Source of the DNA: Acarospora socialis
Lineage: Eukaryota; Ascomycota; Lecanoromycetes; Acarosporales; Acarosporaceae
DNA: 64,000 bases
Reading direction: 5' to 3'
Assembly (NCBI GenBank): GCA_025617375.2
Contig: JAMYGW020000005.1
Span: 1,488,001-1,552,000, forward strand
Below the pieces are notes generated by a model, which was given only the letters and a program-made list of their open reading frames with translations, searched no databases and had not been told where the DNA came from. Shown one piece after another: positions 1 through 64,000 of the stretch (position 1 is its first letter; each line of letters starts with the position of its first letter). Both the position numbers and the translations under genes were made by a program.

Positions 1-236
1 GGAGACTCATACCTGACGAGGCAGCTGTGGAGACAATCTCTCAAGAGCAAGCGGTGGCGGCGGTCAAAGAGTGCATGAAAGTGCTCTTCTACAGGGACGC
101 GCGGAGTTTGGACAAGTACTCGATAGCGGTGATAACTAAAGATGGTGGAGTGAACTTGAAAGAAGATGAGAAGCTTGAAGGGCAGAGCTGGGCGTTCGCT
201 GAAGGTATCAGGGGCTATGGGACGCAGGTGAACTAG
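1..236 (+). CDS. Proteasome subunit beta type-7 (Pre4-like), 3' end
   Basis: This is the C-terminal part of a 20S proteasome beta-7 subunit, a non-catalytic member of the beta ring of the core particle in nucleus and cytosol. The frame is open from the window edge and ends at TAG 234-236, leaving about 78 residues. The segment with VLFYRDARS followed by a KYSIAVITK-like strand, and the ending GYGTQ, matches the tail of yeast Pre4, which ends in GYGTQKI. The 5' part lies outside the window, so the start and earlier introns are unseen. It converges on the next gene with about 560 bp between the stops. Confidence 0.85.
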   Translation, partial: RLIPDEAAVETISQEQAVAAVKECMKVLFYRDARSLDKYSIAVITKDGGVNLKEDEKLEGQSWAFAEGIRGYGTQVN

Positions 237-799
237 CAGCAGTACCTGCACTCTCGTGTTTTTTGAGCGGGTTTGCGTATGATAGAATCGGAATGAACAA
301 TTTATTTGGCCCCAGTTCGGTCGAGCCTCGCGAGATTGCAGAAAACTGGGTTTCTGGACTCGGACATGCGATGCTTTGATGACGTAATCGAATCGCGACT
401 TATTCTGGGTGATGGTCGTTGAGCTTCGCGGTTAGTTTATTGCTGGACGGACTTGGCAGAATTCAGCCCAGCAGCACCAGGTGGCCTGCACGATGAGACA
501 GTAGCCTAACTTGGATCTCGATCATTGACCGGTTTGATAAGTGCAACGCCGCCAGCTTAGAACCGTTTGCTTCGAAAACAACACGCGGGCATATCCTTGC
601 CACTTTGACATCGTCAGTTTAGCCAACCACGAAATCAATAATATGAATGCGAAGATACAACGGACAGCAAATTATACAGGTAATACTACCTTCGAAGTGC
701 AACTCTACCACTGAGAAACAGCTGCCTGTACAAGACCAGAGCGGTCTTCGATGATCTTAATGTACACGTATATGCCATGGCTATGACGCTATGCCCCCT
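237..799. other. Convergent intergenic gap
   Basis: This gap holds the 3' flanks of the proteasome gene and the FAH-family gene. I see no coding region, RNA gene or repeat in it. Confidence 0.6.
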
Positions 800-1893
800 T
801 CAAAGCTTCGATCTACTCTTTACGTGAGCTACTTTGTTCACACATGTTCCAATCCCCTCCAGTGCAACTTCAACTATGTCACCATCCTGTAGCCACAGAG
901 GCGGTCTGCGGCCGGCACCGACACCTTGGGGCCTATCTTGCTTCAGTAACGATTTTGTTGGGGATGTATACAGCCACTTACGTTCCAGTAAAGATCAAGT
1001 CACCCGGTAGCAGCGTCGTCCCTTGTGAGAGAAAGGCAATAGTCTGCGCAACACCGAATATCATATCCTTAGTGGTCGATTGTTGGACGGTCTGTCCGTT
1101 GAGCTTAGTGGAGATGCTCAGGTTCTGCGGATCTTTGATTAGGCTCGCAGAGACGATGCCCGGTCCGAATGGCGCCCATCCATCGAATCCTTTCCCCAGC
1201 GCCCATTGACCCCCTCCCCGCTTCAACTGCCACTCGCGATGGGACACGTCGTCCCCGACGGCATATCCGAGGACGTAGTCGAGCGCTTGCGATTCCGGGA
1301 TATCTCTTGCCTCCTTTCCAATCACGGCCACGAGCTCGCATTCATAATCTAAGCCTTCCGCTTCTTGTGCAAGCGCTGGGACCGGGATTTGATCGAAGGG
1401 TCCTGTCAGGGCGGTGACAGGCTTATAAAACAAAACCGGGAATTTTGGAATAGGCATGTTGGTCTATTGGTTGCGTTGATCAGCTGGTTTGGGCTCTCCG
1501 CATGGGACTCAGGGCTTCAGTCACCTCTATCGCATGCCGTGAGTAATTCAACCCCAGGCATCTAACTGTCTTCACATCCTCTCGCGCCAGCGGCGCAAGT
1601 AATAGCCTTACATCCTGTGGTAATATATCTCATCAGCCGCTCAGTGCAGCGTCTCCCATTGAGATGTATACACACCGCAATCTGCTCGGTCACGTCATGC
1701 TTCCCAAATATATCGCCCCTGATGACTCGTGCTTGGGTTGCCTTCCCGATATCGCTGACTCCGTTGGGAAGAATGGCATCACCGTAATAGGTTCGACCGT
1801 CCTTGGCAAGGAAGCGGATAAGTCGCTATCGAACAGTATCAGTATGTGGGCACTTCGATCGTATGCGTTGCAACTTGCGGAGAAAGCAGGCAT
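800..1893 (-). CDS. Fumarylacetoacetate hydrolase family protein
   Basis: The product has the FAH fold, a metal-dependent family that cleaves C-C bonds or decarboxylates acylpyruvates and related oxo-acids; the exact substrate cannot be told from sequence. Exons run 1893-1879, 1825-1676, 1614-1525, 1463-982 and 932-800, giving 870 coding bases and 289 residues, the usual length for a single FAH domain. Landmarks are an N-terminal RLIRF, a CLGLNY motif, LDYECELVAVIGK, which carries the acidic metal ligand region, VGDDVSHREWQ, the KGFDGWAPFGP stretch, and a C-terminal FTGTPQGVG. The first exon is only 15 nt and its intron uses a GC donor (GCAAGT); this start was chosen because it restores the expected MPAFSRLIRF. 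The other donors are GT. It is divergent from the SDHAF1 gene. Confidence 0.88.
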
Positions 1894-2140
1894 GACTCTG
1901 AGAGAAGATGGCCAAGTGTATCAGTATTCTATGGTACAATATGCAGGAGAGCTATCCCGCAGCCGTAAAGATCCTCCCCCACATTAGCCGCGGCTACGTG
2001 GAGTAGAGCCACTACGGAGGCGTCCTCTTGCCAGAAGTGCAACCCGCCGGGGAACCTCTTGAGCTCAAAGTGTCATACCGTTGTCAAACCCTTCTGTGCC
2101 TTACCTCAAGCCAGTTCAATCCATGGGATGAGCTCACAAA

Positions 2141-2495
2141 ATGAGGCTATCCGGATTACAAAGAGAAGTTCTTTCTCTCTACCGCAAATGCCTGAGAGAA
2201 GCTCGCAAAAAACCTGATGTGAGCGGGCTTCTATCCTATCAAAACCTCGCCTGGATGACTGACCAGCTCCGGACAAGGACGTTCAAAACAATTTCAGGAG
2301 CTACGCCAGGTATGGTTATGGACGCGGAGATGCTGAGTATTCCACCTAATGGTTCGCGTCGTTCCTAGGGCTGAGTTCATCAGAAACATTGGTCTCGACA
2401 AGAAGGACTTTAGTGCCATTGAGTATCTTTTGAGAAAAGGCCAACGTCAACTGGAGATCTATGCATCTCCTGGGATCAGAAATATTCTGCGGTAA
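2141..2495 (+). CDS. Succinate dehydrogenase assembly factor 1 (LYR protein)
   Basis: This small mitochondrial LYR-motif protein helps insert Fe-S clusters into the Sdh2 subunit of complex II. Exons are 2141-2218, 2278-2309 and 2369-2495, encoding 78 residues, the normal size for fungal SDHAF1/Sdh6. The N terminus reads SGLQREVLSLYRKCLR and contains the LYR tripeptide. The second exon gives FRSYAR, and the third gives DKKDFSAIEYLLRKGQ followed by a PGIRNI-type end, both typical of the family. The 32-nt middle exon uses an AAG acceptor. A second LYR protein family is possible in principle, but the C-terminal motif is specific. The gene lies between a divergent FAH gene and the heat-shock promoter of the downstream Hsp20. 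Confidence 0.88.
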
Positions 2496-2724
2496 ATCGT
2501 TACCACTCGGTTCTGGACGGGAAGCAATGGACTGCGCTGGAGCCTACCGTGCGGGGATGGGAACGCATAACTGGACGGAGGTAAAGTCATGGTGACAATC
2601 AAGGGCTCGAGAGTCAGTCGTACTAGAACTTTTGCAGAGTCCGCTGCAGAGTGCTTAACGCTGTTACTGGCTCGGAGAACCCTCTACTGCGTGGTTGCGT
2701 GATCGTGAGTTCAGGAAGCACGTG
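2496..2724. other. Upstream part of the hsp20 promoter region
   Basis: This stretch follows the SDHAF1 stop and carries no recognisable coding region. A partial heat-shock half-site arrangement (AGAAC followed by TTT) occurs near 2624-2632, but it is weak. Confidence 0.4.
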
Positions 2725-2889
2725 GAAGGTTCTAGTAGGTCACCGTACTTTCCTATTTCGGTCATGATCCTACAGGAACCTTCTCGCAAGCCCTCACATT
2801 GACAGGTCACCAGTCTTCTACGACTTACGCAAGACGACGTCGCGATGATACTAGTAGTTTCTGGAACACCTGCTCAGGAGTCTATATAT
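2725..2889 (+). promoter_or_regulatory. Heat-shock elements and TATA box of the hsp20 gene
   Basis: Three inverted GAA/TTC units fit the heat-shock factor binding site nGAAnnTTCn: GAAGGTTC at 2725-2732 (followed by TAG), GAACCTTC at 2776-2783, and TTCTGGAA at 2859-2866. A TATATA stretch lies at 2883-2889, about 145 bp before the hsp20 ATG. This is the arrangement expected for Hsf1-driven induction of a small heat-shock gene. Binding itself is inferred from the motifs. Confidence 0.7.
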
Positions 2890-3031
2890 TGCCCTCCAAC
2901 TTCCACCATGTCTCCTCTGCATCATCACAACAATCAATCACTCATACATGCAATTGTACAGAACATCGACCAGACTACCTCGAGTCTTCAGATCTCTTAA
3001 GACACCAAGACCGATAACCATAACACGCAAT

Positions 3032-3640
3032 ATGGCTCTCTTCCCACGCTTTCCACAAGGCGATTTCGCCCCACTCTTTCGTCTTCTCGACGACTACGAC
3101 GTCCACCGCTCCGGCCGCGGCGATGGGGCTGGCTCATCATCTGCCATCCGCGCTTTCCAGCCCAAGTTCGACGTTCGCGAAGTCAAAGAAGCATACGAAC
3201 TTCAAGGCGAGCTGCCTGGCATCAACCAGAAGGACGTCTCCATCGAGTTCGTCGACCCTCACACCCTAGTCATCAAGGGGCGTGTGGAGCGTGAGTACCA
3301 CGAAGGGAGCGACAGCACCCAGGGTCGCATCACCGAGGCGGACCAGTCATCCTCATACCATAAGGCCAGCGTCGAAGAAGAGGGTACATCCTCCGAGTCC
3401 AAACAAGAAGCGTCCGGCTCCGACAACAAGCAAGTCGCTCAGAGCGACCAGCAGAGCGGTAACCAGCCCAAGCCCCGCTACTGGGTCACCGAACGCTCGG
3501 TCGGCGAGTTCCATCGTTCCTTCACCTTCCCGACCAGAGTGGACCAAGACAACGTCAAGGCTAGCATGAAGAACGGCATCCTCAACATCGTCGTTCCGAA
3601 GGCGGCCGCTCCCACCACGAAGCGGATCAACATCGAGTAG
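3032..3640 (+). CDS. Small heat shock protein, Hsp20/alpha-crystallin (Hsp30 type)
   Basis: An ATP-independent cytosolic chaperone that holds unfolding proteins. The single exon encodes 202 residues. The start was set at the ATG opening MALFPRFPQGDFAPLF, a common fungal Hsp30/Hsp20 N terminus; the frame is open 84 bases further upstream, but that part lies in the leader. The alpha-crystallin domain begins near residue 48 (FDVREVKEAYELQGELPG), is split by a Ser/Gln/Glu-rich insertion at roughly residues 95-150, and resumes with WVTERSVGEFHRSF and the C-terminal strand around NGILNIVVPK. Insertions of this kind are common in filamentous fungal Hsp30 proteins. It ends in an INIE-like tail. The upstream heat-shock elements suggest strong stress induction. 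Confidence 0.93.
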   Translation: MALFPRFPQGDFAPLFRLLDDYDVHRSGRGDGAGSSSAIRAFQPKFDVREVKEAYELQGELPGINQKDVSIEFVDPHTLVIKGRVEREYHEGSDSTQGRITEADQSSSYHKASVEEEGTSSESKQEASGSDNKQVAQSDQQSGNQPKPRYWVTERSVGEFHRSFTFPTRVDQDNVKASMKNGILNIVVPKAAAPTTKRINIE

Positions 3641-4547
3641 GGACTTGTTACTGGAGATATTGTGCAGGAGGGATGTGAAATTGGTCTCCGGAACGAGCTA
3701 CGAAGTTTAGCACATAGCACCGGAGTGGTCGGGATTGCCTTCTTGCATTCTTTTGTGCAGTTCACCTAGCGTTGGCTTGGCGTGGGATTGTAAGCTACAA
3801 CAATTTTGCTGTTACTTAATAGTGCATTATATTACACTTCATTCCACTGTTGCTTACATGAGAATAGGAATTTTTCATGCATATGTAACTGAAAACAGAA
3901 ACTCTTGAATCATCAGCCAAAACACAATCATACCCCTCCCGTCCCCTTTACCAACATTGGCCCTGGCTCAAGCTCTGAAGCCAATAACTTCATTATCACC
4001 ACTGATGCCGTAGGAGTCCAAACCATGTCCCTAACCCTACCTAAGATATCGGCCATCGTATCCACTCCGAGAATTCAGCGCAAAGTGCGAAAGGGTAAAA
4101 GCGACAGAGCAGTTTAAGTAGCAATCTGTCAGCAATCCAGCCAATGGCAACTCCCCGTGCATGTCATAAGGGTAAGAAGTTCTTGCTCTCAAACGGTAAG
4201 GTATGCGATAGTCACTACAAGTTTGTGGGTAGTTGCAAATATATTTATTTAACTCAGACAGATCCTGCCTTAACCGTGTGTCATGTATCGTGTAGACATA
4301 TGTACGTGTAAAGAATGCACTGTACACCTATGTGGAAGACTTATACAAAGACAGGACAGTAGAAACAGAGGGTATAACTGCGGCCGTGCACGACGATAAG
4401 TCGAGTGCCCGCCCAGGGTATCCTAAACAAACACAACATGTAAATGCAGAGATATATGCATCAGTATCCGTCAAATGAGGTCTGTACAGGTCGAGGGAAT
4501 GACCACCGGCAATTTGTGACAAGAAGGTGAGGCATCATAAACCCAAA
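3641..4547. other. Convergent intergenic gap
   Basis: About 900 bp between the Hsp20 stop and the stop of the next minus-strand gene. It is moderately AT-rich. Short open frames here have no family features, and I see no RNA gene or repeat. Confidence 0.5.
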
Positions 4548-7500
4548 CTAGCAATCGACCGTTTTTGCAATGAAGATTGGGACATCGCTTAGATCAATCC
4601 CGAAACCGCGGCTGACATCGACGCTTTTCCTGCTTGCACCGGTCTTCGTGTTCCGAGTACCTGCGCTGCCTCCGAGGCCGTAGCCGGGTTCATAACCATA
4701 AGCCAAACCCCCAGTATAGCGTCCAGCAAGGTATTCGAACGATGACTGTGCTGTTACGTCGTTACCACGGGCGTTCTTCGCCCCTGGACCGGAGGTTGCC
4801 TCTGTACTCTGGAATGTTTGACCATGGGATAGCAAACCCTCAGCAGCAGACCTCCGCCGTTGTATCCAAGTGCGACGATGTTCTTCCCAGCTCTTATCGT
4901 GTTTGCTCATAGTGGGTTGCTCGTCAACTAAATTCATCGCATCTGGGACTTCCGAAACCACTATGACTGGTGGTTGCCTTAGAGGCACACTGATTGGACG
5001 TCCTGACTTCGACTTTCCAGGTCCCCTTTCTCCAGCCTCGAGTCCCTTCACGCTTGGTAGGGCAGGTACAGGCGGCGCGTCAATAATTAGGCTCTTTGGC
5101 CGGAGAGTCTTCCCTGGAATTCCACCCCGGTCATTGAAGCTGCTGTTGGCGGGAGTTCTGGAACGCAATTGGCCCTGACTTCGTGTCTTGCTGCGACTCC
5201 TCGCAAACCGAGCAGCTGCTTCTTCATCCATACCGGTAGCCTTCTCTCTAAGTAGGTCATTGTTTGTGTCAGAGGAGCCTATCCATGTCTGGCGATCAGA
5301 CGGCCTGGGAGTCCCGGCAAGAGTCGAACGTGCGATATCGTATGGGCTTCCACCAAGTGTGTCAGTCACCGTGCCGAGGTCAGCAAATGTTTCCAGAAAA
5401 TCTTCTTCGTGCGATACGCTTGCGCGACTGCAGAGTCTTGTGGATCTTGTCCAGTTAATGGAAGAACGATGAGTGTGCGATGGGCGGTCACGGTTGCCAA
5501 GACCCTTCGAATGTGTCGATGGGGACTGCCGCTTCACCTGGAGGGTTGTTTCTTCAAACGCCTTAGTGGGCGATGGAAATCTGATCGGGATGGAGACAGG
5601 TGGCATGTCTGTAGAATCATCCCTCAAGTTGGTGTGTTGCAAACTTGGAAAGGTATGGTCGAGCGACGGGAATGAGCGCTGCCTCTGGGCAAGTTTGGCA
5701 GCCACGTTGGCAGGGACAGGAGGTATGTGTGACTGGCTAAGCTCCCGGTAGCCCTGTACGGTGATGCACTTCACCGGCAGAGGCTGCGACAACGGTCTTT
5801 CCTTCTTCAATTTCCGCTGAGTAACGGCTATCGGCAACGAAGCAGTCTCTTGTTGTGTTGACTTGGCAGAGCTAGCAGGAGTGATATGTGTGGAGGAAAG
5901 ATGATCGTCCGATTTCTTCACGACTTTCGGTGCACCCAAAGTCAGAGGTTCACCGGCAGAAGATGTTTGGGAGTACGCAACGCTTCTGATAGTCGGAGCC
6001 GCGTTACTCTTGTCTGAGGGTGGCGGCGGAGGCGGTGGAGGCGGAGGCGCGCGCTTTGGTGGGGCAAGGTATGGTCGGCCAGTTGGAGTCAAAGTGCTAT
6101 CGGAGATTTCCATCCCAGACGCAGTCTCTAGCCCTTGCTCCTTTTTCAGAGACCGAAGAGACGCATTCGAACTGTAGCCGCTGTCTGCCTTGCTCGAAGC
6201 CTTTTCCGATTGAGTAGGGGAAGGAACCCGACCGTGGTCTCCGGAAGATTCGAGAGACGGATCTTGATAACCGCCTTGCTCCTGGGTTGATGTTGTCCGT
6301 CCGTCGAGTATGCGAAGCGCGTCCTCTGGGGAGCCACCCTGAGCATGTCCGCTGTCGGCGTCCTCCACAGCCAGGCTCCACGCAGGCTTCCTAGGTGAAG
6401 GTGCTCGGGTGGAGAACACGAAGCCTTCATCTTCGAAAAGAGTGTCCTCAAACTCGTTCGCTTTTGTCGTCGACAATACTTCGAAGCTACCCTGGACGTG
6501 AGGGTGTGCATGTAGGAAAGGACTGCAAGGTAACTCTGTTATATACTCCTGGGCGATGCTCGAAGCTGCATCCGTAGAATTATCTGATGTCCCGTACAAT
6601 GACATAGATCGTTGCTTCCTTGATAGTGGCCGAGACGTAGACGCCGTATACACATCTTCCCGTGATAGGACATTCACTTTGGGTATCTCGTAGTTCCAGT
6701 GCCGACTTTTGGGCATCGTAGAGCGGTTACCATCAATGACAGAATCTGGAACTCGGCCAGGCGCAACCGCTCGCGTCTCATCCGAGAACAGATAATTGGT
6801 CGCTGGCAGATATTGTCCATTTTGCGAATGAGAAAACCTGGGTATAATGTCGTCTCCTCTCCCTTCGATTTTGCCACTGCCAGAGACTGCAAAGTAATCC
6901 TCTTCTACATCAGAATGCGCAAGAGATTGACCGTTAACGAGATGAACGGTGCTGTCGCTCGGAGCAGGCGAGGCGGTTCCATTCGTGATGCGCAGTGTGC
7001 CAAGCTTGAGTCCTCCTAAGTGACCATAATCATGAAAGGTCGGCGTTGCTGTGCGGGCGACCGGTGAGACTCGTCCATGGTCTGCGAGGTCTAGTACTGC
7101 CAAGCGAGCAAGTGGTGACGACTCCGATAGATGAGGGTTGTAGTAATATGCGCGATCGAGCTGAGATTGGAGTTTACTTCGAGGTGGGGGCTTGCGCAGA
7201 ATGTCATCTGGTACTCGCGTGGCTATGCCTGGCGTCAGGAGGGAACGGCGACGTATAGGTGACAGAATCGGGTTGTTGGGCGCGACTTCGTCCACCGGTG
7301 ACGATATGTGGCTAAACGCAGCAAGCTCGTCGGTGGATGCTTTTGCCATGATGTCTTGGTGCAGCCGTCTCGATTCTTCCGATTCCGGTGTCGTGGACTC
7401 AGCCACAACTATAAGTCGAGAGGCGCCTAAGGAACTCGCCAGATTTGTCGAGGAACCCCGTCCACTTGATGGTTGCGAGCTTGGTGATCCGGATCGTGAA

Positions 7501-7835
7501 AGGCGGTCCCTGACACCACTGACAAGCTCCCCAAGCCCACAGCGCCGCTCGCAGTCCCCTTCTGGAGGTTCGTTGCGAGTTGATCCACCCACAGAACCAA
7601 AGAGATGAGCGCGTAGTTTCGGCCGGGCGTCCGGTCGACTTCTACGCTCCCCGGATGGCGAGGTAACCACTGCTGCGGTTTCACCCATGTTGGAAGTCTT
7701 TAGAGGCGTCAACAAAGTGTCCTGCTCCGTCTGTGTGTGGGCCAGAGCCAACAGATTCGATGACGATGCATTGGTCTTTGGCTTCGAGAGTCTGTACTGC
7801 TCCCGTGGGGTGGGAGCTGATTGAGTATTGCCCAT
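4548..7835 (-). CDS. Hypothetical disordered protein with N-myristoylation signal
   Basis: Single exon. I place the start at 7835, giving 1095 residues that begin MGNTQSAPT, a good N-myristoylation sequence (Gly2, Ser6). The frame is open to an ATG at 7880, but that would add 15 residues and bury the signal. The protein is rich in Ser, Pro, Arg and Asp throughout, with little predicted order, and carries one run of ten prolines near residue 594 (DNA about 6024-6053) that could bind SH3 or WW domains or profilin. I recognise no catalytic domain. Inference: a membrane-tethered signalling or scaffold protein. It is the only large gene here without a nameable family. The promoter is shared with the divergent ATG10 gene. 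Confidence 0.75.
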   Translation of the reverse strand: MGNTQSAPTPREQYRLSKPKTNASSSNLLALAHTQTEQDTLLTPLKTSNMGETAAVVTSPSGERRSRPDARPKLRAHLFGSVGGSTRNEPPEGDCERRCGLGELVSGVRDRLSRSGSPSSQPSSGRGSSTNLASSLGASRLIVVAESTTPESEESRRLHQDIMAKASTDELAAFSHISSPVDEVAPNNPILSPIRRRSLLTPGIATRVPDDILRKPPPRSKLQSQLDRAYYYNPHLSESSPLARLAVLDLADHGRVSPVARTATPTFHDYGHLGGLKLGTLRITNGTASPAPSDSTVHLVNGQSLAHSDVEEDYFAVSGSGKIEGRGDDIIPRFSHSQNGQYLPATNYLFSDETRAVAPGRVPDSVIDGNRSTMPKSRHWNYEIPKVNVLSREDVYTASTSRPLSRKQRSMSLYGTSDNSTDAASSIAQEYITELPCSPFLHAHPHVQGSFEVLSTTKANEFEDTLFEDEGFVFSTRAPSPRKPAWSLAVEDADSGHAQGGSPEDALRILDGRTTSTQEQGGYQDPSLESSGDHGRVPSPTQSEKASSKADSGYSSNASLRSLKKEQGLETASGMEISDSTLTPTGRPYLAPPKRAPPPPPPPPPPSDKSNAAPTIRSVAYSQTSSAGEPLTLGAPKVVKKSDDHLSSTHITPASSAKSTQQETASLPIAVTQRKLKKERPLSQPLPVKCITVQGYRELSQSHIPPVPANVAAKLAQRQRSFPSLDHTFPSLQHTNLRDDSTDMPPVSIPIRFPSPTKAFEETTLQVKRQSPSTHSKGLGNRDRPSHTHRSSINWTRSTRLCSRASVSHEEDFLETFADLGTVTDTLGGSPYDIARSTLAGTPRPSDRQTWIGSSDTNNDLLREKATGMDEEAAARFARSRSKTRSQGQLRSRTPANSSFNDRGGIPGKTLRPKSLIIDAPPVPALPSVKGLEAGERGPGKSKSGRPISVPLRQPPVIVVSEVPDAMNLVDEQPTMSKHDKSWEEHRRTWIQRRRSAAEGLLSHGQTFQSTEATSGPGAKNARGNDVTAQSSFEYLAGRYTGGLAYGYEPGYGLGGSAGTRNTKTGASRKSVDVSRGFGIDLSDVPIFIAKTVDC

Positions 7836-9018
7836 ACTGCCGCGAGCCCTTGCTCCCCATTCAGTCTTTGCCTTGAGCATCTACCTGAGTGATTGAGCCA
7901 TAACGTCTTGTTGCCTTGAGCCTAATGAACGGCCGTTGGTAGATATCAAATTGGTGAAGAGCGCAGGGAACGAGTTTCTAAGCAACGGTTGCAGAGGTAA
8001 GGTATGGAGTTGAAGCAGGGACATGGACGTGCAAGGTACTAATAGCTTATACAAGCTTTGGATGAAGGTAACAAATTGACCCTGACCAGGGCAGGGATGA
8101 GTAGTGTAGGTACGGAGCAGACAAGCTCCTTTTAACCCGCGAGATGACTACCCTTAGCTTTTAGCAACGAATGTATAATACAAGTTGGAATACAAGTTGG
8201 AAGAGGGTAGGTAACGACAGGACTCAAGGGAGGCTTTCTGGAGAGGTTGGGTTACGTACTCCGTAGAGCAAGATGCAGGTGGAGAGTGGAGACGCGTTCC
8301 CAGGGGTTGAAAACAAGGTAAGGTAGTTAAGGTACTTCATAGACTAAGGTAGGTAGAGTACTTGGACAGATACGAGTAGCTTAAGGTACTCCGTACGGAT
8401 TACAGTACCCGTCATTCATTTTTACTTGAGGACTTGCAACTACGGAGTACGGAGTAGGTACTCGAACCAAACACCTTCGCTGCCCGTAACTACCACCGTG
8501 GCTGGAGACTTTGATTTGGAAAACCTTCATACCGTTAACTTAACTGGTAAAAATACTCCCACTTCTCTGTGGAGTACTCATACCGCATTGTGGCTGAGCA
8601 AGTGCGGAAACAAGGTCTCGCCACTTCGCTAGAAGCTGTTGGATGCCGACCAAAGTGGCTGAAAGGGTGTGCACAGCCATAACACGCGCCACAAGAACAA
8701 GCCTCAACCACGACAAGGAGCTGTGCAGGTGTGCATGATGGAGTAGAATCCCTTGGAGTACGCCATAGCAAAGGCACTTTACTCAAGGCACCCAGGACAT
8801 GGGCTTAAAGAGAGACATTGCTGCAGAGCCGAGTACCTTCTCCATTCTTTGCTTTCCGTATCTTCTTTCACCACGCTCCAAGCTCGAACAACTCAACCGA
8901 TAACGGACTTTTCCATTCAAATCCGAGTCGTTCATGCAGGCCACCCGTGTAACCCGAGGCAGTGCATCAACATGACGACCGATATGCTGACGACTCCAAC
9001 TGCCTTCAATGACGCGCG
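7836..9018. promoter_or_regulatory. Divergent promoter region with TACTCCGTA palindromes and AGGTA repeats
   Basis: This 1.18-kb gap separates two divergent start codons. It contains GTACTCCGTAC-type palindromes at 8257-8265, 8386-8396 and 8441-8456 (the last in tandem on the other strand). AAGGTA/AGGTAGGTA repeats lie around 8310-8395. No coding region is convincing. The function of these motifs is unknown; they recur in other promoters of this window. Confidence 0.5.
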
Positions 9019-9976
9019 ATGACCATGATCGACAGCTTCCCTTCCCTCACCCACGCCGAGTTTCACGCCGCATGCGCATCTCTCGCTGAAAAGTGGCATG
9101 AGTGCGCCTCGTCGGAATCTTTGAGGATCAACATGAAGCGTGAAGTAATCGACACACATCTCGTTCTTCCTCTCTCTTTCGGTGCTGAAATGGAGTGATT
9201 GCGAATTATAACAAGTCAGGGCGTGGCCTTTGTATCTTCTGATTCTTGGTGGCGGCAACTTCTGTCGAGCAGGAGATGAGCACATTCCATATGACGAGCA
9301 TAGACTCATTGCGGCTATAAAAGGGTCAAAACGGTTATCTCGTCGTCACAAAGTCGTTGAAAATAGACCTTTCGAAACCATCGGAGTCATCTACGGACCT
9401 GTTCGAAGACGAAGGAGACGTCTCGAACGAGGAGATCGATGATGACGACGACGTGCGTGTTCACATCCTCACAGAGGTATATGCCCCGAGAAACAACATC
9501 ATGTTGATGGTTGTAGGCAGCCCTACCTACGAGCGTGACTGCCGAGCCTACCGTGGAATATCACATTCTACTGTCGCGAACATACCGTGTTCCTGTGCTG
9601 TACTTCTTCTTGCGTAATCTTCCCGTCAAAGGTCCGAGAGGTATCGACGCGGTCTATGAGTATCTAGTACCACATCAGGTCCGATCCGAACTCCGGAAGG
9701 TAGGGGTCGTTGGGGGAATCAGTATTGGCGTCAGCACTTCTCGGCATTCCAAGCAGAGTGATTCGAGTTGACCAAATCTTCTAGAATCACCCCGTCTCCG
9801 ACATACCAGCTTTCTTTGTCCATCCATGCAACACCGCAGATGCTATGACCGAGGTTGCTGGGAATGCAGCAGTGACCGTCGACCAGTATTTGCAGATGTG
9901 GATCGGACTTGTTGGGAGCCCTGTTGGATTCTATCTAAACGGGGAGTTTGCATCACAGATGGTAGCAGCAACCTAA
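9019..9976 (+). CDS. ATG10: Autophagy E2-like enzyme Atg10
   Basis: Atg10 is the E2-like enzyme that receives Atg12 from Atg7 and transfers it to Atg5. Exons are 9019-9144, 9324-9476, 9517-9729 and 9785-9976, encoding 227 residues. Diagnostic stretches are FPSLTHAEFHAAC near the N terminus, NGYLVVTKSL, an acidic linker, VEYHILLSRTYRVPVLYF, the VGGISIG turn, and HPVSDIPAFFVHPC. The Cys codon of FVHPC at 9827-9829 is the expected catalytic cysteine. The second intron is only 40 bp and the third has a GTCAGC donor. The first intron, at 179 bp, is long for this window and could hide a small exon, so the region around residues 40-45 is less certain. Length and domain order are normal. Confidence 0.87.
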
Positions 9977-10154
9977 TATATCGACTGAGAACAGACTTGC
10001 GCCTTCCTATCGCACCTTTTGTAGTCATCCATGCATTCCGTGAGTTTCCGGCAGTCAGCCTAAGCTAGAGATCAGGGATATCCATTACGCCAAAACACCA
10101 CGATGATGCCCGCTTTGGGATGAGATCTAGAAAACCATCCTCCCATACCAAGCA

Positions 10155-10894
10155 CTAATCCTCGTCGGACGAAGCGTCCATCGGCGCATCGCTGTCATCT
10201 TCCTCCATCGGGGCGTCTTCAGCGTCGCTGTCCTCTTCTCTTCTCCGCTTCTCACCTTGCAGGCCCTCGCCGTCGCTCCGTATTCCGTTTGTGACCGGAT
10301 CAGGCGGTTTGAGCGAGCTGGTGGCGGTTGGTGGTGGGGCGGAGGTTGAAGCTGGCGGCGCGTTGAATATGGACTGCTGCAGTTCCGTGGACGTGACTGC
10401 TCCAGCTGCCACGACGGGCATGTGATATGTTCCGTCTAGCTTTGCAACTGTGTCCGACTTGCCCTTGGCATACTGTATTTTCTGGAGGCGCATGGGGTCA
10501 GTAACAACGATGAAGCGGGCCGAAGCCACGGCATGGAAAGAAGTACCATTTCTTTGCCGAAAAAGTCGAACCCCTGCAAAGCCCTCAGAGCTTGCGTGCT
10601 TGCTTGAACGTCACGGTACACGATATGTGCTTGGCCGCGCATCTTCATCGTCTTTAAAGCTACCACATCAAGGACTGGACCGTACGTTGAGAATAACGTA
10701 TATAGTGAAAGCCGCAGGTCTTGCTTCTGAAGCTTATCAGGAAGGTTTGTACAGTAGAGACTAGAGGAACGGTTATTCGTGTGTAGTAACAGCATACGAA
10801 CTCTTTGAGGGTCGACTTACGTTTGATTCGGAGCGCCAAGGGACTGCCCACGTTTAGGAGGCCCATTATGTGATGGCATTGCTCGACCTGCCAT
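10155..10894 (-). CDS. U2 small nuclear ribonucleoprotein B''-like (Msl1/U1A family)
   Basis: An RNA-binding subunit of U2 snRNP that grips U2 stem-loop IV with the U2A' protein in the nucleus. Exons are 10894-10821, 10760-10547 and 10481-10155, encoding 204 residues. The RRM starts after an N-terminal tail of about 20 residues: NQTLYCTNLPDKLQK carries RNP2, and the MRGQAHIVY stretch is RNP1. It continues through GFDFFGKEMKIQYAKGKSD, which is characteristic of U1A/U2B''. Instead of a second RRM there is a low-complexity linker and a very acidic Asp/Glu/Ser tail. U1A is the main alternative; the single RRM favours U2B''. It is divergent from the ARPC1 gene with 253 bp between the start codons. 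Confidence 0.87.
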
Positions 10895-11147
10895 ATCGAG
10901 GCTCAGAGTGGTAGACTACCTGAGGACGTTGATATCCCAAGCACCAACGTTTGGGTGTTTCTTGATCACATTTCGATCCCTCGTGCTGTACCTTATTCAA
11001 ATGTGGACCAACCAGAAGCGAGAGAGCTTGCGCACTCTACCTAACCTCAAACGTCGGTCATCCCACGACACCAGAAACATTCATCCGACATAGCCGGCTG
11101 CGATAGTAGAGAGCTACTCCTATCGCTTGAGTTTGACAGCTATTCCG

Positions 11148-12458
11148 ATGGCCGCCCCAGAGGTTCATCATCTCTTCCATCACCCCATAGCCGACCACTC
11201 CTTCTCCGCCGATAGGCAAACCCTGGCTGTAGCGCACGAGAATAATGTGGAACTCTACGCACGATCGGGACACAAATTTACTCTACAGGATGAATTGAAG
11301 GGTCACGATAAGACAGTCACAAGTGTGGATATAGCGCCGAGTAGTGGGAGGATCGTCACTTGCTCTCAGGGTGCGTCGTCTTTCGATATCGCACCTCTTG
11401 GTTGCACAACTAGGGCTTGTCGCAAGGAGCCTTATACCTGCGGTGGACTGAGCTAAACAGCAAATCCCTACAGACCGAAATGCCTACGTTTGGGAACCGT
11501 CTTCGTCCGGTTGGAAGCCTACCCTGGTGCTACTTCGCATCAACCGTGCGGCGACGTTCGTCCGCTGGTCTCCTTCCGAACTCAAGTTCGCGGTGGGATC
11601 AGGCGCACGTGTCATTGCCATCTGTTACTTCGAAGAAGAGAACGACTGGTGGGTGTCGAAGCATCTGAAAAAGCCAATCCGCAGTACAATTACCACAGTT
11701 GCGTGGCATCCAAATTCGGTCTTGCTGGCCGCTGGGTCAACCGACGCTCATGCTAGGGTATTCTCCAGTTTCGTCAAGGGTGTGGATTCGAGGCCCGAGA
11801 GTAGCGTGTGGGGCGAGAGGCTACCATTCAATACGGTGTGTGGGGAATATCTCAATAACTCGGCTGGCTGGGTGCATGGATGCGCCTTCTCGCCGAGTGG
11901 AGATGCACTTGCATTTGCGGCACACGACAGCAGTGTGACCGTCGTGTATCCAAACGGTCCTGAACAACCACCGAAGGCAGTCGTTAGCCTCAGCACACAA
12001 CTCCTGCCCTTTGTCAGCTTGATTTGGAACGGGGAAAGCGAGATCATCGCAGCTGGATATGTATGACCTTCTTTTCCCAGGGACGATGTGGATTGGGCAA
12101 GGGTGACTGATGGTTCCTAGGACTGTGAAGCGTACCGTCTGCGTGGGAGTGAGCAAGGTTGGCAGATTGTTGGGTCCATGGAATCCAAAGGTCGCCCAGG
12201 CATTGGTGATCACCGGGAGGAATCTGCACTGAACATGTTCCGACAGATGGATCTAAAGGGAAAGGTCAAGGATGATACGCAGTTGAAGACCGTTCACCAG
12301 AACACCATTAGCACGATCAGAGCTTACGAGCATGTCGGGGGATCTTTGAAGAGGTTCAGCAGTGAGTTCTCCCATGTCCACGAAACATGAAATAGGCTTC
12401 AGATTGACAAGATACAGCGAGTGGTGTTGATGGTAGAGTCGTCATCTGGAACGTTTAG
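11148..12458 (+). CDS. Arp2/3 complex subunit 1 (ARPC1/Arc40)
   Basis: The WD40 propeller subunit of the Arp2/3 complex, which nucleates branched actin at endocytic patches and hyphal tips. Exons are 11148-11370, 11474-12060, 12121-12361 and 12418-12458, encoding 363 residues, close to the usual 370-380. Recognisable repeats include LKGHDKTVTSVDIAP, DRNAYVWEPS, TFVRWSPSELKFAVGSGARV, ENDWWVSKHLKKPIRST, VAWHPNSVLLAAGSTDAHARVFS and GWVHGCAFSPSGDALAFAAHD, ending in TSGVDGRVVIWNV. The KHLKKPIRST stretch is a hallmark of ARPC1. The last exon is only 41 nt. Start ATG 11148 gives the expected MAAPEVHHLFHHPIADHSF opening. Confidence 0.93.
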
Positions 12459-12813
12459 AACATCAATACAAAATTCATAAATCAACAAGCGACTCGTCAC
12501 AAGCTTAAAACGATGTGTGAACGTCTAATCGAACCAAAGTCCTGACCGTATGTTTGTGAGACTAATCTTCCCTCGTCTTGGGTCCTTCTAGAAGCATGTT
12601 TCGAGAAGCGTGGTTGTCCAGGCTCGACCGCAAAGAAAATCACTTCAACATCGCATACATGTCAAGCTGTACCCTTTATAGCCTGACAAAGGCCCAACGG
12701 CCTCTAGACTCGTCGATCTGGAAGTTGCTGGCGTTCTTATGAAAGAAGTCAAAGCAATAAAAGGAGCCACACACTTCCGTCCCATTCCTTTCTGGCACTG
12801 ACCGGTCAACAAG
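12459..12813. other. Intergenic gap
   Basis: A tandem-gene gap of 355 bp between ARPC1 and an unknown gene on the same strand. I see no further coding region or repeat. Confidence 0.45.
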
Positions 12814-14037
12814 ATGGGTACTTCTACCTGGCTGAACCCTCCGCTGTGGTCCCTGAGCCAGAATACTTCTATTCACCGGGCTCTCATCTCTTCAGTACAG
12901 TGCCAGCGACGAATGTCCACCATGACCAACTCCAAACGGGATGCTTTGCAATCGTCTGCCATTGCTATCGGACCAGTCTATGAGCACATGGATCTGCACC
13001 AAAGCCAACATGCAGAAACGCCCGCAAGTAAAATAACGACCGTGCCATGCCATACCCCATATGCGGCTCCAGATGACACTCTGCCAGCCTCCGGTTCTAG
13101 GGTAAACCTCAGATGTCAGTCTACCGTGCGGCGTGCGGAAGAGCCGGTAAAGACTGGCAGGCGTACCGCACGATCTCAGATCTTCTCCCCACCCATCTCA
13201 CCAATGAGCCAGCCGGTCATCGGGTCTCCAAGGCCGCAAAGTCAGAGAAGATCTTCGCCGACCAAACGAGCGGCAGCGACATCTGTAAAGGAAGAGCCCG
13301 GGCTAGAGCATGACGGCAGCTTGAGCAACAAGCTCCCGGCCGAAACCTACTTCCAGAGGTGTATGTCCGTGTCGGACGTCGAAACGCTCATGCATCCATC
13401 GCCGAGCCGGGTGTCGCTGGCGGACGCGGTCTCACAGGCGTTCAATTCGATACCGTCCCCGATGGCGGTATCGGTACCCTCCATCATGTCGTCCCCCACC
13501 TCCAGCGGCATCGCCGACCAGCAGCGCGATCTGTTTCAAGCACTAATCCGGATCTGCACGACCGCGGCGCAAACGTACTGGCGGAGTCAGTTCCGCTCCC
13601 GCTCGACGGCCGTCGTGTACCGTCCGCGCACCGAACACGGCCGATATCGCGTGGCGCCGTACGACCGCCCTGCCAGCCAGCCGTATCACGTGCTGCTGGG
13701 AGCGCACCGGCGGCGCGCACACGCGGCGGAGACGCCGCGGGGCTTGATGGATTTCCTCGTCCGCATCGCTGATGGGCTGTGGGAACGGGCCATCGCGTCC
13801 GGATCTCACGCCGAGGAGCTGCAGGCGGTGCATCGGATGGGGAATCTGTATTCTTGGGCGGACCGGGTGCTCGGCGCGGCGAGTGGGACGGTCGTCTTGT
13901 CCGACGAGACCGTCTACGCCGTCGTCATGGCGGCCAGGGACTTGGCCAGCTGGCTGCTCTGCGAAGAGGGAAAGAGGGAGATTGATGCGCTGTGGGAAGG
14001 GCGGTGGGGTTTTTGGGGCTTCGGAACGGTCGATTAG
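12814..14037 (+). CDS. Hypothetical protein, disordered N half and helical C half
   Basis: Single open frame of 407 codons; I do not recognise the family. Residues 1-200 are Ser/Pro/Thr-rich with SPP and SPTK-type phosphosite-like motifs. Residues from about 200 on are alanine- and arginine-rich and helical, with several Trp residues (ADGLWERAI, NLYSWADRVLG, DLASWLLCEEGKREID) and an end in WEGRWGFWGFG. The C half is clearly GC-richer than its neighbours (about 13,350-14,000), which also opens long shadow frames. Alternative starts exist at codons 34 and 37 (MSTMTNSKR). Function unknown; a regulatory or adaptor role is only a guess. Confidence 0.6.
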   Translation: MGTSTWLNPPLWSLSQNTSIHRALISSVQCQRRMSTMTNSKRDALQSSAIAIGPVYEHMDLHQSQHAETPASKITTVPCHTPYAAPDDTLPASGSRVNLRCQSTVRRAEEPVKTGRRTARSQIFSPPISPMSQPVIGSPRPQSQRRSSPTKRAAATSVKEEPGLEHDGSLSNKLPAETYFQRCMSVSDVETLMHPSPSRVSLADAVSQAFNSIPSPMAVSVPSIMSSPTSSGIADQQRDLFQALIRICTTAAQTYWRSQFRSRSTAVVYRPRTEHGRYRVAPYDRPASQPYHVLLGAHRRRAHAAETPRGLMDFLVRIADGLWERAIASGSHAEELQAVHRMGNLYSWADRVLGAASGTVVLSDETVYAVVMAARDLASWLLCEEGKREIDALWEGRWGFWGFGTVD

Positions 14038-14630
14038 CAGGCCGAGGGCGGTGAAGGTGAAGTGGTATGCGCGGCAGTAATCTTGTCAGAAGAACTGCAC
14101 CGCCAGTCACGCATATGAATTGGAACCTATTTGATCATTTGCGGCGAGCATTAGTATGAAAGACGTAACGAGCTATCTGCCTCCAGGATACCAATCGAAA
14201 AGTTTAGCCCTCAAAGACATCAGGGATTTGTTCCGTTGGTTGCTTATCAACCGCCTCGCCGTTCTGGTCGGAATGGCAACCCTGAGCAAAGATGGTAGGT
14301 GGTATGCACGGCCAAGTTCCGGTGCAACGACGAAGCGCAATCCTAGTCTATGTGGGATACGATACCATAAGGCTGTAAATGCTATGCATCAGGCAACGAG
14401 AGACCGAGTGCAACCGATTTTCCAGACTTGACGTACCTAGACGACAAACAAGGTTATTGGGCTTATCCAACGACAACGATTGAGATGTACGTCTATCAGT
14501 GATCCAATAACATGTAAGTCTATCAGTAACTTTGATTGACCAATCATGGAGAACAAAAGTCTATAATAATCACCGGCTCTAAATGCCTTCGCGACCTATG
14601 GACATCCGAGTGAAAAGGTATCTTATAAGA
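14038..14630. other. Convergent intergenic gap
   Basis: A 593-bp gap between convergent genes. One open frame of about 90 codons lies here on the plus strand, with no family features, and is probably chance. A short direct repeat (TCTATCAGT) occurs near 14,493 and 14,520. Confidence 0.45.
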
Positions 14631-15851
14631 TCAAAAATTCTGTGCCGGCGCGGGCTTCATCCTAGTAGTACTCCCATCCCCGTAATAGTGGCTAGTTACC
14701 ATTGAATCTTGTGTACCGTTCATGCGACCTTCGTTCATGTAGCCATACTCTCCAGTGGCAATCGATCGGTCGTGCCCATCCGTAAAGTGAGCACCACCGC
14801 TGTTGTGCCCCAATTCAACCTGAGGTGCCGAGCTTGGGTGGTGCTTCGTCCGTACCGCCGGCAGTAAGTCAATGAAGAAGGTAAACACATAGAACGTGAA
14901 AATCAGCGCCACGACCCATTCCTGATGATATGTTAATGAGCGAGACCGCATCTTCTGTACTTTCGCTGTGACTCACCAAGACAGCTCCTGCGTTCTTGCT
15001 GGTGCGATATGAGCATACGATAAAAGCGATGGCCATGCCAATCTCAACTATAATGAAAGCGAGCTTCAGCCAGAAGGAAGCCCGAAGGACACGGTGTTGC
15101 CGGAAGTGCACGCCCAGTCGTTGGTATTCCGCACAGATGAAGATAGCTGAGATGACATAGCCGCCCCTAAACCTTTGTCAACTAGGTTCATTCGCAATCG
15201 AGGGCTACGAGACTGACATGAAGAGCAGTAAAAAGCCATCGTGCAGGCGCGGATGGCGCAAGGTGTCGAAAACCGAGAGCAATATCAGACCACAGGTTCC
15301 AGCAATGGCAAATATAATCGAGAGTACAGAGAGCGCCGCCTCCGTTGGACCCGAGTTTCTAGCTAACCGGCCCGTATGACGTAGCCACCTCTCGGCCGCA
15401 AACGATAGATCAAGAAAAATAGTTGTGACACTGGTATGAGTATATAAGCGATGTCCCGCCACGAGCTCCGGAAGCACAGGAGATGTCATTACCAGCAACC
15501 AGCTATGAAGAGTGGCTTCAAGCCTTGAGCCCCGATGTCTAGCGCGACTATTAGTTCCGGAACTGAACCGTTCAACGCGATGTTGGCGCCTTGCCTGATA
15601 TATATCTGGATTATGGCTTGTCAGTACATGAGCAGTGTGTTGAGAGAGGATAGAGCGTACGCTATCCTTTGACCGCGTTCCATAGATGCATAACGCGGTG
15701 ATCCCTCCGCCAGCCAGACTATCAACATCGCCAGGAGCATTCCAAGCTATTCAAAACTTAGCAACGGGGCAGACTACTGCCGCAAGACGGAGGAACCAAC
15801 CCATGTACATGCCGAGATGATGGGCAGGATCCAGAATGAAAGAAACCACAT
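14631..15851 (-). CDS. FRAG1/DRAM/Sfk1 family membrane protein
   Basis: A polytopic membrane protein of the FRAG1/DRAM/Sfk1 family. In yeast Sfk1 acts at the plasma membrane with the PI4-kinase Stt4; DRAM homologues act in lysosomes. Seven exons: 15851-15801, 15746-15661, 15605-15595, 15538-15493, 15430-15218, 15172-14977 and 14921-14631, for 297 residues. The 11-nt third exon is required to rebuild the family motif AYISDIGAQGLKPLFIAGC, and the intron after it has a GC donor (GCAAGG). Hydrophobic segments lie near residues 1-33, 58-75, 100-125, 150-170, 180-200 and 205-225. They include FLDLSFAAERWLRH and VVALIFTFYVFTFFIDLLP. The C-terminal tail of about 60 residues is polar. The role is inferred from the family. 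Confidence 0.87.
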
Positions 15852-16615
15852 GGTTAGGAAAGCGGGTCAAGCGTCTTGACGATATCAGGAGCCGTTGAGA
15901 GAGCGCGGACGGCACATAAAAAAGGTGCCGCCCTTGCTTGGGAATTGGGAATGGTAGGGTATTGTTGTGGGATGACAAACAGGCGACGTCAACCGGTGAC
16001 ACCGCGAGGAGAAGGGAGACTTGTCCACAGACGGCCTCTGCTCTGGGTGAGTAAGGTACCTTATAGAAGGTCCAAAGAAGGAGAAAAGTACGTGTACGAG
16101 TAGGTGGTTACAACAGTAATAATCACTCCATGGCCACGGTATTCGTCTCGAAGGGCTGTCGATTCTCATCTTCCAAAAAGATCTCAACCAATTACGTCAT
16201 CTGAACTACGGAGTCCCGATTCGTCTTAGCTCCCGGAACACCCGGAAGATCTTTGGTACCTAGGGTGTACGGTCACGTGCACATTTGCGGTACGAAGTAC
16301 TTATGCTTCAGAGCAGCTACACCGTACCTGTTCATATAGAGCGAGTTGCAAATAATAGTGACCGGATAAATGTTGCCACTGTCAGAAATCACGTAAAGTT
16401 GGAGGGCACAAGGCCGATAGACTTTTGATGCGAACCGTGTGTGCCTCAGTCCATATCTCTTACGCTTTCAACTCTGTACCGATATATACATTCTACACAG
16501 TCCAGCACCCCTCAAAGACCTCCCGACGCCACAAGCCCAATGTATATCATGCGCCAAAGCCGTTGATACACCAAAGTAGAGGTAAATCATGAGTCAGAAT
16601 TGACTGCCCCAAGGA
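15852..16615. promoter_or_regulatory. Upstream region of the Sfk1-like gene
   Basis: This 764-bp gap lies between the Sfk1-like start and the stop of the next gene on the same strand. It has GGTACC/AAGGTACC motifs near 16,055-16,065 and 16,253-16,262, and a TACGGAGT half of the recurring palindrome at 16,207-16,214. No coding region is supported. Confidence 0.45.
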
Positions 16616-17950
16616 CTACCGTCGCCCCTTTCGGAGACGCACCCCTGGCATGTCAGCGGAGACGACCCTAGACAAGTAACTCCCGCGAATAGGCATTTCA
16701 TCAACCTGGATATCCTGATCATTGCCAATATCGTCATAATCCTCGTCACCTTCGCTCACATAGATCTCTGCACGGCTAGGGGCAGGCCGTAAACGTGATA
16801 AAGACGGATCGGAGGAGCTTGCGCTCATTCTGGCGTTCGCCACGTAAGGAGCGGTAGGGACGCGCCGGACAGAAGAATACTGTATATCCGGCGGGCCAGA
16901 CACGTTGCGTCTCTCCCGCAGATACGGGCTTGCCACTTGCAGTGCTGGGGGTGAGTATGTCTGGAACTGGAAAGGATCAACGACGTGTGTCTGCGCGGAC
17001 GATGCGGACCGCATACGGGGCATCCAAGCTGGATCATCGGGAAGTGGTCGGGGCAAACCCCTTGGGGAGGAGGACGGTAGACGCACAGTGGACTGGGCGC
17101 CTCCTGGTGTCGGGGAATAACGCTGAGGTGAACGCTGCTGCTGATATTGTGGCGCAGATGACATGCGCTGAGTGTGTTGGTCGCCAAGGGAAGGCATACG
17201 AGACGTCGAGGCAGATGGCAAAGCAACGGGAGACCCGTGGCCGCCAAACGGTGTATACATTGGAACGCCCTCTGAACCAGAAACAAGGATTCCTGGGGAA
17301 GATGACTCGGCTGGCAGGTGCAAGTTGCGCTGGTCTCGCCGTGCTAATGAGCTCCTACTTTTCCTCCGACCCGGTTCCGGAACCGCTGTAGTGCGGTGCT
17401 CGGGAACTCGATCGCTCCGACCATCACGTCTCTCCTTGCCACTGCCACTACCACTACCGCCCGATACAACACGTCTGTCCGCGAACTTGTCCACTTCCGT
17501 TGCCCGCAGTCTGTTGCGTTCAAGTGCGTCCAGCTCAGGCTGAGTCAACCTGACCCTGGTTTTTCCTAGCATCTGTGCACGACGGATTCGCTCCATGGCC
17601 GTCCGGACGAGCTGTTCTTCCTTGTCCCGCATCGCGACCTGTAATTCCGTTCCGCCCCGGGACTCCCTGAGACCTCCTTGGTCGTCGTCGGAAGAGTCCG
17701 AACCACTAAGGGAATCATAGCTTGCTCTATGTCTAGCTGCGAAACCCAGATCTGTACCAGTGAAAGAAAGCTCATCACTAGCGGCTTGCTCTTGTTCTCG
17801 GTGACGGTAATATTCAACCTCCTGCCCATAGTCGGTTTCGCTTTCAACTTCCTCGAAGCGGTCATACTCCTCCCAACGTCTAGCCTGCCTTGGACCCTCC
17901 CGCCTCTTCATCTCTCGCTGGCCCCTTGATGGTCTTCCCCGGTGGGGCAT
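16616..17950 (-). CDS. Hypothetical protein, low complexity, 444 aa
   Basis: Single open frame on the minus strand; I do not recognise the family. The N-terminal 60 residues are Arg/Glu-rich and tyrosine-containing. Residues 60-105 are acidic and Ser-rich, and a helical stretch follows at about 105-155 (EEQLVRTAMERIRRAQMLGK, then LTQPELDALERNRLRATEVDKF). The remainder is Ser/Pro/Gln-rich and probably disordered. The C terminus has a YVSEGDEDYDDIGND acidic patch and a basic end, RLRKGRR. Its ATG lies only 26 bp after the stop of the PRA1 gene on the same strand, in a different frame. This is very tight for a fungal gene pair and leaves almost no room for a promoter. An internal Met near residue 105 is an alternative start. 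Confidence 0.65.
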   Translation of the reverse strand: MPHRGRPSRGQREMKRREGPRQARRWEEYDRFEEVESETDYGQEVEYYRHREQEQAASDELSFTGTDLGFAARHRASYDSLSGSDSSDDDQGGLRESRGGTELQVAMRDKEEQLVRTAMERIRRAQMLGKTRVRLTQPELDALERNRLRATEVDKFADRRVVSGGSGSGSGKERRDGRSDRVPEHRTTAVPEPGRRKSRSSLARRDQRNLHLPAESSSPGILVSGSEGVPMYTPFGGHGSPVALPSASTSRMPSLGDQHTQRMSSAPQYQQQRSPQRYSPTPGGAQSTVRLPSSSPRGLPRPLPDDPAWMPRMRSASSAQTHVVDPFQFQTYSPPALQVASPYLRERRNVSGPPDIQYSSVRRVPTAPYVANARMSASSSDPSLSRLRPAPSRAEIYVSEGDEDYDDIGNDQDIQVDEMPIRGSYLSRVVSADMPGVRLRKGRR

Positions 17951-17976
17951 AACGTGTGGAGTTCGCGGCCGACCAC

Positions 17977-18507
17977 CTAGACCGCCTCCTCGGAAAAAGC
18001 ATTCTCAATCGGTCTGTCCATGAACGAGGCATGACCGAAGACGCTCACTCCGGTAGCGCCAATGAGCCATAACACGGTCGATATGGGGGACGCCCACATG
18101 CCTAAAGGCACAGCAATGACGAGAAGTCCAGTATAAAGCTGCGACGTCGTGGCACGAGCGGCGCCGAGTTCGAGATCCCTACCACCTAGCTTGCCAATCC
18201 CATACATGCCGCCCACCACTAGTAGGATGACAAAGAGTAAGAGGTAGTTTGTGAGGAGGCTGTAGATGCTCAACATGATGAACACAACAAAGTAGTTGCT
18301 TGAGAAGTAAGCGAGATTGTAATTGACTCTCGTCTGAACTTCGGAGAAGTTGGCTGGTTTCGATAAGCGTTTGAGGTCCAGGAACTCGGAGATGGGTTTG
18401 AGGTTCGCAAATCTGGACGCAATGGACTTGGAACGGACGCCGTCAAATCGACCTTGGAGATTGAGCCGAGAGGTCAAGGCCTCCAAGGGAATTTGTATGC
18501 GCGCCAT
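17977..18507 (-). CDS. PRA1 family protein (prenylated Rab acceptor, Yip3-like)
   Basis: A small ER/Golgi membrane protein that binds prenylated Rab GTPases and helps place them on membranes. One exon, 176 residues with the start at 18507 (MARIQIPLEALTSRLN). The frame is open for 12 more codons, but those read like leader sequence. Conserved landmarks are FANLKPISEFLDLKRLSKPANF, QTRVNYNLAYFSSNYFVVF, two long hydrophobic hairpins (about residues 72-108 and 125-155), and the common fungal end ENAFSEEAV. It is divergent from the ERJ5-like gene, and its stop is 26 bp before the next start codon. Confidence 0.9.
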   Translation of the reverse strand: MARIQIPLEALTSRLNLQGRFDGVRSKSIASRFANLKPISEFLDLKRLSKPANFSEVQTRVNYNLAYFSSNYFVVFIMLSIYSLLTNYLLLFVILLVVGGMYGIGKLGGRDLELGAARATTSQLYTGLLVIAVPLGMWASPISTVLWLIGATGVSVFGHASFMDRPIENAFSEEAV

Positions 18508-19225
18508 TGTGATAGAATCAAAGAAGAATGTTTGTCCAGCCAATCTATTGATTTCTATTTACTCAGGACGTCCGTCCTACCTGTAAAACCTGGTAATGGG
18601 GTGGAATCTTTCATCAGCTGTAGAGATGGTCGCTAGCTGTGGAATGATCGACTGGAAAAGCGCACCAGAGCAAGTGCGGCTAGAGAAAGGTGTGGATCTT
18701 GAGGGCTGGTATTCCCTTTGGAGATGGGACTTGGGGTCGTGAGTGAGTTGCATCCAAACTGGCGATCTTGTACTCGTAGACGAATCGAAACTGAGGTGGG
18801 TAAGGTTGGTAGAGATTTCAAAAGGGGAAGCGACCAATCAGCGCACGTGCCAAGGTTATGACGGTCCATGCCACGACGTTATCACTCTCTTTTCGAATCA
18901 GCAAACTTTTAATGTTGCCAAAGCTCGTAAGGGATTGTGGGCGTAGATGTCAATTGTATGTAGAGTGGAGAATGAGAATAATAATGAAGATATCCTGAAA
19001 GTGTTGAATGTGGGAGTCTCCCTTCCCGCCCATCATCCCATCATTGGCGCCACGTTTGGGAGCGCGACGCTAAGATTTTCTGTGCTTGAGCCCTTTGGTG
19101 AGCAATAATCTATTGTAGGCGCGACAATCGACTCACACCGAGCCTCACCAACCCCAACAGGACATGCCTTAGTATCCAATACATAGCTCGAGTGTAGCGT
19201 ATATGAGACCCACTCCGTCGTCATT
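18508..19225. promoter_or_regulatory. Shared divergent promoter region
   Basis: This 718-bp gap separates divergent start codons of the PRA1 and ERJ5-like genes, both secretory-pathway proteins. No coding region or repeat is evident. Co-regulation is possible, but I see no clear UPRE or other known element. Confidence 0.4.
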
Positions 19226-20555
19226 ATGAGGGCCCTCGTACTCTCGTTGCTACTCTGTTGCACCCTGTCGGTGTTGATCGCGGGATGGAGCAAGGAAGGT
19301 AGTTACTTTGTTACAACTGAATCTTGTCGAGCGGAAACTTACTGGCCAGAGGTAGACCAAGAAATCTTTCGCCTTAAGGACGAGGTTGAAGCCTCCGAAG
19401 GAGCTGATGTTACCTTTTACGGTATGTTTTGCATGCTCCTGAGAGTCGTCGGCGCAAATACTCATTTGATCCCCGTTACTAGACTTCCTAGGCGTGAAGT
19501 CCCGTGCTTCGCAGGACGAGATAACGAAGGCCTTTCGAAAGAAGTCTCGACTCATCCATCCGGACAAGGCCAAGCAGTCGTTCATAGCTTCACGGTTCAA
19601 GTCTAGCTCGAAGCCCAATATGGGAGCAAAGGGCAAGAAGCCTGGTGTCCGTGTCAATAGAGGGCCTTCTCAGCGCGAGATCAGGGACGCCGAAAAGCAG
19701 GCCAGCGACCGGTTCGCGCGTCTCGGTGTTGTCGCAAATATCTTGAAAGGCTCCGGCAGGGAGCGATACGACCACTTTCTGAACAATGGCTTCCCGAAGT
19801 GGAAAGGGACTGGATACTACTATGCAAGATTTCGACCTGGATTGGGCTCCGTCTTGATCGGTTTGTTCGTATTAGGTGGTGGAGCCGCCCACTACGCAGC
19901 CATGTACCTCAGCTGGAAGCGGCAACGGGAGTTTGTCGGCAGGTACATTCGTCATGCACGACGTGCCGCCTGGGGTGATGAGATCGGCATCAAGGGTATA
20001 CCAGGTATAGATACGCCTGCAAACCGCCCGTCACCGCCCCTTCAGGTGGATGGTTCCGGAGGAGCTATGGCCATGAACCGTAGGCAGAAACGTCTGCAGG
20101 AGAAGGAGAGCAAAAAGGAGAGAGACCCGAAGAAAACAAAAGGAGCCCGCGTCAACGGTAGCAATGGCACCGCTGAAGCAACAGTGACAAACGTTCCTCA
20201 TGGGGAGCGGAAAAAGGTCATTGCGGAAAACGGGAAGGTCCTTATTGTTGACTCATTCGGCAACGTCTACTTGGAGGAAGAAGGCGAAGAGGGAGAGAAG
20301 GCGGAATACCTCCTTGATGCGGACGAAATCTCACGACCTAGTTTCAGAGACACGGTGCTTGTTCGACTACCGGTATGGCTGTTCAGCAAAAGCATAGGGC
20401 GCCTTGTATCTTCGACGCATGCAACCGACTCCAGGGAGGGCATTGATGAGACGGAGAGTGGCACAGAAGAGAGCGACGAAGCTGTTGAGAGGGTCAAGAC
20501 CGCCATGAACGGTACCGCACGCAAACGAGGGAACAATCCCAGAAAGACGCCATGA
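19226..20555 (+). CDS. ER-resident J-domain protein, Erj5-like
   Basis: A type I ER membrane J-protein that stimulates the lumenal Hsp70 (Kar2/BiP). Exons are 19226-19298, 19350-19421 and 19483-20555, encoding 405 residues. A signal peptide covers residues 1-19. The J domain follows (EIFRLKDEVEASEGADVTFYDFLGV through SRLIHPDKAK), with the essential HPD tripeptide. It is interrupted by a basic, Gly/Ser-rich insertion before DRFARLGVVANILKGSGRERYDHFL, as in fungal Erj5 proteins. A transmembrane segment sits near residues 165-187 (SVLIGLFVLGGGAAHYAAMYL). The cytosolic tail is Lys/Glu-rich and acidic. It is convergent with the 124-aa gene. Confidence 0.88.
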
Positions 20556-21002
20556 TAGGATCCTGCATATGGTCTTGAATAATCGACCCAAAAGTATTCT
20601 AGCCTGCCCTTTTCACCTTACGTGGGTCGTATTTGGTACTTCTACATGTGGCCACGATCATCCTGAGTGTGCGAACGGCGAGCTTAGGATCATTGACTCC
20701 TATGAGAGATAAATGGCCTCTCAAGTTGCACACACATCCGCCAATCAGAGGGCGGAAGTACGGGAACGGCAACCGTTGTCAGTTCAATCGACTCGGATCA
20801 GTTAGATTTCCGTAGCTTTGAAGCTCCCAGTATAGCGCAGCCTAGATCTGTCTTTTTGAACGCCACACCAAGACAAAGTCTTTTCGGGTTGCATGACGAA
20901 ACCGCCGTCACGGGCATCTGCTTTTCATACTTGAACTCGAGACTCCAACATATGTGCCGCTCATCGTTCCCAATGCCCGAGCGAGCCAAGCTCAAGAATT
21001 TC
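20556..21002. other. Convergent intergenic gap
   Basis: A 447-bp gap between convergent genes. I see no coding region or repeat. Confidence 0.5.
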
Positions 21003-21377
21003 TCACATGAACATCTGCGCGATCTTCATCGCACTCTGGAGCGCACCACCTCCCAAACTGTCGAACCCTGTACCGCCTCTCCTGTCGCTGTAGCTCGAAT
21101 AGACGTCATCGTAGCGTCCCCTCCCACTGCCCATGACACCAAACAGAGTTGATGGTAGTCTAACACCGAAGCTCCTCAGCACGTTGTGGAGAGCCCCTCC
21201 GGTAATAAGGGGCATGATGACCAGCATGAAGACCTTGACGGGGTGCCGGCGAGCATAACCATACAGATCCCGCAGTATGCGCTTCATTTGAGCGACCATG
21301 CGTCGAATATAGCCATCTCGTGGACGGCGACGATAGTAAGAGGACGAGGACCGACGACTTGGAGAGAACCAGCCCAT
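21003..21377 (-). CDS. Conserved small single-pass membrane protein, unknown function
   Basis: One exon, 124 residues. The N terminus is very basic and Ser/Tyr-rich (MGWFSPSRRSSSSYYRRR). A basic helix, RRMVAQMKRILRDLYGYARRHP, comes next, then a hydrophobic segment VKVFMLVIMPLITGGALHNVL (about residues 47-67) and a Gly-rich tail. The block from YARRHPVKVF through the GVRLP motif looks conserved, as in uncharacterised filamentous-fungal proteins I recall. The basic amphipathic helix before the membrane segment could suit mitochondrial or ER targeting, but this is a guess. It is divergent from the second J-protein gene. Confidence 0.72.
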   Translation of the reverse strand: MGWFSPSRRSSSSYYRRRPRDGYIRRMVAQMKRILRDLYGYARRHPVKVFMLVIMPLITGGALHNVLRSFGVRLPSTLFGVMGSGRGRYDDVYSSYSDRRGGTGFDSLGGGALQSAMKIAQMFM

Positions 21378-22050
21378 GGTTGTTTATTATGGGTGGTCTC
21401 CGCACTCCTGGATTTGCTATTGCTAGACGTGATCCGTACTCGGTGATGGTTGATGGGGCTTGATAGACTCGAGTAAGGTAAGGGCCCGCCCAATGAACGC
21501 CGGAATTTATAAGGTGTTGTCGCAGCGTGGCTGGAGGAAGATGGGCCATCGTCGTACCTTAACTGGATTTGCGCTTAGCGGCTCTGATGAGTAAGCAGGA
21601 CAATCGTGACCTCAACCAACAGGACGTTGCATGACAAGACTGAGTCCATGGTCAGAGTACTGAAGTGGTACTTCGTATGGGCTCTGTAGAGTATTGATCC
21701 GGATGATCAACGGAACGACTTAAGGGGTTCTGCAGGAGAGAAAGCGAACGCATTTACAGTACCGCAGGATCAGTTATCATCGACTCGTGGCAGCACTTCT
21801 TCTTCTTGCTGCTACTTCTACCGAGTACCTAGTGTGTAAGGCTGAGGCGCTTTGGTAATTTACAAACTCCGTAGCCTCCATACAATTACCTTAGGCATCG
21901 ACTATATCCTACACGATAGCAACCTAGACACCTAGTAACCTTGAAAATATCGTATCCTACCGCCCTCACCAACCGAATAGTAGGCCTGCTCCGTCAAGAT
22001 CGTATTACTCCGCCAGTAATCCACTCGCATACCTAAACCAACCCTTCATC
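21378..22050. promoter_or_regulatory. Shared divergent promoter region
   Basis: A 673-bp gap between divergent start codons. It is moderately AT-rich, with CCTAGT/TACCTAGT motifs near 21,824-21,832 and 21,927-21,936. No coding region is supported. Confidence 0.4.
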
Positions 22051-22895
22051 ATGAGCAGTCAGTTGAACCGTGCCCCAGCTTGACCTCAAAGCTGACGGAG
22101 ATAACAGCTCCCCCAGTTGATTATTGTATGGTTACTTCCCCTGTCACGGCGTCGCTCTTTGCGGCTTACGTAGCTGCAGATGCGACTCTTGAGATATCTT
22201 CGAATGCCACCCAACAGCAGATCCGAGATGCGTACAAGAAGTCAGTCCTTCTGGACACGTCACCGCCATTTCGCCCCTGAGGTCTTGATTGACCGATGCA
22301 CAGGCAAGCTCTGAAGTCGCACCCCGATCGAGTCCCGTCCGACTCTCCGGAACGCCCCGCCCGGACGAGGAAGTTCCAGCTAATCAACGATGCCTACTAT
22401 ACCCTCTCGGACCCGACCCGTCGACGTGACTATGATGCTTCGCGCTTGTTCCATGGGTTCGGTACCCAGTCGGGCGCCTCCGGGTCCGACCCGGGGGAAG
22501 ATGCACCGCGGAACCAAGGCTCCGGTGGCTTTTGGTCGTCGTTCGGTTTCGGCGCGAAGGACAAGGCGGAAGAAGAACACTACAGCAACGAACAATTCGG
22601 ATCGGTGTTTGAGGAGATGTTGCGAGAGGAGGGCATGGCCGAGGGTGAACACGCCAAGCCCACCGGCAAGTTTTGGAGCCTGGTCGGGGGCTTGAGTGGG
22701 GGTGCGATGGGGTTCATCATGGCCAACTTTCCCGGAGCACTGGCCGGTGCGGTGGCAGGAAACCGGTTGGGGGCCGTGAGAGATGCGAGAGGGAAGAGTG
22801 TTTACGCCGTTTTCCAGCAGCTCCCCCAAGGAGATAAGGCAAAGCTGCTGAGTGAGTTGGCTGCTAAGGTCTTTGCACACGCGGTAGGCTCATAG
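22051..22895 (+). CDS. J-domain protein with glycine-zipper C terminus
   Basis: A class III J-protein of unknown client. Exons are 22051-22057, 22108-22125, 22180-22240 and 22304-22895, encoding 225 residues. Splicing of the 7-nt and 18-nt first exons yields MSTPPVDYYATLEISSNA, an N-terminal J domain, then QALKSHPDRV with the HPD motif and INDAYYTLSDPTRRRDYD closing it at about residue 73. A middle region, FWSSFGFGAKDKAEEEHYSNEQFGSVFEEMLREE, follows. Then a Gly/Ala-rich stretch GGLSGGAMGFIMANFPGALAGAVAGNRLG (about residues 155-185) resembles a glycine zipper that could insert into membranes. Nucleus, cytosol or mitochondrion cannot be decided. The tiny 5' exons were chosen because they alone restore the VDYY core. 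Confidence 0.85.
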
Positions 22896-23955
22896 CAGCT
22901 TTGTACGAAGTTATGGATCCAGGCCGGCGCCTTGTTGGGTGTCGAGTACGCAGGGCTTGCAGTTCCTAAGGCAGGCGTAAGGGATGTATGCTGAGGGCGT
23001 TTCATGTCGCAGTGTTTGGCTGAATCTCCTTCCTAGGCAACTCTATCTTTCACGCATCTGTGACTCTTTCACTAGTCTGATTATAATCCATGATAGAGTG
23101 GAAACACGAGTTTGGGCCACTCCCGCATCTGAACTCTAGAGCGTAAATCTATACGAGCCAGTAGTGCTAAAGGGAAACCGGACGCACGCAGGTCCATACA
23201 CTACGGCATTGAGGCTTCGAGTTTCCGAGTTCATACTACTGTGCAACCAGGGTCGCTTGCCTGTCGGTGACAGTGACAATGTCCAAAAGTGCCCAGAGAA
23301 CCAAGCAAACCCACCGAGTTTCGCGAACACTCAGATATATCTCACCAATCACGTGAAGAACTCACACGCACATGATAATATCATTAGAAACTTGCTCGTT
23401 GTGCAATATATAGTATACCATCATCGAATCTCGTTGAGAAAGTGGTCCTTGGAGTGACGACACTCATGCGGTGACAGGAACTGTGATTTTCAATTTGATG
23501 CAGACAGTAATCACAAGATCTGATATGCAATGCACTATAGCACTTCCAGAACCATCTCGCCGATAAACAGGTATTTCACCAGTTGCGATCCTCAGACTCA
23601 ACCATAGAATCAAGAGACAGGAAGAGGGCTTACACCAACAATAGGTCACACCATCTGTTCCCTAACAACAAGTTGTGAGGCTGTCTGCTGGACTCTAATA
23701 GCGAGGTCCTATGCGTTAGCGCAGGTCTATCCGTAAGCATGCCCCAGTCATACTGAGGCAGAGGCAACGTAGCCTGAAAAGCCGGTATCAAACCACACTA
23801 TAAACGATCCATCAATCAAGTCAAACCACATACTAGAAATGGTATCACGAACAGAACTAAAAGTAAAGACTGCCGCACCCCCTCTTACGTCGCATTAGAG
23901 GAAGCAGTGAGGTATTAATGACCCGCTTCGACCTTTAATAGTGGTACGCACACGG
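22896..23955. other. Convergent intergenic gap, 1.06 kb
   Basis: The longest gene-free stretch in the gene block without a known element. I scanned both strands for family-like coding segments, inverted repeats and tRNA-like boxes and saw none. Short open frames here look random. Confidence 0.45.
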
Positions 23956-26731
23956 TCATAGATCCTCTAGAAACTTGGAATCTCTGACCGGACTGTCTGA
24001 TGCACGACCCGTGCTATCGAATGTGCGCGGTGGAGCCAACTTGTCGTCAAACGTGTCTCGAGCTTCTTCAAACTCATCTCCACGCGAGCTGCTGGATCGG
24101 CGGCGGTCAGGTCGCCCTCGAGCGTTATCGTCGTCACTCGACAAAGAGCTGATGGAAGGAGAAGAATCGCGCTTCGAAGCTTTCACGTGGTCCCCGGCCT
24201 CCGATCCGGAATATAGCCCGTCCTCTGACCTTTGCACATCACCTCCAGAACCTTGTCTCCCGGCGAGGGCAACCTCCCGCACTGATGACTCGCGGCGTTC
24301 GAGACTGCTAGTACTCATGCTCGGTCCCGTTAAAGCGGCGCCACCCACGAATGGCTTGCTAGCTTCGCTATCTTTGCCCTCCGTCGTTTGGGTCTTGTGA
24401 GCCCGGCGAGCGAATTTCCCTTTCAGCCACGACTTGACTTTTGAATCACCTTTTGGTGACGTCGGCGATGTCTGCGGACTAGCCACCACTCCCGAATTCG
24501 GCCCTGAGTCCTCATGTACCGCAGTTGATGGTTGAGATGGCTGCGCTGGGCCGGAAGTCACGCCGACGGAGACAATCTCTGGTACTACCGGCGGCTCAGA
24601 CGGGGGAATGACCGGCGCAGAGACGGCACGACCCGCAATCTCTTCCGCGTTGCTCAGAGTATCACTTGGTGCTTTGCCGCTTTCGTCGGTAGATGTGGTC
24701 TTTAACTTTGGGGGTGCATCTACGGCAGGCGTGTCCAAGACGCTAGCTCCTTTTCCTACTGGTTCCACATCGGTTGCAATGGGAGGTTTGGATACCTCTT
24801 TCGACTTTCTATTCTCTTGTTTCAGTGTCCGTTTCCCTTCAGCCTTACGTGCCTTCTCCTCATCCTTTCGCATTCGCTCCGCTCGCTTCTCCTCTTCTGT
24901 GGAGTGTAAGCAAGTGCAAGGGAGACGAATAGACTTATGATGAGTCTACCTTTAGCCCGTTTCAGTTCAGCTTTAAGCTCCAAGTCTCGCCGCTTTTCCT
25001 CTTGTGCAAGCCGTTTTCTTTCTTCATTGTCTAGTCTGATCTCCTCCTCCCGTGCCCTTTGCTTCTCCGCTTTGTTGTTGATTTCATCCAGAGTCGGTTG
25101 AACCCTGGCAAGTGCAATGGCATCAACCTCCGCCTGATCAAGGTACTTACCACCCCCGATGTTGACTTTGCCATGGTTGACCATTCGAGTTTGGGAGTCT
25201 GCTTGAGCCCGGGCCTTTGCCTTGGTTTCCCACTCCTCCATCATTGCCGGTGAGACCTTGCCAGTCTCTGCGAAGACTTTCTCGTCCATACCGTGCAACC
25301 GAGCCGCAACATTACGCTGTGCGGCTGCCATCAAGGCCTCGCGATCCTTCTGTCGTTTCTTTTCATCGACCTGGGCCAGCTTATTACTAAAGATGGACAT
25401 CTCGGAACGAATCTTCCGAGATTGTTCCTCATCGGATGTAACACTTTGGGAATCGAAGGATGCCCTGCGCCTGGACCGCCCCTTGATAGACAAGCGTGCA
25501 TGCGGAGGAGGGTTCATCCCGTAATAGGTACGATACTCATCATGTTCATCTCGAAGCTTCGCCAGGCGCTCTGCTGCCAGTTTCTGGGCCGCTTCTTGTA
25601 AATTCGTGTATTGTGGAACGGATGCTCCAGCATTGCTGGTAGCATCCATGGACGGCTGGCGCCCGTGCACGGTGTTGGCAGCGAGGTGACTGTCCGAACG
25701 CTGGGCCTCGGCAGCTTGGTCGATTGTACGCTGTTGAATTGCGTACATCTGCTTTGCCATTGATACAGCTGCAGCACGAAGGCCTGCCTGTCTGTTTTGT
25801 TCCTCGACTTCAATCGCGACAGGAGGATGTGATGTATACATCTCACGGGGGAGGGTTGTCACCGCGGCATCGTGTATGCGACGCTCATCAACTGGGAGGT
25901 CGGAATATCTACCTGAAGGCTTGCTTGCCCTGGTGGCAGCATTGAGTGCGTTGGACGCAGCATGCTCAGAGTCTGGATACGGGCTGTTCACAACAGGGTT
26001 CGATCCAGCCCTTCTGCGGCTTCCAGACATGGCACCAGTGGCAGCAAGTAAGGCTCGCCTGTTACCATCGGGAGTGTAGCCGTAGTCGAGTTGAGGGCTG
26101 AGTTCGGTTTTTCGCATGGCTTGCTCAGCCGCAGAATTTCCGTACTCGGACGCCTCCGGTCTCCAAATGTCAACATGGCCCCCGTCCTGCGCTGCCAAGA
26201 GGGCAGCCTTTGAACCAGCCGCGCTGAGCTCGGGGTGCCATAGCGGCGGAGGCTTGTAGTCTTTCGCAAGCATCGCCGCCTTACTAGCGGATGATGACGG
26301 ATCAGGTTTCCAGAACTCAAACGTCTTGCGATTGGCATTCGCAAGACTCGCTGCAGCGCCCGCTGATGAGTCTTTATCCGAGAGCCCCCTTGAAGGGAAG
26401 GATGGCAACTCCGTAGGATCTGCATATTTGAGTGAAGTCGCTGCCCCTATAGAAAAGCAACGTAAGCGTGACGAGGCTAAAGCGGGTCACCCTTGGATCA
26501 GAGGTGCTCACCCGCTGATGATAACTTGTTATTCGCATCTAACGGATATTTGCTGTTCGGCTCCGAAGCTTGCTGGGGGTGATTCTTGTAGAGTGCCGCT
26601 GTAGCAGCTTTGGTAGACGTTCAGCAACCTTCTCTCTACAAAGTACGACGACTATGCGCACCTTGGTCCTCAAGCTTCGAGGAAGACGTCTGGTCATGAC
26701 TCGGCGCATTCTCCGTAGCGGCCGTCGCCAT
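23956..26731 (-). CDS. Eisosome protein 1 (Eis1-like)
   Basis: A cortical protein of the eisosome, the BAR-protein scaffold under plasma-membrane furrows. Exons are 26731-26662, 26607-26512, 26446-24950 and 24896-23956, encoding 867 residues. The N terminus reads ATAALYKNHP, then SLKYADPTELPSFPS and repeated blocks of the type ASKAAMLAKDYKPP-LWHPE and GSKAALLAAQDGGHVDIWRPE, which are typical of Eis1. A long charged coiled-coil stretch (about residues 430-560, rich in EEKRRDLELKAELKRAKEEE) comes next. The C-terminal third is Ser/Pro/Asp-rich and disordered. All donors are GT. Length is normal for filamentous fungi. The promoter is shared with the divergent phosphatase gene. Confidence 0.9.
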
Positions 26732-27236
26732 TGCGCAGTCGCAAAACTCGTCTAACAAAAACTGCAATAGCTAGGCGTGCACCACCGAGTGAGTAGATCT
26801 ACCACCCAAGGATGTTACTGATGTGGATGATAGTAAGGAGAAGCTGCCAGTTCATCGTTTGAGGTAGCGTAAGTATGATGCTCCGAAGTGGGTTCACTTT
26901 ACTTTCGGGGGGCGCCTTGGCTTGTTAGCTACTGGCATGACGTCAGAGACGGAACTTCCCTTCCTGAGCTGCCCTTCCAACCTACGGGTAAACATTAGAT
27001 GGTTAGCAGCAGAGAATCGAGGTTCTCGAACGAACAGATGACTGTTACTATGATAAGGATATAATATATATGGCCTATGACCAGTCAACTGAGCCCTGCG
27101 CAGCTATCGAAACATCAAGACAGACGTACGCTGTTTCGTCGAAGAAGCTGTTCGAGCTCTAGACACACGCCTTAAGATCCGCAATCTCCTACCTTCCCTT
27201 GTATTTCGTATATCACTTGAGAGGGAGAATACAGCA
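26732..27236. promoter_or_regulatory. Shared divergent promoter region
   Basis: A 505-bp gap between divergent start codons of the eisosome and phosphatase genes. I see no repeats or coding region. Confidence 0.4.
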
Positions 27237-28346
27237 ATGGCTACAGACGCTGGGGACACTGTTACTGGCCCTTCACCGAGACCGTTCGACAACATACTCA
27301 ACTTTCGTGATGTTGGAGCCAAAGTAAATACATTCTGCGGATCAAAGTAGGCGAGCTCACCATTCGCGACCATGAGGCCTAGGAAGAATATGACAGCTTA
27401 CACCTTACTCATCGATGAAGGATCATGCTTGAGGGACGTCTGTATAGAAGTGCGCGTGTATGTTATACTACTTCCCTGGCACATCTGATAACGTGCATCG
27501 GCACCTATTGACCGGTACGCCAGCCCGACAACGCTTCTCCTGAGGATCGCCGAAGGCTAGTTGATGAATATGGCATCAGGACTATCATCGACCTTCGTAC
27601 TAAGTACTCTATTGTACCGACAATGCAGTCTGACTAGATCACGCCCTGACAGCCCCTGTGTCAGGTCGGAGCACATCAAGCAAGCACAGAAAACAAACCT
27701 GAACCTGCACAGTACAGCAATCATTCCTCTGTCCAACGATACCACAGCCGAGACTCTGAAAATTGCGGGGATCCAATATCACGAGGTCAACTTGAATGGC
27801 GGTGCATTTGAGCGAGCGTTGCTCTGGAAGCTATCTTGGTCGAGCTTGGCCAGACTACTGGTACTAATGGCATTGGGACGCCGCTCGGAAGCTATCAGCA
27901 TCTTAGGGCGCGAAGTTATGCAGCCTCGCGGACTAGTGGGTTTGGGAAAGGATTCGATTGACCATTGCTGGGTCGAATTGAAAGTGGTTCTGCAGATATT
28001 CGCCGATTCTTCAAATTACCCGGTCATGCTTCACTGTACACAGGGAAAGGATCGTACCGGCCTGGTTGTGATCTTACTTCTGCTAATGCTCGATATTCCA
28101 CTCGATGCAATTACATACGATTATGTGGCCTCAGAGGCAGGATTGTGTTCGGACAAAGAGGCAAGGATGCAAGAACTCTCAGAACTGGGATTAACGGAGG
28201 AATTTGCAGGAACACCATCGGACTTTGTCACCCAAATCAGCCAACATATCGACAATACACATGAGGGTCTACAGTTGTATCTCCAGTGGATTGGTTTGAG
28301 AGCCGAGCTGCGAGAGAAGATCAAGTCTATATGCTTGCATTCGTAA
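27237..28346 (+). CDS. Tyrosine/serine protein phosphatase family (CX5R)
   Basis: A predicted cysteine phosphatase of the bacterial-like tyrosine phosphatase group (Y_phosphatase3 type). Exons are 27237-27346, 27421-27457, 27524-27603 and 27665-28346, encoding 302 residues. The N-terminal motif FDNILNFRDVG is followed by LEGRLYRSARPDNAS and RTIIDLRTKSEH, all conserved in the family. The P-loop VMLHCTQGKDRTG carries the catalytic Cys and Arg. A middle region without strong conservation separates them. The C terminus has TYDYVASEAGL and a helical end. Substrate unknown; relatives act on phosphotyrosine or phosphoinositides. It converges with the following gene, with 155 bp between stops. Confidence 0.88.
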
Positions 28347-28501
28347 ACATGCTTTACAGACATATAAATAGCAAAAGAAAAGCTTACAACCACTCTACCA
28401 CGTTAGGGCCCAACCTCGCTTACCTCTGGACCGCGGATACTGCGTCGTCGACGGGAACCTAGACTCACATTAGCTCATTTGGTCAGCGCATAGTCTCCTG
28501 A

Positions 28502-29605
28502 TCACATGCCTTCCTTGCGCCAAGCTTTCTTCTCTTTCCACAACGACCTTTGCACCCATCCGATAGTTATCATGGCCCAGAGGCCAGCCCACAGGAATGG
28601 AACACTCCACCCTGCAGTTGTGGATTAGCGACGACTGGTGATAACGGCAGCCATTGACCCACCAATGCCATAGGCGATCGTTTCCGGGACAGAAGGGGTC
28701 AACACTACGGCAGTCACTGCAGCCGCTACGGCTAAAGCGGATAGAGCCTGTGCACATCAGTAACGTCGCTTCGCCATTCTTTGAAATTCTCGAGGAGGTG
28801 TACCCAGAAAAGGTTCAGCTGGTGAAGCATTCGTCGGAACAGGGGCGAGGCCTCGTAACGAGCGTCGAGAGCTTCCCTGTACAGCCTTCCGGAGCCTGTA
28901 TCTACCGCGATGATATCTTCAATGATGGTATAAATCCCTGGCCTCATAGCAACGCCTCTTGGCAGCGACGAGATCCGGAAGGGTGTTCGGAAGCCGAGGC
29001 CAGCCCAAGCTGCCAACGCAGCAAGCTCACCGCCAACGAGGAACATCAAGGAAGCCGGTGCCATCGCGCACAGCCTTAAAAGCGGGGGCTTGGACTTTGT
29101 ACCTAGGGCCAGTTCGACCTACAACGAGTCAGTTCGGTATTTGGATTGGTGTTCTCGGAGGGTTACTGACGGTGACTATAATATAACCTATGGTGAAGCT
29201 GATCTGGAAGAAGTCGAGCTATGAGCGCATCTCAGCAAGGACGCTTGAAGTGGGATCTCCATAAGGAGGGCAGGGGCTCACCAATCCCCTTCGACTTCCG
29301 AGTGGTCGATGGAATGGGTCTTTCGTGAGGAGATGCCACAACCTCACCGCCCACGCGACCAGTGTTACGAAGCCAAAGACTGCCGTATTGACTCCCAACA
29401 CCAGATTAGGTGACAACGAAGTGCCGTACCATAAAGCGTAAAACAACGCGAGGGGGAGGATGCACGAGTTGATGACCAAGACCGTCCAGGCGATCGCGAT
29501 TGAGAGTTTGTGCTGCCGCAAAGAGTATGGTAACTCCGGCGGTGCGCGGCCTAGAGGTGATATCGAGGACGATCCCATCTCACCGCGAGTTGTAGTTGTC
29601 TCCAT
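28502..29605 (-). CDS. Conserved polytopic membrane protein, unknown function
   Basis: Five exons: 29605-29282, 29218-29177, 29118-28804, 28747-28663 and 28611-28502, encoding 291 residues. After a polar N terminus of about 30 residues there are hydrophobic segments at roughly 35-60 (IAIAWTVLVINSCILPLALFYAL), 68-88, 110-125, 130-155, 215-240 and 245-265. A conserved-looking loop reads FRISSLPRGVAMRPGIYTIIEDIIAVD, followed by ALDARYEASPLFRRMLHQLNLFW. This loop and the SLRQ opening resemble uncharacterised fungal membrane proteins I recall, but I know no function. The second intron has a GTCACC donor, chosen because it restores the hydrophobic segment. The C-terminal tail is Lys/Trp-rich. Confidence 0.78.
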
Positions 29606-30320
29606 GATGGTTCAACAAATAGCTGTCCGTTTCCATAAATAGCAAACCCTACCGCTCTCGTCCGAAGTGACGGAAACAGTAATATGTGATGCTGGTGAGA
29701 AGGTCGAGGCCAGATGATAGGTAAGAGTGAAGTGTCGATGTACCACGAATTTAAAGGAGTGGAAATGTACAGAAGAGACGTAGTGAATAGGCTGAGGTCG
29801 CAGAAATCACCGACTACCTTTATTCTAGCTGAAAAGCGTACATGCAGTCTTCTATAAGCACAGGCAGGACGAGGGGCTCAAGTCGGAAACACCGACTACG
29901 CAGCCCTTGAGATTGAATAATCCCGGCTGTTGCGAAGGACAAGTATCCCGCATCGTAGGATATTAAGAAAGAAAGGTGGCTAAGATTCTTAAGAATCACC
30001 GCACGGCACAACGTTTTGGCCCCCTGGGTCAATGCAGGCGCAGGTATTATCTGATGTTATCAGGGTCATACAACGGTTAAAAATAGCAAAAGACACATCG
30101 TCTCAAATGCAGTCTGACTGACAGTCTTACTCTACCTCCCCTGCTCCGATAAGGCAGCCAGAAAATGGTCACCCATGGTAGGTCCTATAGTGTTTGTAAA
30201 TCTATGAAAACATAATTGTGGCTGCGGTAGTCTTTGGCTCGTTGTCGTACACGGCGGGGTCCAGATTTCAATCTCCCCGAGACGTATCGGAGGCGGTAGG
30301 CGGGCCAACGTCATACCTTA
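29606..30320. promoter_or_regulatory. Upstream region of the membrane-protein gene
   Basis: 715 bp upstream of the minus-strand start at 29605. No supported coding region. A MITE lies at its far end. Confidence 0.4.
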
Positions 30321-30411
30321 CAGTACCGGTCGGTAAGTGTTTATCCCAGGATGTAGACATTTACTCATTTTCCCCCACCCAGGAAGGATAAACACTTACC
30401 GACTAGTACTG
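30321..30411. mobile_element. 91-bp MITE with 26-bp terminal inverted repeats
   Basis: A short non-autonomous DNA element. The left terminal repeat is 30321-30346 and the right is 30386-30411, both starting CAGTAC at the outer end; they pair over 26 bp with two mismatches. The direct repeat TACCTTA flanks it at 30314-30320 and 30412-30418, a 7-bp target duplication. Only 39 bp lie between the repeats. The CAG termini and a 7-8 bp duplication would fit a hAT-like mobiliser, but no autonomous copy is in the window. Confidence 0.78.
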
Positions 30412-30418
30412 TACCTTA

Positions 30419-30839
30419 TCGCAATCCGCAGAAAAGATCGGTGACACCGTCACTTCAACTCATTGTAAGCTTTAGCCGTCCCAACCCTCAAAACAATGCT
30501 CCGACTCGTCAATGGATTCTCGGAGCATAAACTACGAGTGGCATAAGGTACGGTATCTACCTAGGTACCTAGTCTGGGTAGCTGGTTCATCCTGAAACTT
30601 CGCAAAAACGTACCTGCAGCATCGCGGACAGGCGTACTGTATGGTCAAACGTCGCTCAACGTCAGCAGGAGCACGCGACATGTACAGAATGTTTTTGTGA
30701 CTTACTGAGAAGCTTGATGTGCCTCATGGTCAGTCCCGTACGTGACGGAGGAATCGGTTTTGTAACCTGTGCATATTCTGCTGGCCACGACGCACTCGCG
30801 CTGACATTCTGCAACCGGCTTGTTGCGGCCCCGAAAAGG
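30419..30839. other. Intergenic gap after the MITE
   Basis: Short gap to the stop codon of the SHPRH-like gene. It has CTACCTAGGTACCTAG near 30,557-30,572, a variant of the CCTAGGTA palindrome found at 35.5 kb. No coding region. Confidence 0.4.
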
Positions 30840-33800
30840 TTACTGTCGTGCCCTTCCAACGGAGTTGATCGCAACTTTCTTCGCGTTACGGAAAAGACAA
30901 TCCCATAAATCTCCCTTGTCAACAACCTCCCCACCACTGCTACCTTTCGTCAACAACTTGGATAGTGGAGCTTGCTGCAGCTCGAGTGAGTTGGCCGCTT
31001 CAATAGTCTCCTCGAGGAGCTCGGTAGCGCCTGCTTGAGGTGCCTCTCCGCTGACATGAAGCATCCGTCGAGACACAGAAATATCGTAAATTGATTCTTC
31101 AACCGTTCCGCTGACCAGATACATCCAAACGGTGGTGGGCCGGTATTGACCGATGCGATGCACTCTTGCGATAGCTTGGAGCTCGATGGCCGTGTTGATA
31201 AGGGGTTCGCACAGGAATACGTGGGTTGCATTAACTAGGTTGAGGCCAGAGGAGTGTGCTTTAGCATGAAGGAGAAAGCATTCAACCTGAAGAACTTCAG
31301 TACAAACAATCCGCTGGACCGGCCATGGTCGGGGATGACGGGTATAAAAGTACTCACTCCTGGGTCTTTCTTGAACCTTTCCGTTCCACCCTTCCGGTCG
31401 ATGCCGGTGAAACCGATCCTGAACTGAGTAAGCGCACGTGCGAGCACATCCAGGAAATCCTTATACTGCGAGAAAACAATCGATTTGGACCCTGGATCGT
31501 GCTGACGGATCCACAGAATATGCCGAGCCAGAGTGTCAATCTTTGTGCCAAACGACCCATCAAGGTCGATATTCTTGATTTGACCCAGCGTGGAATCGCT
31601 AATATCGGAATAGATCGACGCCTGGCCGCTCTCCGTGAGCTTCTCGCTCTCAGGTCGATGTTCCTCTTGTTGTATAGTGAGACCTTGGGGCTTATACCTG
31701 AACAACGTCAGCATGAAGCCACAGCCAGAAAGATCCTTCCGTCATTTACGTTATTGGATGCCAGTCATTGCGTTTGAGGCGCCTCTTGCAAATTGGGCAA
31801 GAACGATGCTCGCTGAACCACAACTTCATGCATTCTTTGCAATATTGATGACCACAAACCTACTCGTATCATCAAGTTCAGCCTATATGCACGACCAGTG
31901 AGCGGATGGATCGTACCGTCAATGCCCCAACCTCAAATGCCTGTTGACATATCACACAAATGCGCTGGGTGTTCTCACGACTTGATTCCGTTCGTAAATG
32001 CATGAGATAGCGGCCTTTCGCTTTCAAAGCGGCGATTTTCGCGCTTGACTCTTCTTCTATAGTTTTCATTCGAGATAGTATGGACGGGGTGGGGTCGTGC
32101 TCGGATCGACCTTCGTAAGGAGCAACGCTGTCTGAAATCTGTTGGAGTTGTCTGTAAAAGTCTAAACGCGAGTTCATAGTATCCCTGAACACATCCAACT
32201 CTTTCAAAAGGCCTGCTACAGCTCTCGTCTGCTCGTTGAAAATCTGCTGTAGAATCTCCAGCAGCTTTTCTACTATTGCGAGTTCACCAATAGCGCGAGT
32301 ATTACCACCCTCAAGTGTTGTTCGGATGGCTCGCAGCTCCGCAATACCTCCTCGGATAGAACCCAGTTCTTCATGTGGCCGGAAAGCTGACCTTACTTCC
32401 AGAAGTTTTAATGTTAAGTCTGGGCAATGTCCTTCTCCAGAAGCCGCCATTTGAAGAGAGACTTTTACCTCATGGTCAACCCGGCCATTTTTATGACCCG
32501 TGAGAGCATCATGACGATCAGAAACCACAGCACCAAGGGCCTCCATGTATACATAGATCTCGTCTTGCTGCTTGGTCGACGTTTCATACTCGTCGCCTTT
32601 CAGTTCTAAAGTCTCCTCCGCGTCCACCAAAGGTTGAAGCAGAAGGGCGGCCATCTTCTCTCGCCAGAGATTCAACTGTTCGCGTTGTTGATTGAGAGCA
32701 TGGCAGAGCTCATCTACCTTGGCAACTACCTTCCGACTTTCAATGCCACCCTGGGCCGTTAGGAAAGAGATTGCCGGAATCATCAATTGGGATTGCTCAA
32801 CATTCCTTTCTACGGACTTCATTGAGCCCGTTGCCTTACGGTACCCATCGGCAAGCATTTCAGCTCGAAGCTTCTTCGCTCTCTCATACGCCCGCTCTTC
32901 CGCCTGTTGAAGCTGTTCGTGGCGTAAGGAGTCTGGCGGCGTTATTTCATTGTCGGATCGAATTTGATAATATGCGCTCGCTTCGAAGAAGGTGCAAGCA
33001 TGCTCTAACTCTAGAGCAGAGCGAAGCCTTTGCTTATGGACGCTTATGTGCCGAAGGCTGGCTGGCTGCTCCAGACTCGATTCATGCTTGTCAACTTCTG
33101 TGGCATTCTGAAGCCTGCACTCCCTCACTATCTTTCTCGACTGTTGCAGTGCTCGTAGCCAAATGTCGAGAGCCGCTTGACTTTGGTTTGCGTTTTCTAA
33201 GATCTGCCCTCGACGTATCTGCGACATCACAACCCCACGTTCCTCTACTCGGATAGAATTTTCATTTTGCTCTATCATAACATTGAGAACCTCATCGACG
33301 GTCCGCAGCGGTCCGTCCCCACTACCCAAGGCTCGTCTGTTACGAACGCCTACTTCGGGGTGTAGGCATGTCTGGCGTAGTCTCGTCAACCAATTCCTCA
33401 TCTTTTCAATCATAGTAGGACAATCTGGGTTCCAATCAATCCTAAGAGGATTTCCATCAATGCTCAGATTGCAATCGTCACACATTTGCTGAAACAGATG
33501 AGCATAATGTTGTTCTTCGACGGGAGTGAAAGGGACATTGATAACCACTCGTTTCTGTTTAGGTATGCGTATCTCTGCTCGTACTTGATTCTTTGTATGC
33601 CGCAGCGCAATACGACTGACAATTTCTTGGAAAGCGGCTTGATGAGTTGTGACTAGTTTGTTCCACAAAAGAGTAGACTGACAGTACGGCTCGTACCGTA
33701 AGAACAATAGAAGTCCAAACAAATCCCTAAGACCTCTTCGAACAGGTGTACCGCTCACGGCCCACGCGTTATAACGTGGTAGGCACCTGGCAACCATGGC

Positions 33801-35245
33801 TGCATTGCTCACTCCATTTTCCACCATCTGCGCTTCGTCGAGGCATACCCGCCACCAGTATATTTGCACCAAGGGACTTCGCCTGCACTCATACCTTTTC
33901 TCATGCCGAAGAGTCCGGTCTCGTTTCGGCCCGGTATAGTGCACTTCGCTAGCAAGGACATTGTATGTTGTCAGCACGACATCCTGAGCCAGTAACTTCA
34001 CCACAAGGTCCTCGTTGTGCATGGTCCCGTGGCCTATCCGAAGCCCCTCGTAGTGCAAGACTTTTAGAGATGGGGCGTGAGCGGCTAACTCCTGCTTCCA
34101 TTGTTGGAGAATCGAAGGAGGAGTAACTATCAGCGTAGCAGCTGCAGGTCGAAGACGTGTGTGTAGACCTTCATTCCGAACTGGGCCGGCAGTCATTGGT
34201 GCCGGTTTATGGAGCGTGATAAGAGTGATCAGCTCCACAGTTTTCCCAAGCCCCATTTCCTCCGCGAGGATGCCGCCCCTTATGTCTGATGCTGGATCGG
34301 GGTATGATGACACATCTGTTGTCACGATTCCTAACAGGTGACTGACAAAGCAATCACGACCGTCCGCATCGCAGCGCTGGGAAAATTGATGCGGAAGTTC
34401 GCCTGTGCGAATGGGAGCTTCGTAGGGAATTATTCCATTACCGCTCATGTGGACACCTTCCCTATGAAGCAACCACCTAACCGCACGGCCTTGAAAAGGG
34501 TATAGTCGACAAAGGATCTGAGGTAGCTCATCAGGTGACAGTCCCTCTTCTGACCTCGCCGGGGTGTGAACGCTGTTATAGAAGTCCTGTGGCGTCATTG
34601 TCGTGCCATCCTCCAAGTGACGATCATCAGGAAAATACATCGCGAGAAGGTTGGCCTCTCGCGAAGCAATATTACCTGGTAAAGCAGCTCCATCCCTCCA
34701 TAGTAACCTTGCTTGTATCGAGAATTGAAGTGTTCCAGCTGTGTCTGAAAGGCATAACAAACACTCTGAGCGTGTCACGCCTGTAAACCGCGTGTTTTGC
34801 CGCTGCCGTACGGGCGGGCTGAGAGTGATTATTCGGCGCAGATCCTCCACGACCACTGGCGTCATCTCCGACTGGACGTCGACGGCCAGAACGCATGTGC
34901 CTTGTAATGTAGCCAGTCGCAAATGGAAACTTTTCGTCCCAATTTTATCCATACGTTGTAGTAGTACCTCGCTTCCAGTTGACTGTCCCGGCGCTGTAGC
35001 ATTCAAGCAATATGATGTGGAGAGCGCAGTTTCAGAGAATAGCTAAGCTTGTGTTTTAATTTTCTGTGAGCTTTAGGTGTACAAGTGATGGTTACCAGAT
35101 TGATATCGATGCGTGCCAATGTTATGTCAGGCTGGCTGCGTTCCATACATGACAAGCCTGCCGCTCGTCCACCACGCTCAAGCTTTGGACGCTTTGCCGG
35201 TGGAGAATGTGAACGGTCGGACCTTGGAGCTGACGGGGCTTTCAA
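30840..35245 (-). CDS. SHPRH/Irc20-type SNF2 helicase with RING finger
   Basis: A nuclear SNF2-family ATPase and E3 ubiquitin ligase, related to SHPRH (PCNA polyubiquitination, DNA damage tolerance) and yeast Irc20. Exons are 35245-35096, 35042-31917, 31859-31750, 31697-31358 and 31286-30840, encoding 1390 residues. A basic N terminus carries PPAKRPKLERG, a possible nuclear signal. The Walker A stretch GILAEEMGLGKT is near residue 310 and the DEAQ box near 452. A long insertion with coiled coils separates the ATPase lobes (about 560-1060). The C3HC4 RING spans about 1080-1125 (CVICQQAF through CGHQYCKEC and RSCPICKRR) and is split by an intron. Helicase lobe 2 follows (SKSIVFSQYKDFLDVL, ARVHRIGQYRPT). 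All key motifs are present, so it looks functional. It is divergent from AP-3 delta. Confidence 0.92.
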
Positions 35246-35880
35246 TACTATAGCCAGGAGAGTGTCGGGTGGACAACCTGCGCATGTCGGTCAGAGCCGT
35301 ATGATTGCGGAGTGGGTATAGTTAAAGACTGCACAGACCTTGCGCATAAGCCGAGACTTTCTGGGAGGTCATCGTTACTCTACCTTGATGACGGAAAGGT
35401 TGACTTAGGTAAGGTAGGTGAGGTAGGTGAGGTAAGGTAGGTAAGGTATGGTAGATAAGGTATGTACTCCGTACTCTACATGTACAGTACGCTTCGGACA
35501 TATGTACATGTTGATACCTACCTAGGTAGGTAGGGCCTCGGGCTGGCACTTTGGGTTATCAGCTACCGATAAAATAAGCGAAAGAATACATTGCATTGGT
35601 CAACTCGCGCAAGAGAGAGAGAGACGACCTAGGTTGTTAAGGTGTAATTGTACGCCTCTACAACGCGCAGAGATCGGTCCGTACCTACACGACTCATGGC
35701 TGTATCAGGTGAGTTTTTGTTCGTGTTCTGAATCTACAGTACCACATTAACTCATACAGTTGAGCTGGTGTTGGCAAGCTCGGATCACGGATATATTCTT
35801 CTTGCCCCATCGACTACCCACCGTCTTGCTGAAGTTGATGGGTCAGTCAGACACGTCATTGGAAATACTGACCACCCAAC
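35246..35880. promoter_or_regulatory. Divergent promoter with AGGTA repeats and an 18-bp palindrome
   Basis: The gap between SHPRH-like and AP-3 delta starts. A tandem array of AGGTA/AGGTGA units covers 35406-35460. GTACTCCGTAC-like sequence follows at 35464-35474. A perfect palindrome, TACCTACCTAGGTAGGTA, lies at 35515-35532. The same motif types occur upstream of the ATG10 gene. It also contains the 5' leader exon of AP-3 delta. Confidence 0.55.
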
Positions 35881-38800
35881 ATGTGAGGTGCCCAAGTCAC
35901 ACCTTTCACCATATCCTGATTGTAATCTGGAGGCTTGCTGACACTGCTATCCCATCAACAGGTTCGAAAAATCGCTATACGACCTCATCAGAGGGCTACG
36001 GAATCACAAGGGTAATGAGCGGGAGTATATACAGCATAGCTTGAGGGAATGTCGTGCAGAAGTGAAGAGCCAGGACATGGGTCAGAAGCCTTTAACTTAT
36101 CTACGGATTACCTCCCCGTATGGCTCTCCTGACATTTGCGCAGATCTCAAAGCAACGGCTCTCTTGAAACTTGTCTACCTTGAGATGTTCGGTCATGATA
36201 TGTCGTGGGCCTCATTTCATGTCCTCGAAGTCATGTCATCTAGCAGATATCTCCAGAAAAGGGTCGGCTATCTTGGGGCTGTTCAAAGCTTTCGCCCGGA
36301 TACGGAAGTCTTGATGCTTGCGACGAACCTTTTGAAGAAGGTTAGCTTGACGGAGCCGCCCTGTCTTCAAGATTGCAGGCTTAGTAACTGTCATGTTAGG
36401 ATCTTAATTCTCCACTACCGACAACGATATCGTTGCCACTAATAACTCTTCCTCATATCATTACTACGTCGCTTGCTCTATCTCTGCTTCCAGATCTCTT
36501 GACTAGACTCTCACACTCTCATGCTGCCATCCGAAAGAAAACAATTGTGACCCTCTATCGGCTTGCCTTAGTATACCCGGAAACTCTTCGCGCAGCATGG
36601 CCGAAGATCAAGGAGCGTTTGATGGATAACAACGAAGACTCCACTGTGACCGCAGCAACGATCAATGTTGTCTGTGAACTCGGTTGGAGGCGACCATTAG
36701 ATTTCTTATCCCTAGCCCCCCGGCTGTTCGAGCTACTTGTGGATGGAGGCAACAACTGGATGGCCATTAAAATTATCAAACTTGCCAGTTACCTTCTACT
36801 TTCTGACTTTGCGTGGGCTAACGAGTCTGTAGTTTGCAACATTGGCCCCTCTGGAACCCCGGCTTGTGCGGAAACTCGTACCGCCTCTCATGAACATCAT
36901 TCGTACCACCCCCGCTATGTCTTTGTTGTATGAATGCATCAACGGCATCATTCAAGGTGGCATACTTGATAATGCCGAAGTTAATCAAGAAGGGAACGAG
37001 ATTGCGAGCCTCTGTGTTGCGAAACTGCGAGGTATGATCATGGTTGAAGGTGACCCGAATTGTACGTTTCCCCCGCCATGACATGGTATACAAGCAAGTT
37101 GAAACGAGTCTGTAGTAAGATACGTTGCTCTTCTAGCCTTCAACAAGATTGTCGGCACGCACTCGCACCTAGTCTCGATGCACAATGACATTATTATGAG
37201 CTGCATTGACGATCCTGACATTTCAATCCGTCTTCAAGCGCTTGACCTTGGTGTAGCGATGGTCACCAGTGGAAGCATTGAATATGTTGTGGACCGCTTG
37301 TTGCGACAGCTCAGTAACACGCCCGTTGCAGCGAGTGGGGAGATTTCAAAGGATACTATATCATTCGCTGGGGTTGAGCCTTCCGCGGACTCAGAAGGCG
37401 AAGACCCAGAAGAGATGTTGAGAACGATAGGGGTCAAGCCGAAGCAAGAGCTTCTCCTTCCCGAGGACTACAAGATCAACGTCATCTGCAAGATATTGGA
37501 CATGTGCTCGCAGGGAACTTATGCGAATGTTGATGACTTTGACTGGTATATCGAAGTGTTGAGTCAACTTGCGGCGCTTGTTCCGCCATCAACCCAACAT
37601 CACGCCCTTCCCGGGAACGGCGCAGGGGTAACACCATTCCATACGGCTGCTTTGATAGGCTCGGAGCTTCGCAACGTTGCGGTCCGTGTGAAGAGTGTGA
37701 GACCCGCCGCCACCCGCGCTGCGGAATGTCTCATTTCGTCTTCAAGGAAAGAGTCCACCTCTCTTTCCACTGCTAATGGAACTCATGGTGTCCTGCTTGC
37801 AGCGGTCTGGATCGTTGGGGAATACGCGGAAAATCTAGGGAGTCCAGAAGAGATGCTTGATTGCTCGCTGAATCCCTCCAACCTTGGTCTACCTCCAGTG
37901 GTATTATCCGCCTATTTGCAAGCAATACCTAAAATATTCTCGGCTCTAGTAGAAAGCGACAATCGCATATGGGATGAAGAACGCAAGGCAATGACTTCGT
38001 TACTGTTGACTAGAATCGTGCATTTTCTGGAGTCCCTATCTACAAACCCAAGCTTGGAGGTTCAGGAGCGTGCGGTGGAGTTTCTTGAGCTCTCGCGTCT
38101 TGCCGGAGAGGCAGTTGCGACGCAGGAAGGATTTATTCAAAGCCCACCACTGTTTCTCACAACGGTTATACCATCACTCTTCGCTGGCCCCGAGCTAAAC
38201 CCTGTCGCTTTAGGCGCTCAGAAGAAGATTCCGCCGCTCGATACTATGGACTTAGACACGCCATTGCACCGTGATCTTTCCGGCTTACTGCACACTTCTG
38301 CAACTAATACCACCGACGGTTCTGATGCCGAAGACGAGACTGAACTATTCTATAAGAAACGCCGAATCAGACGAGTCGAAATGCCTACACAGGCTGAAAC
38401 TACACTTGGCCGAGAGCCTGAATCCACGGCCTCTCAGACAAGTACAAGGCGAGTTGCCGATGATACAGGGGCCGCAACGAGACGACGCACAGAGGGACGT
38501 GGAAGATACAGGGATGACCCCTTTTATATCGCCAATGAAGATTCTTCATCAGGAGCGTCCACTCCATTTCACGACATCCTGAAGGGTAGCAATGGACTGG
38601 AGGTTGATATCGATGCAATTCCCATAATGGATCTCGATCTTGGGGGCCACAGTGGTCCAACCAGGTCCACGGATGATGACCGTTCAACCAAGAAACCGCG
38701 AACGCAGCTAAAAAGAGTCGACATCGCTGCGGATGAGAACTTTGACAGCGTCGAGCCAGATGTACTTCAAGGACCTCCGAAAGCAGTTGGGAACACTACC

Positions 38801-39229
38801 AATGTTGCGACGCTGCTCCAACGCGGGACCATGAAGAAGCCATTACTACAAGTTGATTCGAGCGGTCTGAGGGATTTAACATTGGAGGCCGGTCCAGAGA
38901 ACGGCAGTGGGGTTCCATATCAGGTCGAGAAACGCGAAGGGGAGGAGGCTGAAATGGCGGAGGCACTGAGAGAGATTGAGAGACTACGTCTAGAGATGCA
39001 AAGGGCGTCTGAACGTATTGAGGCCGGTGACGGCATCCCACCTGACGGCACGCTGGTAAAGAAGATGAGGAAGAAAAAACCGAAGGAGAAAGCCGGATCT
39101 CGAGATAATAGAAAGGAGAAACTTCAGTCCAAGCAAACTGTTTTGGGCAACTCATCTAGAACAAACGAAGACGGGGAGGGGCAAACGGTGAACAAGAAGA
39201 AGAGGAAGAAGCTGAGAAGCATTGAGTAG
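35881..39229 (+). CDS. AP-3 complex subunit delta
   Basis: The large delta-adaptin of AP-3, which sorts cargo from Golgi/endosomes to the vacuole. Exons are 35881-35882, 35962-36080, 36144-36340, 36400-36783, 36833-37061 and 37116-39229, encoding 1014 residues. The start codon is split: AT ends the first exon (donor GTGAGG) and G opens the second, giving MFEKSLYDLIRGLRNHKG. The HEAT-rich adaptin N domain follows: LKATALLKLVYLEMFG, SSRYLQKRVGYLGAVQSF, LLDGG-type helices, NLRYVALLAFNKIV. The C half is acidic and then Lys-rich, ending in KKRKKLRSIE. The fourth intron starts with GC (GCCAGT) and ends with AG; no GT donor keeps the frame. Domain order and length are normal for filamentous fungi. 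Confidence 0.92.
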
Positions 39230-39669
39230 GATGACGACATATGTTGCATGCATTCCGTCAAGGAATCGGTCGTTGAAGAGGAACTACACACTTGTGAAGT
39301 GCGAAACCCCCAAGGTTCAGTGGCTCCTTAATAGGCAGCGTTATCGTCGTTTGCAGATGTTTCTCACGTTGGCACAGAAGGTGTGTCAAAGCATAGCACG
39401 GCCGTTAATGCTACTTGTTTGTGTTTTCACAAACATAATGGACCGTATGGTATCGTGTAGTATAGACACGCCGTCACCATATACCCAAATTGATTACATG
39501 AACTTAGATGTATAGGTCGGAGACTGAGAGGGTAGTGACTCCAAGTCTCCGTCTCCTCACAGCAGATTGATTAGGACTGTGGTGAGATATTGTCTACTTA
39601 TGGTCTGACTCTTCACATTACTTCCATTCTGATTGCAGACACATCAATAGATAATGTTGTTGTGAAGAG
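39230..39669. other. Transition from gene block to AT-rich block
   Basis: The 3' flank of AP-3 delta keeps normal composition to about 39,540. Over a few hundred bases the sequence then becomes strongly AT-rich and CG-poor. No gene is supported from here to the window end apart from element ORFs. Confidence 0.6.
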
Positions 39670-39671
39670 TA

Positions 39672-39735
39672 AGAGTATGGGTCATAACTCATGGGACACT
39701 CGAGAAATTTTCAAATTTTCTATGTCAAATTCACT
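39672..39735. repeat. Left terminal inverted repeat
   Basis: Left end of the TA-flanked element, less mutated than the right end; it keeps GG and CG dinucleotides that read GA or CA/TA in the partner repeat. Confidence 0.72.
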
Positions 39736-41071
39736 CAATTAGTCAGCTAGTCAGCTAGATAACTAGGTAAGAACATAGTCTATAGAATCCTATATCCACA
39801 CACTCACATGCATCTAAATCAGTCATCTAGTCATGAATTCTATAGAGTCATCATCTTCATAAAAGAATGCTAGAGACAAATGAACAACCTCTACACAGAT
39901 TCACATTCATTTCATAAAATGTGAAGACAGAAGTGTAAAAGCAATTTTTAAAGAAATTCTGCAAACTTACAATGTCAAAATTGCTTCTTTCACTGTAGAA
40001 CACATTTGCAGTGCTGAGATATATCTTTTCTAACAATATTTACTATCAAATTAACATATAAAAACATACTAGACACAATCAATTCAAGCAAACTGATCAT
40101 TCTCAATTGATAAATAATTAATTCACTCAATATTTAGTTCACACATGTTGTATCAGCTGATTAGTCAGACATTAGATCTTTAAACAACTTACAAAATTCA
40201 TTAGTCTCAATGTCTTGCAAAGAACTGTGACACAAGCACTTAAACAACAAGACTATTATTGCTGTATTATCTGTTCTTGTTCATTTATAATTGAAAAACA
40301 GACTATTGAGAGACAAAAATGAGCACTGAAGCATTAAGATATAACTGTGAATATATGAGCTTGTGTAATTTGAACAAACAAATACTTTTTTGAAACTAAA
40401 CAGCAAGATTGCATCTGAATCATTAAAAATAGCAAGAAAAAGTACTGTGAGACTTGCATTAAGTGCAATTATTGATTGAGATGCTGCTCATTCATGATGT
40501 AAAATGCAATTAACTGAAACTATAAGTCTAAATTGATATTTATGCATAAAAATGATTTAAAAGACAAAGATAAGTAGATTTTTCTTTAGATATTTGTATA
40601 AAAATTACATTAAGAATTTCAGAAATCAATTTTAAAGCATATGTCAAGCAGATTCTTGAGAACATTATGATGTTTTTTCTTTTAAAATTTGAAGAAGAAA
40701 TTAAAGAAACTGTTTTCATAAAGAATGATACTTCAATTTATAAGAAATTTATTAAGACTATAAAAGAGTTAATGAAAGATACTAAAATTTAACACTGAAT
40801 GATCATCATTATTTTCAGATCTCAATTCAATTGAAAAGATATAAAGATGAATAAAAACAAGAATTATTGAAATAAAGTTCTTTTTAACAACAGTGAAGAA
40901 TCTTAAGAAGATAGTTTAGACACTATGAAATGAAATGAATTTTTGTGATTTCATACATCACATAGAAAATATGTCTATAAAGCTACAAGAGATGATTATA
41001 TGATATGAATATGCTACAAAATACTAAGAAATTTGTCTAAGTTGTAGATTTCTGTACTAGTCTAGCAGTTC

Positions 41072-41135
41072 AGTGAATTTGACATAGAAAATTTGAAAAT
41101 TTCTTTGATATCTCATGACTTATGACTCATACTCT
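41072..41135. repeat. Right terminal inverted repeat
   Basis: Right end of the same element. Its inner half (CATAGAAAATTTGAAAATTT) pairs perfectly with the left repeat, while the outer half carries the transitions. Confidence 0.72.
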
Positions 41136-41137
41136 TA

Positions 41138-41969
41138 GATATTGATATCTTAGTTTATAACTTACTGATGTAACAAATTACTAAAATCATTCTTAACTCA
41201 ACAATTTATCATCTGTTTCATCTCTAAATGCTATATGCACATAGTGTAAAGTGAAAGAAGAATAATATTTTCTAAGCTATAAAATCAGCTAAATATAGAT
41301 AAAAAGTAAGCTTCATAGTAAGATAAACTATATATTGTCAGTAATTTAGTCAGTGACATCATGAACAACTTTGTCAGCAACTTTACTGACAACTTTTAGT
41401 CACTAGTCATAACAGTCTGTCAGCAAAGCAAATAAAATGATGTTTTGTTATTAAGTTTTATCTCTATAGTGATATGAATTTTTATACATTGTTCTACAGC
41501 AAAACTGCTTTCATATTTGTTCTGTTGTTGTATTCAAAGTCTTTTACTAGTTGTTGTGTGTGCTCAAGATTGTTTATGTTGATTTAACTGTTAAATTTTG
41601 ATTTATATTTCATTCAGTGTATCAAGTATTTTGTGATATAGTCACAATTTTTTTAATAGATGCACTTTTGTAATAAATGTTCAAGTTCTCATTTGAGTTT
41701 TGCATCAGATGATGTGACAATGATATTAAGATGTTTTGATTGAGAATATCAATATGAATTGTTTGTAAAAGCTGATTCAAGATGTAAAACAAAATTGACA
41801 TCATGAATTTATCATGATACAGATAGATTAAAACAATAAACTAATTGTCTTACTCATTTGATAATACACAATAAGTTAACAAATTACTATTCTAACTTCT
41901 TGTTTTGAATGTCTAACAGAGTATAATCACAGTATAGTCATAAGTTGATTATATCATCAGTCTGAAAAA
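41138..41969. other. AT-rich, CC/CG-depleted sequence
   Basis: Between the TA-flanked element and the recognisable part of the gypsy fossil. I see no coding signal. It may include the decayed 3' end of that fossil. Confidence 0.4.
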
Positions 41970-44900
41970 ATTATGACATGTAAGTCTGATTATAGTAATA
42001 TTTTAACTGCATAACTGTAAAGACAATTGCATCTTTGACATTAATGTAAGCAGATTTATATTGATTTATGATGACTAATTTGACATATTTTAACAATCTT
42101 ACTTCAATAACATCAAAACAGTGAGACAGAGACTGTTTAACATTATTAATGATTAAATCAGATAACTTTGACAAAGATTGTGCTGAGTAAGCATTCATTT
42201 TGATGATATTAAGTTTGTTAACACATACTAAATCAAGAACATTGTGCATATGAAACTTAAAGAGAATTTGATTCAAACTTAAATTTGTGAAACTGTATTT
42301 TATCAAGTTGTTTAAGACTGTCTGTAGATGCAGTAAGATCATTGATTATTTATTTAATTATTTCAATATAGTGAGTCAGTAACATAGAATAATCTTTGTG
42401 ATCTGATTAGTAACTTTGAAACTATTATTAGTTTGTGAATAATAAATTGTTAAAAACAATAAGTCAACATGAAGCTGTCTGAAAAGTTCTTTTTATAAAG
42501 CAGCTATAAATTTTCTGTTGTGATCAGATAGAATAGTTTTCAGTAAGTTTTAATTTAATAAGATAAAACAATTCATTAAATATATAACTCAATCTTTTAT
42601 CACCATGATCTTTCATTTTAATATAAAGATAATAGCTTTACTGAACTTGTTGATGACAGATAGAATGATGTTGTAGTTATTAAATAATAATGAAGTTGAT
42701 AATGTCAGAATGAAATTAACTGTGAAAACATGAAAGAATCACAGTGATATAAGAATTGACTGCATCAATCTGTACAAATAATATTGTGATGTTTGCATAA
42801 GCTGATACTGTGAACAGTTTCAAATAAACTTATAAAGATGTTTGAATTAATCTGAGAAATATAAACTATTTATAAAACATTCATGCATATATACATAGTC
42901 TGAGTACTTCATAAAGTCATGAATCAAAGCAAAAACTTCTTTATATAAATATGAAGATATACATAACTGATAGTTCTTTTCTATATTTTTATAGTAAATA
43001 AGATCTTGTATTTAAGCATATAATAACATAGTGACATTGATATTAAGAACATTGTTTTGCTCAATCATATTGACAATTTGCTGTCAGTGAGATTTGAAGA
43101 CATAACTGTGAAGTACACATTGTTGAAATTTGAATGACATTTTAACAAAACTATTCACATAAATAAATACAGTGACAAATTCATGTAAAGTGTTGAGACT
43201 GAATTTGTCAAATTCAGATTGATACTCACAGCTGACTAGATAAAATAAAGTGTTTAATACAATATTTATCTTGTTAGATTTGTATTGAACATTTAGATAA
43301 AAGCACTGTAGATGTTTGAAAGTGTATATTAGATGTAGATTCAGTTTTTCAATATGAATGATGTTGAAACTTAATTGATGAATAATGAATACTGCAACAA
43401 AATAATCAGTGTAAATTATTGTAGTCTGCTTGATCATCTCAATCATGTAACAAACTTTCTTAATTATTCATACTGTTAAGAAGTGCAGTGTTCTAGCTGC
43501 TTTTATAGTCTTAGTTAAGACTAATATCAGAGATTACTCATTATTCATATAGTCTGCATGACAGAGTATGTGAATAGATAATCTTTACAATTCACATCAA
43601 TCATAGTCAAATTGATGATGTACATTTCACTAAATAAACAGTTAGTCAGCAGTATAATATGAGTAGTCTTTTATCTTTTAATAAATTTAATACATACAAT
43701 ATCTACAACTTCAAGTTCTGTAAATTAGTATTGTGTTTTAATGTCAGTAAAAAGACAACTAAGAAAGAAAATAAATTTTGTGTTCTTCTGATTGAATAAT
43801 GTGATAGATGAGTCATGATTAAATAATAATGTTGAGTTTGATCTTATTATTGTAGTAACTGTTGTGAAATTGTTAATTGATGACTTTCACAATTTTATGT
43901 GATAAATATAAACATCAAAATCAAATTTCTTCAAGACATCAAGATCAATATAAAGCTAATATTTAGAGTTAAAATAACTAAGTATTGTGAATCTTAAAAA
44001 CAATATTTGCAACTGATGAAAAGCATTTAACTTTTTAAGTATGAATTCAGCTATACTGATATGATCAGCAAATTTCTTTTACTTGTTTTTATTATAAATT
44101 ACATTTTTATCATAATCTTGTCAAAGATGTTGATTCAGAAGCATTTTGTGTAGTTGAAATGATTTGATGATTACAGTGTAATGAGATATATACTAACACA
44201 AATAATTAATCATATCTAGATACTTTTTTAGCTGAGTAAGAATACATGAAAAATCAAGACTAATAATGACAGCAAGCTTTGCTTTCACAGTAACAAGTCT
44301 CAATACATTGTCTCACTGATTTAGAAGTTATATCAAAGAATATTCTAAAAAGAACTTCTCAAATATTAAACAGATTTCTTTAGAAATTAAATTATCAAAT
44401 ACTTGTTGAAGATGAAGTATATGTTCTGTTAATACAACAAAATATATAATAATGTTGTCAACATAAGTACAGAAATACTTACAGTGTAATTATAATATTT
44501 AATCAGTTATTCACTGCACATAAACAGATGTGTTTCTATAATCTATAACAGCTATCTTGAAAATTTTCTGATTATAATATGAAACAATAGTTGAATGATG
44601 TTGATGCTCTAAATTAATGCATTATTAATAGAAATAGACACTACAATTTATCATGAATATGTATTTAACCATTTTAAATAACTACAAGAATATCTGTCTG
44701 TGAAGACATTGAATAGATATTTAACAGATTAATTTTGTTGAGAACTCTGATATTAATGATAATGTAACTTTTCTGTATGTTATTCAATAAAATACATCAT
44801 ACAACAAAGTACAAAAACAAAAACAAAGTCAATTTGAATATTTATTTCATGCAATCTTGATCATGAAGTTTGTCAAAGACTTTATTAACAATAACTTGAT

Positions 44901-45382
44901 CATTAACATCTAGTAAATATACTCTGATCTGATCAGATTTGTATTTTTTCTTTTAGTTGTTTAGAAAAAAATATATTCATTCATTTTTTTCCAGATATGT
45001 TGATGATATTATTGTGATTTTCTTATAGATGTAAATAGTTATAAACAATGATTTTAATTTAAGTGATAACTTTGTGATCATCATATATTATAATGCTGTT
45101 GTCTAGCTTGCATTTCATGAATCTGTTCATACTAGTATGAAAAATGACAACAGCAGCTAATACATTTTAAATAACAGTTTGAATTTATTCTTGATGACAT
45201 TAAGTCAAAAATACTAATACTACATCATCAGTGAAGATCAGATAACAGTCATCAGCTTTGTATTTGATGACTTGTTTCATTTGAAATTTTTGAGAAATAA
45301 TCAATGAAATGTTGTTGTCATATTGTATGTGTATCTTCAACATTATATGATTAACAATGTGCACATACACTGCTGCATTCAC
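41970..45382 (-). mobile_element. Ty3/gypsy LTR retrotransposon fossil
   Basis: A heavily decayed Ty3/gypsy element on the minus strand. In translation I recognise remnants in the canonical order: reverse transcriptase at about 44,250-44,560, an RNase H and connection segment at about 43,090-43,440, and an integrase-region remnant at about 41,970-42,350. The RNase H part is the clearest match to fungal gypsy polyproteins. It is broken many times over (dozens of lesions) and I could not define its LTRs. It must be old relative to the LINEs beside it, given its much stronger AT bias. The limits given are those of the recognisable core. Confidence 0.62.
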
Positions 45383-46165
45383 ATATTAACAATTAAACTC
45401 AAATAGAAAGTTATGATGTTGAGACAGCTTAAATTGAATAATGATAATTGTGAAATTATTTTGAAACAATATAATAATATATTGCTCAGCACTAATCAGA
45501 ATAACAGTATTCATCTGAGAAACTTCTTTTGTATAATGTTAACAAATCTACACAACAGTCATTTGATCAGCAATGACTTATGAAGCATATGTTTGACACA
45601 TATCTGTTAAGAATCATCACATAAAGAAAGTCATCAATGCAATTAAGATTATTCAGTTCAAATGTCTTCATATGATTGTTAACACTTATCAAACTACTTT
45701 AATCAGTACTCTGAAAATTAAGATCTATATTTTTTTTCTTGATTTATATTTAAATGATAAAATGCAAATCTATGCTGCTCATACAAAGAACACAGTCTGT
45801 ACAAAAATGAAAAACAAGATCTGCAGTTTTATCAGAAAAAGAATTAAATGAAAAGTCTGTTGATTCATGATGACTATAATAGTTATTCATTTCTTGATAA
45901 AACTAATGAAGAGAATTAGCTTAAAGAAAATAATACAAAATGTATAAACTCAAAAATAATATAACACTGATCAGAAAGAAAAGATTAAAAGATAAGATCA
46001 AGTTATTGAATTACTTTTTAAAAAAGTTCTTCAGCTTTATTAAAAACTGAGAAAGATTGAAAGTTCAGAATTGATTTAGTTTTGTATAAAATGTGTTAAT
46101 TATAATTACTTTCTTTACAAGATTAAGATTTTTGAAATTTTCTATGTTAACTACTTGTATAATAA
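45383..46165. other. AT-rich sequence between gypsy fossil and SINE
   Basis: Strongly AT-rich with almost no CC, GG or CG. It may belong to the gag end of the gypsy fossil. Nothing else is recognisable. Confidence 0.4.
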
Positions 46166-46383
46166 GGGTGGTTGCGTGATATAGTGAACAGTTTATCATG
46201 CTGGTAGTCTTTTTAATTTAAGTGAAAATTCATGAAAGTAGTGACCTCAATTGAATTTCTCACTTAAATTATAAGATTGTGAGTTCAAATTCCACACCTT
46301 TCACATACATTATTCACCAAGCTGTTCAGTTGTATAAGAGAAACAAGTGATGAAAATTCTACAGATCATAGTTGTCTATAGAA
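46166..46383 (+). mobile_element. tRNA-related SINE-like repeat, copy A
   Basis: A 218-bp repeat whose first 139 bp resemble a tRNA with a long insertion in the anticodon loop, followed by a non-tRNA tail. It matches copy B (53444-53661) along its whole length in inverted orientation. In this copy the polymerase III A box reads TGATATAGTGA and the B box GAGTTCAAATTCC, both damaged by G-to-A or C-to-T changes relative to copy B. The tail begins ACATTATTCACCAAGC and ends GTTGTCTATAGAA. It has no A-rich tail of its own. It lies just outside the 3' end of the left LINE. Confidence 0.65.
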
Positions 46384-46609
46384 GACACTATACACACAAT
46401 CATTTATCTATTATTATTTATATTTATTTATTCTTCATTCTATGCATGCAGCTATAAAAGCTATGGCAGTTAATAGACATATAGTGAAAGATGTAGACAC
46501 AAAACAAAACTCAAAATCTTGTACATGTGAATAATCAATCTGAATGCTTTTTGATCACTTCTGTTCAGTCAATCTGATGCTGATTGTCAATCAATATCTT
46601 TTTTCTTTT

Positions 46610-49600
46610 CTAAATCTCATCTTCACCCTCAACTTCTCCTAATAACCATTTTCTAGTAGCTACTTTGGTTTTCTTCAAAAACAGCAAAGTAGCTTTGATT
46701 CCTTCCTTGGTAGTAAACAGCACCTTTGCTGTATATGGCAAATTGATGTTTCTGAGCTGATTTTTCAGCTCAGTTTGCTCCTTTTTGTTATATTGACAGG
46801 CTGTCAACAAATGCTCTGGAGTTTGATCTTTGTTGCATGCACCATTGCATTTCTTGCTGTTATAGTCTGATAATCTATGCAGATGTGCTTTGAAATAGCC
46901 ATGACCTAGTTTCATTTGTGTGAAAGTAGCAAATGAAAGTCTGTCTGCACTTTTCAGATCTTCTTTGATGTGAAAACTAGGTGTTTGATCAAACTGAGCA
47001 TAGTATCTTTCTTGGGTTGTCTTTTTCCAGTGGGTGGTCCAGTTTTCCAGTGCTTTGGCCTTGATTTTGTGTTTGATATAGCTAATAGATGTAAATCTAT
47101 CAATATCTGGTGAAATTGACTGCTTTGCACCTGATTTTGCAGCTTTATCTGCTATTTCATTGTCTTTAATGTTCTCATGTTCAGGGACCCAATGAATATG
47201 AGGTGTAACTTCATAATCTATGAGTTTTTGAAGAGTTTCTTGACATTTAATAGCTAGATGCTGTTCAGATCCTTGATTTGTGGTTTGAATTCTTTGTATA
47301 GCTGCTTGATTGTCTGAAAAGATCCATATGTCTTTGATTCTTTGATATTTCATGATTTCTTTGAGACTTAACTTCAAAGACTGTGAAATTCCAAACAATT
47401 CAGCATCATAGACTTCCATGGTGGTTCCTAGATTTCAAGATTGTTGATGTATAATATCTTTATACATGTAGCAAAGACCTGCACCTAGATTTTCATCTAG
47501 TTTTGACCCATCTGTGTACAAAACAGCATTTTTAAACTTGGTTTCCTTAGAGAAAAGTGTTTCTAGTCTCTTTAGATGTTCCAAAGTAGCTAGTTTCTTG
47601 TCAGATTTGCTGATTTGAATGTCTATGTTTGGTGAAACACTTCAAGGTGCACAGCATAACTCATTTTGAGTTGAAACCTCCAAATTTAGTGTTTCTGGTA
47701 GATATTTGCAAATGCTATATAGCACTTTAATCAACTGAGTTGGGTGTTTCTTCTTAATGAGAGAGTTTGAATGTTGATTCCAGTCAAGATACTGATTTTC
47801 ATCAATATCACATCCAGTTCCAAGTCCTGGTGGGTAGGTGTATGGAGTTCTTTGTCTAATTGGATGATTTTCTGACAAAGTAGCTATTCTTAAAGCATAT
47901 AGCTCTGTTTTTTGATCAAGTCTAAATCTGGGTGATAATATAGCTGATTCTAGCTCCATAGCAGCTGATGGTGAAGACCTAAATGCACCTAGAATTTTTC
48001 TAGTTGCTGAATTTTGAAGTTTTTGAAACAGCTTTTCAAAATTCTTTTGTTGTTTTCACCATACTGGGCTTCCATAGTCACTTATAGATGTGATGCAGAC
48101 TGTGTACAGCTGTTTTCCAGCTGATGTTGATAAACCCCATTCAGAATTCATCAGTCTATGTAGTAAATGCAATGTTCTAGTTGCAGAAGCTATTTTCTTT
48201 TGCACATGTGTCTTAAAAGACATTTTAGTGTCAAACCAAACACCTAGCCAGCATACAACTTTAGAAGGATGTATAACAGTGTTATTTGGTAGTTTTACTG
48301 TTGATATAGCTTGATTTTCTTTCTGAAAATGGATGAGTTCTGACTTGCTGTCATCAAATATAACTGCATTTTCTTCAGCTCATTGAAATGCAGTTTTTGT
48401 GACTGATTCTAGTGTTTTGCTGTTGTCTGCAGCTGTTTTTCCTTCCACAATAATAGTCACATCATCAATATAGCTTGGTAGCTTTAGTTGAGTGTGTTTA
48501 TTGTTGATTTTTGTGAATAGAAATCGCATATAGATCAAAAATAGCATTGGTGATATAGGTGATCCTTGTGGAATTCCAGAATTGACACTTTGTGGGTGAT
48601 TTTTTTCACCATCAAAAGCTAGAGCAATTGTTCTATTTGTAAGAAAGCATTGCACCCATTTTAGTACAGTTTGTGGTAAATGTAGTCTTTTCATGACTTT
48701 TAGCAGTTGATTTAAAGACACATAGTTAAATGCACCCTTAACATCCAAGAATAAAGCTGTCAAGACTTTGTTGTTATTGATTGCTTGTTGAATGTCATGT
48801 GTTAAACACATAGCTGCATCCACAGCTGATCTTTGCTTTCTACCACCCATTTGCTCATGATATAGCAAGTCTGTGGTTTCAGCCCAATAGGAAAGTCTTG
48901 TTGCCATTATCTTTTCAGATATTTTGCCCAAGCAATTTAGTAGAGTGATTGGTCTATATGCTTTGGGTATTGAGTAGTCTGCTTTGCCTTCTTTTCTCAG
49001 AATTGCACCAGTTTCTTGATGCCAGCATACTGGATGATAGCCTTGATTTATTAAAACTGAATAAACAGTGTGAAATAACTCAGATATAGCTTGATATGCA
49101 TGTTGAATTATCAAAAAGGACAATCCATCTGGCTCAGGTGCTTTCTTTGTTGATGAAGTCATAATAGCTTGTTTTATTTCCTTAGAAATGACTGAAAACC
49201 ATGATTTTGTGAGACTATTATCACATTCTAGCTCAACTGGACTTGTTTGAGGTGGTTTTGGAAACATAGCTTCAAGAAACAAGTCACATTTGTCTTTAAA
49301 TATGAGTCCCACTTTGTTTTCATGCTTTATAGGAGGTGTTTTCTCTATTTTTCGTGGTTTAGTGTAATGATATGCTGTAAAAACATCTTTTCCAGCTGCA
49401 CCTTGCAGAAAAGTAGTCCATGAGGTATGTTTGGCTTTCTGAATTGCGTGAAAGTATCTATTTCTTGCATTTCTGAATTGATTTCAGTTTTCTTGTGATT
49501 TGTGATGTTTCCAGTATCTTCTAAAACCACTCATTTCAGTTCTAAGTACTGATAATGATTCAGATCACCATACTTTGACTTTTGAACAAGGTTTTCTCTT

Positions 49601-50527
49601 TGGTATATGCTGATCTGCTGCATTTGCTATCAGATTTCTGAGAGAAATAGTCATTTCTTCTAGATTTTGATCTGATAGATGTTGCATTAAGCTTTGAATT
49701 TGAACACTGGTTTGTACTGAGTTTATTTGCAGAGTTTCTGCAAATTTAACCCAGTCTGCTTTGTCTATATTGTATGATGCACTCAGTGGACTTTCAACCC
49801 ATTCAGACTCATTTGCAGTTATTTGAAACTGAATAACTTCATGGTCTGATTCAGACTTCATGTCTTGATTTACTTGTCAATTTCTGATGAAATTGCAAAG
49901 TAAGAGTGTTGCAAAAGTCAAATCAATCACTGATGTGGCATTTCCTGAGTGATGTGTATAGGTGTTTATGTCTGGTGTATTTAATAGCTCACAGTTGTGA
50001 ATTTTCAACCACTTTATTAAAGAAGTAGCTCTTATAGAGTTTTCTATTGATGAATTCCACCATGCATGATGTGCATTAAAATCCCCACAGATAATAGCTC
50101 TTTGTGGTAGTTGAATTGCTGTTAAACATCTGTCTATGGTCCATTGATCATTGTTGATTTGCTGTGACTTTTCATTGTATATGTTAAGTAACAGTATACT
50201 AGAAATTCCATTTGCTGAAATACTGAGTATTTGCAAATCTGAGTCTTTTGACAAGTCAGGTCTTGGTATACACACTAAATCTTGTTTAGTTTTAGACACA
50301 AATGCCATAGTTCTAGGTCTAATATCTAGATTAGATGTGGGTATCAAACTAGTAAAAGATGAATGTGAAATAGTGATTTTGTTGTCTCTTGCAACCCATG
50401 ATTCTTGAAGAAGAACTATGTCTGCAGTTTTTGTAGCTGAATTCAGACATGAGTACATGACATTCATAGATCTTGCGCAGTTGTGTTGTAGAATGGTGAT
50501 TTGTGATGAATTTGTTGTGTTATTCAT
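46610..50527 (-). pseudogene. LINE copy 1 ORF2: endonuclease, reverse transcriptase, RNase H
   Basis: One continuous frame of 1305 codons interrupted only by seven TGA codons: 49877, 49565, 49484, 48380, 48056, 47642 and 47435 (low coordinates), each where copy 2 or the context has Trp. Parts, with positions in the frame: an AP-like endonuclease at about residues 10-230 (ITILQHNC, IICGDFNAHH); reverse transcriptase near 400-750 (AYRPITLLNCLGK, FLDVKGAFNYV, GIPQGSPISP, SYIDDVTI); RNase H near 1000-1130 (WIFSDNQAAIQ, HWVPEHENIKDNEIADKAAK). A C-terminal Cys/His cluster follows (CNGACNKDQTPEHLLTAC). Unless TGA is read through, the protein would be truncated at the first site. Confidence 0.9.
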
Positions 50528-52113
50528 GACATTTTCATAGATAGTGGATCTGCTGTTGAAGAAATAGACTGTAGTGCTTTGAAAACACTGCATTCTGCAC
50601 TATTTGCTTGATGTTTCTCACCACAATTGCTGCATTTATAGACTATATGTGCACAAGTGGTTCCTTTTGACTGTGTGGGACAAAGAAAACAGCCATGTTC
50701 TCTAGTATTGTGATTTCCCGCACAGAATTGACATGTGTCTTGATTTTTACATACTTTTTGAGTATGTTCAAACTTTTGACACTTTCTGCATTGATCTGTT
50801 GGTTTGCAAGTGTTGTAGACTGCAGTTCTAACTGATGTTCCAGCAATTATCAGTCTGTTTCTGAGTGCTTTTTGAGCTTCTTGTTCTGATTTGACTGTCA
50901 AGACAATAGATGCATGCTGTTTTTCCTGTCTGGCTTCTTCTGAAGTAAGCCAGCGTGGTAAAATAGCTAGTTTGATATCTTTGTTGAAGGTTTCTACTTC
51001 ATCTTTGACTAGTTGCATGTCTTCTTTGCCGTTGAAAATAGCTGTGAGAATTCCATGTGCTACTATTTTGTACCACTTTTCATCCTTTTTGATTTCTATG
51101 AATTCAGATGATGAATTCCAGATTTGTTGATGTTTTAGCAAGTCTTCTGCTGTGCCTTCACTGGTTGTGAGCACTATACTAGCTTTGAATTGTGAAATAG
51201 CAACTGTGGAAACCAGCAAATTGTCTATTTTTGCTGTTTTAAGTGCGTTGTTGATTTTGTTGCGCATGTCTATGGCATTGATAGTAGTTGTGGGTGTTTT
51301 TGACTTTATAACTAGACATCTTTCTCTGAAAGTAATGGGTTTATCCACTACTTTTGACTTTGGTGCTTTTTTTTGAACAGTTGTCCATGAGTTTTGAGCA
51401 TTTTGATCTTTGCTGCTTGCAATTGATGCATATGTTGCTGATTTCACTGTTTTTGTTGATGTTGGCTGTCCAAAGCTGGTTTTGTTTGTCTGTACAAAGT
51501 TGATAGGGTTTGTTTTGTTTGTCTGAAAGACAAATGCTGGTTTCTCTGTGGTTTCTGACTTTGTCTTAGACATTGTGTGAAGAATTTTGTCTAGTTTGAT
51601 GTTGACTTCATCTTTGAAGCTGTCTAGTTGTTGTTGAACATCTAGTTTCTGATGAAATGTCTCATCTAACTGTTTGAGTGAGTCTAGATTTGCATTTTGT
51701 CTTGCTTGATCCAGTGTCTTGATGCTAGTTTCTAGTTCTTGTTGAACTATGGGGTTTGTGAATTGCTGAATAGCTTGCTTGAGGTAGTTTCTGGCTTGTT
51801 GAAGTAGTTTGTCACCATTTTGACTTTTTGGGTGTAGGTTTGTGCAGTTTGCATGATGAGTTTCATGCTGATTTGGTTCTTCATCAGAAGAAATAGCTTC
51901 TAGCACTGGACTGGCAATGGCTCTTCTCTTTTTAGACTTTAGAATAGTCTTTTGAGAAGGTTTCATGGTGATTTGTGATCCCAACAGGTCTGGTGAACTC
52001 ATAAAGAGTTGTGGAAGTGCTGTTTTTGGTGATTTTTGTTGTTTTGTAGGTGTTTTTGGGTTTTCTAGGTTGAAATCTTGCATGAAGTTGCTGGAATCCA
52101 GTGCAAAAGTCAT
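50524..52113 (-). CDS. LINE copy 1 ORF1: nucleic-acid binding, CCHC zinc knuckles
   Basis: An uninterrupted 529-codon frame. The N half is Lys/Gln/Ser-rich with a likely coiled coil (about residues 100-190). The C half resembles an RRM-like nucleic-acid binding region and ends with three Cys/His clusters: CRKCQKFEHTQKVC (C-x2-C-x4-H-x4-C), CQFCAGNHNTREHGC and CSNCGEKHQANSAEC. This is the gag-like RNP protein of the LINE, expected to coat its RNA. Its stop TGA overlaps the ORF2 start in the sequence ATGA (50527-50524), which suggests coupled termination-reinitiation. Confidence 0.9.
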   Translation of the reverse strand: MTFALDSSNFMQDFNLENPKTPTKQQKSPKTALPQLFMSSPDLLGSQITMKPSQKTILKSKKRRAIASPVLEAISSDEEPNQHETHHANCTNLHPKSQNGDKLLQQARNYLKQAIQQFTNPIVQQELETSIKTLDQARQNANLDSLKQLDETFHQKLDVQQQLDSFKDEVNIKLDKILHTMSKTKSETTEKPAFVFQTNKTNPINFVQTNKTSFGQPTSTKTVKSATYASIASSKDQNAQNSWTTVQKKAPKSKVVDKPITFRERCLVIKSKTPTTTINAIDMRNKINNALKTAKIDNLLVSTVAISQFKASIVLTTSEGTAEDLLKHQQIWNSSSEFIEIKKDEKWYKIVAHGILTAIFNGKEDMQLVKDEVETFNKDIKLAILPRWLTSEEARQEKQHASIVLTVKSEQEAQKALRNRLIIAGTSVRTAVYNTCKPTDQCRKCQKFEHTQKVCKNQDTCQFCAGNHNTREHGCFLCPTQSKGTTCAHIVYKCSNCGEKHQANSAECSVFKALQSISSTADPLSMKMS

Positions 52114-53425
52114 GATATGAGGTGTTTTTGGGGTCCGTCCTGTCCAAATCCAAAATCCTATCCAAATCCAGGTTCAGAAGGTCTATGTCTAGCAGTAATT
52201 ATCTAGTTTTTGAAGGTAAAAACTAGATTTTCCTGAGGTTCTAGATTATAGAAGCTTTGGATCCTTATTTCATCTAGAATAGGCTGTACCCAATTGCCTA
52301 ATTCAGATGTTGCTTAATATCCCAATTCACCTAGAGTAGATAAACTCTACAATAGACTTTTACCAGCTCTACTATAAGCAAGACTATACTATAAGTCACT
52401 CAACCACTAGGTCTTGGGGCAGATGCATCTAGGGCAAGATTTCCATGTGAAGCCTCATATTTATATCCCAACTACTCAGACAACATTGTTTGCCAGTCTG
52501 AGCTTTTACCAGCAGGTAGGGCTAGAAAATAGCTACCTGCTTATACCCTTCACTAGGTCTTTGTGAGATGCTTCTAGTGTAGAGTATGTCTTTACTGGTA
52601 GGTTCTTTCTGCACACAAAACGCTAATCAATTGACAGAAGAAATGCTCAAATTCCAGCTAAATCCGTCAAGAAATGGCTATTTTGCGGCTAGTTTTTGCG
52701 GAAACTGCGTGCAGTTGCTGGAATTGAGCGATTTGGTGTAATTCAGCCTGTAACGCTTAGAAATTCGACCTGAAACGCTGGTTTTTGGGCGAAAATAGCT
52801 GAAAAGTAGTCGATTTTGTTGATAAAATAGCTTGTTTTGATGGTGGAGCTATGTAGGTATGTTGTATGATGTGTGAATTGATGTGGCTTGGTGTGTATAG
52901 GCTGGAATTGCTGCGTAGTTGGCGTAAAAGTGGTGTTTTTGGTGTTTTCTTGGTTGTTTTGGTGTTTTTGGTGTTTTGGTGTGAGTGAGGCTTAGTTGAG
53001 GTATCTGGTGATGCTTGGTGCGCAGAAATTCTGCCAAGCAAGCTAGGAAAATTAAGCGAAAATTTGCGAACTTCAAAAGCTAGATACTAAGGGGTACAAC
53101 TAAACAGTCCAACAACTTTGTGAGCAATAAAGATATCAAAAAGCAGTAATAGTATGAATTTTAGAAGAGGTCAAGGTCAAGAAAACTGTTGATTCAGAAT
53201 TTTCAAAGATGCGTTGGTTGTGGCGATGTTGATGTCTGAGATGTTGTTTTGAGTTTTGGCTGGAGGTATGCGAAAAATTTTCACTGAATGATAATTGAGG
53301 TACCCCACCACCAGTATTAATGATGAAGATAAGCTGTTTTGAGGGTTTATAGAAGTGAATGAGGCAAAGAATTTGCACTATTCAGAATTTTGATAGCTGC
53401 TTTAGTTGTGGTTCTGTGGTTTTGA
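52114..53425 (-). other. 5' leader of LINE copy 1
   Basis: About 1.3 kb of leader upstream of ORF1. It is the inverted counterpart of 54,115-55,398, with somewhat more differences than the ORFs. It holds no long conserved frame. An internal promoter is expected here for a LINE, but none is recognisable. Confidence 0.6.
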
Positions 53426-53443
53426 TTTATAACTGTGAAGTGG

Positions 53444-53661
53444 TTCTATAGACAACTATGATCTGTAGAATTTTCATCACTTGTTTTTCTTATACAACTG
53501 AACAGCTTGGTGAATAATGTATGTGGGAGGTGTGGGATTTGAACCCACAATCTTATAATTTAAGTGAGAAATTCAATTGGGGTCACTACTTTCATGAATT
53601 TTCACTTAAATTAAAAAGACTACCAGCATGATAAACTGTCCACTATACCATGCAACCACCC
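53444..53661 (-). mobile_element. tRNA-related SINE-like repeat, copy B
   Basis: The better-preserved copy. Read on the minus strand, it starts GGGTGGTTGCATGG. A polymerase III A box, TGGTATAGTGG, fits TRGYNNARNNG. A B box, GGTTCAAATCC, sits in a perfect T-arm (GTGGG/CCCAC), and the 3' end ACCTCCC pairs with the 5' GGGTGGT at six of seven positions. CATG pairs with CATG as D stem. The anticodon stem is not closed in the usual way: instead, an insertion forms a roughly 20-bp hairpin (AATTTAAGTGA arms). The non-tRNA tail covers 53522-53444. No canonical tRNA can be folded, so I call it tRNA-derived. Confidence 0.68.
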
Positions 53662-54114
53662 AAGTTAACATTCTGTTTATCAGAGAATTTTTGTTGATTT
53701 AGTCATTTCTTTGATTAATTTGACTGCTTCAATGTCATCATCATGCAGTGTTGTCAACTTGCTAATGAGATTCTTCTTGAACTGTGAATTCATAATTCTC
53801 AAAAGTGTTCAATGTGACTCAAATGAAGAAGAATGTAATTCAGGCTGAATGTTCAGCTGAATATTTAACTGAATATTCAGTTTAAACTGCACAATGCTTG
53901 ACATACATGTGACTTGACATATCTGCATGCAGTCACACATCACTTGTCTCTTAACTTATATTGCATAATGTTTTTGTCATCATGTCAGATGCCATCAGTC
54001 AAGATAAATACTGTTAGAGCAATGATGTTTGTTTGTTGTCTTATTGCAGTTGTCTTCATTCTGATTACTATGAAATTCTGAGAACATTTACTCATCAGAA
54101 CTTGAAGAGTTTTT
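53662..54114. other. AT-rich spacer between SINE copy B and LINE copy 2
   Basis: About 450 bp of AT-rich sequence at the centre of the inverted LINE pair. It has no counterpart elsewhere in the window that I can see and no coding signal. Confidence 0.45.
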
Positions 54115-55398
54115 TGAAAATCACAGAATCACAATCAAACCAGCTATCAAAATTCTGAATAGAGCAAATTCTTTGTCTTATTCACTTTCATAAATTCTCA
54201 AAACAGCTTATCTTCATCATCAATACTGGTGGTGAGGGATCTCAATTACCATTCTCTCAAAATTTTTTGCATACCTCCTTCCAAAAAACCAAAACAACAT
54301 TTTGAACATCAACATCACCACAACCAACACATCTTCAAAAATTCTGAATCAACAGTTTTCTTCACCTTGATCTCTTCTAAAATTCATACTATTACTGCTT
54401 TTTGATATCTTTATTGCTCACAAAGTTGTTGGACTGTTTAGTTGTACCCCTTAGTATCTAGTTTTTGAAGTTTGCAAATTTTCACTTAATTTTTCTAGCT
54501 TGCTTGACAGAATTTCTGCACACCAAGCATCATCAGATACCTCAACTAAGTCTTACTCACACCAAAACACCAAAAACACCACTTTTACGTCAACTACGCA
54601 GCAATTCCAGCCTATACACACCAAGCCACATCAATTCATGCATCATACAACATATCTACATAGCTCTACCATCAAAACAAGCTATTTTATCAACAAAATC
54701 AACTACCTTTCAGCTATTTTCGCTCAAAAATCAGCGTTTCAGGTCAAATTTCTAAGCATTACAGGCTGAATTACACCAAATCGCTCAATTCCAGCAACTG
54801 CACGCAGTTTCCGCAAAAACTAGCCGCAAAATAGCCATTTCTTGACGAATTTAGCTGGAATTTGAGCATTTCTTCTGTCAATTGATTAGTGTTTTGCATG
54901 CAGAAAGAACCTACCAGTAAAGACATACTCTACACTAGAAGCATCTCACAAAGACCTAGTGAAGAGTATAAGCAGGTAGCTATTTTCTAGCCCTACCTGC
55001 TGATAAAAGCTCAGACTGGCAAACAATGTTGTCTGAGTAGTTGAAATATAAATATGAGACTTCACATGAAAATCTTGCCCTAGATGCATCTGTCTCAAGA
55101 CCTAGTGGTTGAGTGACTTATAGTATAGTCTTGCTTATAGTAGAGCTGGTAAAAGCCTATTGTAGAGTTTATCTACTCTAGGTGAATTGGGATATTAAGC
55201 AACATCTGGATTAGACAATTGGGTACAGCCTATTCTAGATGAAATAAGGATCCAAAGCTTCTATAATCTAGAACCTCAGGAAAATCTAGTTTTTACCTTC
55301 AAAAACTAGATAATTACTGCTAGACATAGACCTTCTGGACCTGGATTTGGATAGAATTTTGGATTTGGACAGGACGGACCCCAAAAACACCTCATATC

Positions 55399-56988
55399 AT
55401 GACTTTTGCACTGGATTCCAGCAACTTCATGCAAGATTTCAACCTAGAAAACCCAAAAACACCTACAAAACAACAAAAATCACCAAAAACAGCACTTCCA
55501 CAACTCTTTATGAGTTCACCAGACCTGTTGGGATCACAAATCACCATGAAACCTTCTCAAAAGACTATTCTAAAGTCTAAAAAGAGAAGAGTCATTGCCA
55601 GTTCAGTGCTAGAAGCTATTTCTTCTGATGAAGAACCAAATCAGCATGAAACTCATCATGCAAACTGCACAAACCTACACCCAAAAAGTCAAAATGGTGA
55701 CAAACTACTTCAACAAGCCAGAAACTACCTCAAGCAAGCTATTCAGCAATTCACAAACCCCATAGTTCAACAAGAACTAGAAACTAGCATCAAGACACTG
55801 GATCAAGCAAGACAAAATGCAAATCTAGACTCACTCAAACAGTTAGATGAGGCATTTCATCAGAAACTAGATGTTCAACAACAACTAGACAGCTTCAAAG
55901 ATGAAGTCAACATCAAACTAGACAAAATTCTTCACACAATGTCTAAGACAAAGTCAGAAACCACAGAGAAATCAGCATTTGTCTTTCAGACAAACAAAAC
56001 AAACCCTATCAACTTTGTACAGACAAACAAAACCAGCTTTGGACAGTCAACATCAACAAAAACAGTGAAATCAGCAACATATGCATCAATTGCAAGCAGC
56101 AAAGATCAAAATGCTCAAAACTCATGGACAACTGTTCAAAAAAAAGCACCAAAGTCAAAAGTAGTGGATAAACCCATTACTTTCAGAGAAAGACGTCTAG
56201 TTATAAAGTCAAAAACACCCACAACTACTATCAATGCCATAGACATGCACAACAAAATCAACAACACACTTAAAACAGCAAAAATAGACAATTTGCTGGT
56301 TTCCACAGTTGCTATTTCACAATCCAAAGCTAGTATAGTGCTCACAACCAGTGAAGGCACAGCAGAAGACTTGCTAAAACATCAACAAATCTGAAATTCA
56401 TCATCTGAATTCATAGAAATCAAAAAGGATGAAAAGTGGTACAAAATAGTAGCACATGGAATTCCCACAGCTATTTTCAACGACAAAGAAGACATGCAAC
56501 TAGTCAAAGATGAAGTAGAAACCTTCAACAAAGATATCAAACTAGCTATTTTACCACGCTGACTTACTTCAGAAGAAGCCAGACAGGAAAAACAGCATGC
56601 ATCTATTGTCTTGACAGTCAAATCAGAACAAGAAGCTCAAAAAGCACTCAGAAACAGACTGATAATTGCTGGAACATCAGTTAGAACTGCAGTCTACAAC
56701 ACTTGCAAACCAACAGATCAATGCAGAAAGTGTCAAAAGTTTGAACATACTCAAAAAGTATGTAAAAATCAAGACACATGTCAATTCTGTGCGGGAAATC
56801 ACAATACTAGAGAACATGGCTGTTTTCTTTGTCCCACACAGTCAAAAGGAACCACTTGTGCACATATAGTCTATAAATGCAGCAATTGTGGTGAGAAACA
56901 TCAAGCAAATAGTGCAGAATGCAGTGTTTTCAAAGCACTACAGTCTATTTCTTCAACAGCAGATCCACTATCTATGAAAATGTCATGA
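55399..56988 (+). pseudogene. LINE copy 2 ORF1: CCHC zinc-knuckle protein
   Basis: Counterpart of the intact ORF1 of copy 1, 529 codons long. Two TGA codons, at 56392 and 56560, replace Trp codons that are TGG in copy 1 (contexts QQI-W-NSS and LPR-W-LTS). No frameshift and no other stop. The three C-terminal Cys/His clusters are intact. The stop TGA 56986-56988 overlaps the ORF2 ATG at 56985. Confidence 0.9.
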
Positions 56989-59900
56989 ATAACACAACAA
57001 ATTCATCACAAATCACCATTCTACAACACAACTGCACAAGATCTATGAATGTCATGTACTCATGTCTGAATTCAGCTACAAAAACTGCAGACATAGTTCT
57101 TCTTCAAGAACCATGGGTTGCAAGAGACAACAAAACCACTATTTCACATCCATCTTTTACTAGTTTGATACCCACATCTAATCTAGATATTAGACCTAGA
57201 ACTATGGCATTTGTGTCTAAAACTAAACAAGATTTAGTGTGTATACCAAGACCTGACTTGTCAAAAGACTCAGATTTGCAAATACTCAGTATTTCAGCAA
57301 ATGGAATTTCTAGTATACTGTTACTTAACATATACAATGAAAAGTCACAGCAAATCAACAATGATCAATGAACCATAGACAGATGTTTAACAGCAATTCA
57401 ACTACCACAAAGAGCTATTATCTGTGGGGATTTTAATGCACATCATGCATGGTGAAATTCATCAATAGAAAACTCTATAAGAGCTACTTCTTTAATAAAG
57501 TGGTTGAAAATTCACAACTGTGAGCTATTAAATACACCAGACATAAACACCTATACACATCACTCAGGAAATGCCACATCAGTGATTGATTTGACTTTTG
57601 CAACACTCTTACTTTGCAATTTCATCAGAAATTGGCAAGTAAATCAAGACATGGAGTCTGGATCAGACCATGAAGTTATTCAGTTTCAAATAACTGCAAA
57701 TGAGTCTGAATGAGTTGAAAGTCCACTGAGTGCATCATACAATATAGACAAAGCAGACTGGGTTAAATTTGCAGAAACTCTGCAAATAAACTCAGTACAA
57801 ACCAGTGTTCAAATTCAAAGCTTAATGCAACATCTATCAGATCAAAATCTAGAAGAAATGACTATTTCTCTCAGAAATCTGATAGCAAATGCAGCAGATC
57901 AGCATATACCAAAGAGAAAACCTTGTTCAAAAGCCAAAGTATGATGATCTGAATCATTATCAGTACTTAGAACTGAAATGAGTGGTTTTAGAAGATACTG
58001 GAAACATCACAAATCACAAGAAAACTGGAATCAATTCAGAAATGCAAGAAATAAATACTTTCACGCAATTCAGAAAGCCAAACATACCTTATGGACTACT
58101 TTTCTGCAAGGTGCAGCTGGAAAAGATGTTTTTACAGCATATCATTACACTAAACCACGAAAAATAGAGAAAACACCTCCTATAAAGCATGAAAACAAAG
58201 TGGGACTCATATTTAAAGACAAATGTGACTTGTTTCTTGAAGCTATGTTTCCAAAACCACCTCAAACAAGTCCAGTTGAGCTAGAATGTGATAATAGTCT
58301 CACAAAACCATGGTTTTCAGTCATTTCTAAGGAAATAAAACAAGCTATTATGACTTCATCAACAAAGAAAGCACCTGGGCCAGATGGATTGTCCTTTTTG
58401 ATAATTCAACATGCATATCAAGCTATATCTGAGTTATTTCACACTGTTTATTCAGTTTTAATAAATCAAGACTATCATTCAGTATGCTGGCGTCAAGGAA
58501 CTGGTGCAATTCTGAGAAAAGAAGGCAAAGCAGACTACTCAATACCCAAAGCATATAGACCAATCACTCTACTAAATTGCTTGGGCAAAATATCTGAAAA
58601 GATAATGGCAACAAGACTTTCCTATTGGGCTGAAACCACAGACTTGCTATATCATGAGCAAATGAGTGGTAGAAAGCAAAGATCAGCTGTGGATGCAGCT
58701 ATGTGTTTAACACATGACATTCAACAAGCAATCAATAACAACAAAGTCTTGACAGCTTTATTCTTGGATGTTAAGGGTGCATTTAACTATGTGTCTTTAA
58801 ATCAACTGCTAAAAGTCATGAAAAGACTACATTTACCACAAACTGTACTAAAATGGGTGCAATGCTTTCTTACAAATAGAACAATTGCTCTAGCTTTTGA
58901 TGGTGAAAAAAATCACCCACAAAGTGTCAATTCTGGAATTCCACAAGGATCACCTATATCACCAATGCTATTTTTGATCTATATGCGATTTCTATTCACA
59001 AAAATCAACAATAAACACACTCAACTAAAGCTACCAAGCTATATTGATGATGTGACTATTATTGTGGAAGAAAAAACAGCTGCAGACAACAGCAAAACAC
59101 TAGAATCAGTCACAAAAACTGCATTTCAATGAGCTGAAGAAAATGCAGTTATATTTGATGACAGCAAGTCAGAACTCATCTATTTTCAGAAAGGAAATCA
59201 AGCTATATCAACAGTAAAACTACCAAATAACACTGTTATACATCCTTCTAAAGTTGTATGCTGGCTAGGTGTTTGGTTTGACACTAAAATGTCTTTTAAG
59301 ACACATGTGCAAAAGAAAATAGCTTCTGCAACTAGAACATTGCATTTACTACATAGACTGATGAATTCTGAATGGGGTTTATCAACATCAGCTGGAAAAC
59401 AGCTGTACACAGCCTGCATCACATCTATAAGTGACTATGGAAGCCCAGTATGGTGGAAACAACAAAAGAATTTTGAAAAGCTGTTTCAAAAACTTCAAAA
59501 TTCAGCAACTAGAAAAATTCTAGGTGCATTTAGGTCTTCACCATCAGCTGCTATGGAGCTAGAATCAGCTATATTACCACCCAGATTTAGACTTGATCAA
59601 AAAACAGAGCTATATGCTTTAAGAATAGCTACTTTGTCAGAAAATCATCCAATTAGACAAAGAACTCCATACACCTACCCACCAGGACTTGGAACTGGAT
59701 GTGATATTGATGAAAATCAGTATCTTGACTGAAATCAACATTCAAACTCTCTCATTAAGAAGAAACACCCAACTCAGTTGATTAAAGTGCTATATAGCAT
59801 TTGCAAATATCTACCAGAAACACTAAATTTGGAGATTTCAACTCAAAATGAGTTATGCTGTGCACCTTGGAGTGTTTCACCAAACATAGACATTCAAATC

Positions 59901-60902
59901 AGCAAATCTGACAAGAAACTAGCTACTTTGGAACATCTAAAGAGACTAGAAACACTTTTCTCTAAGGAAACCAAGTTTAAAAATGCTGTTTTGTACACAG
60001 ATGGGTCAAAACTAGATGAAAATCTAGGTGCAGGTCTTTGCTACATGTATAAAGATATTATACATCAACAATCTTGAAATCTAGGAACCACCACGGAAGT
60101 CTATGATGCTGAATTGTTTGGAATTTCACAGTCTTTGAAGTTAAGTCTCAAAGAAATCATGAAATATCAAAGAATCAAAGACATATGGATCTTTTCAGAC
60201 AATCAAGCAGCTATACAAAGAATTCAAACCACAAATCAAGAATCTGGACAGCATCTAGCTATTAAATGTCAAGAAACTCTTCAAAAACTCATAGATTATG
60301 AAGTTACACCTCATATTCATTGGGTCCCTGAACATGAGAACATTAAAGACAATGAAATAGCAGATAAAGCTGCAAAATCAGGTGCAAAGCAGTCAATTTC
60401 ACCAGATATTGATAGATTTACATCTATTAGCTATATCAAACACAAAATCAAGGCCAAAGCACTGGAAAACTGGACCACCCACTGGAAAAAGACAACCCAA
60501 GGAAGATACTATGCTCAGTTTGATCAAACACCTAGTTTTCACATCAAAGAAGATCTGAAAAGTGCAGACAGACTTTCATTTGCTACTTTTACACAAATGA
60601 AACTAGATCATGACTATTTCAAAGCACATCTGCATAGATTACCAGACTATAACAGCAAGAAATGCAATGGTGCATGCAACAAAGATCAAACTCCAGAGCA
60701 TTTGTTGACAGCCTGTCAATATAACAAAAAGGAGCAAACTGAGCTGAAAAATCAGCTCAGAAACATCAATTTGCCATATACAGCAAAGGTGCTGTTTACT
60801 ACCAAGGAAGGAATCAAAGCTACTTTGCTGTTTTTGAAGAAAATCAAAGTAGCTACTAGAAAATGGTTATTAGGAGAAGTTGAGGGTGAAGATGAGATTT
60901 AG
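56985..60902 (+). pseudogene. LINE copy 2 ORF2: endonuclease, reverse transcriptase, RNase H
   Basis: One frame of 1305 codons with eight internal TGA codons: 57369, 57453, 57711, 57942, 57945, 59130, 59730 and 60075. Each aligns with Trp by context or by TGG in copy 1. Three of them (57945, 59130, 60075) are also TGA in copy 1. Domain order is as in copy 1; the RT catalytic box SYIDDV is near residue 684, and RNase H acidic motifs (YTDGSKLDE, SDNQAAIQ) lie near 1003 and 1070. No TAA, TAG or frameshift occurs. Confidence 0.9.
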
Positions 60903-61097
60903 AAAAGAAAAAAGATATTGATTGACAATCAGCATCAGGTTGACTGAACAGAAGTGATTAAAAAGTATTCAGATTGATTATTCACATGTACAAGATTTTG
61001 AGTTTTGTTTTGTGTCTACATCTTTCACTATATGTCTATTAACTGCCATAGCTTTTATAGCTGCATGCATAGAATGAAGAATAAATAAATAAATAAT

Positions 61098-62244
61098 ATT
61101 AACAATGTTAATTCAGTCTATTCAGACACTCATATTGATCACTATCTCTATTCTTCATATCTGTACAGAGATCATTAAGTTTAAAGACATAGACTATTTT
61201 GACTCTAAAATCTATCTCAAATCAATGATTTCAGACTCAGAAAACAGCTCTATAATTTATGACATCTTTTTATTTGTTAATTGTCTGAAGAAAATTGTCA
61301 CTCAAACATCAAATAAGTTTATACTCATCAAACTTAGTCTTCAAGACACTGCATTAAAATGATTTCATTTGAAACTTAGCTTCAGCAAACACTTCAAACT
61401 TCATACAATTAGTATGTGAAGTAAAGCTCTTACTCAGCAATTTGACTCTACAACAGCAGAAGCTATGATCACAATATTGAATAAGTACTACATCTGCAAC
61501 AACATCATCAATTGCTGCAAGTCTGCAGACTATATTCAGATCATAATTCATCATAATAAGATAGTCACACTGTCTACATCATTTTATCTCATAATTGTCT
61601 ATCAAAACATTAATTCTGAACTTCATCAAAATCTTTAAGATTTTACTGAGTCATCAGTATCATCATTTGTTAAGAACATGAAGATTAAGAAATTCATATG
61701 ATTTGATCTTTATGCATGACATTCATATTCTATGAATTTGTCATACTATACAAATTCACTATATCTGTTGAATCAATCTTCTTAATATTGACTCTTAAAT
61801 TCATCATATAATTAAGTAATAACAACATTGAATCAGTCTTCATACCAGTATGAATGAGACTTACAGCAACTGCACAAATTGTGAAATTACTGTAGTCACT
61901 ATGCTTCAGTTATCATACAAAATGAGTCTGTCAACAAGTTATGAGTTTACAATGCTGTCACTGACAATGTGAGAGTCATTGTCAATGATGTCTATGAGGT
62001 TTACTACTACAATTCACCTAATGATGCATACAAATCAGTCACAAAATGCTCTCACTGTTGCTTTCATTTCAACATCTATGACAAGTTTATAGAGCATATG
62101 CAAAGAGAAGAACACAAGACATAGAGATTTGCATACTAGTTAGCATGAGATTCTCTGATCACTGTGGTATTTGTTTTAGTGAATAGATATTGTGATGTGT
62201 TTTGCAATGAGAACATTGCTTTTTTTGTTTTGTTGTGAGCATAT
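61098..62244. other. AT-rich decayed sequence
   Basis: Strongly AT-rich, nearly free of CG and CC/GG. Small open frames (for example 61105-61362) show no family features. Probably older repeat remains beneath the LINE insertion. Confidence 0.4.
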
Positions 62245-62540
62245 TGTTATGATTAAACCCTAGGTCTTTGCTTACCTGACTGCTTACTCAGTCATGTCTA
62301 TTCACTTAAATCTTATATAACTTTCACACATAGCTTAAAGTAGAAGAACAAGAGACTTACACTTATACACTTGATCTAAATAGTCACAGCTTCAGTTCAC
62401 ATACTATTTACTATATAGCATTGAGCTCAATAGAACACTACTGAGAACTTAACTTCTCATTGTGAGTATTGCACTCTTAACACTTATGCTGTTCTGTTTA
62501 TATCTGAGATATAATCAGTAAATATTAAACAACAATAACA
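62245..62540. mobile_element. Possible LTR of a retrotransposon fossil
   Basis: A 296-bp segment with TGTTAT at its left end and ATAACA at its right end, the short inverted termini typical of LTRs, and a size usual for fungal gypsy LTRs. No second copy is visible in the window, no 5-bp flanking duplication is present, and no clear primer-binding site follows. Family assignment is therefore open, and the call is weak. Confidence 0.25.
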
Positions 62541-64000
62541 GTTCATTCATCTCATCACTCATTTCTTCTCTCTCAACTTTTTTCACATATTATTTTTTCA
62601 CTTCTGCAATTTATATCAGTTCAAATCAACAGTGATAGCATCATAAATTCAGACATGCAAACAGTATGTAATTTAATGATCAATTCTAATAATGATTTTA
62701 ATGCTAACAAGAATCAAAATACTTAATACATAACTGCACTCTAAGATTTTCATATCTGATCAGTTAAAACACAACAATTTTATTAATGAAGCAGACAATT
62801 CAGAAATCAATGCAGTTGTATATTTTAACACTTTGTTTTAACACTTAAATGATAATATACTGATTATTGTTGCAGCTTAAGTTGTTTTTCAAGAATATTA
62901 TAATGAGATTGAATATGAAGAGTGTTGTTGTCATTGATAACATTGTTGAGAATGATCTTAAGAAAAATGATGTTGAGAAAAATATTATTGAAAAAAACAG
63001 TGATAAGAACAATAATATTGAGAAGAACAGCAATACAAATATGTGTTTTAATACATCATTTTAAAGCTAAATTGATATTGATATACTGATAACTGTTAAA
63101 CTGAGTTATCTTCTTATAAAAGTGATGTGAATGATAACAATATGAGAGAAATTGACACAAAGATGTGTTTTAATGCAATAATTTAATGTCAGTTCAATTA
63201 CTATATTAATGAATAAAATATAAAGTTCTCATAACTCATCATCAAAGATTCATCAATTTAAGCAGACAAAATGAAAGTGCATCAGTTTCAAATTCTTAGC
63301 AAAGAAAAAGAAGTGATAAGTTAAGAGAGACTTCACATTATCATTATTTTTTGAAGTCAAAAATTTCTCATTAATTAAAGAATAACAGCAGAATTACTGT
63401 ATTACTGAAACAAAAGATCATTCATTGATGAATTTAAATTTTACTTCAAGTAAAACATCATCTAAGTATAGTATAAATTCTGCAATAACTCAGATCAGAG
63501 AGCAATGATAAATACTATTTAATAATTTCACAACAAATTAAATTAAACAAGTAAATATAGCAGATCAGAATACAAAACATGTTGTTTTAAAGAAACTGTA
63601 TGCATTTAATGATTAAAAATCAGCAACAAAGACTCAGCAAAAGATTCTGAAAGATGACACTGTTAATATATTAAAAGTTAAACATTATAATTTCAACATT
63701 TTCAGTAAATGTTTTCTGAATTCTAATAGTTAATTTTAATATTCATATTCTGATCTGCTTATAAAGAAATTTCTTATTAATCAAATTAAAATTGAAATGC
63801 ATTAATTACAGAGATAAATCAAAGTTCAGAAGAAAAAAGATTGTGTGATTCTGTTTAAAAAAGTTTATGTTAAATGAATAATTGAAGAATTCAGCAAAGT
63901 TGTTTCAATATTGATTTTTACTTCACTTAAACTAATATATTGTTGCAGATTGAATCTGAAAATGTTATGAGTAAGTTTGAAAAGATGTAAATTAATAATT
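62541..64000. other. AT-rich decayed sequence to window end
   Basis: No supported gene. Open frames of about 60 codons on both strands near 62,845-63,064 are AT-driven and Asn/Lys/Ile-rich or Phe/Leu-rich, as expected by chance. Confidence 0.4.

Follow-up and report, generated by a model that had tools for sequence, protein, structure and literature searches.

C-to-T hypermutation at CpC and CpG in transposon-rich DNA of Acarospora socialis

Described C-to-T mutation systems and the window

The closest described systems are summarized here from partial texts of the works cited. RIP in Neurospora and other Pezizomycotina involves RID/Masc1 and is directed at CpA, in some species at CpT (PMC4352252), and a kingdom-wide fungal survey from 2025 presents CpA preference as common to RIP-like defences. 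Published studies commonly score RIP by two indices, TpA/ApT and (CpA+TpG)/(ApC+GpT), with "no RIP" thresholds of 0.89 and 1.03 respectively (PMC3828140). A C-to-T bias of CpG type is described in Microbotryum and rusts, which have a Masc2-like DNMT1, and in Tuber, which carries RID and Dim2 genes and shows CpA as a second signature (PMC4352252). TpCpG hypermutation in Microbotryum is RIP-like and coexists with active transposons (PMC5381629). For Rhizoctonia solani AG8, the genome-wide distance per SNP is 214 bp at CpC, 370 at CpG, 422 at CpA and 491 at CpT, and the authors call the hypermutation CpG-biased (PMC4014442). Mutation of repeats is also reported at CpG in Coccidioides immitis and as a gain of CA and TG in Uncinocarpus reesii (PMC4014442, PMC7862722).

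The window analysed here is a stretch of 64,000 nucleotides of Acarospora socialis. As in RIP, C-to-T change affects both strands of transposon DNA, the gene block is spared and AT-rich blocks adjoin intact genes; to this extent the term "RIP-like" used by the initial annotation stands. It does not extend to the CpA/CpT preference of RIP, both contexts being nearly spared in the window. The window is organized as follows:

1-39500, no strand: gene block outside the mutated DNA, used as internal control; 51.8% GC, CC/GG/CG odds 0.94/0.91/0.95
39550-39900, no strand: graded transition from the gene block into saturated DNA, traced by CC/GG/CG counts per 50 bp
39900-46160, no strand: saturated AT-rich block, 25.0% GC
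46166-46383, plus strand: SINE copy 1
46402-53425, minus strand: LINE copy A, with ORF1 and ORF2 (endonuclease, reverse transcriptase, RNase H; Pfam)
53444-53661, minus strand: SINE copy 2, predicted fold z -3.0
53662-54114, no strand: near-saturated inter-element spacer, CC 1, GG 1, CG 0 in 453 bp
54115-61097, plus strand: LINE copy B, inverted relative to copy A (an inverted repeat whose 6528-nt arm is 99% identical)
61098-64000, no strand: saturated AT-rich block continuing past the window end; 27% GC, CC 5, GG 3, CG 0

Three ORF pieces of LINE copy A match PF14529/PF03372, PF00078 and PF00075: the endonuclease (PF14529), reverse transcriptase (PF00078) and RNase H (PF00075) of a fungal LINE are all present. 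The reverse transcriptase matches LINE and R2 proteins in a PDB search, and we take the element to be Tad-like. The reverse transcriptase has no relatives among the genome contigs searched; among the viral contigs searched, none were found for it, for LINE ORF1 or for the Eisosome1 protein of the gene block. The SINE is presumably tRNA-like, with what we take to be a B-box motif; for copy 1, ARAGORN (bacterial code) gave no tRNA and Rfam no match at gathering score. Domains identified in the gene block are FAA hydrolase, HSP20, WD40, Frag1, PRA1, DnaJ, Eisosome1, tyrosine phosphatase, SNF2/helicase and adaptin; the SNF2 ORF matches RAD5 and other SNF2 proteins (PDB search). Neither PDB search, for the reverse transcriptase or for the SNF2 ORF, was informative on phylum; the Eisosome1 domain, from a family that we take to be fungal, points to a fungus.

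Sequence context of the changes

The reverse complement of 46402-53425 was aligned with 54115-61097 (6982 columns). The whole alignment holds 118 transitions and 13 transversions, the base 3' of the C being C in 76 cases, G in 16, A in 19 and T in 7. Two parts were set aside. The 5' end, comprising the first 270 columns, is more diverged and accounts for 25 of the transitions and 11 of the transversions; the other 2 transversions lie in a tail formed by the final 25 columns. The 6701 columns of the well-aligned part contain 93 transitions and not a single transversion. When two adjacent CA/TG double differences are counted as former CG, the changed sites are 66/356 for CpC, 17/62 for CpG, 7/1128 for CpA and 3/906 for CpT. 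CpC and CpG together (CpS) account for 83 of the 93 differences, at a rate about 40 times that of CpA and CpT (CpW; 83/418 vs 10/2034, Fisher p 2e-55). In 20,000 trials with 93 sites drawn at random, the number at CpS never exceeded 30, with 16 expected. The preference for C followed by C or G, first noticed by eye, is thus stronger than that comparison suggested, and the few CpA and CpT exceptions are confirmed, including two CpA changes in copy B (60,959 and 60,966) where the initial annotation had located them. The SINE pair behaves likewise: its 9 differences are all transitions, 8 of them at CpS.

Both LINE copies have acquired CpS changes of their own, 29 in copy A and 50 in copy B (columns 270-7000, the two CA/TG pairs excluded). 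The base 5' of the C has an effect within CpC: 17/50 sites are changed at GCC, 26/107 at TCC, 8/51 at CCC and 15/148 at ACC, the last being slow (vs 43/157 for GCC and TCC together, p 1e-4). At CpG, where sites are few, the counts are 8/26 (GCG), 3/10 (TCG), 6/19 (ACG) and 0/7 (CCG).

Saturation is observed in the AT-rich blocks. Between 39.9 and 46.2 kb CC occurs 3 times, and GG and CG never, for about 86, 110 and 97 expected, and the GC dinucleotide is at its normal level (105 vs 97). The CC/GG/CG odds are 0.03/0/0 in this block and 0.08/0.07/0 at 61.1-64 kb, a depletion well beyond composition, as the initial annotation had proposed from sampled lines; CA odds of 1.52-1.59 bear out its remark that CA/TG stays abundant, and TA odds are 0.73-0.77. 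A majority of transitions at CpA, or CC/GG and CG at the level of base composition in the AT-rich block, would have contradicted the initial annotation, and neither is observed. The 500-bp windows examined in the gene block have a minimum of 57 CC/GG/CG and a median of 91. At the border the counts per 50 bp fall from 8 (at 39501) to 3, 2, 4, 1, 3, 0 and 1, with none in 39901-40200. Two young repeat pairs show the context rule at work, and older DNA shows it carried to saturation. Surviving sites in 61098-64000 are ACC in 7 of 8 cases (the other is CCC), and 9 of the 13 CpC survivors of old blocks and spacer are ACC; measured against other baselines, this enrichment is less marked (p 0.03-0.04). 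Since ACC is slow in the LINE pair and survives in the old blocks, both look like the work of one process.

A repeat origin could not be demonstrated for the AT-rich flanks. Pfam at E 0.1 gave nothing in 39900-44101 or 61098-63999 (six-frame, stops as X), and tblastx found no match between the AT-rich pieces and either the LINE or the SINE. BLAST found one weak 69-bp match to the LINE (E 0.007) and, between the pieces, one clear 82-bp inverted pair; other matches were weak or self-complementary (E 3e-5 to 0.004). When CpS-only change was modelled from the gene block to saturation, 35% GC and TA odds of 0.42 were obtained, vs 25% and 0.77 observed; with slow CpW change added at the rates of the LINE pair, the values were 29% and 0.76. 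According to these models, the AT-rich block needs such a component, or an AT-richer start, besides CpS change. By summed dinucleotide distance, a model of unspecific C loss does slightly better for AT1 (0.144 vs 0.161) and worse for AT2 (0.175 vs 0.103); under this model the CC/GG/CG odds would be near 0.95, compared with about 0 in AT1.

Codons of the LINE

The LINE ORFs carry an imprint of the same context at synonymous sites. Third-position C is retained in 188/333 cases before A, 70/177 before T, 18/155 before C and 4/167 before G. The same count in eight predicted host ORFs (379/566, 198/372, 278/603 and 409/847) gives a mild gradient: 67, 53, 46 and 48%. Because synonymous C is mostly gone before C and G, the mutator has long been at work on the LINE lineage. 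This pattern suggests that the lineage may survive the mutator by shedding targets where the protein permits. Of the codon differences between the two copies, 1 is synonymous, 42 are nonsynonymous and 11 create stops. With 29 of 308 CpS sites synonymous, about 5 synonymous changes in 54 are expected, and purifying selection has left no sign in these differences. As synonymous change shows no excess, most of them must postdate insertion. All 14 in-frame stop positions in the LINE are TGA, none TAA or TAG, although 123 CAA/CAG codons are present.

Candidate explanations and known systems

The explanation that we prefer, and consider as a whole reasonably probable, is a chronic C-to-T hypermutation of transposon DNA at CpS by a C5-methyltransferase. 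A host process would mutate C to T in transposon-rich, probably heterochromatic DNA, reading the base 3' of the C, with CpC and CpG changed and CpA and CpT nearly spared. The writer would be a CpS-specific C5-cytosine methyltransferase of DNMT1/RID/Dim-2/Masc2 type, which could either deaminate directly, as proposed for RIP, or deposit 5mC that deaminates. Its action would be slow, as the LINE lineage has persisted while losing CpS at synonymous sites; the 99% identity of the copies and the LINE codon usage favour a slow chronic process over a Neurospora-like burst. No methyltransferase domain was found in the 40 gene-block ORFs scanned.

True RIP, in which a RID-type enzyme of altered specificity would strike duplicated DNA in sexual-cycle bursts and spill into the flanks, seems to us possible but rather unlikely. 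It agrees with the change of duplicated elements on both strands, the spared gene block and the graded border, and past column 2150 copy B has 18 G-to-A vs 2 C-to-T changes (p 0.001, one of four tests), like a strand-processive episode. However, copy A has no such bias (13 G-to-A, 11 C-to-T), the copies are still nearly identical, the lineage lasted long enough for its synonymous sites to be shaped, and the flanks, as seen above, are not demonstrably repeats.

Somewhat more doubtful is a combination of ordinary CpG methylation and deamination (Masc2/DNMT5-like) with a separate CpC activity. The effect of the preceding base at CpC, none being visible at CpG, could reflect two enzymes, and copy A of the LINE has lower odds in its 5' UTR for CpG (0.43) than for CpC/GpG (0.84 and 1.08); the near-expected CpC/GpG values indicate that mutation pressure is uneven. 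On the other hand, CpC and CpG rates are similar within the LINE copies (0.185 and 0.274, p 0.12), both contexts are saturated jointly in the AT-rich blocks, and the CpC/GpG retained in the LINE ORFs is explained in part by Pro, Gly and Trp codons. Methylation and deamination of CpG alone does not account for changes that are mostly at CpC (66 of the 83 at CpS).

Methyltransferases have their target set by the 3' neighbour, AID/APOBEC enzymes by the 5' neighbour. In the LINE pair the rate varies from 0.003 to 0.27 with the 3' base and hardly with the 5' base (0.028-0.048), so that a C5-methyltransferase fits better than an APOBEC-like deaminase. The latter, acting on LINE cDNA or exposed single strands, was rejected on this rule and is very improbable, although the A-rich sense strand of the LINE (A 0.379, T 0.255, union of copies) and the G-to-A excess of copy B would suit it; saturation affects both strands of large blocks outside the LINE. 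UV, by the signature that we presume for it, was rejected as TC is still abundant. An undirected origin (AT-rich drift, sequencing artefact or codon bias) can practically be dismissed: composition alone does lower CC/GG/CG in AT-rich DNA, but the counts against expectation led us to reject it, the excess of changes at CpS is far too large, and synonymous C retention varies with the first base of the next codon.

A bolder form of the methyltransferase explanation, which we put forward tentatively and at slightly less than even chances, is a chronically acting defence methyltransferase that mirrors RID (CpS vs CpW), with transposons that purge synonymous CpS and a signal that escapes the RIP indices. 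In the block at 39.9-46.16 kb TpA/ApT, at 0.80, and (CpA+TpG)/(ApC+GpT), at 1.44, both fall where the thresholds indicate no RIP; because both indices call a saturated block untouched, CpS mutation may be overlooked elsewhere. The methyltransferase, once identified, would show a DNMT1-type enzyme switching between CpW and CpS recognition.

Among the matches listed, covered as titles and abstract openings with key older surveys outside the scope, no fungus is named for combined CpC and CpG targeting. The described systems, taken from the partial texts, share some features with the window. The CpG-type systems of Microbotryum, rusts and Tuber also target CpG and are enriched in CA/TG, whereas CpC makes up most CpS changes in the window and is saturated in its old blocks. 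The TpCpG hypermutation of Microbotryum likewise goes along with active transposons, but the window requires neither T before nor G after the C (TCG accounts for 3/93 changes). Rhizoctonia solani AG8 has CpC as its most frequent C-to-T context, with a spread between contexts of about two-fold and with genes hit as well as repeats. Coccidioides and Uncinocarpus are ascomycetes with CpG loss or CA/TG gain, and CpC goes unmentioned in the secondary accounts consulted. The CpS target rule differs from the fungal-defence rules described in the literature examined.

Repeats and genes in the window

The window comprises a gene block and an AT-rich block, the latter carrying two copies of a LINE and two of a SINE:

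1 to ~39.5 kb: gene block, 51.8% GC
39.9-64 kb: AT-rich block, containing both LINE and both SINE copies
46402-53425, minus strand: LINE copy A
54115-61097, plus strand: LINE copy B, inverted relative to A
46610-52113 (copy A) and 55399-60902 (copy B): LINE ORF1/ORF2
46166-46383 and 53444-53661, opposite orientations: SINE copies

The LINE copies are 99% alike across an ungapped arm of 6528 nt. Pieces of ORF2 match endonuclease, reverse transcriptase and RNase H domains in Pfam, and ORF1 has no Pfam match. The SINE is tRNA-like and is predicted to fold stably (z -3.0); its B-box-like stretch has CA in place of the CG of the tRNA consensus, as expected from the mutator. The gene block encodes ordinary protein domains, Eisosome1 among them. 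No methyltransferase domain was present in the 40 gene-block ORFs scanned against Pfam (10, plus 30 from a further set of 51 that run from stop to stop over 110 codons or more). The border with the AT-rich block is graded across ~350 bp past the last gene. At this border lies an 82-bp inverted repeat (39670-39751 and 41056-41137, 82% alike), which may mark the termini of a degenerate DNA transposon; the differences between its arms are mixed, at CpS (C followed by C or G) and elsewhere.

Context of C-to-T changes in the young copies

The reverse complement of LINE copy A was aligned with copy B, and changes were counted on both strands. Over all columns there are 118 transitions and 13 transversions, the changed C being followed by C in 76 cases, by G in 16, by A in 19 and by T in 7. 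Of the transversions, 11 fall, together with 25 transitions, in the first 270 columns, a more diverged 5' end, and the other 2 in a tail formed by the last 25; once both stretches are set aside, 6701 columns are left, with 93 transitions and 0 transversions. Each of two adjacent CA/TG double differences is best explained by one CG that was hit on opposite strands in A and B. With such pairs taken as former CG, the changes per site amount to 66/356 at CpC and 17/62 at CpG, against 7/1128 at CpA and 3/906 at CpT. The initial annotation had proposed, by eye, a RIP-like C-to-T mutation at CpC and CpG instead of CpA, and these rates agree with it. The same pattern, also claimed for the SINE pair, is found there: all 9 differences are transitions, 8 at CpS and 1 at ApG (CpT on the opposite strand). 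The 5' neighbour makes little difference to the LINE rates (A 21/744, C 11/356, G 27/560, T 34/792). Within CpC, ACC is slow (15/148, versus 43/157 for GCC and TCC together). In CCC the first C is seldom changed (2/51, versus 62/298 for CC followed by A or T, p 0.003).

Of the 54 codons that differ between A and B in the two ORFs, 42 show a nonsynonymous change, 11 a change to a stop and 1 a synonymous change. Since 29 of the 308 CpS sites in the ORFs are synonymous, about 5 of the 54 differences are expected to be so; there is no sign of purifying selection on the copies after insertion. In-frame stops occupy 14 positions, all TGA, with no TAA or TAG despite 123 available CAA/CAG codons. Three TGA, in ORF2, are common to both copies and sit at what look like conserved Trp positions of LINE proteins. 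If the hits were independent, 7 of about 39 Trp codons would have become TGA in A and 10 in B, so that ~1.8 shared positions would arise by chance, and the count of three is compatible with such recurrent mutation; descent from a source element that was already broken, or recoding, may also account for them.

Columns 270-1010 (54385-55096 in B) hold 24 CpS changes in B and 0 in A, against 26 in B and 29 in A past column 1010 (mosaic p 1.5e-6), a pattern that a recombination or gene-conversion event, or the exchange of one 5' UTR for another, may have produced. Past column 2150 (~56.2-61.1 kb), CpS sites in copy B show 18 G-to-A versus 2 C-to-T changes (p 0.001, one of four tests), a bias not seen in copy A (13 and 11). 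When clustering by strand was examined with a runs test, the p values were 0.03 for B and 0.66 for A. The bias in B hints at a strand-processive episode.

Imprint on LINE codons and on older DNA

Use of C and G at synonymous third positions in the LINE ORFs (union of both copies) and in eight predicted host ORFs
C at C/T positions, LINE: before A 188/333, T 70/177, C 18/155, G 4/167
C at C/T positions, host: before A 379/566, T 198/372, C 278/603, G 409/847
G at A/G positions, LINE: after A 87/386, T 68/160, G 5/91, C 2/263
G at A/G positions, host: after A 441/762, T 221/347, G 216/421, C 328/680

The gene block is spared, the host ORFs showing only a mild gradient at C/T positions. Because LINE sites were counted on the union of A and B, the synonymous CpS losses are common to both copies and, we infer, predate their split. 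The LINE lineage, under protein selection, has lost CpS where the protein permits and retained much CpW (C followed by A or T). Codon usage over the union is strongly skewed (AGA 55, AGG 1, CGN 7; CCG 0, TCG 0, ACG 1, GCG 1).

The older AT-rich DNA is saturated. Positions 39900-46160 contain 3 CC, 0 GG and 0 CG where composition predicts ~86, 110 and 97; GC occurs 105 times (97 expected), with CA odds of 1.52 and TA odds of 0.77. Positions 61100-64000 contain 5 CC, 3 GG and 0 CG. The loss of CC, GG and CG with CA kept, as described in the initial annotation, is observed, and the finding of CpC/CpG-context mutation, upheld in the LINE and SINE pairs and the AT-rich blocks, extends to LINE synonymous sites. 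Of the 13 CpC sites that survive in these blocks and in the spacer between elements (53662-54114), 9 are ACC, p 0.001 versus its gene-block share and 0.03-0.04 versus two other baselines.

Simulated CpS change taken to saturation on the gene block gave 35% GC and TA odds of 0.42, which do not match the 25-27% GC and TA odds of 0.73-0.77 observed in these blocks. Adding CpW change at LINE-pair rates comes nearer (29% GC, TA odds 0.76); more steps of this model gave 26% GC but TA odds of 0.86. An AT-richer starting sequence is an alternative to the added CpW component, and the LINE, given the same treatment, reached 27-31% GC. By summed distance, a model of unspecific C loss fits the 39.9-46.16 kb block slightly better (0.144 vs 0.161) and the 61.1-64 kb block less well (0.175 vs 0.103), but it cannot produce the absence of CC, GG and CG.

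Mechanism and known systems

The target rule of C5-methyltransferases is set by the 3' neighbour, whereas AID/APOBEC enzymes read the 5' side; the 3'-neighbour rule observed here therefore favours a methyltransferase-dependent process. Such a process would have CpS specificity and act on transposon-rich DNA, probably in a heterochromatin setting, at a tempo presumably slow enough to let the LINE lineage persist.

Fungal signatures described in the work consulted are CpA, CpT, CpG and TpCpG (PMC4352252, PMC2621366, PMC5381629); a 2025 survey gives CpA preference as common to RIP-like defences (PMC12543289), and a review gives CpT as the DIM-2 preference (PMC13297926). No report of CpC and CpG targeting with CpA spared was found among the literature matches listed, in a search mostly outside subscription papers. 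Judged by the CpA preference, the process does not belong to RIP proper; RIP-like fungal hypermutation with a new target context is the best description. The nearest numerical parallel is Rhizoctonia, in whose table CpC is the commonest SNP class, with a spread of only about two-fold (PMC4014442).
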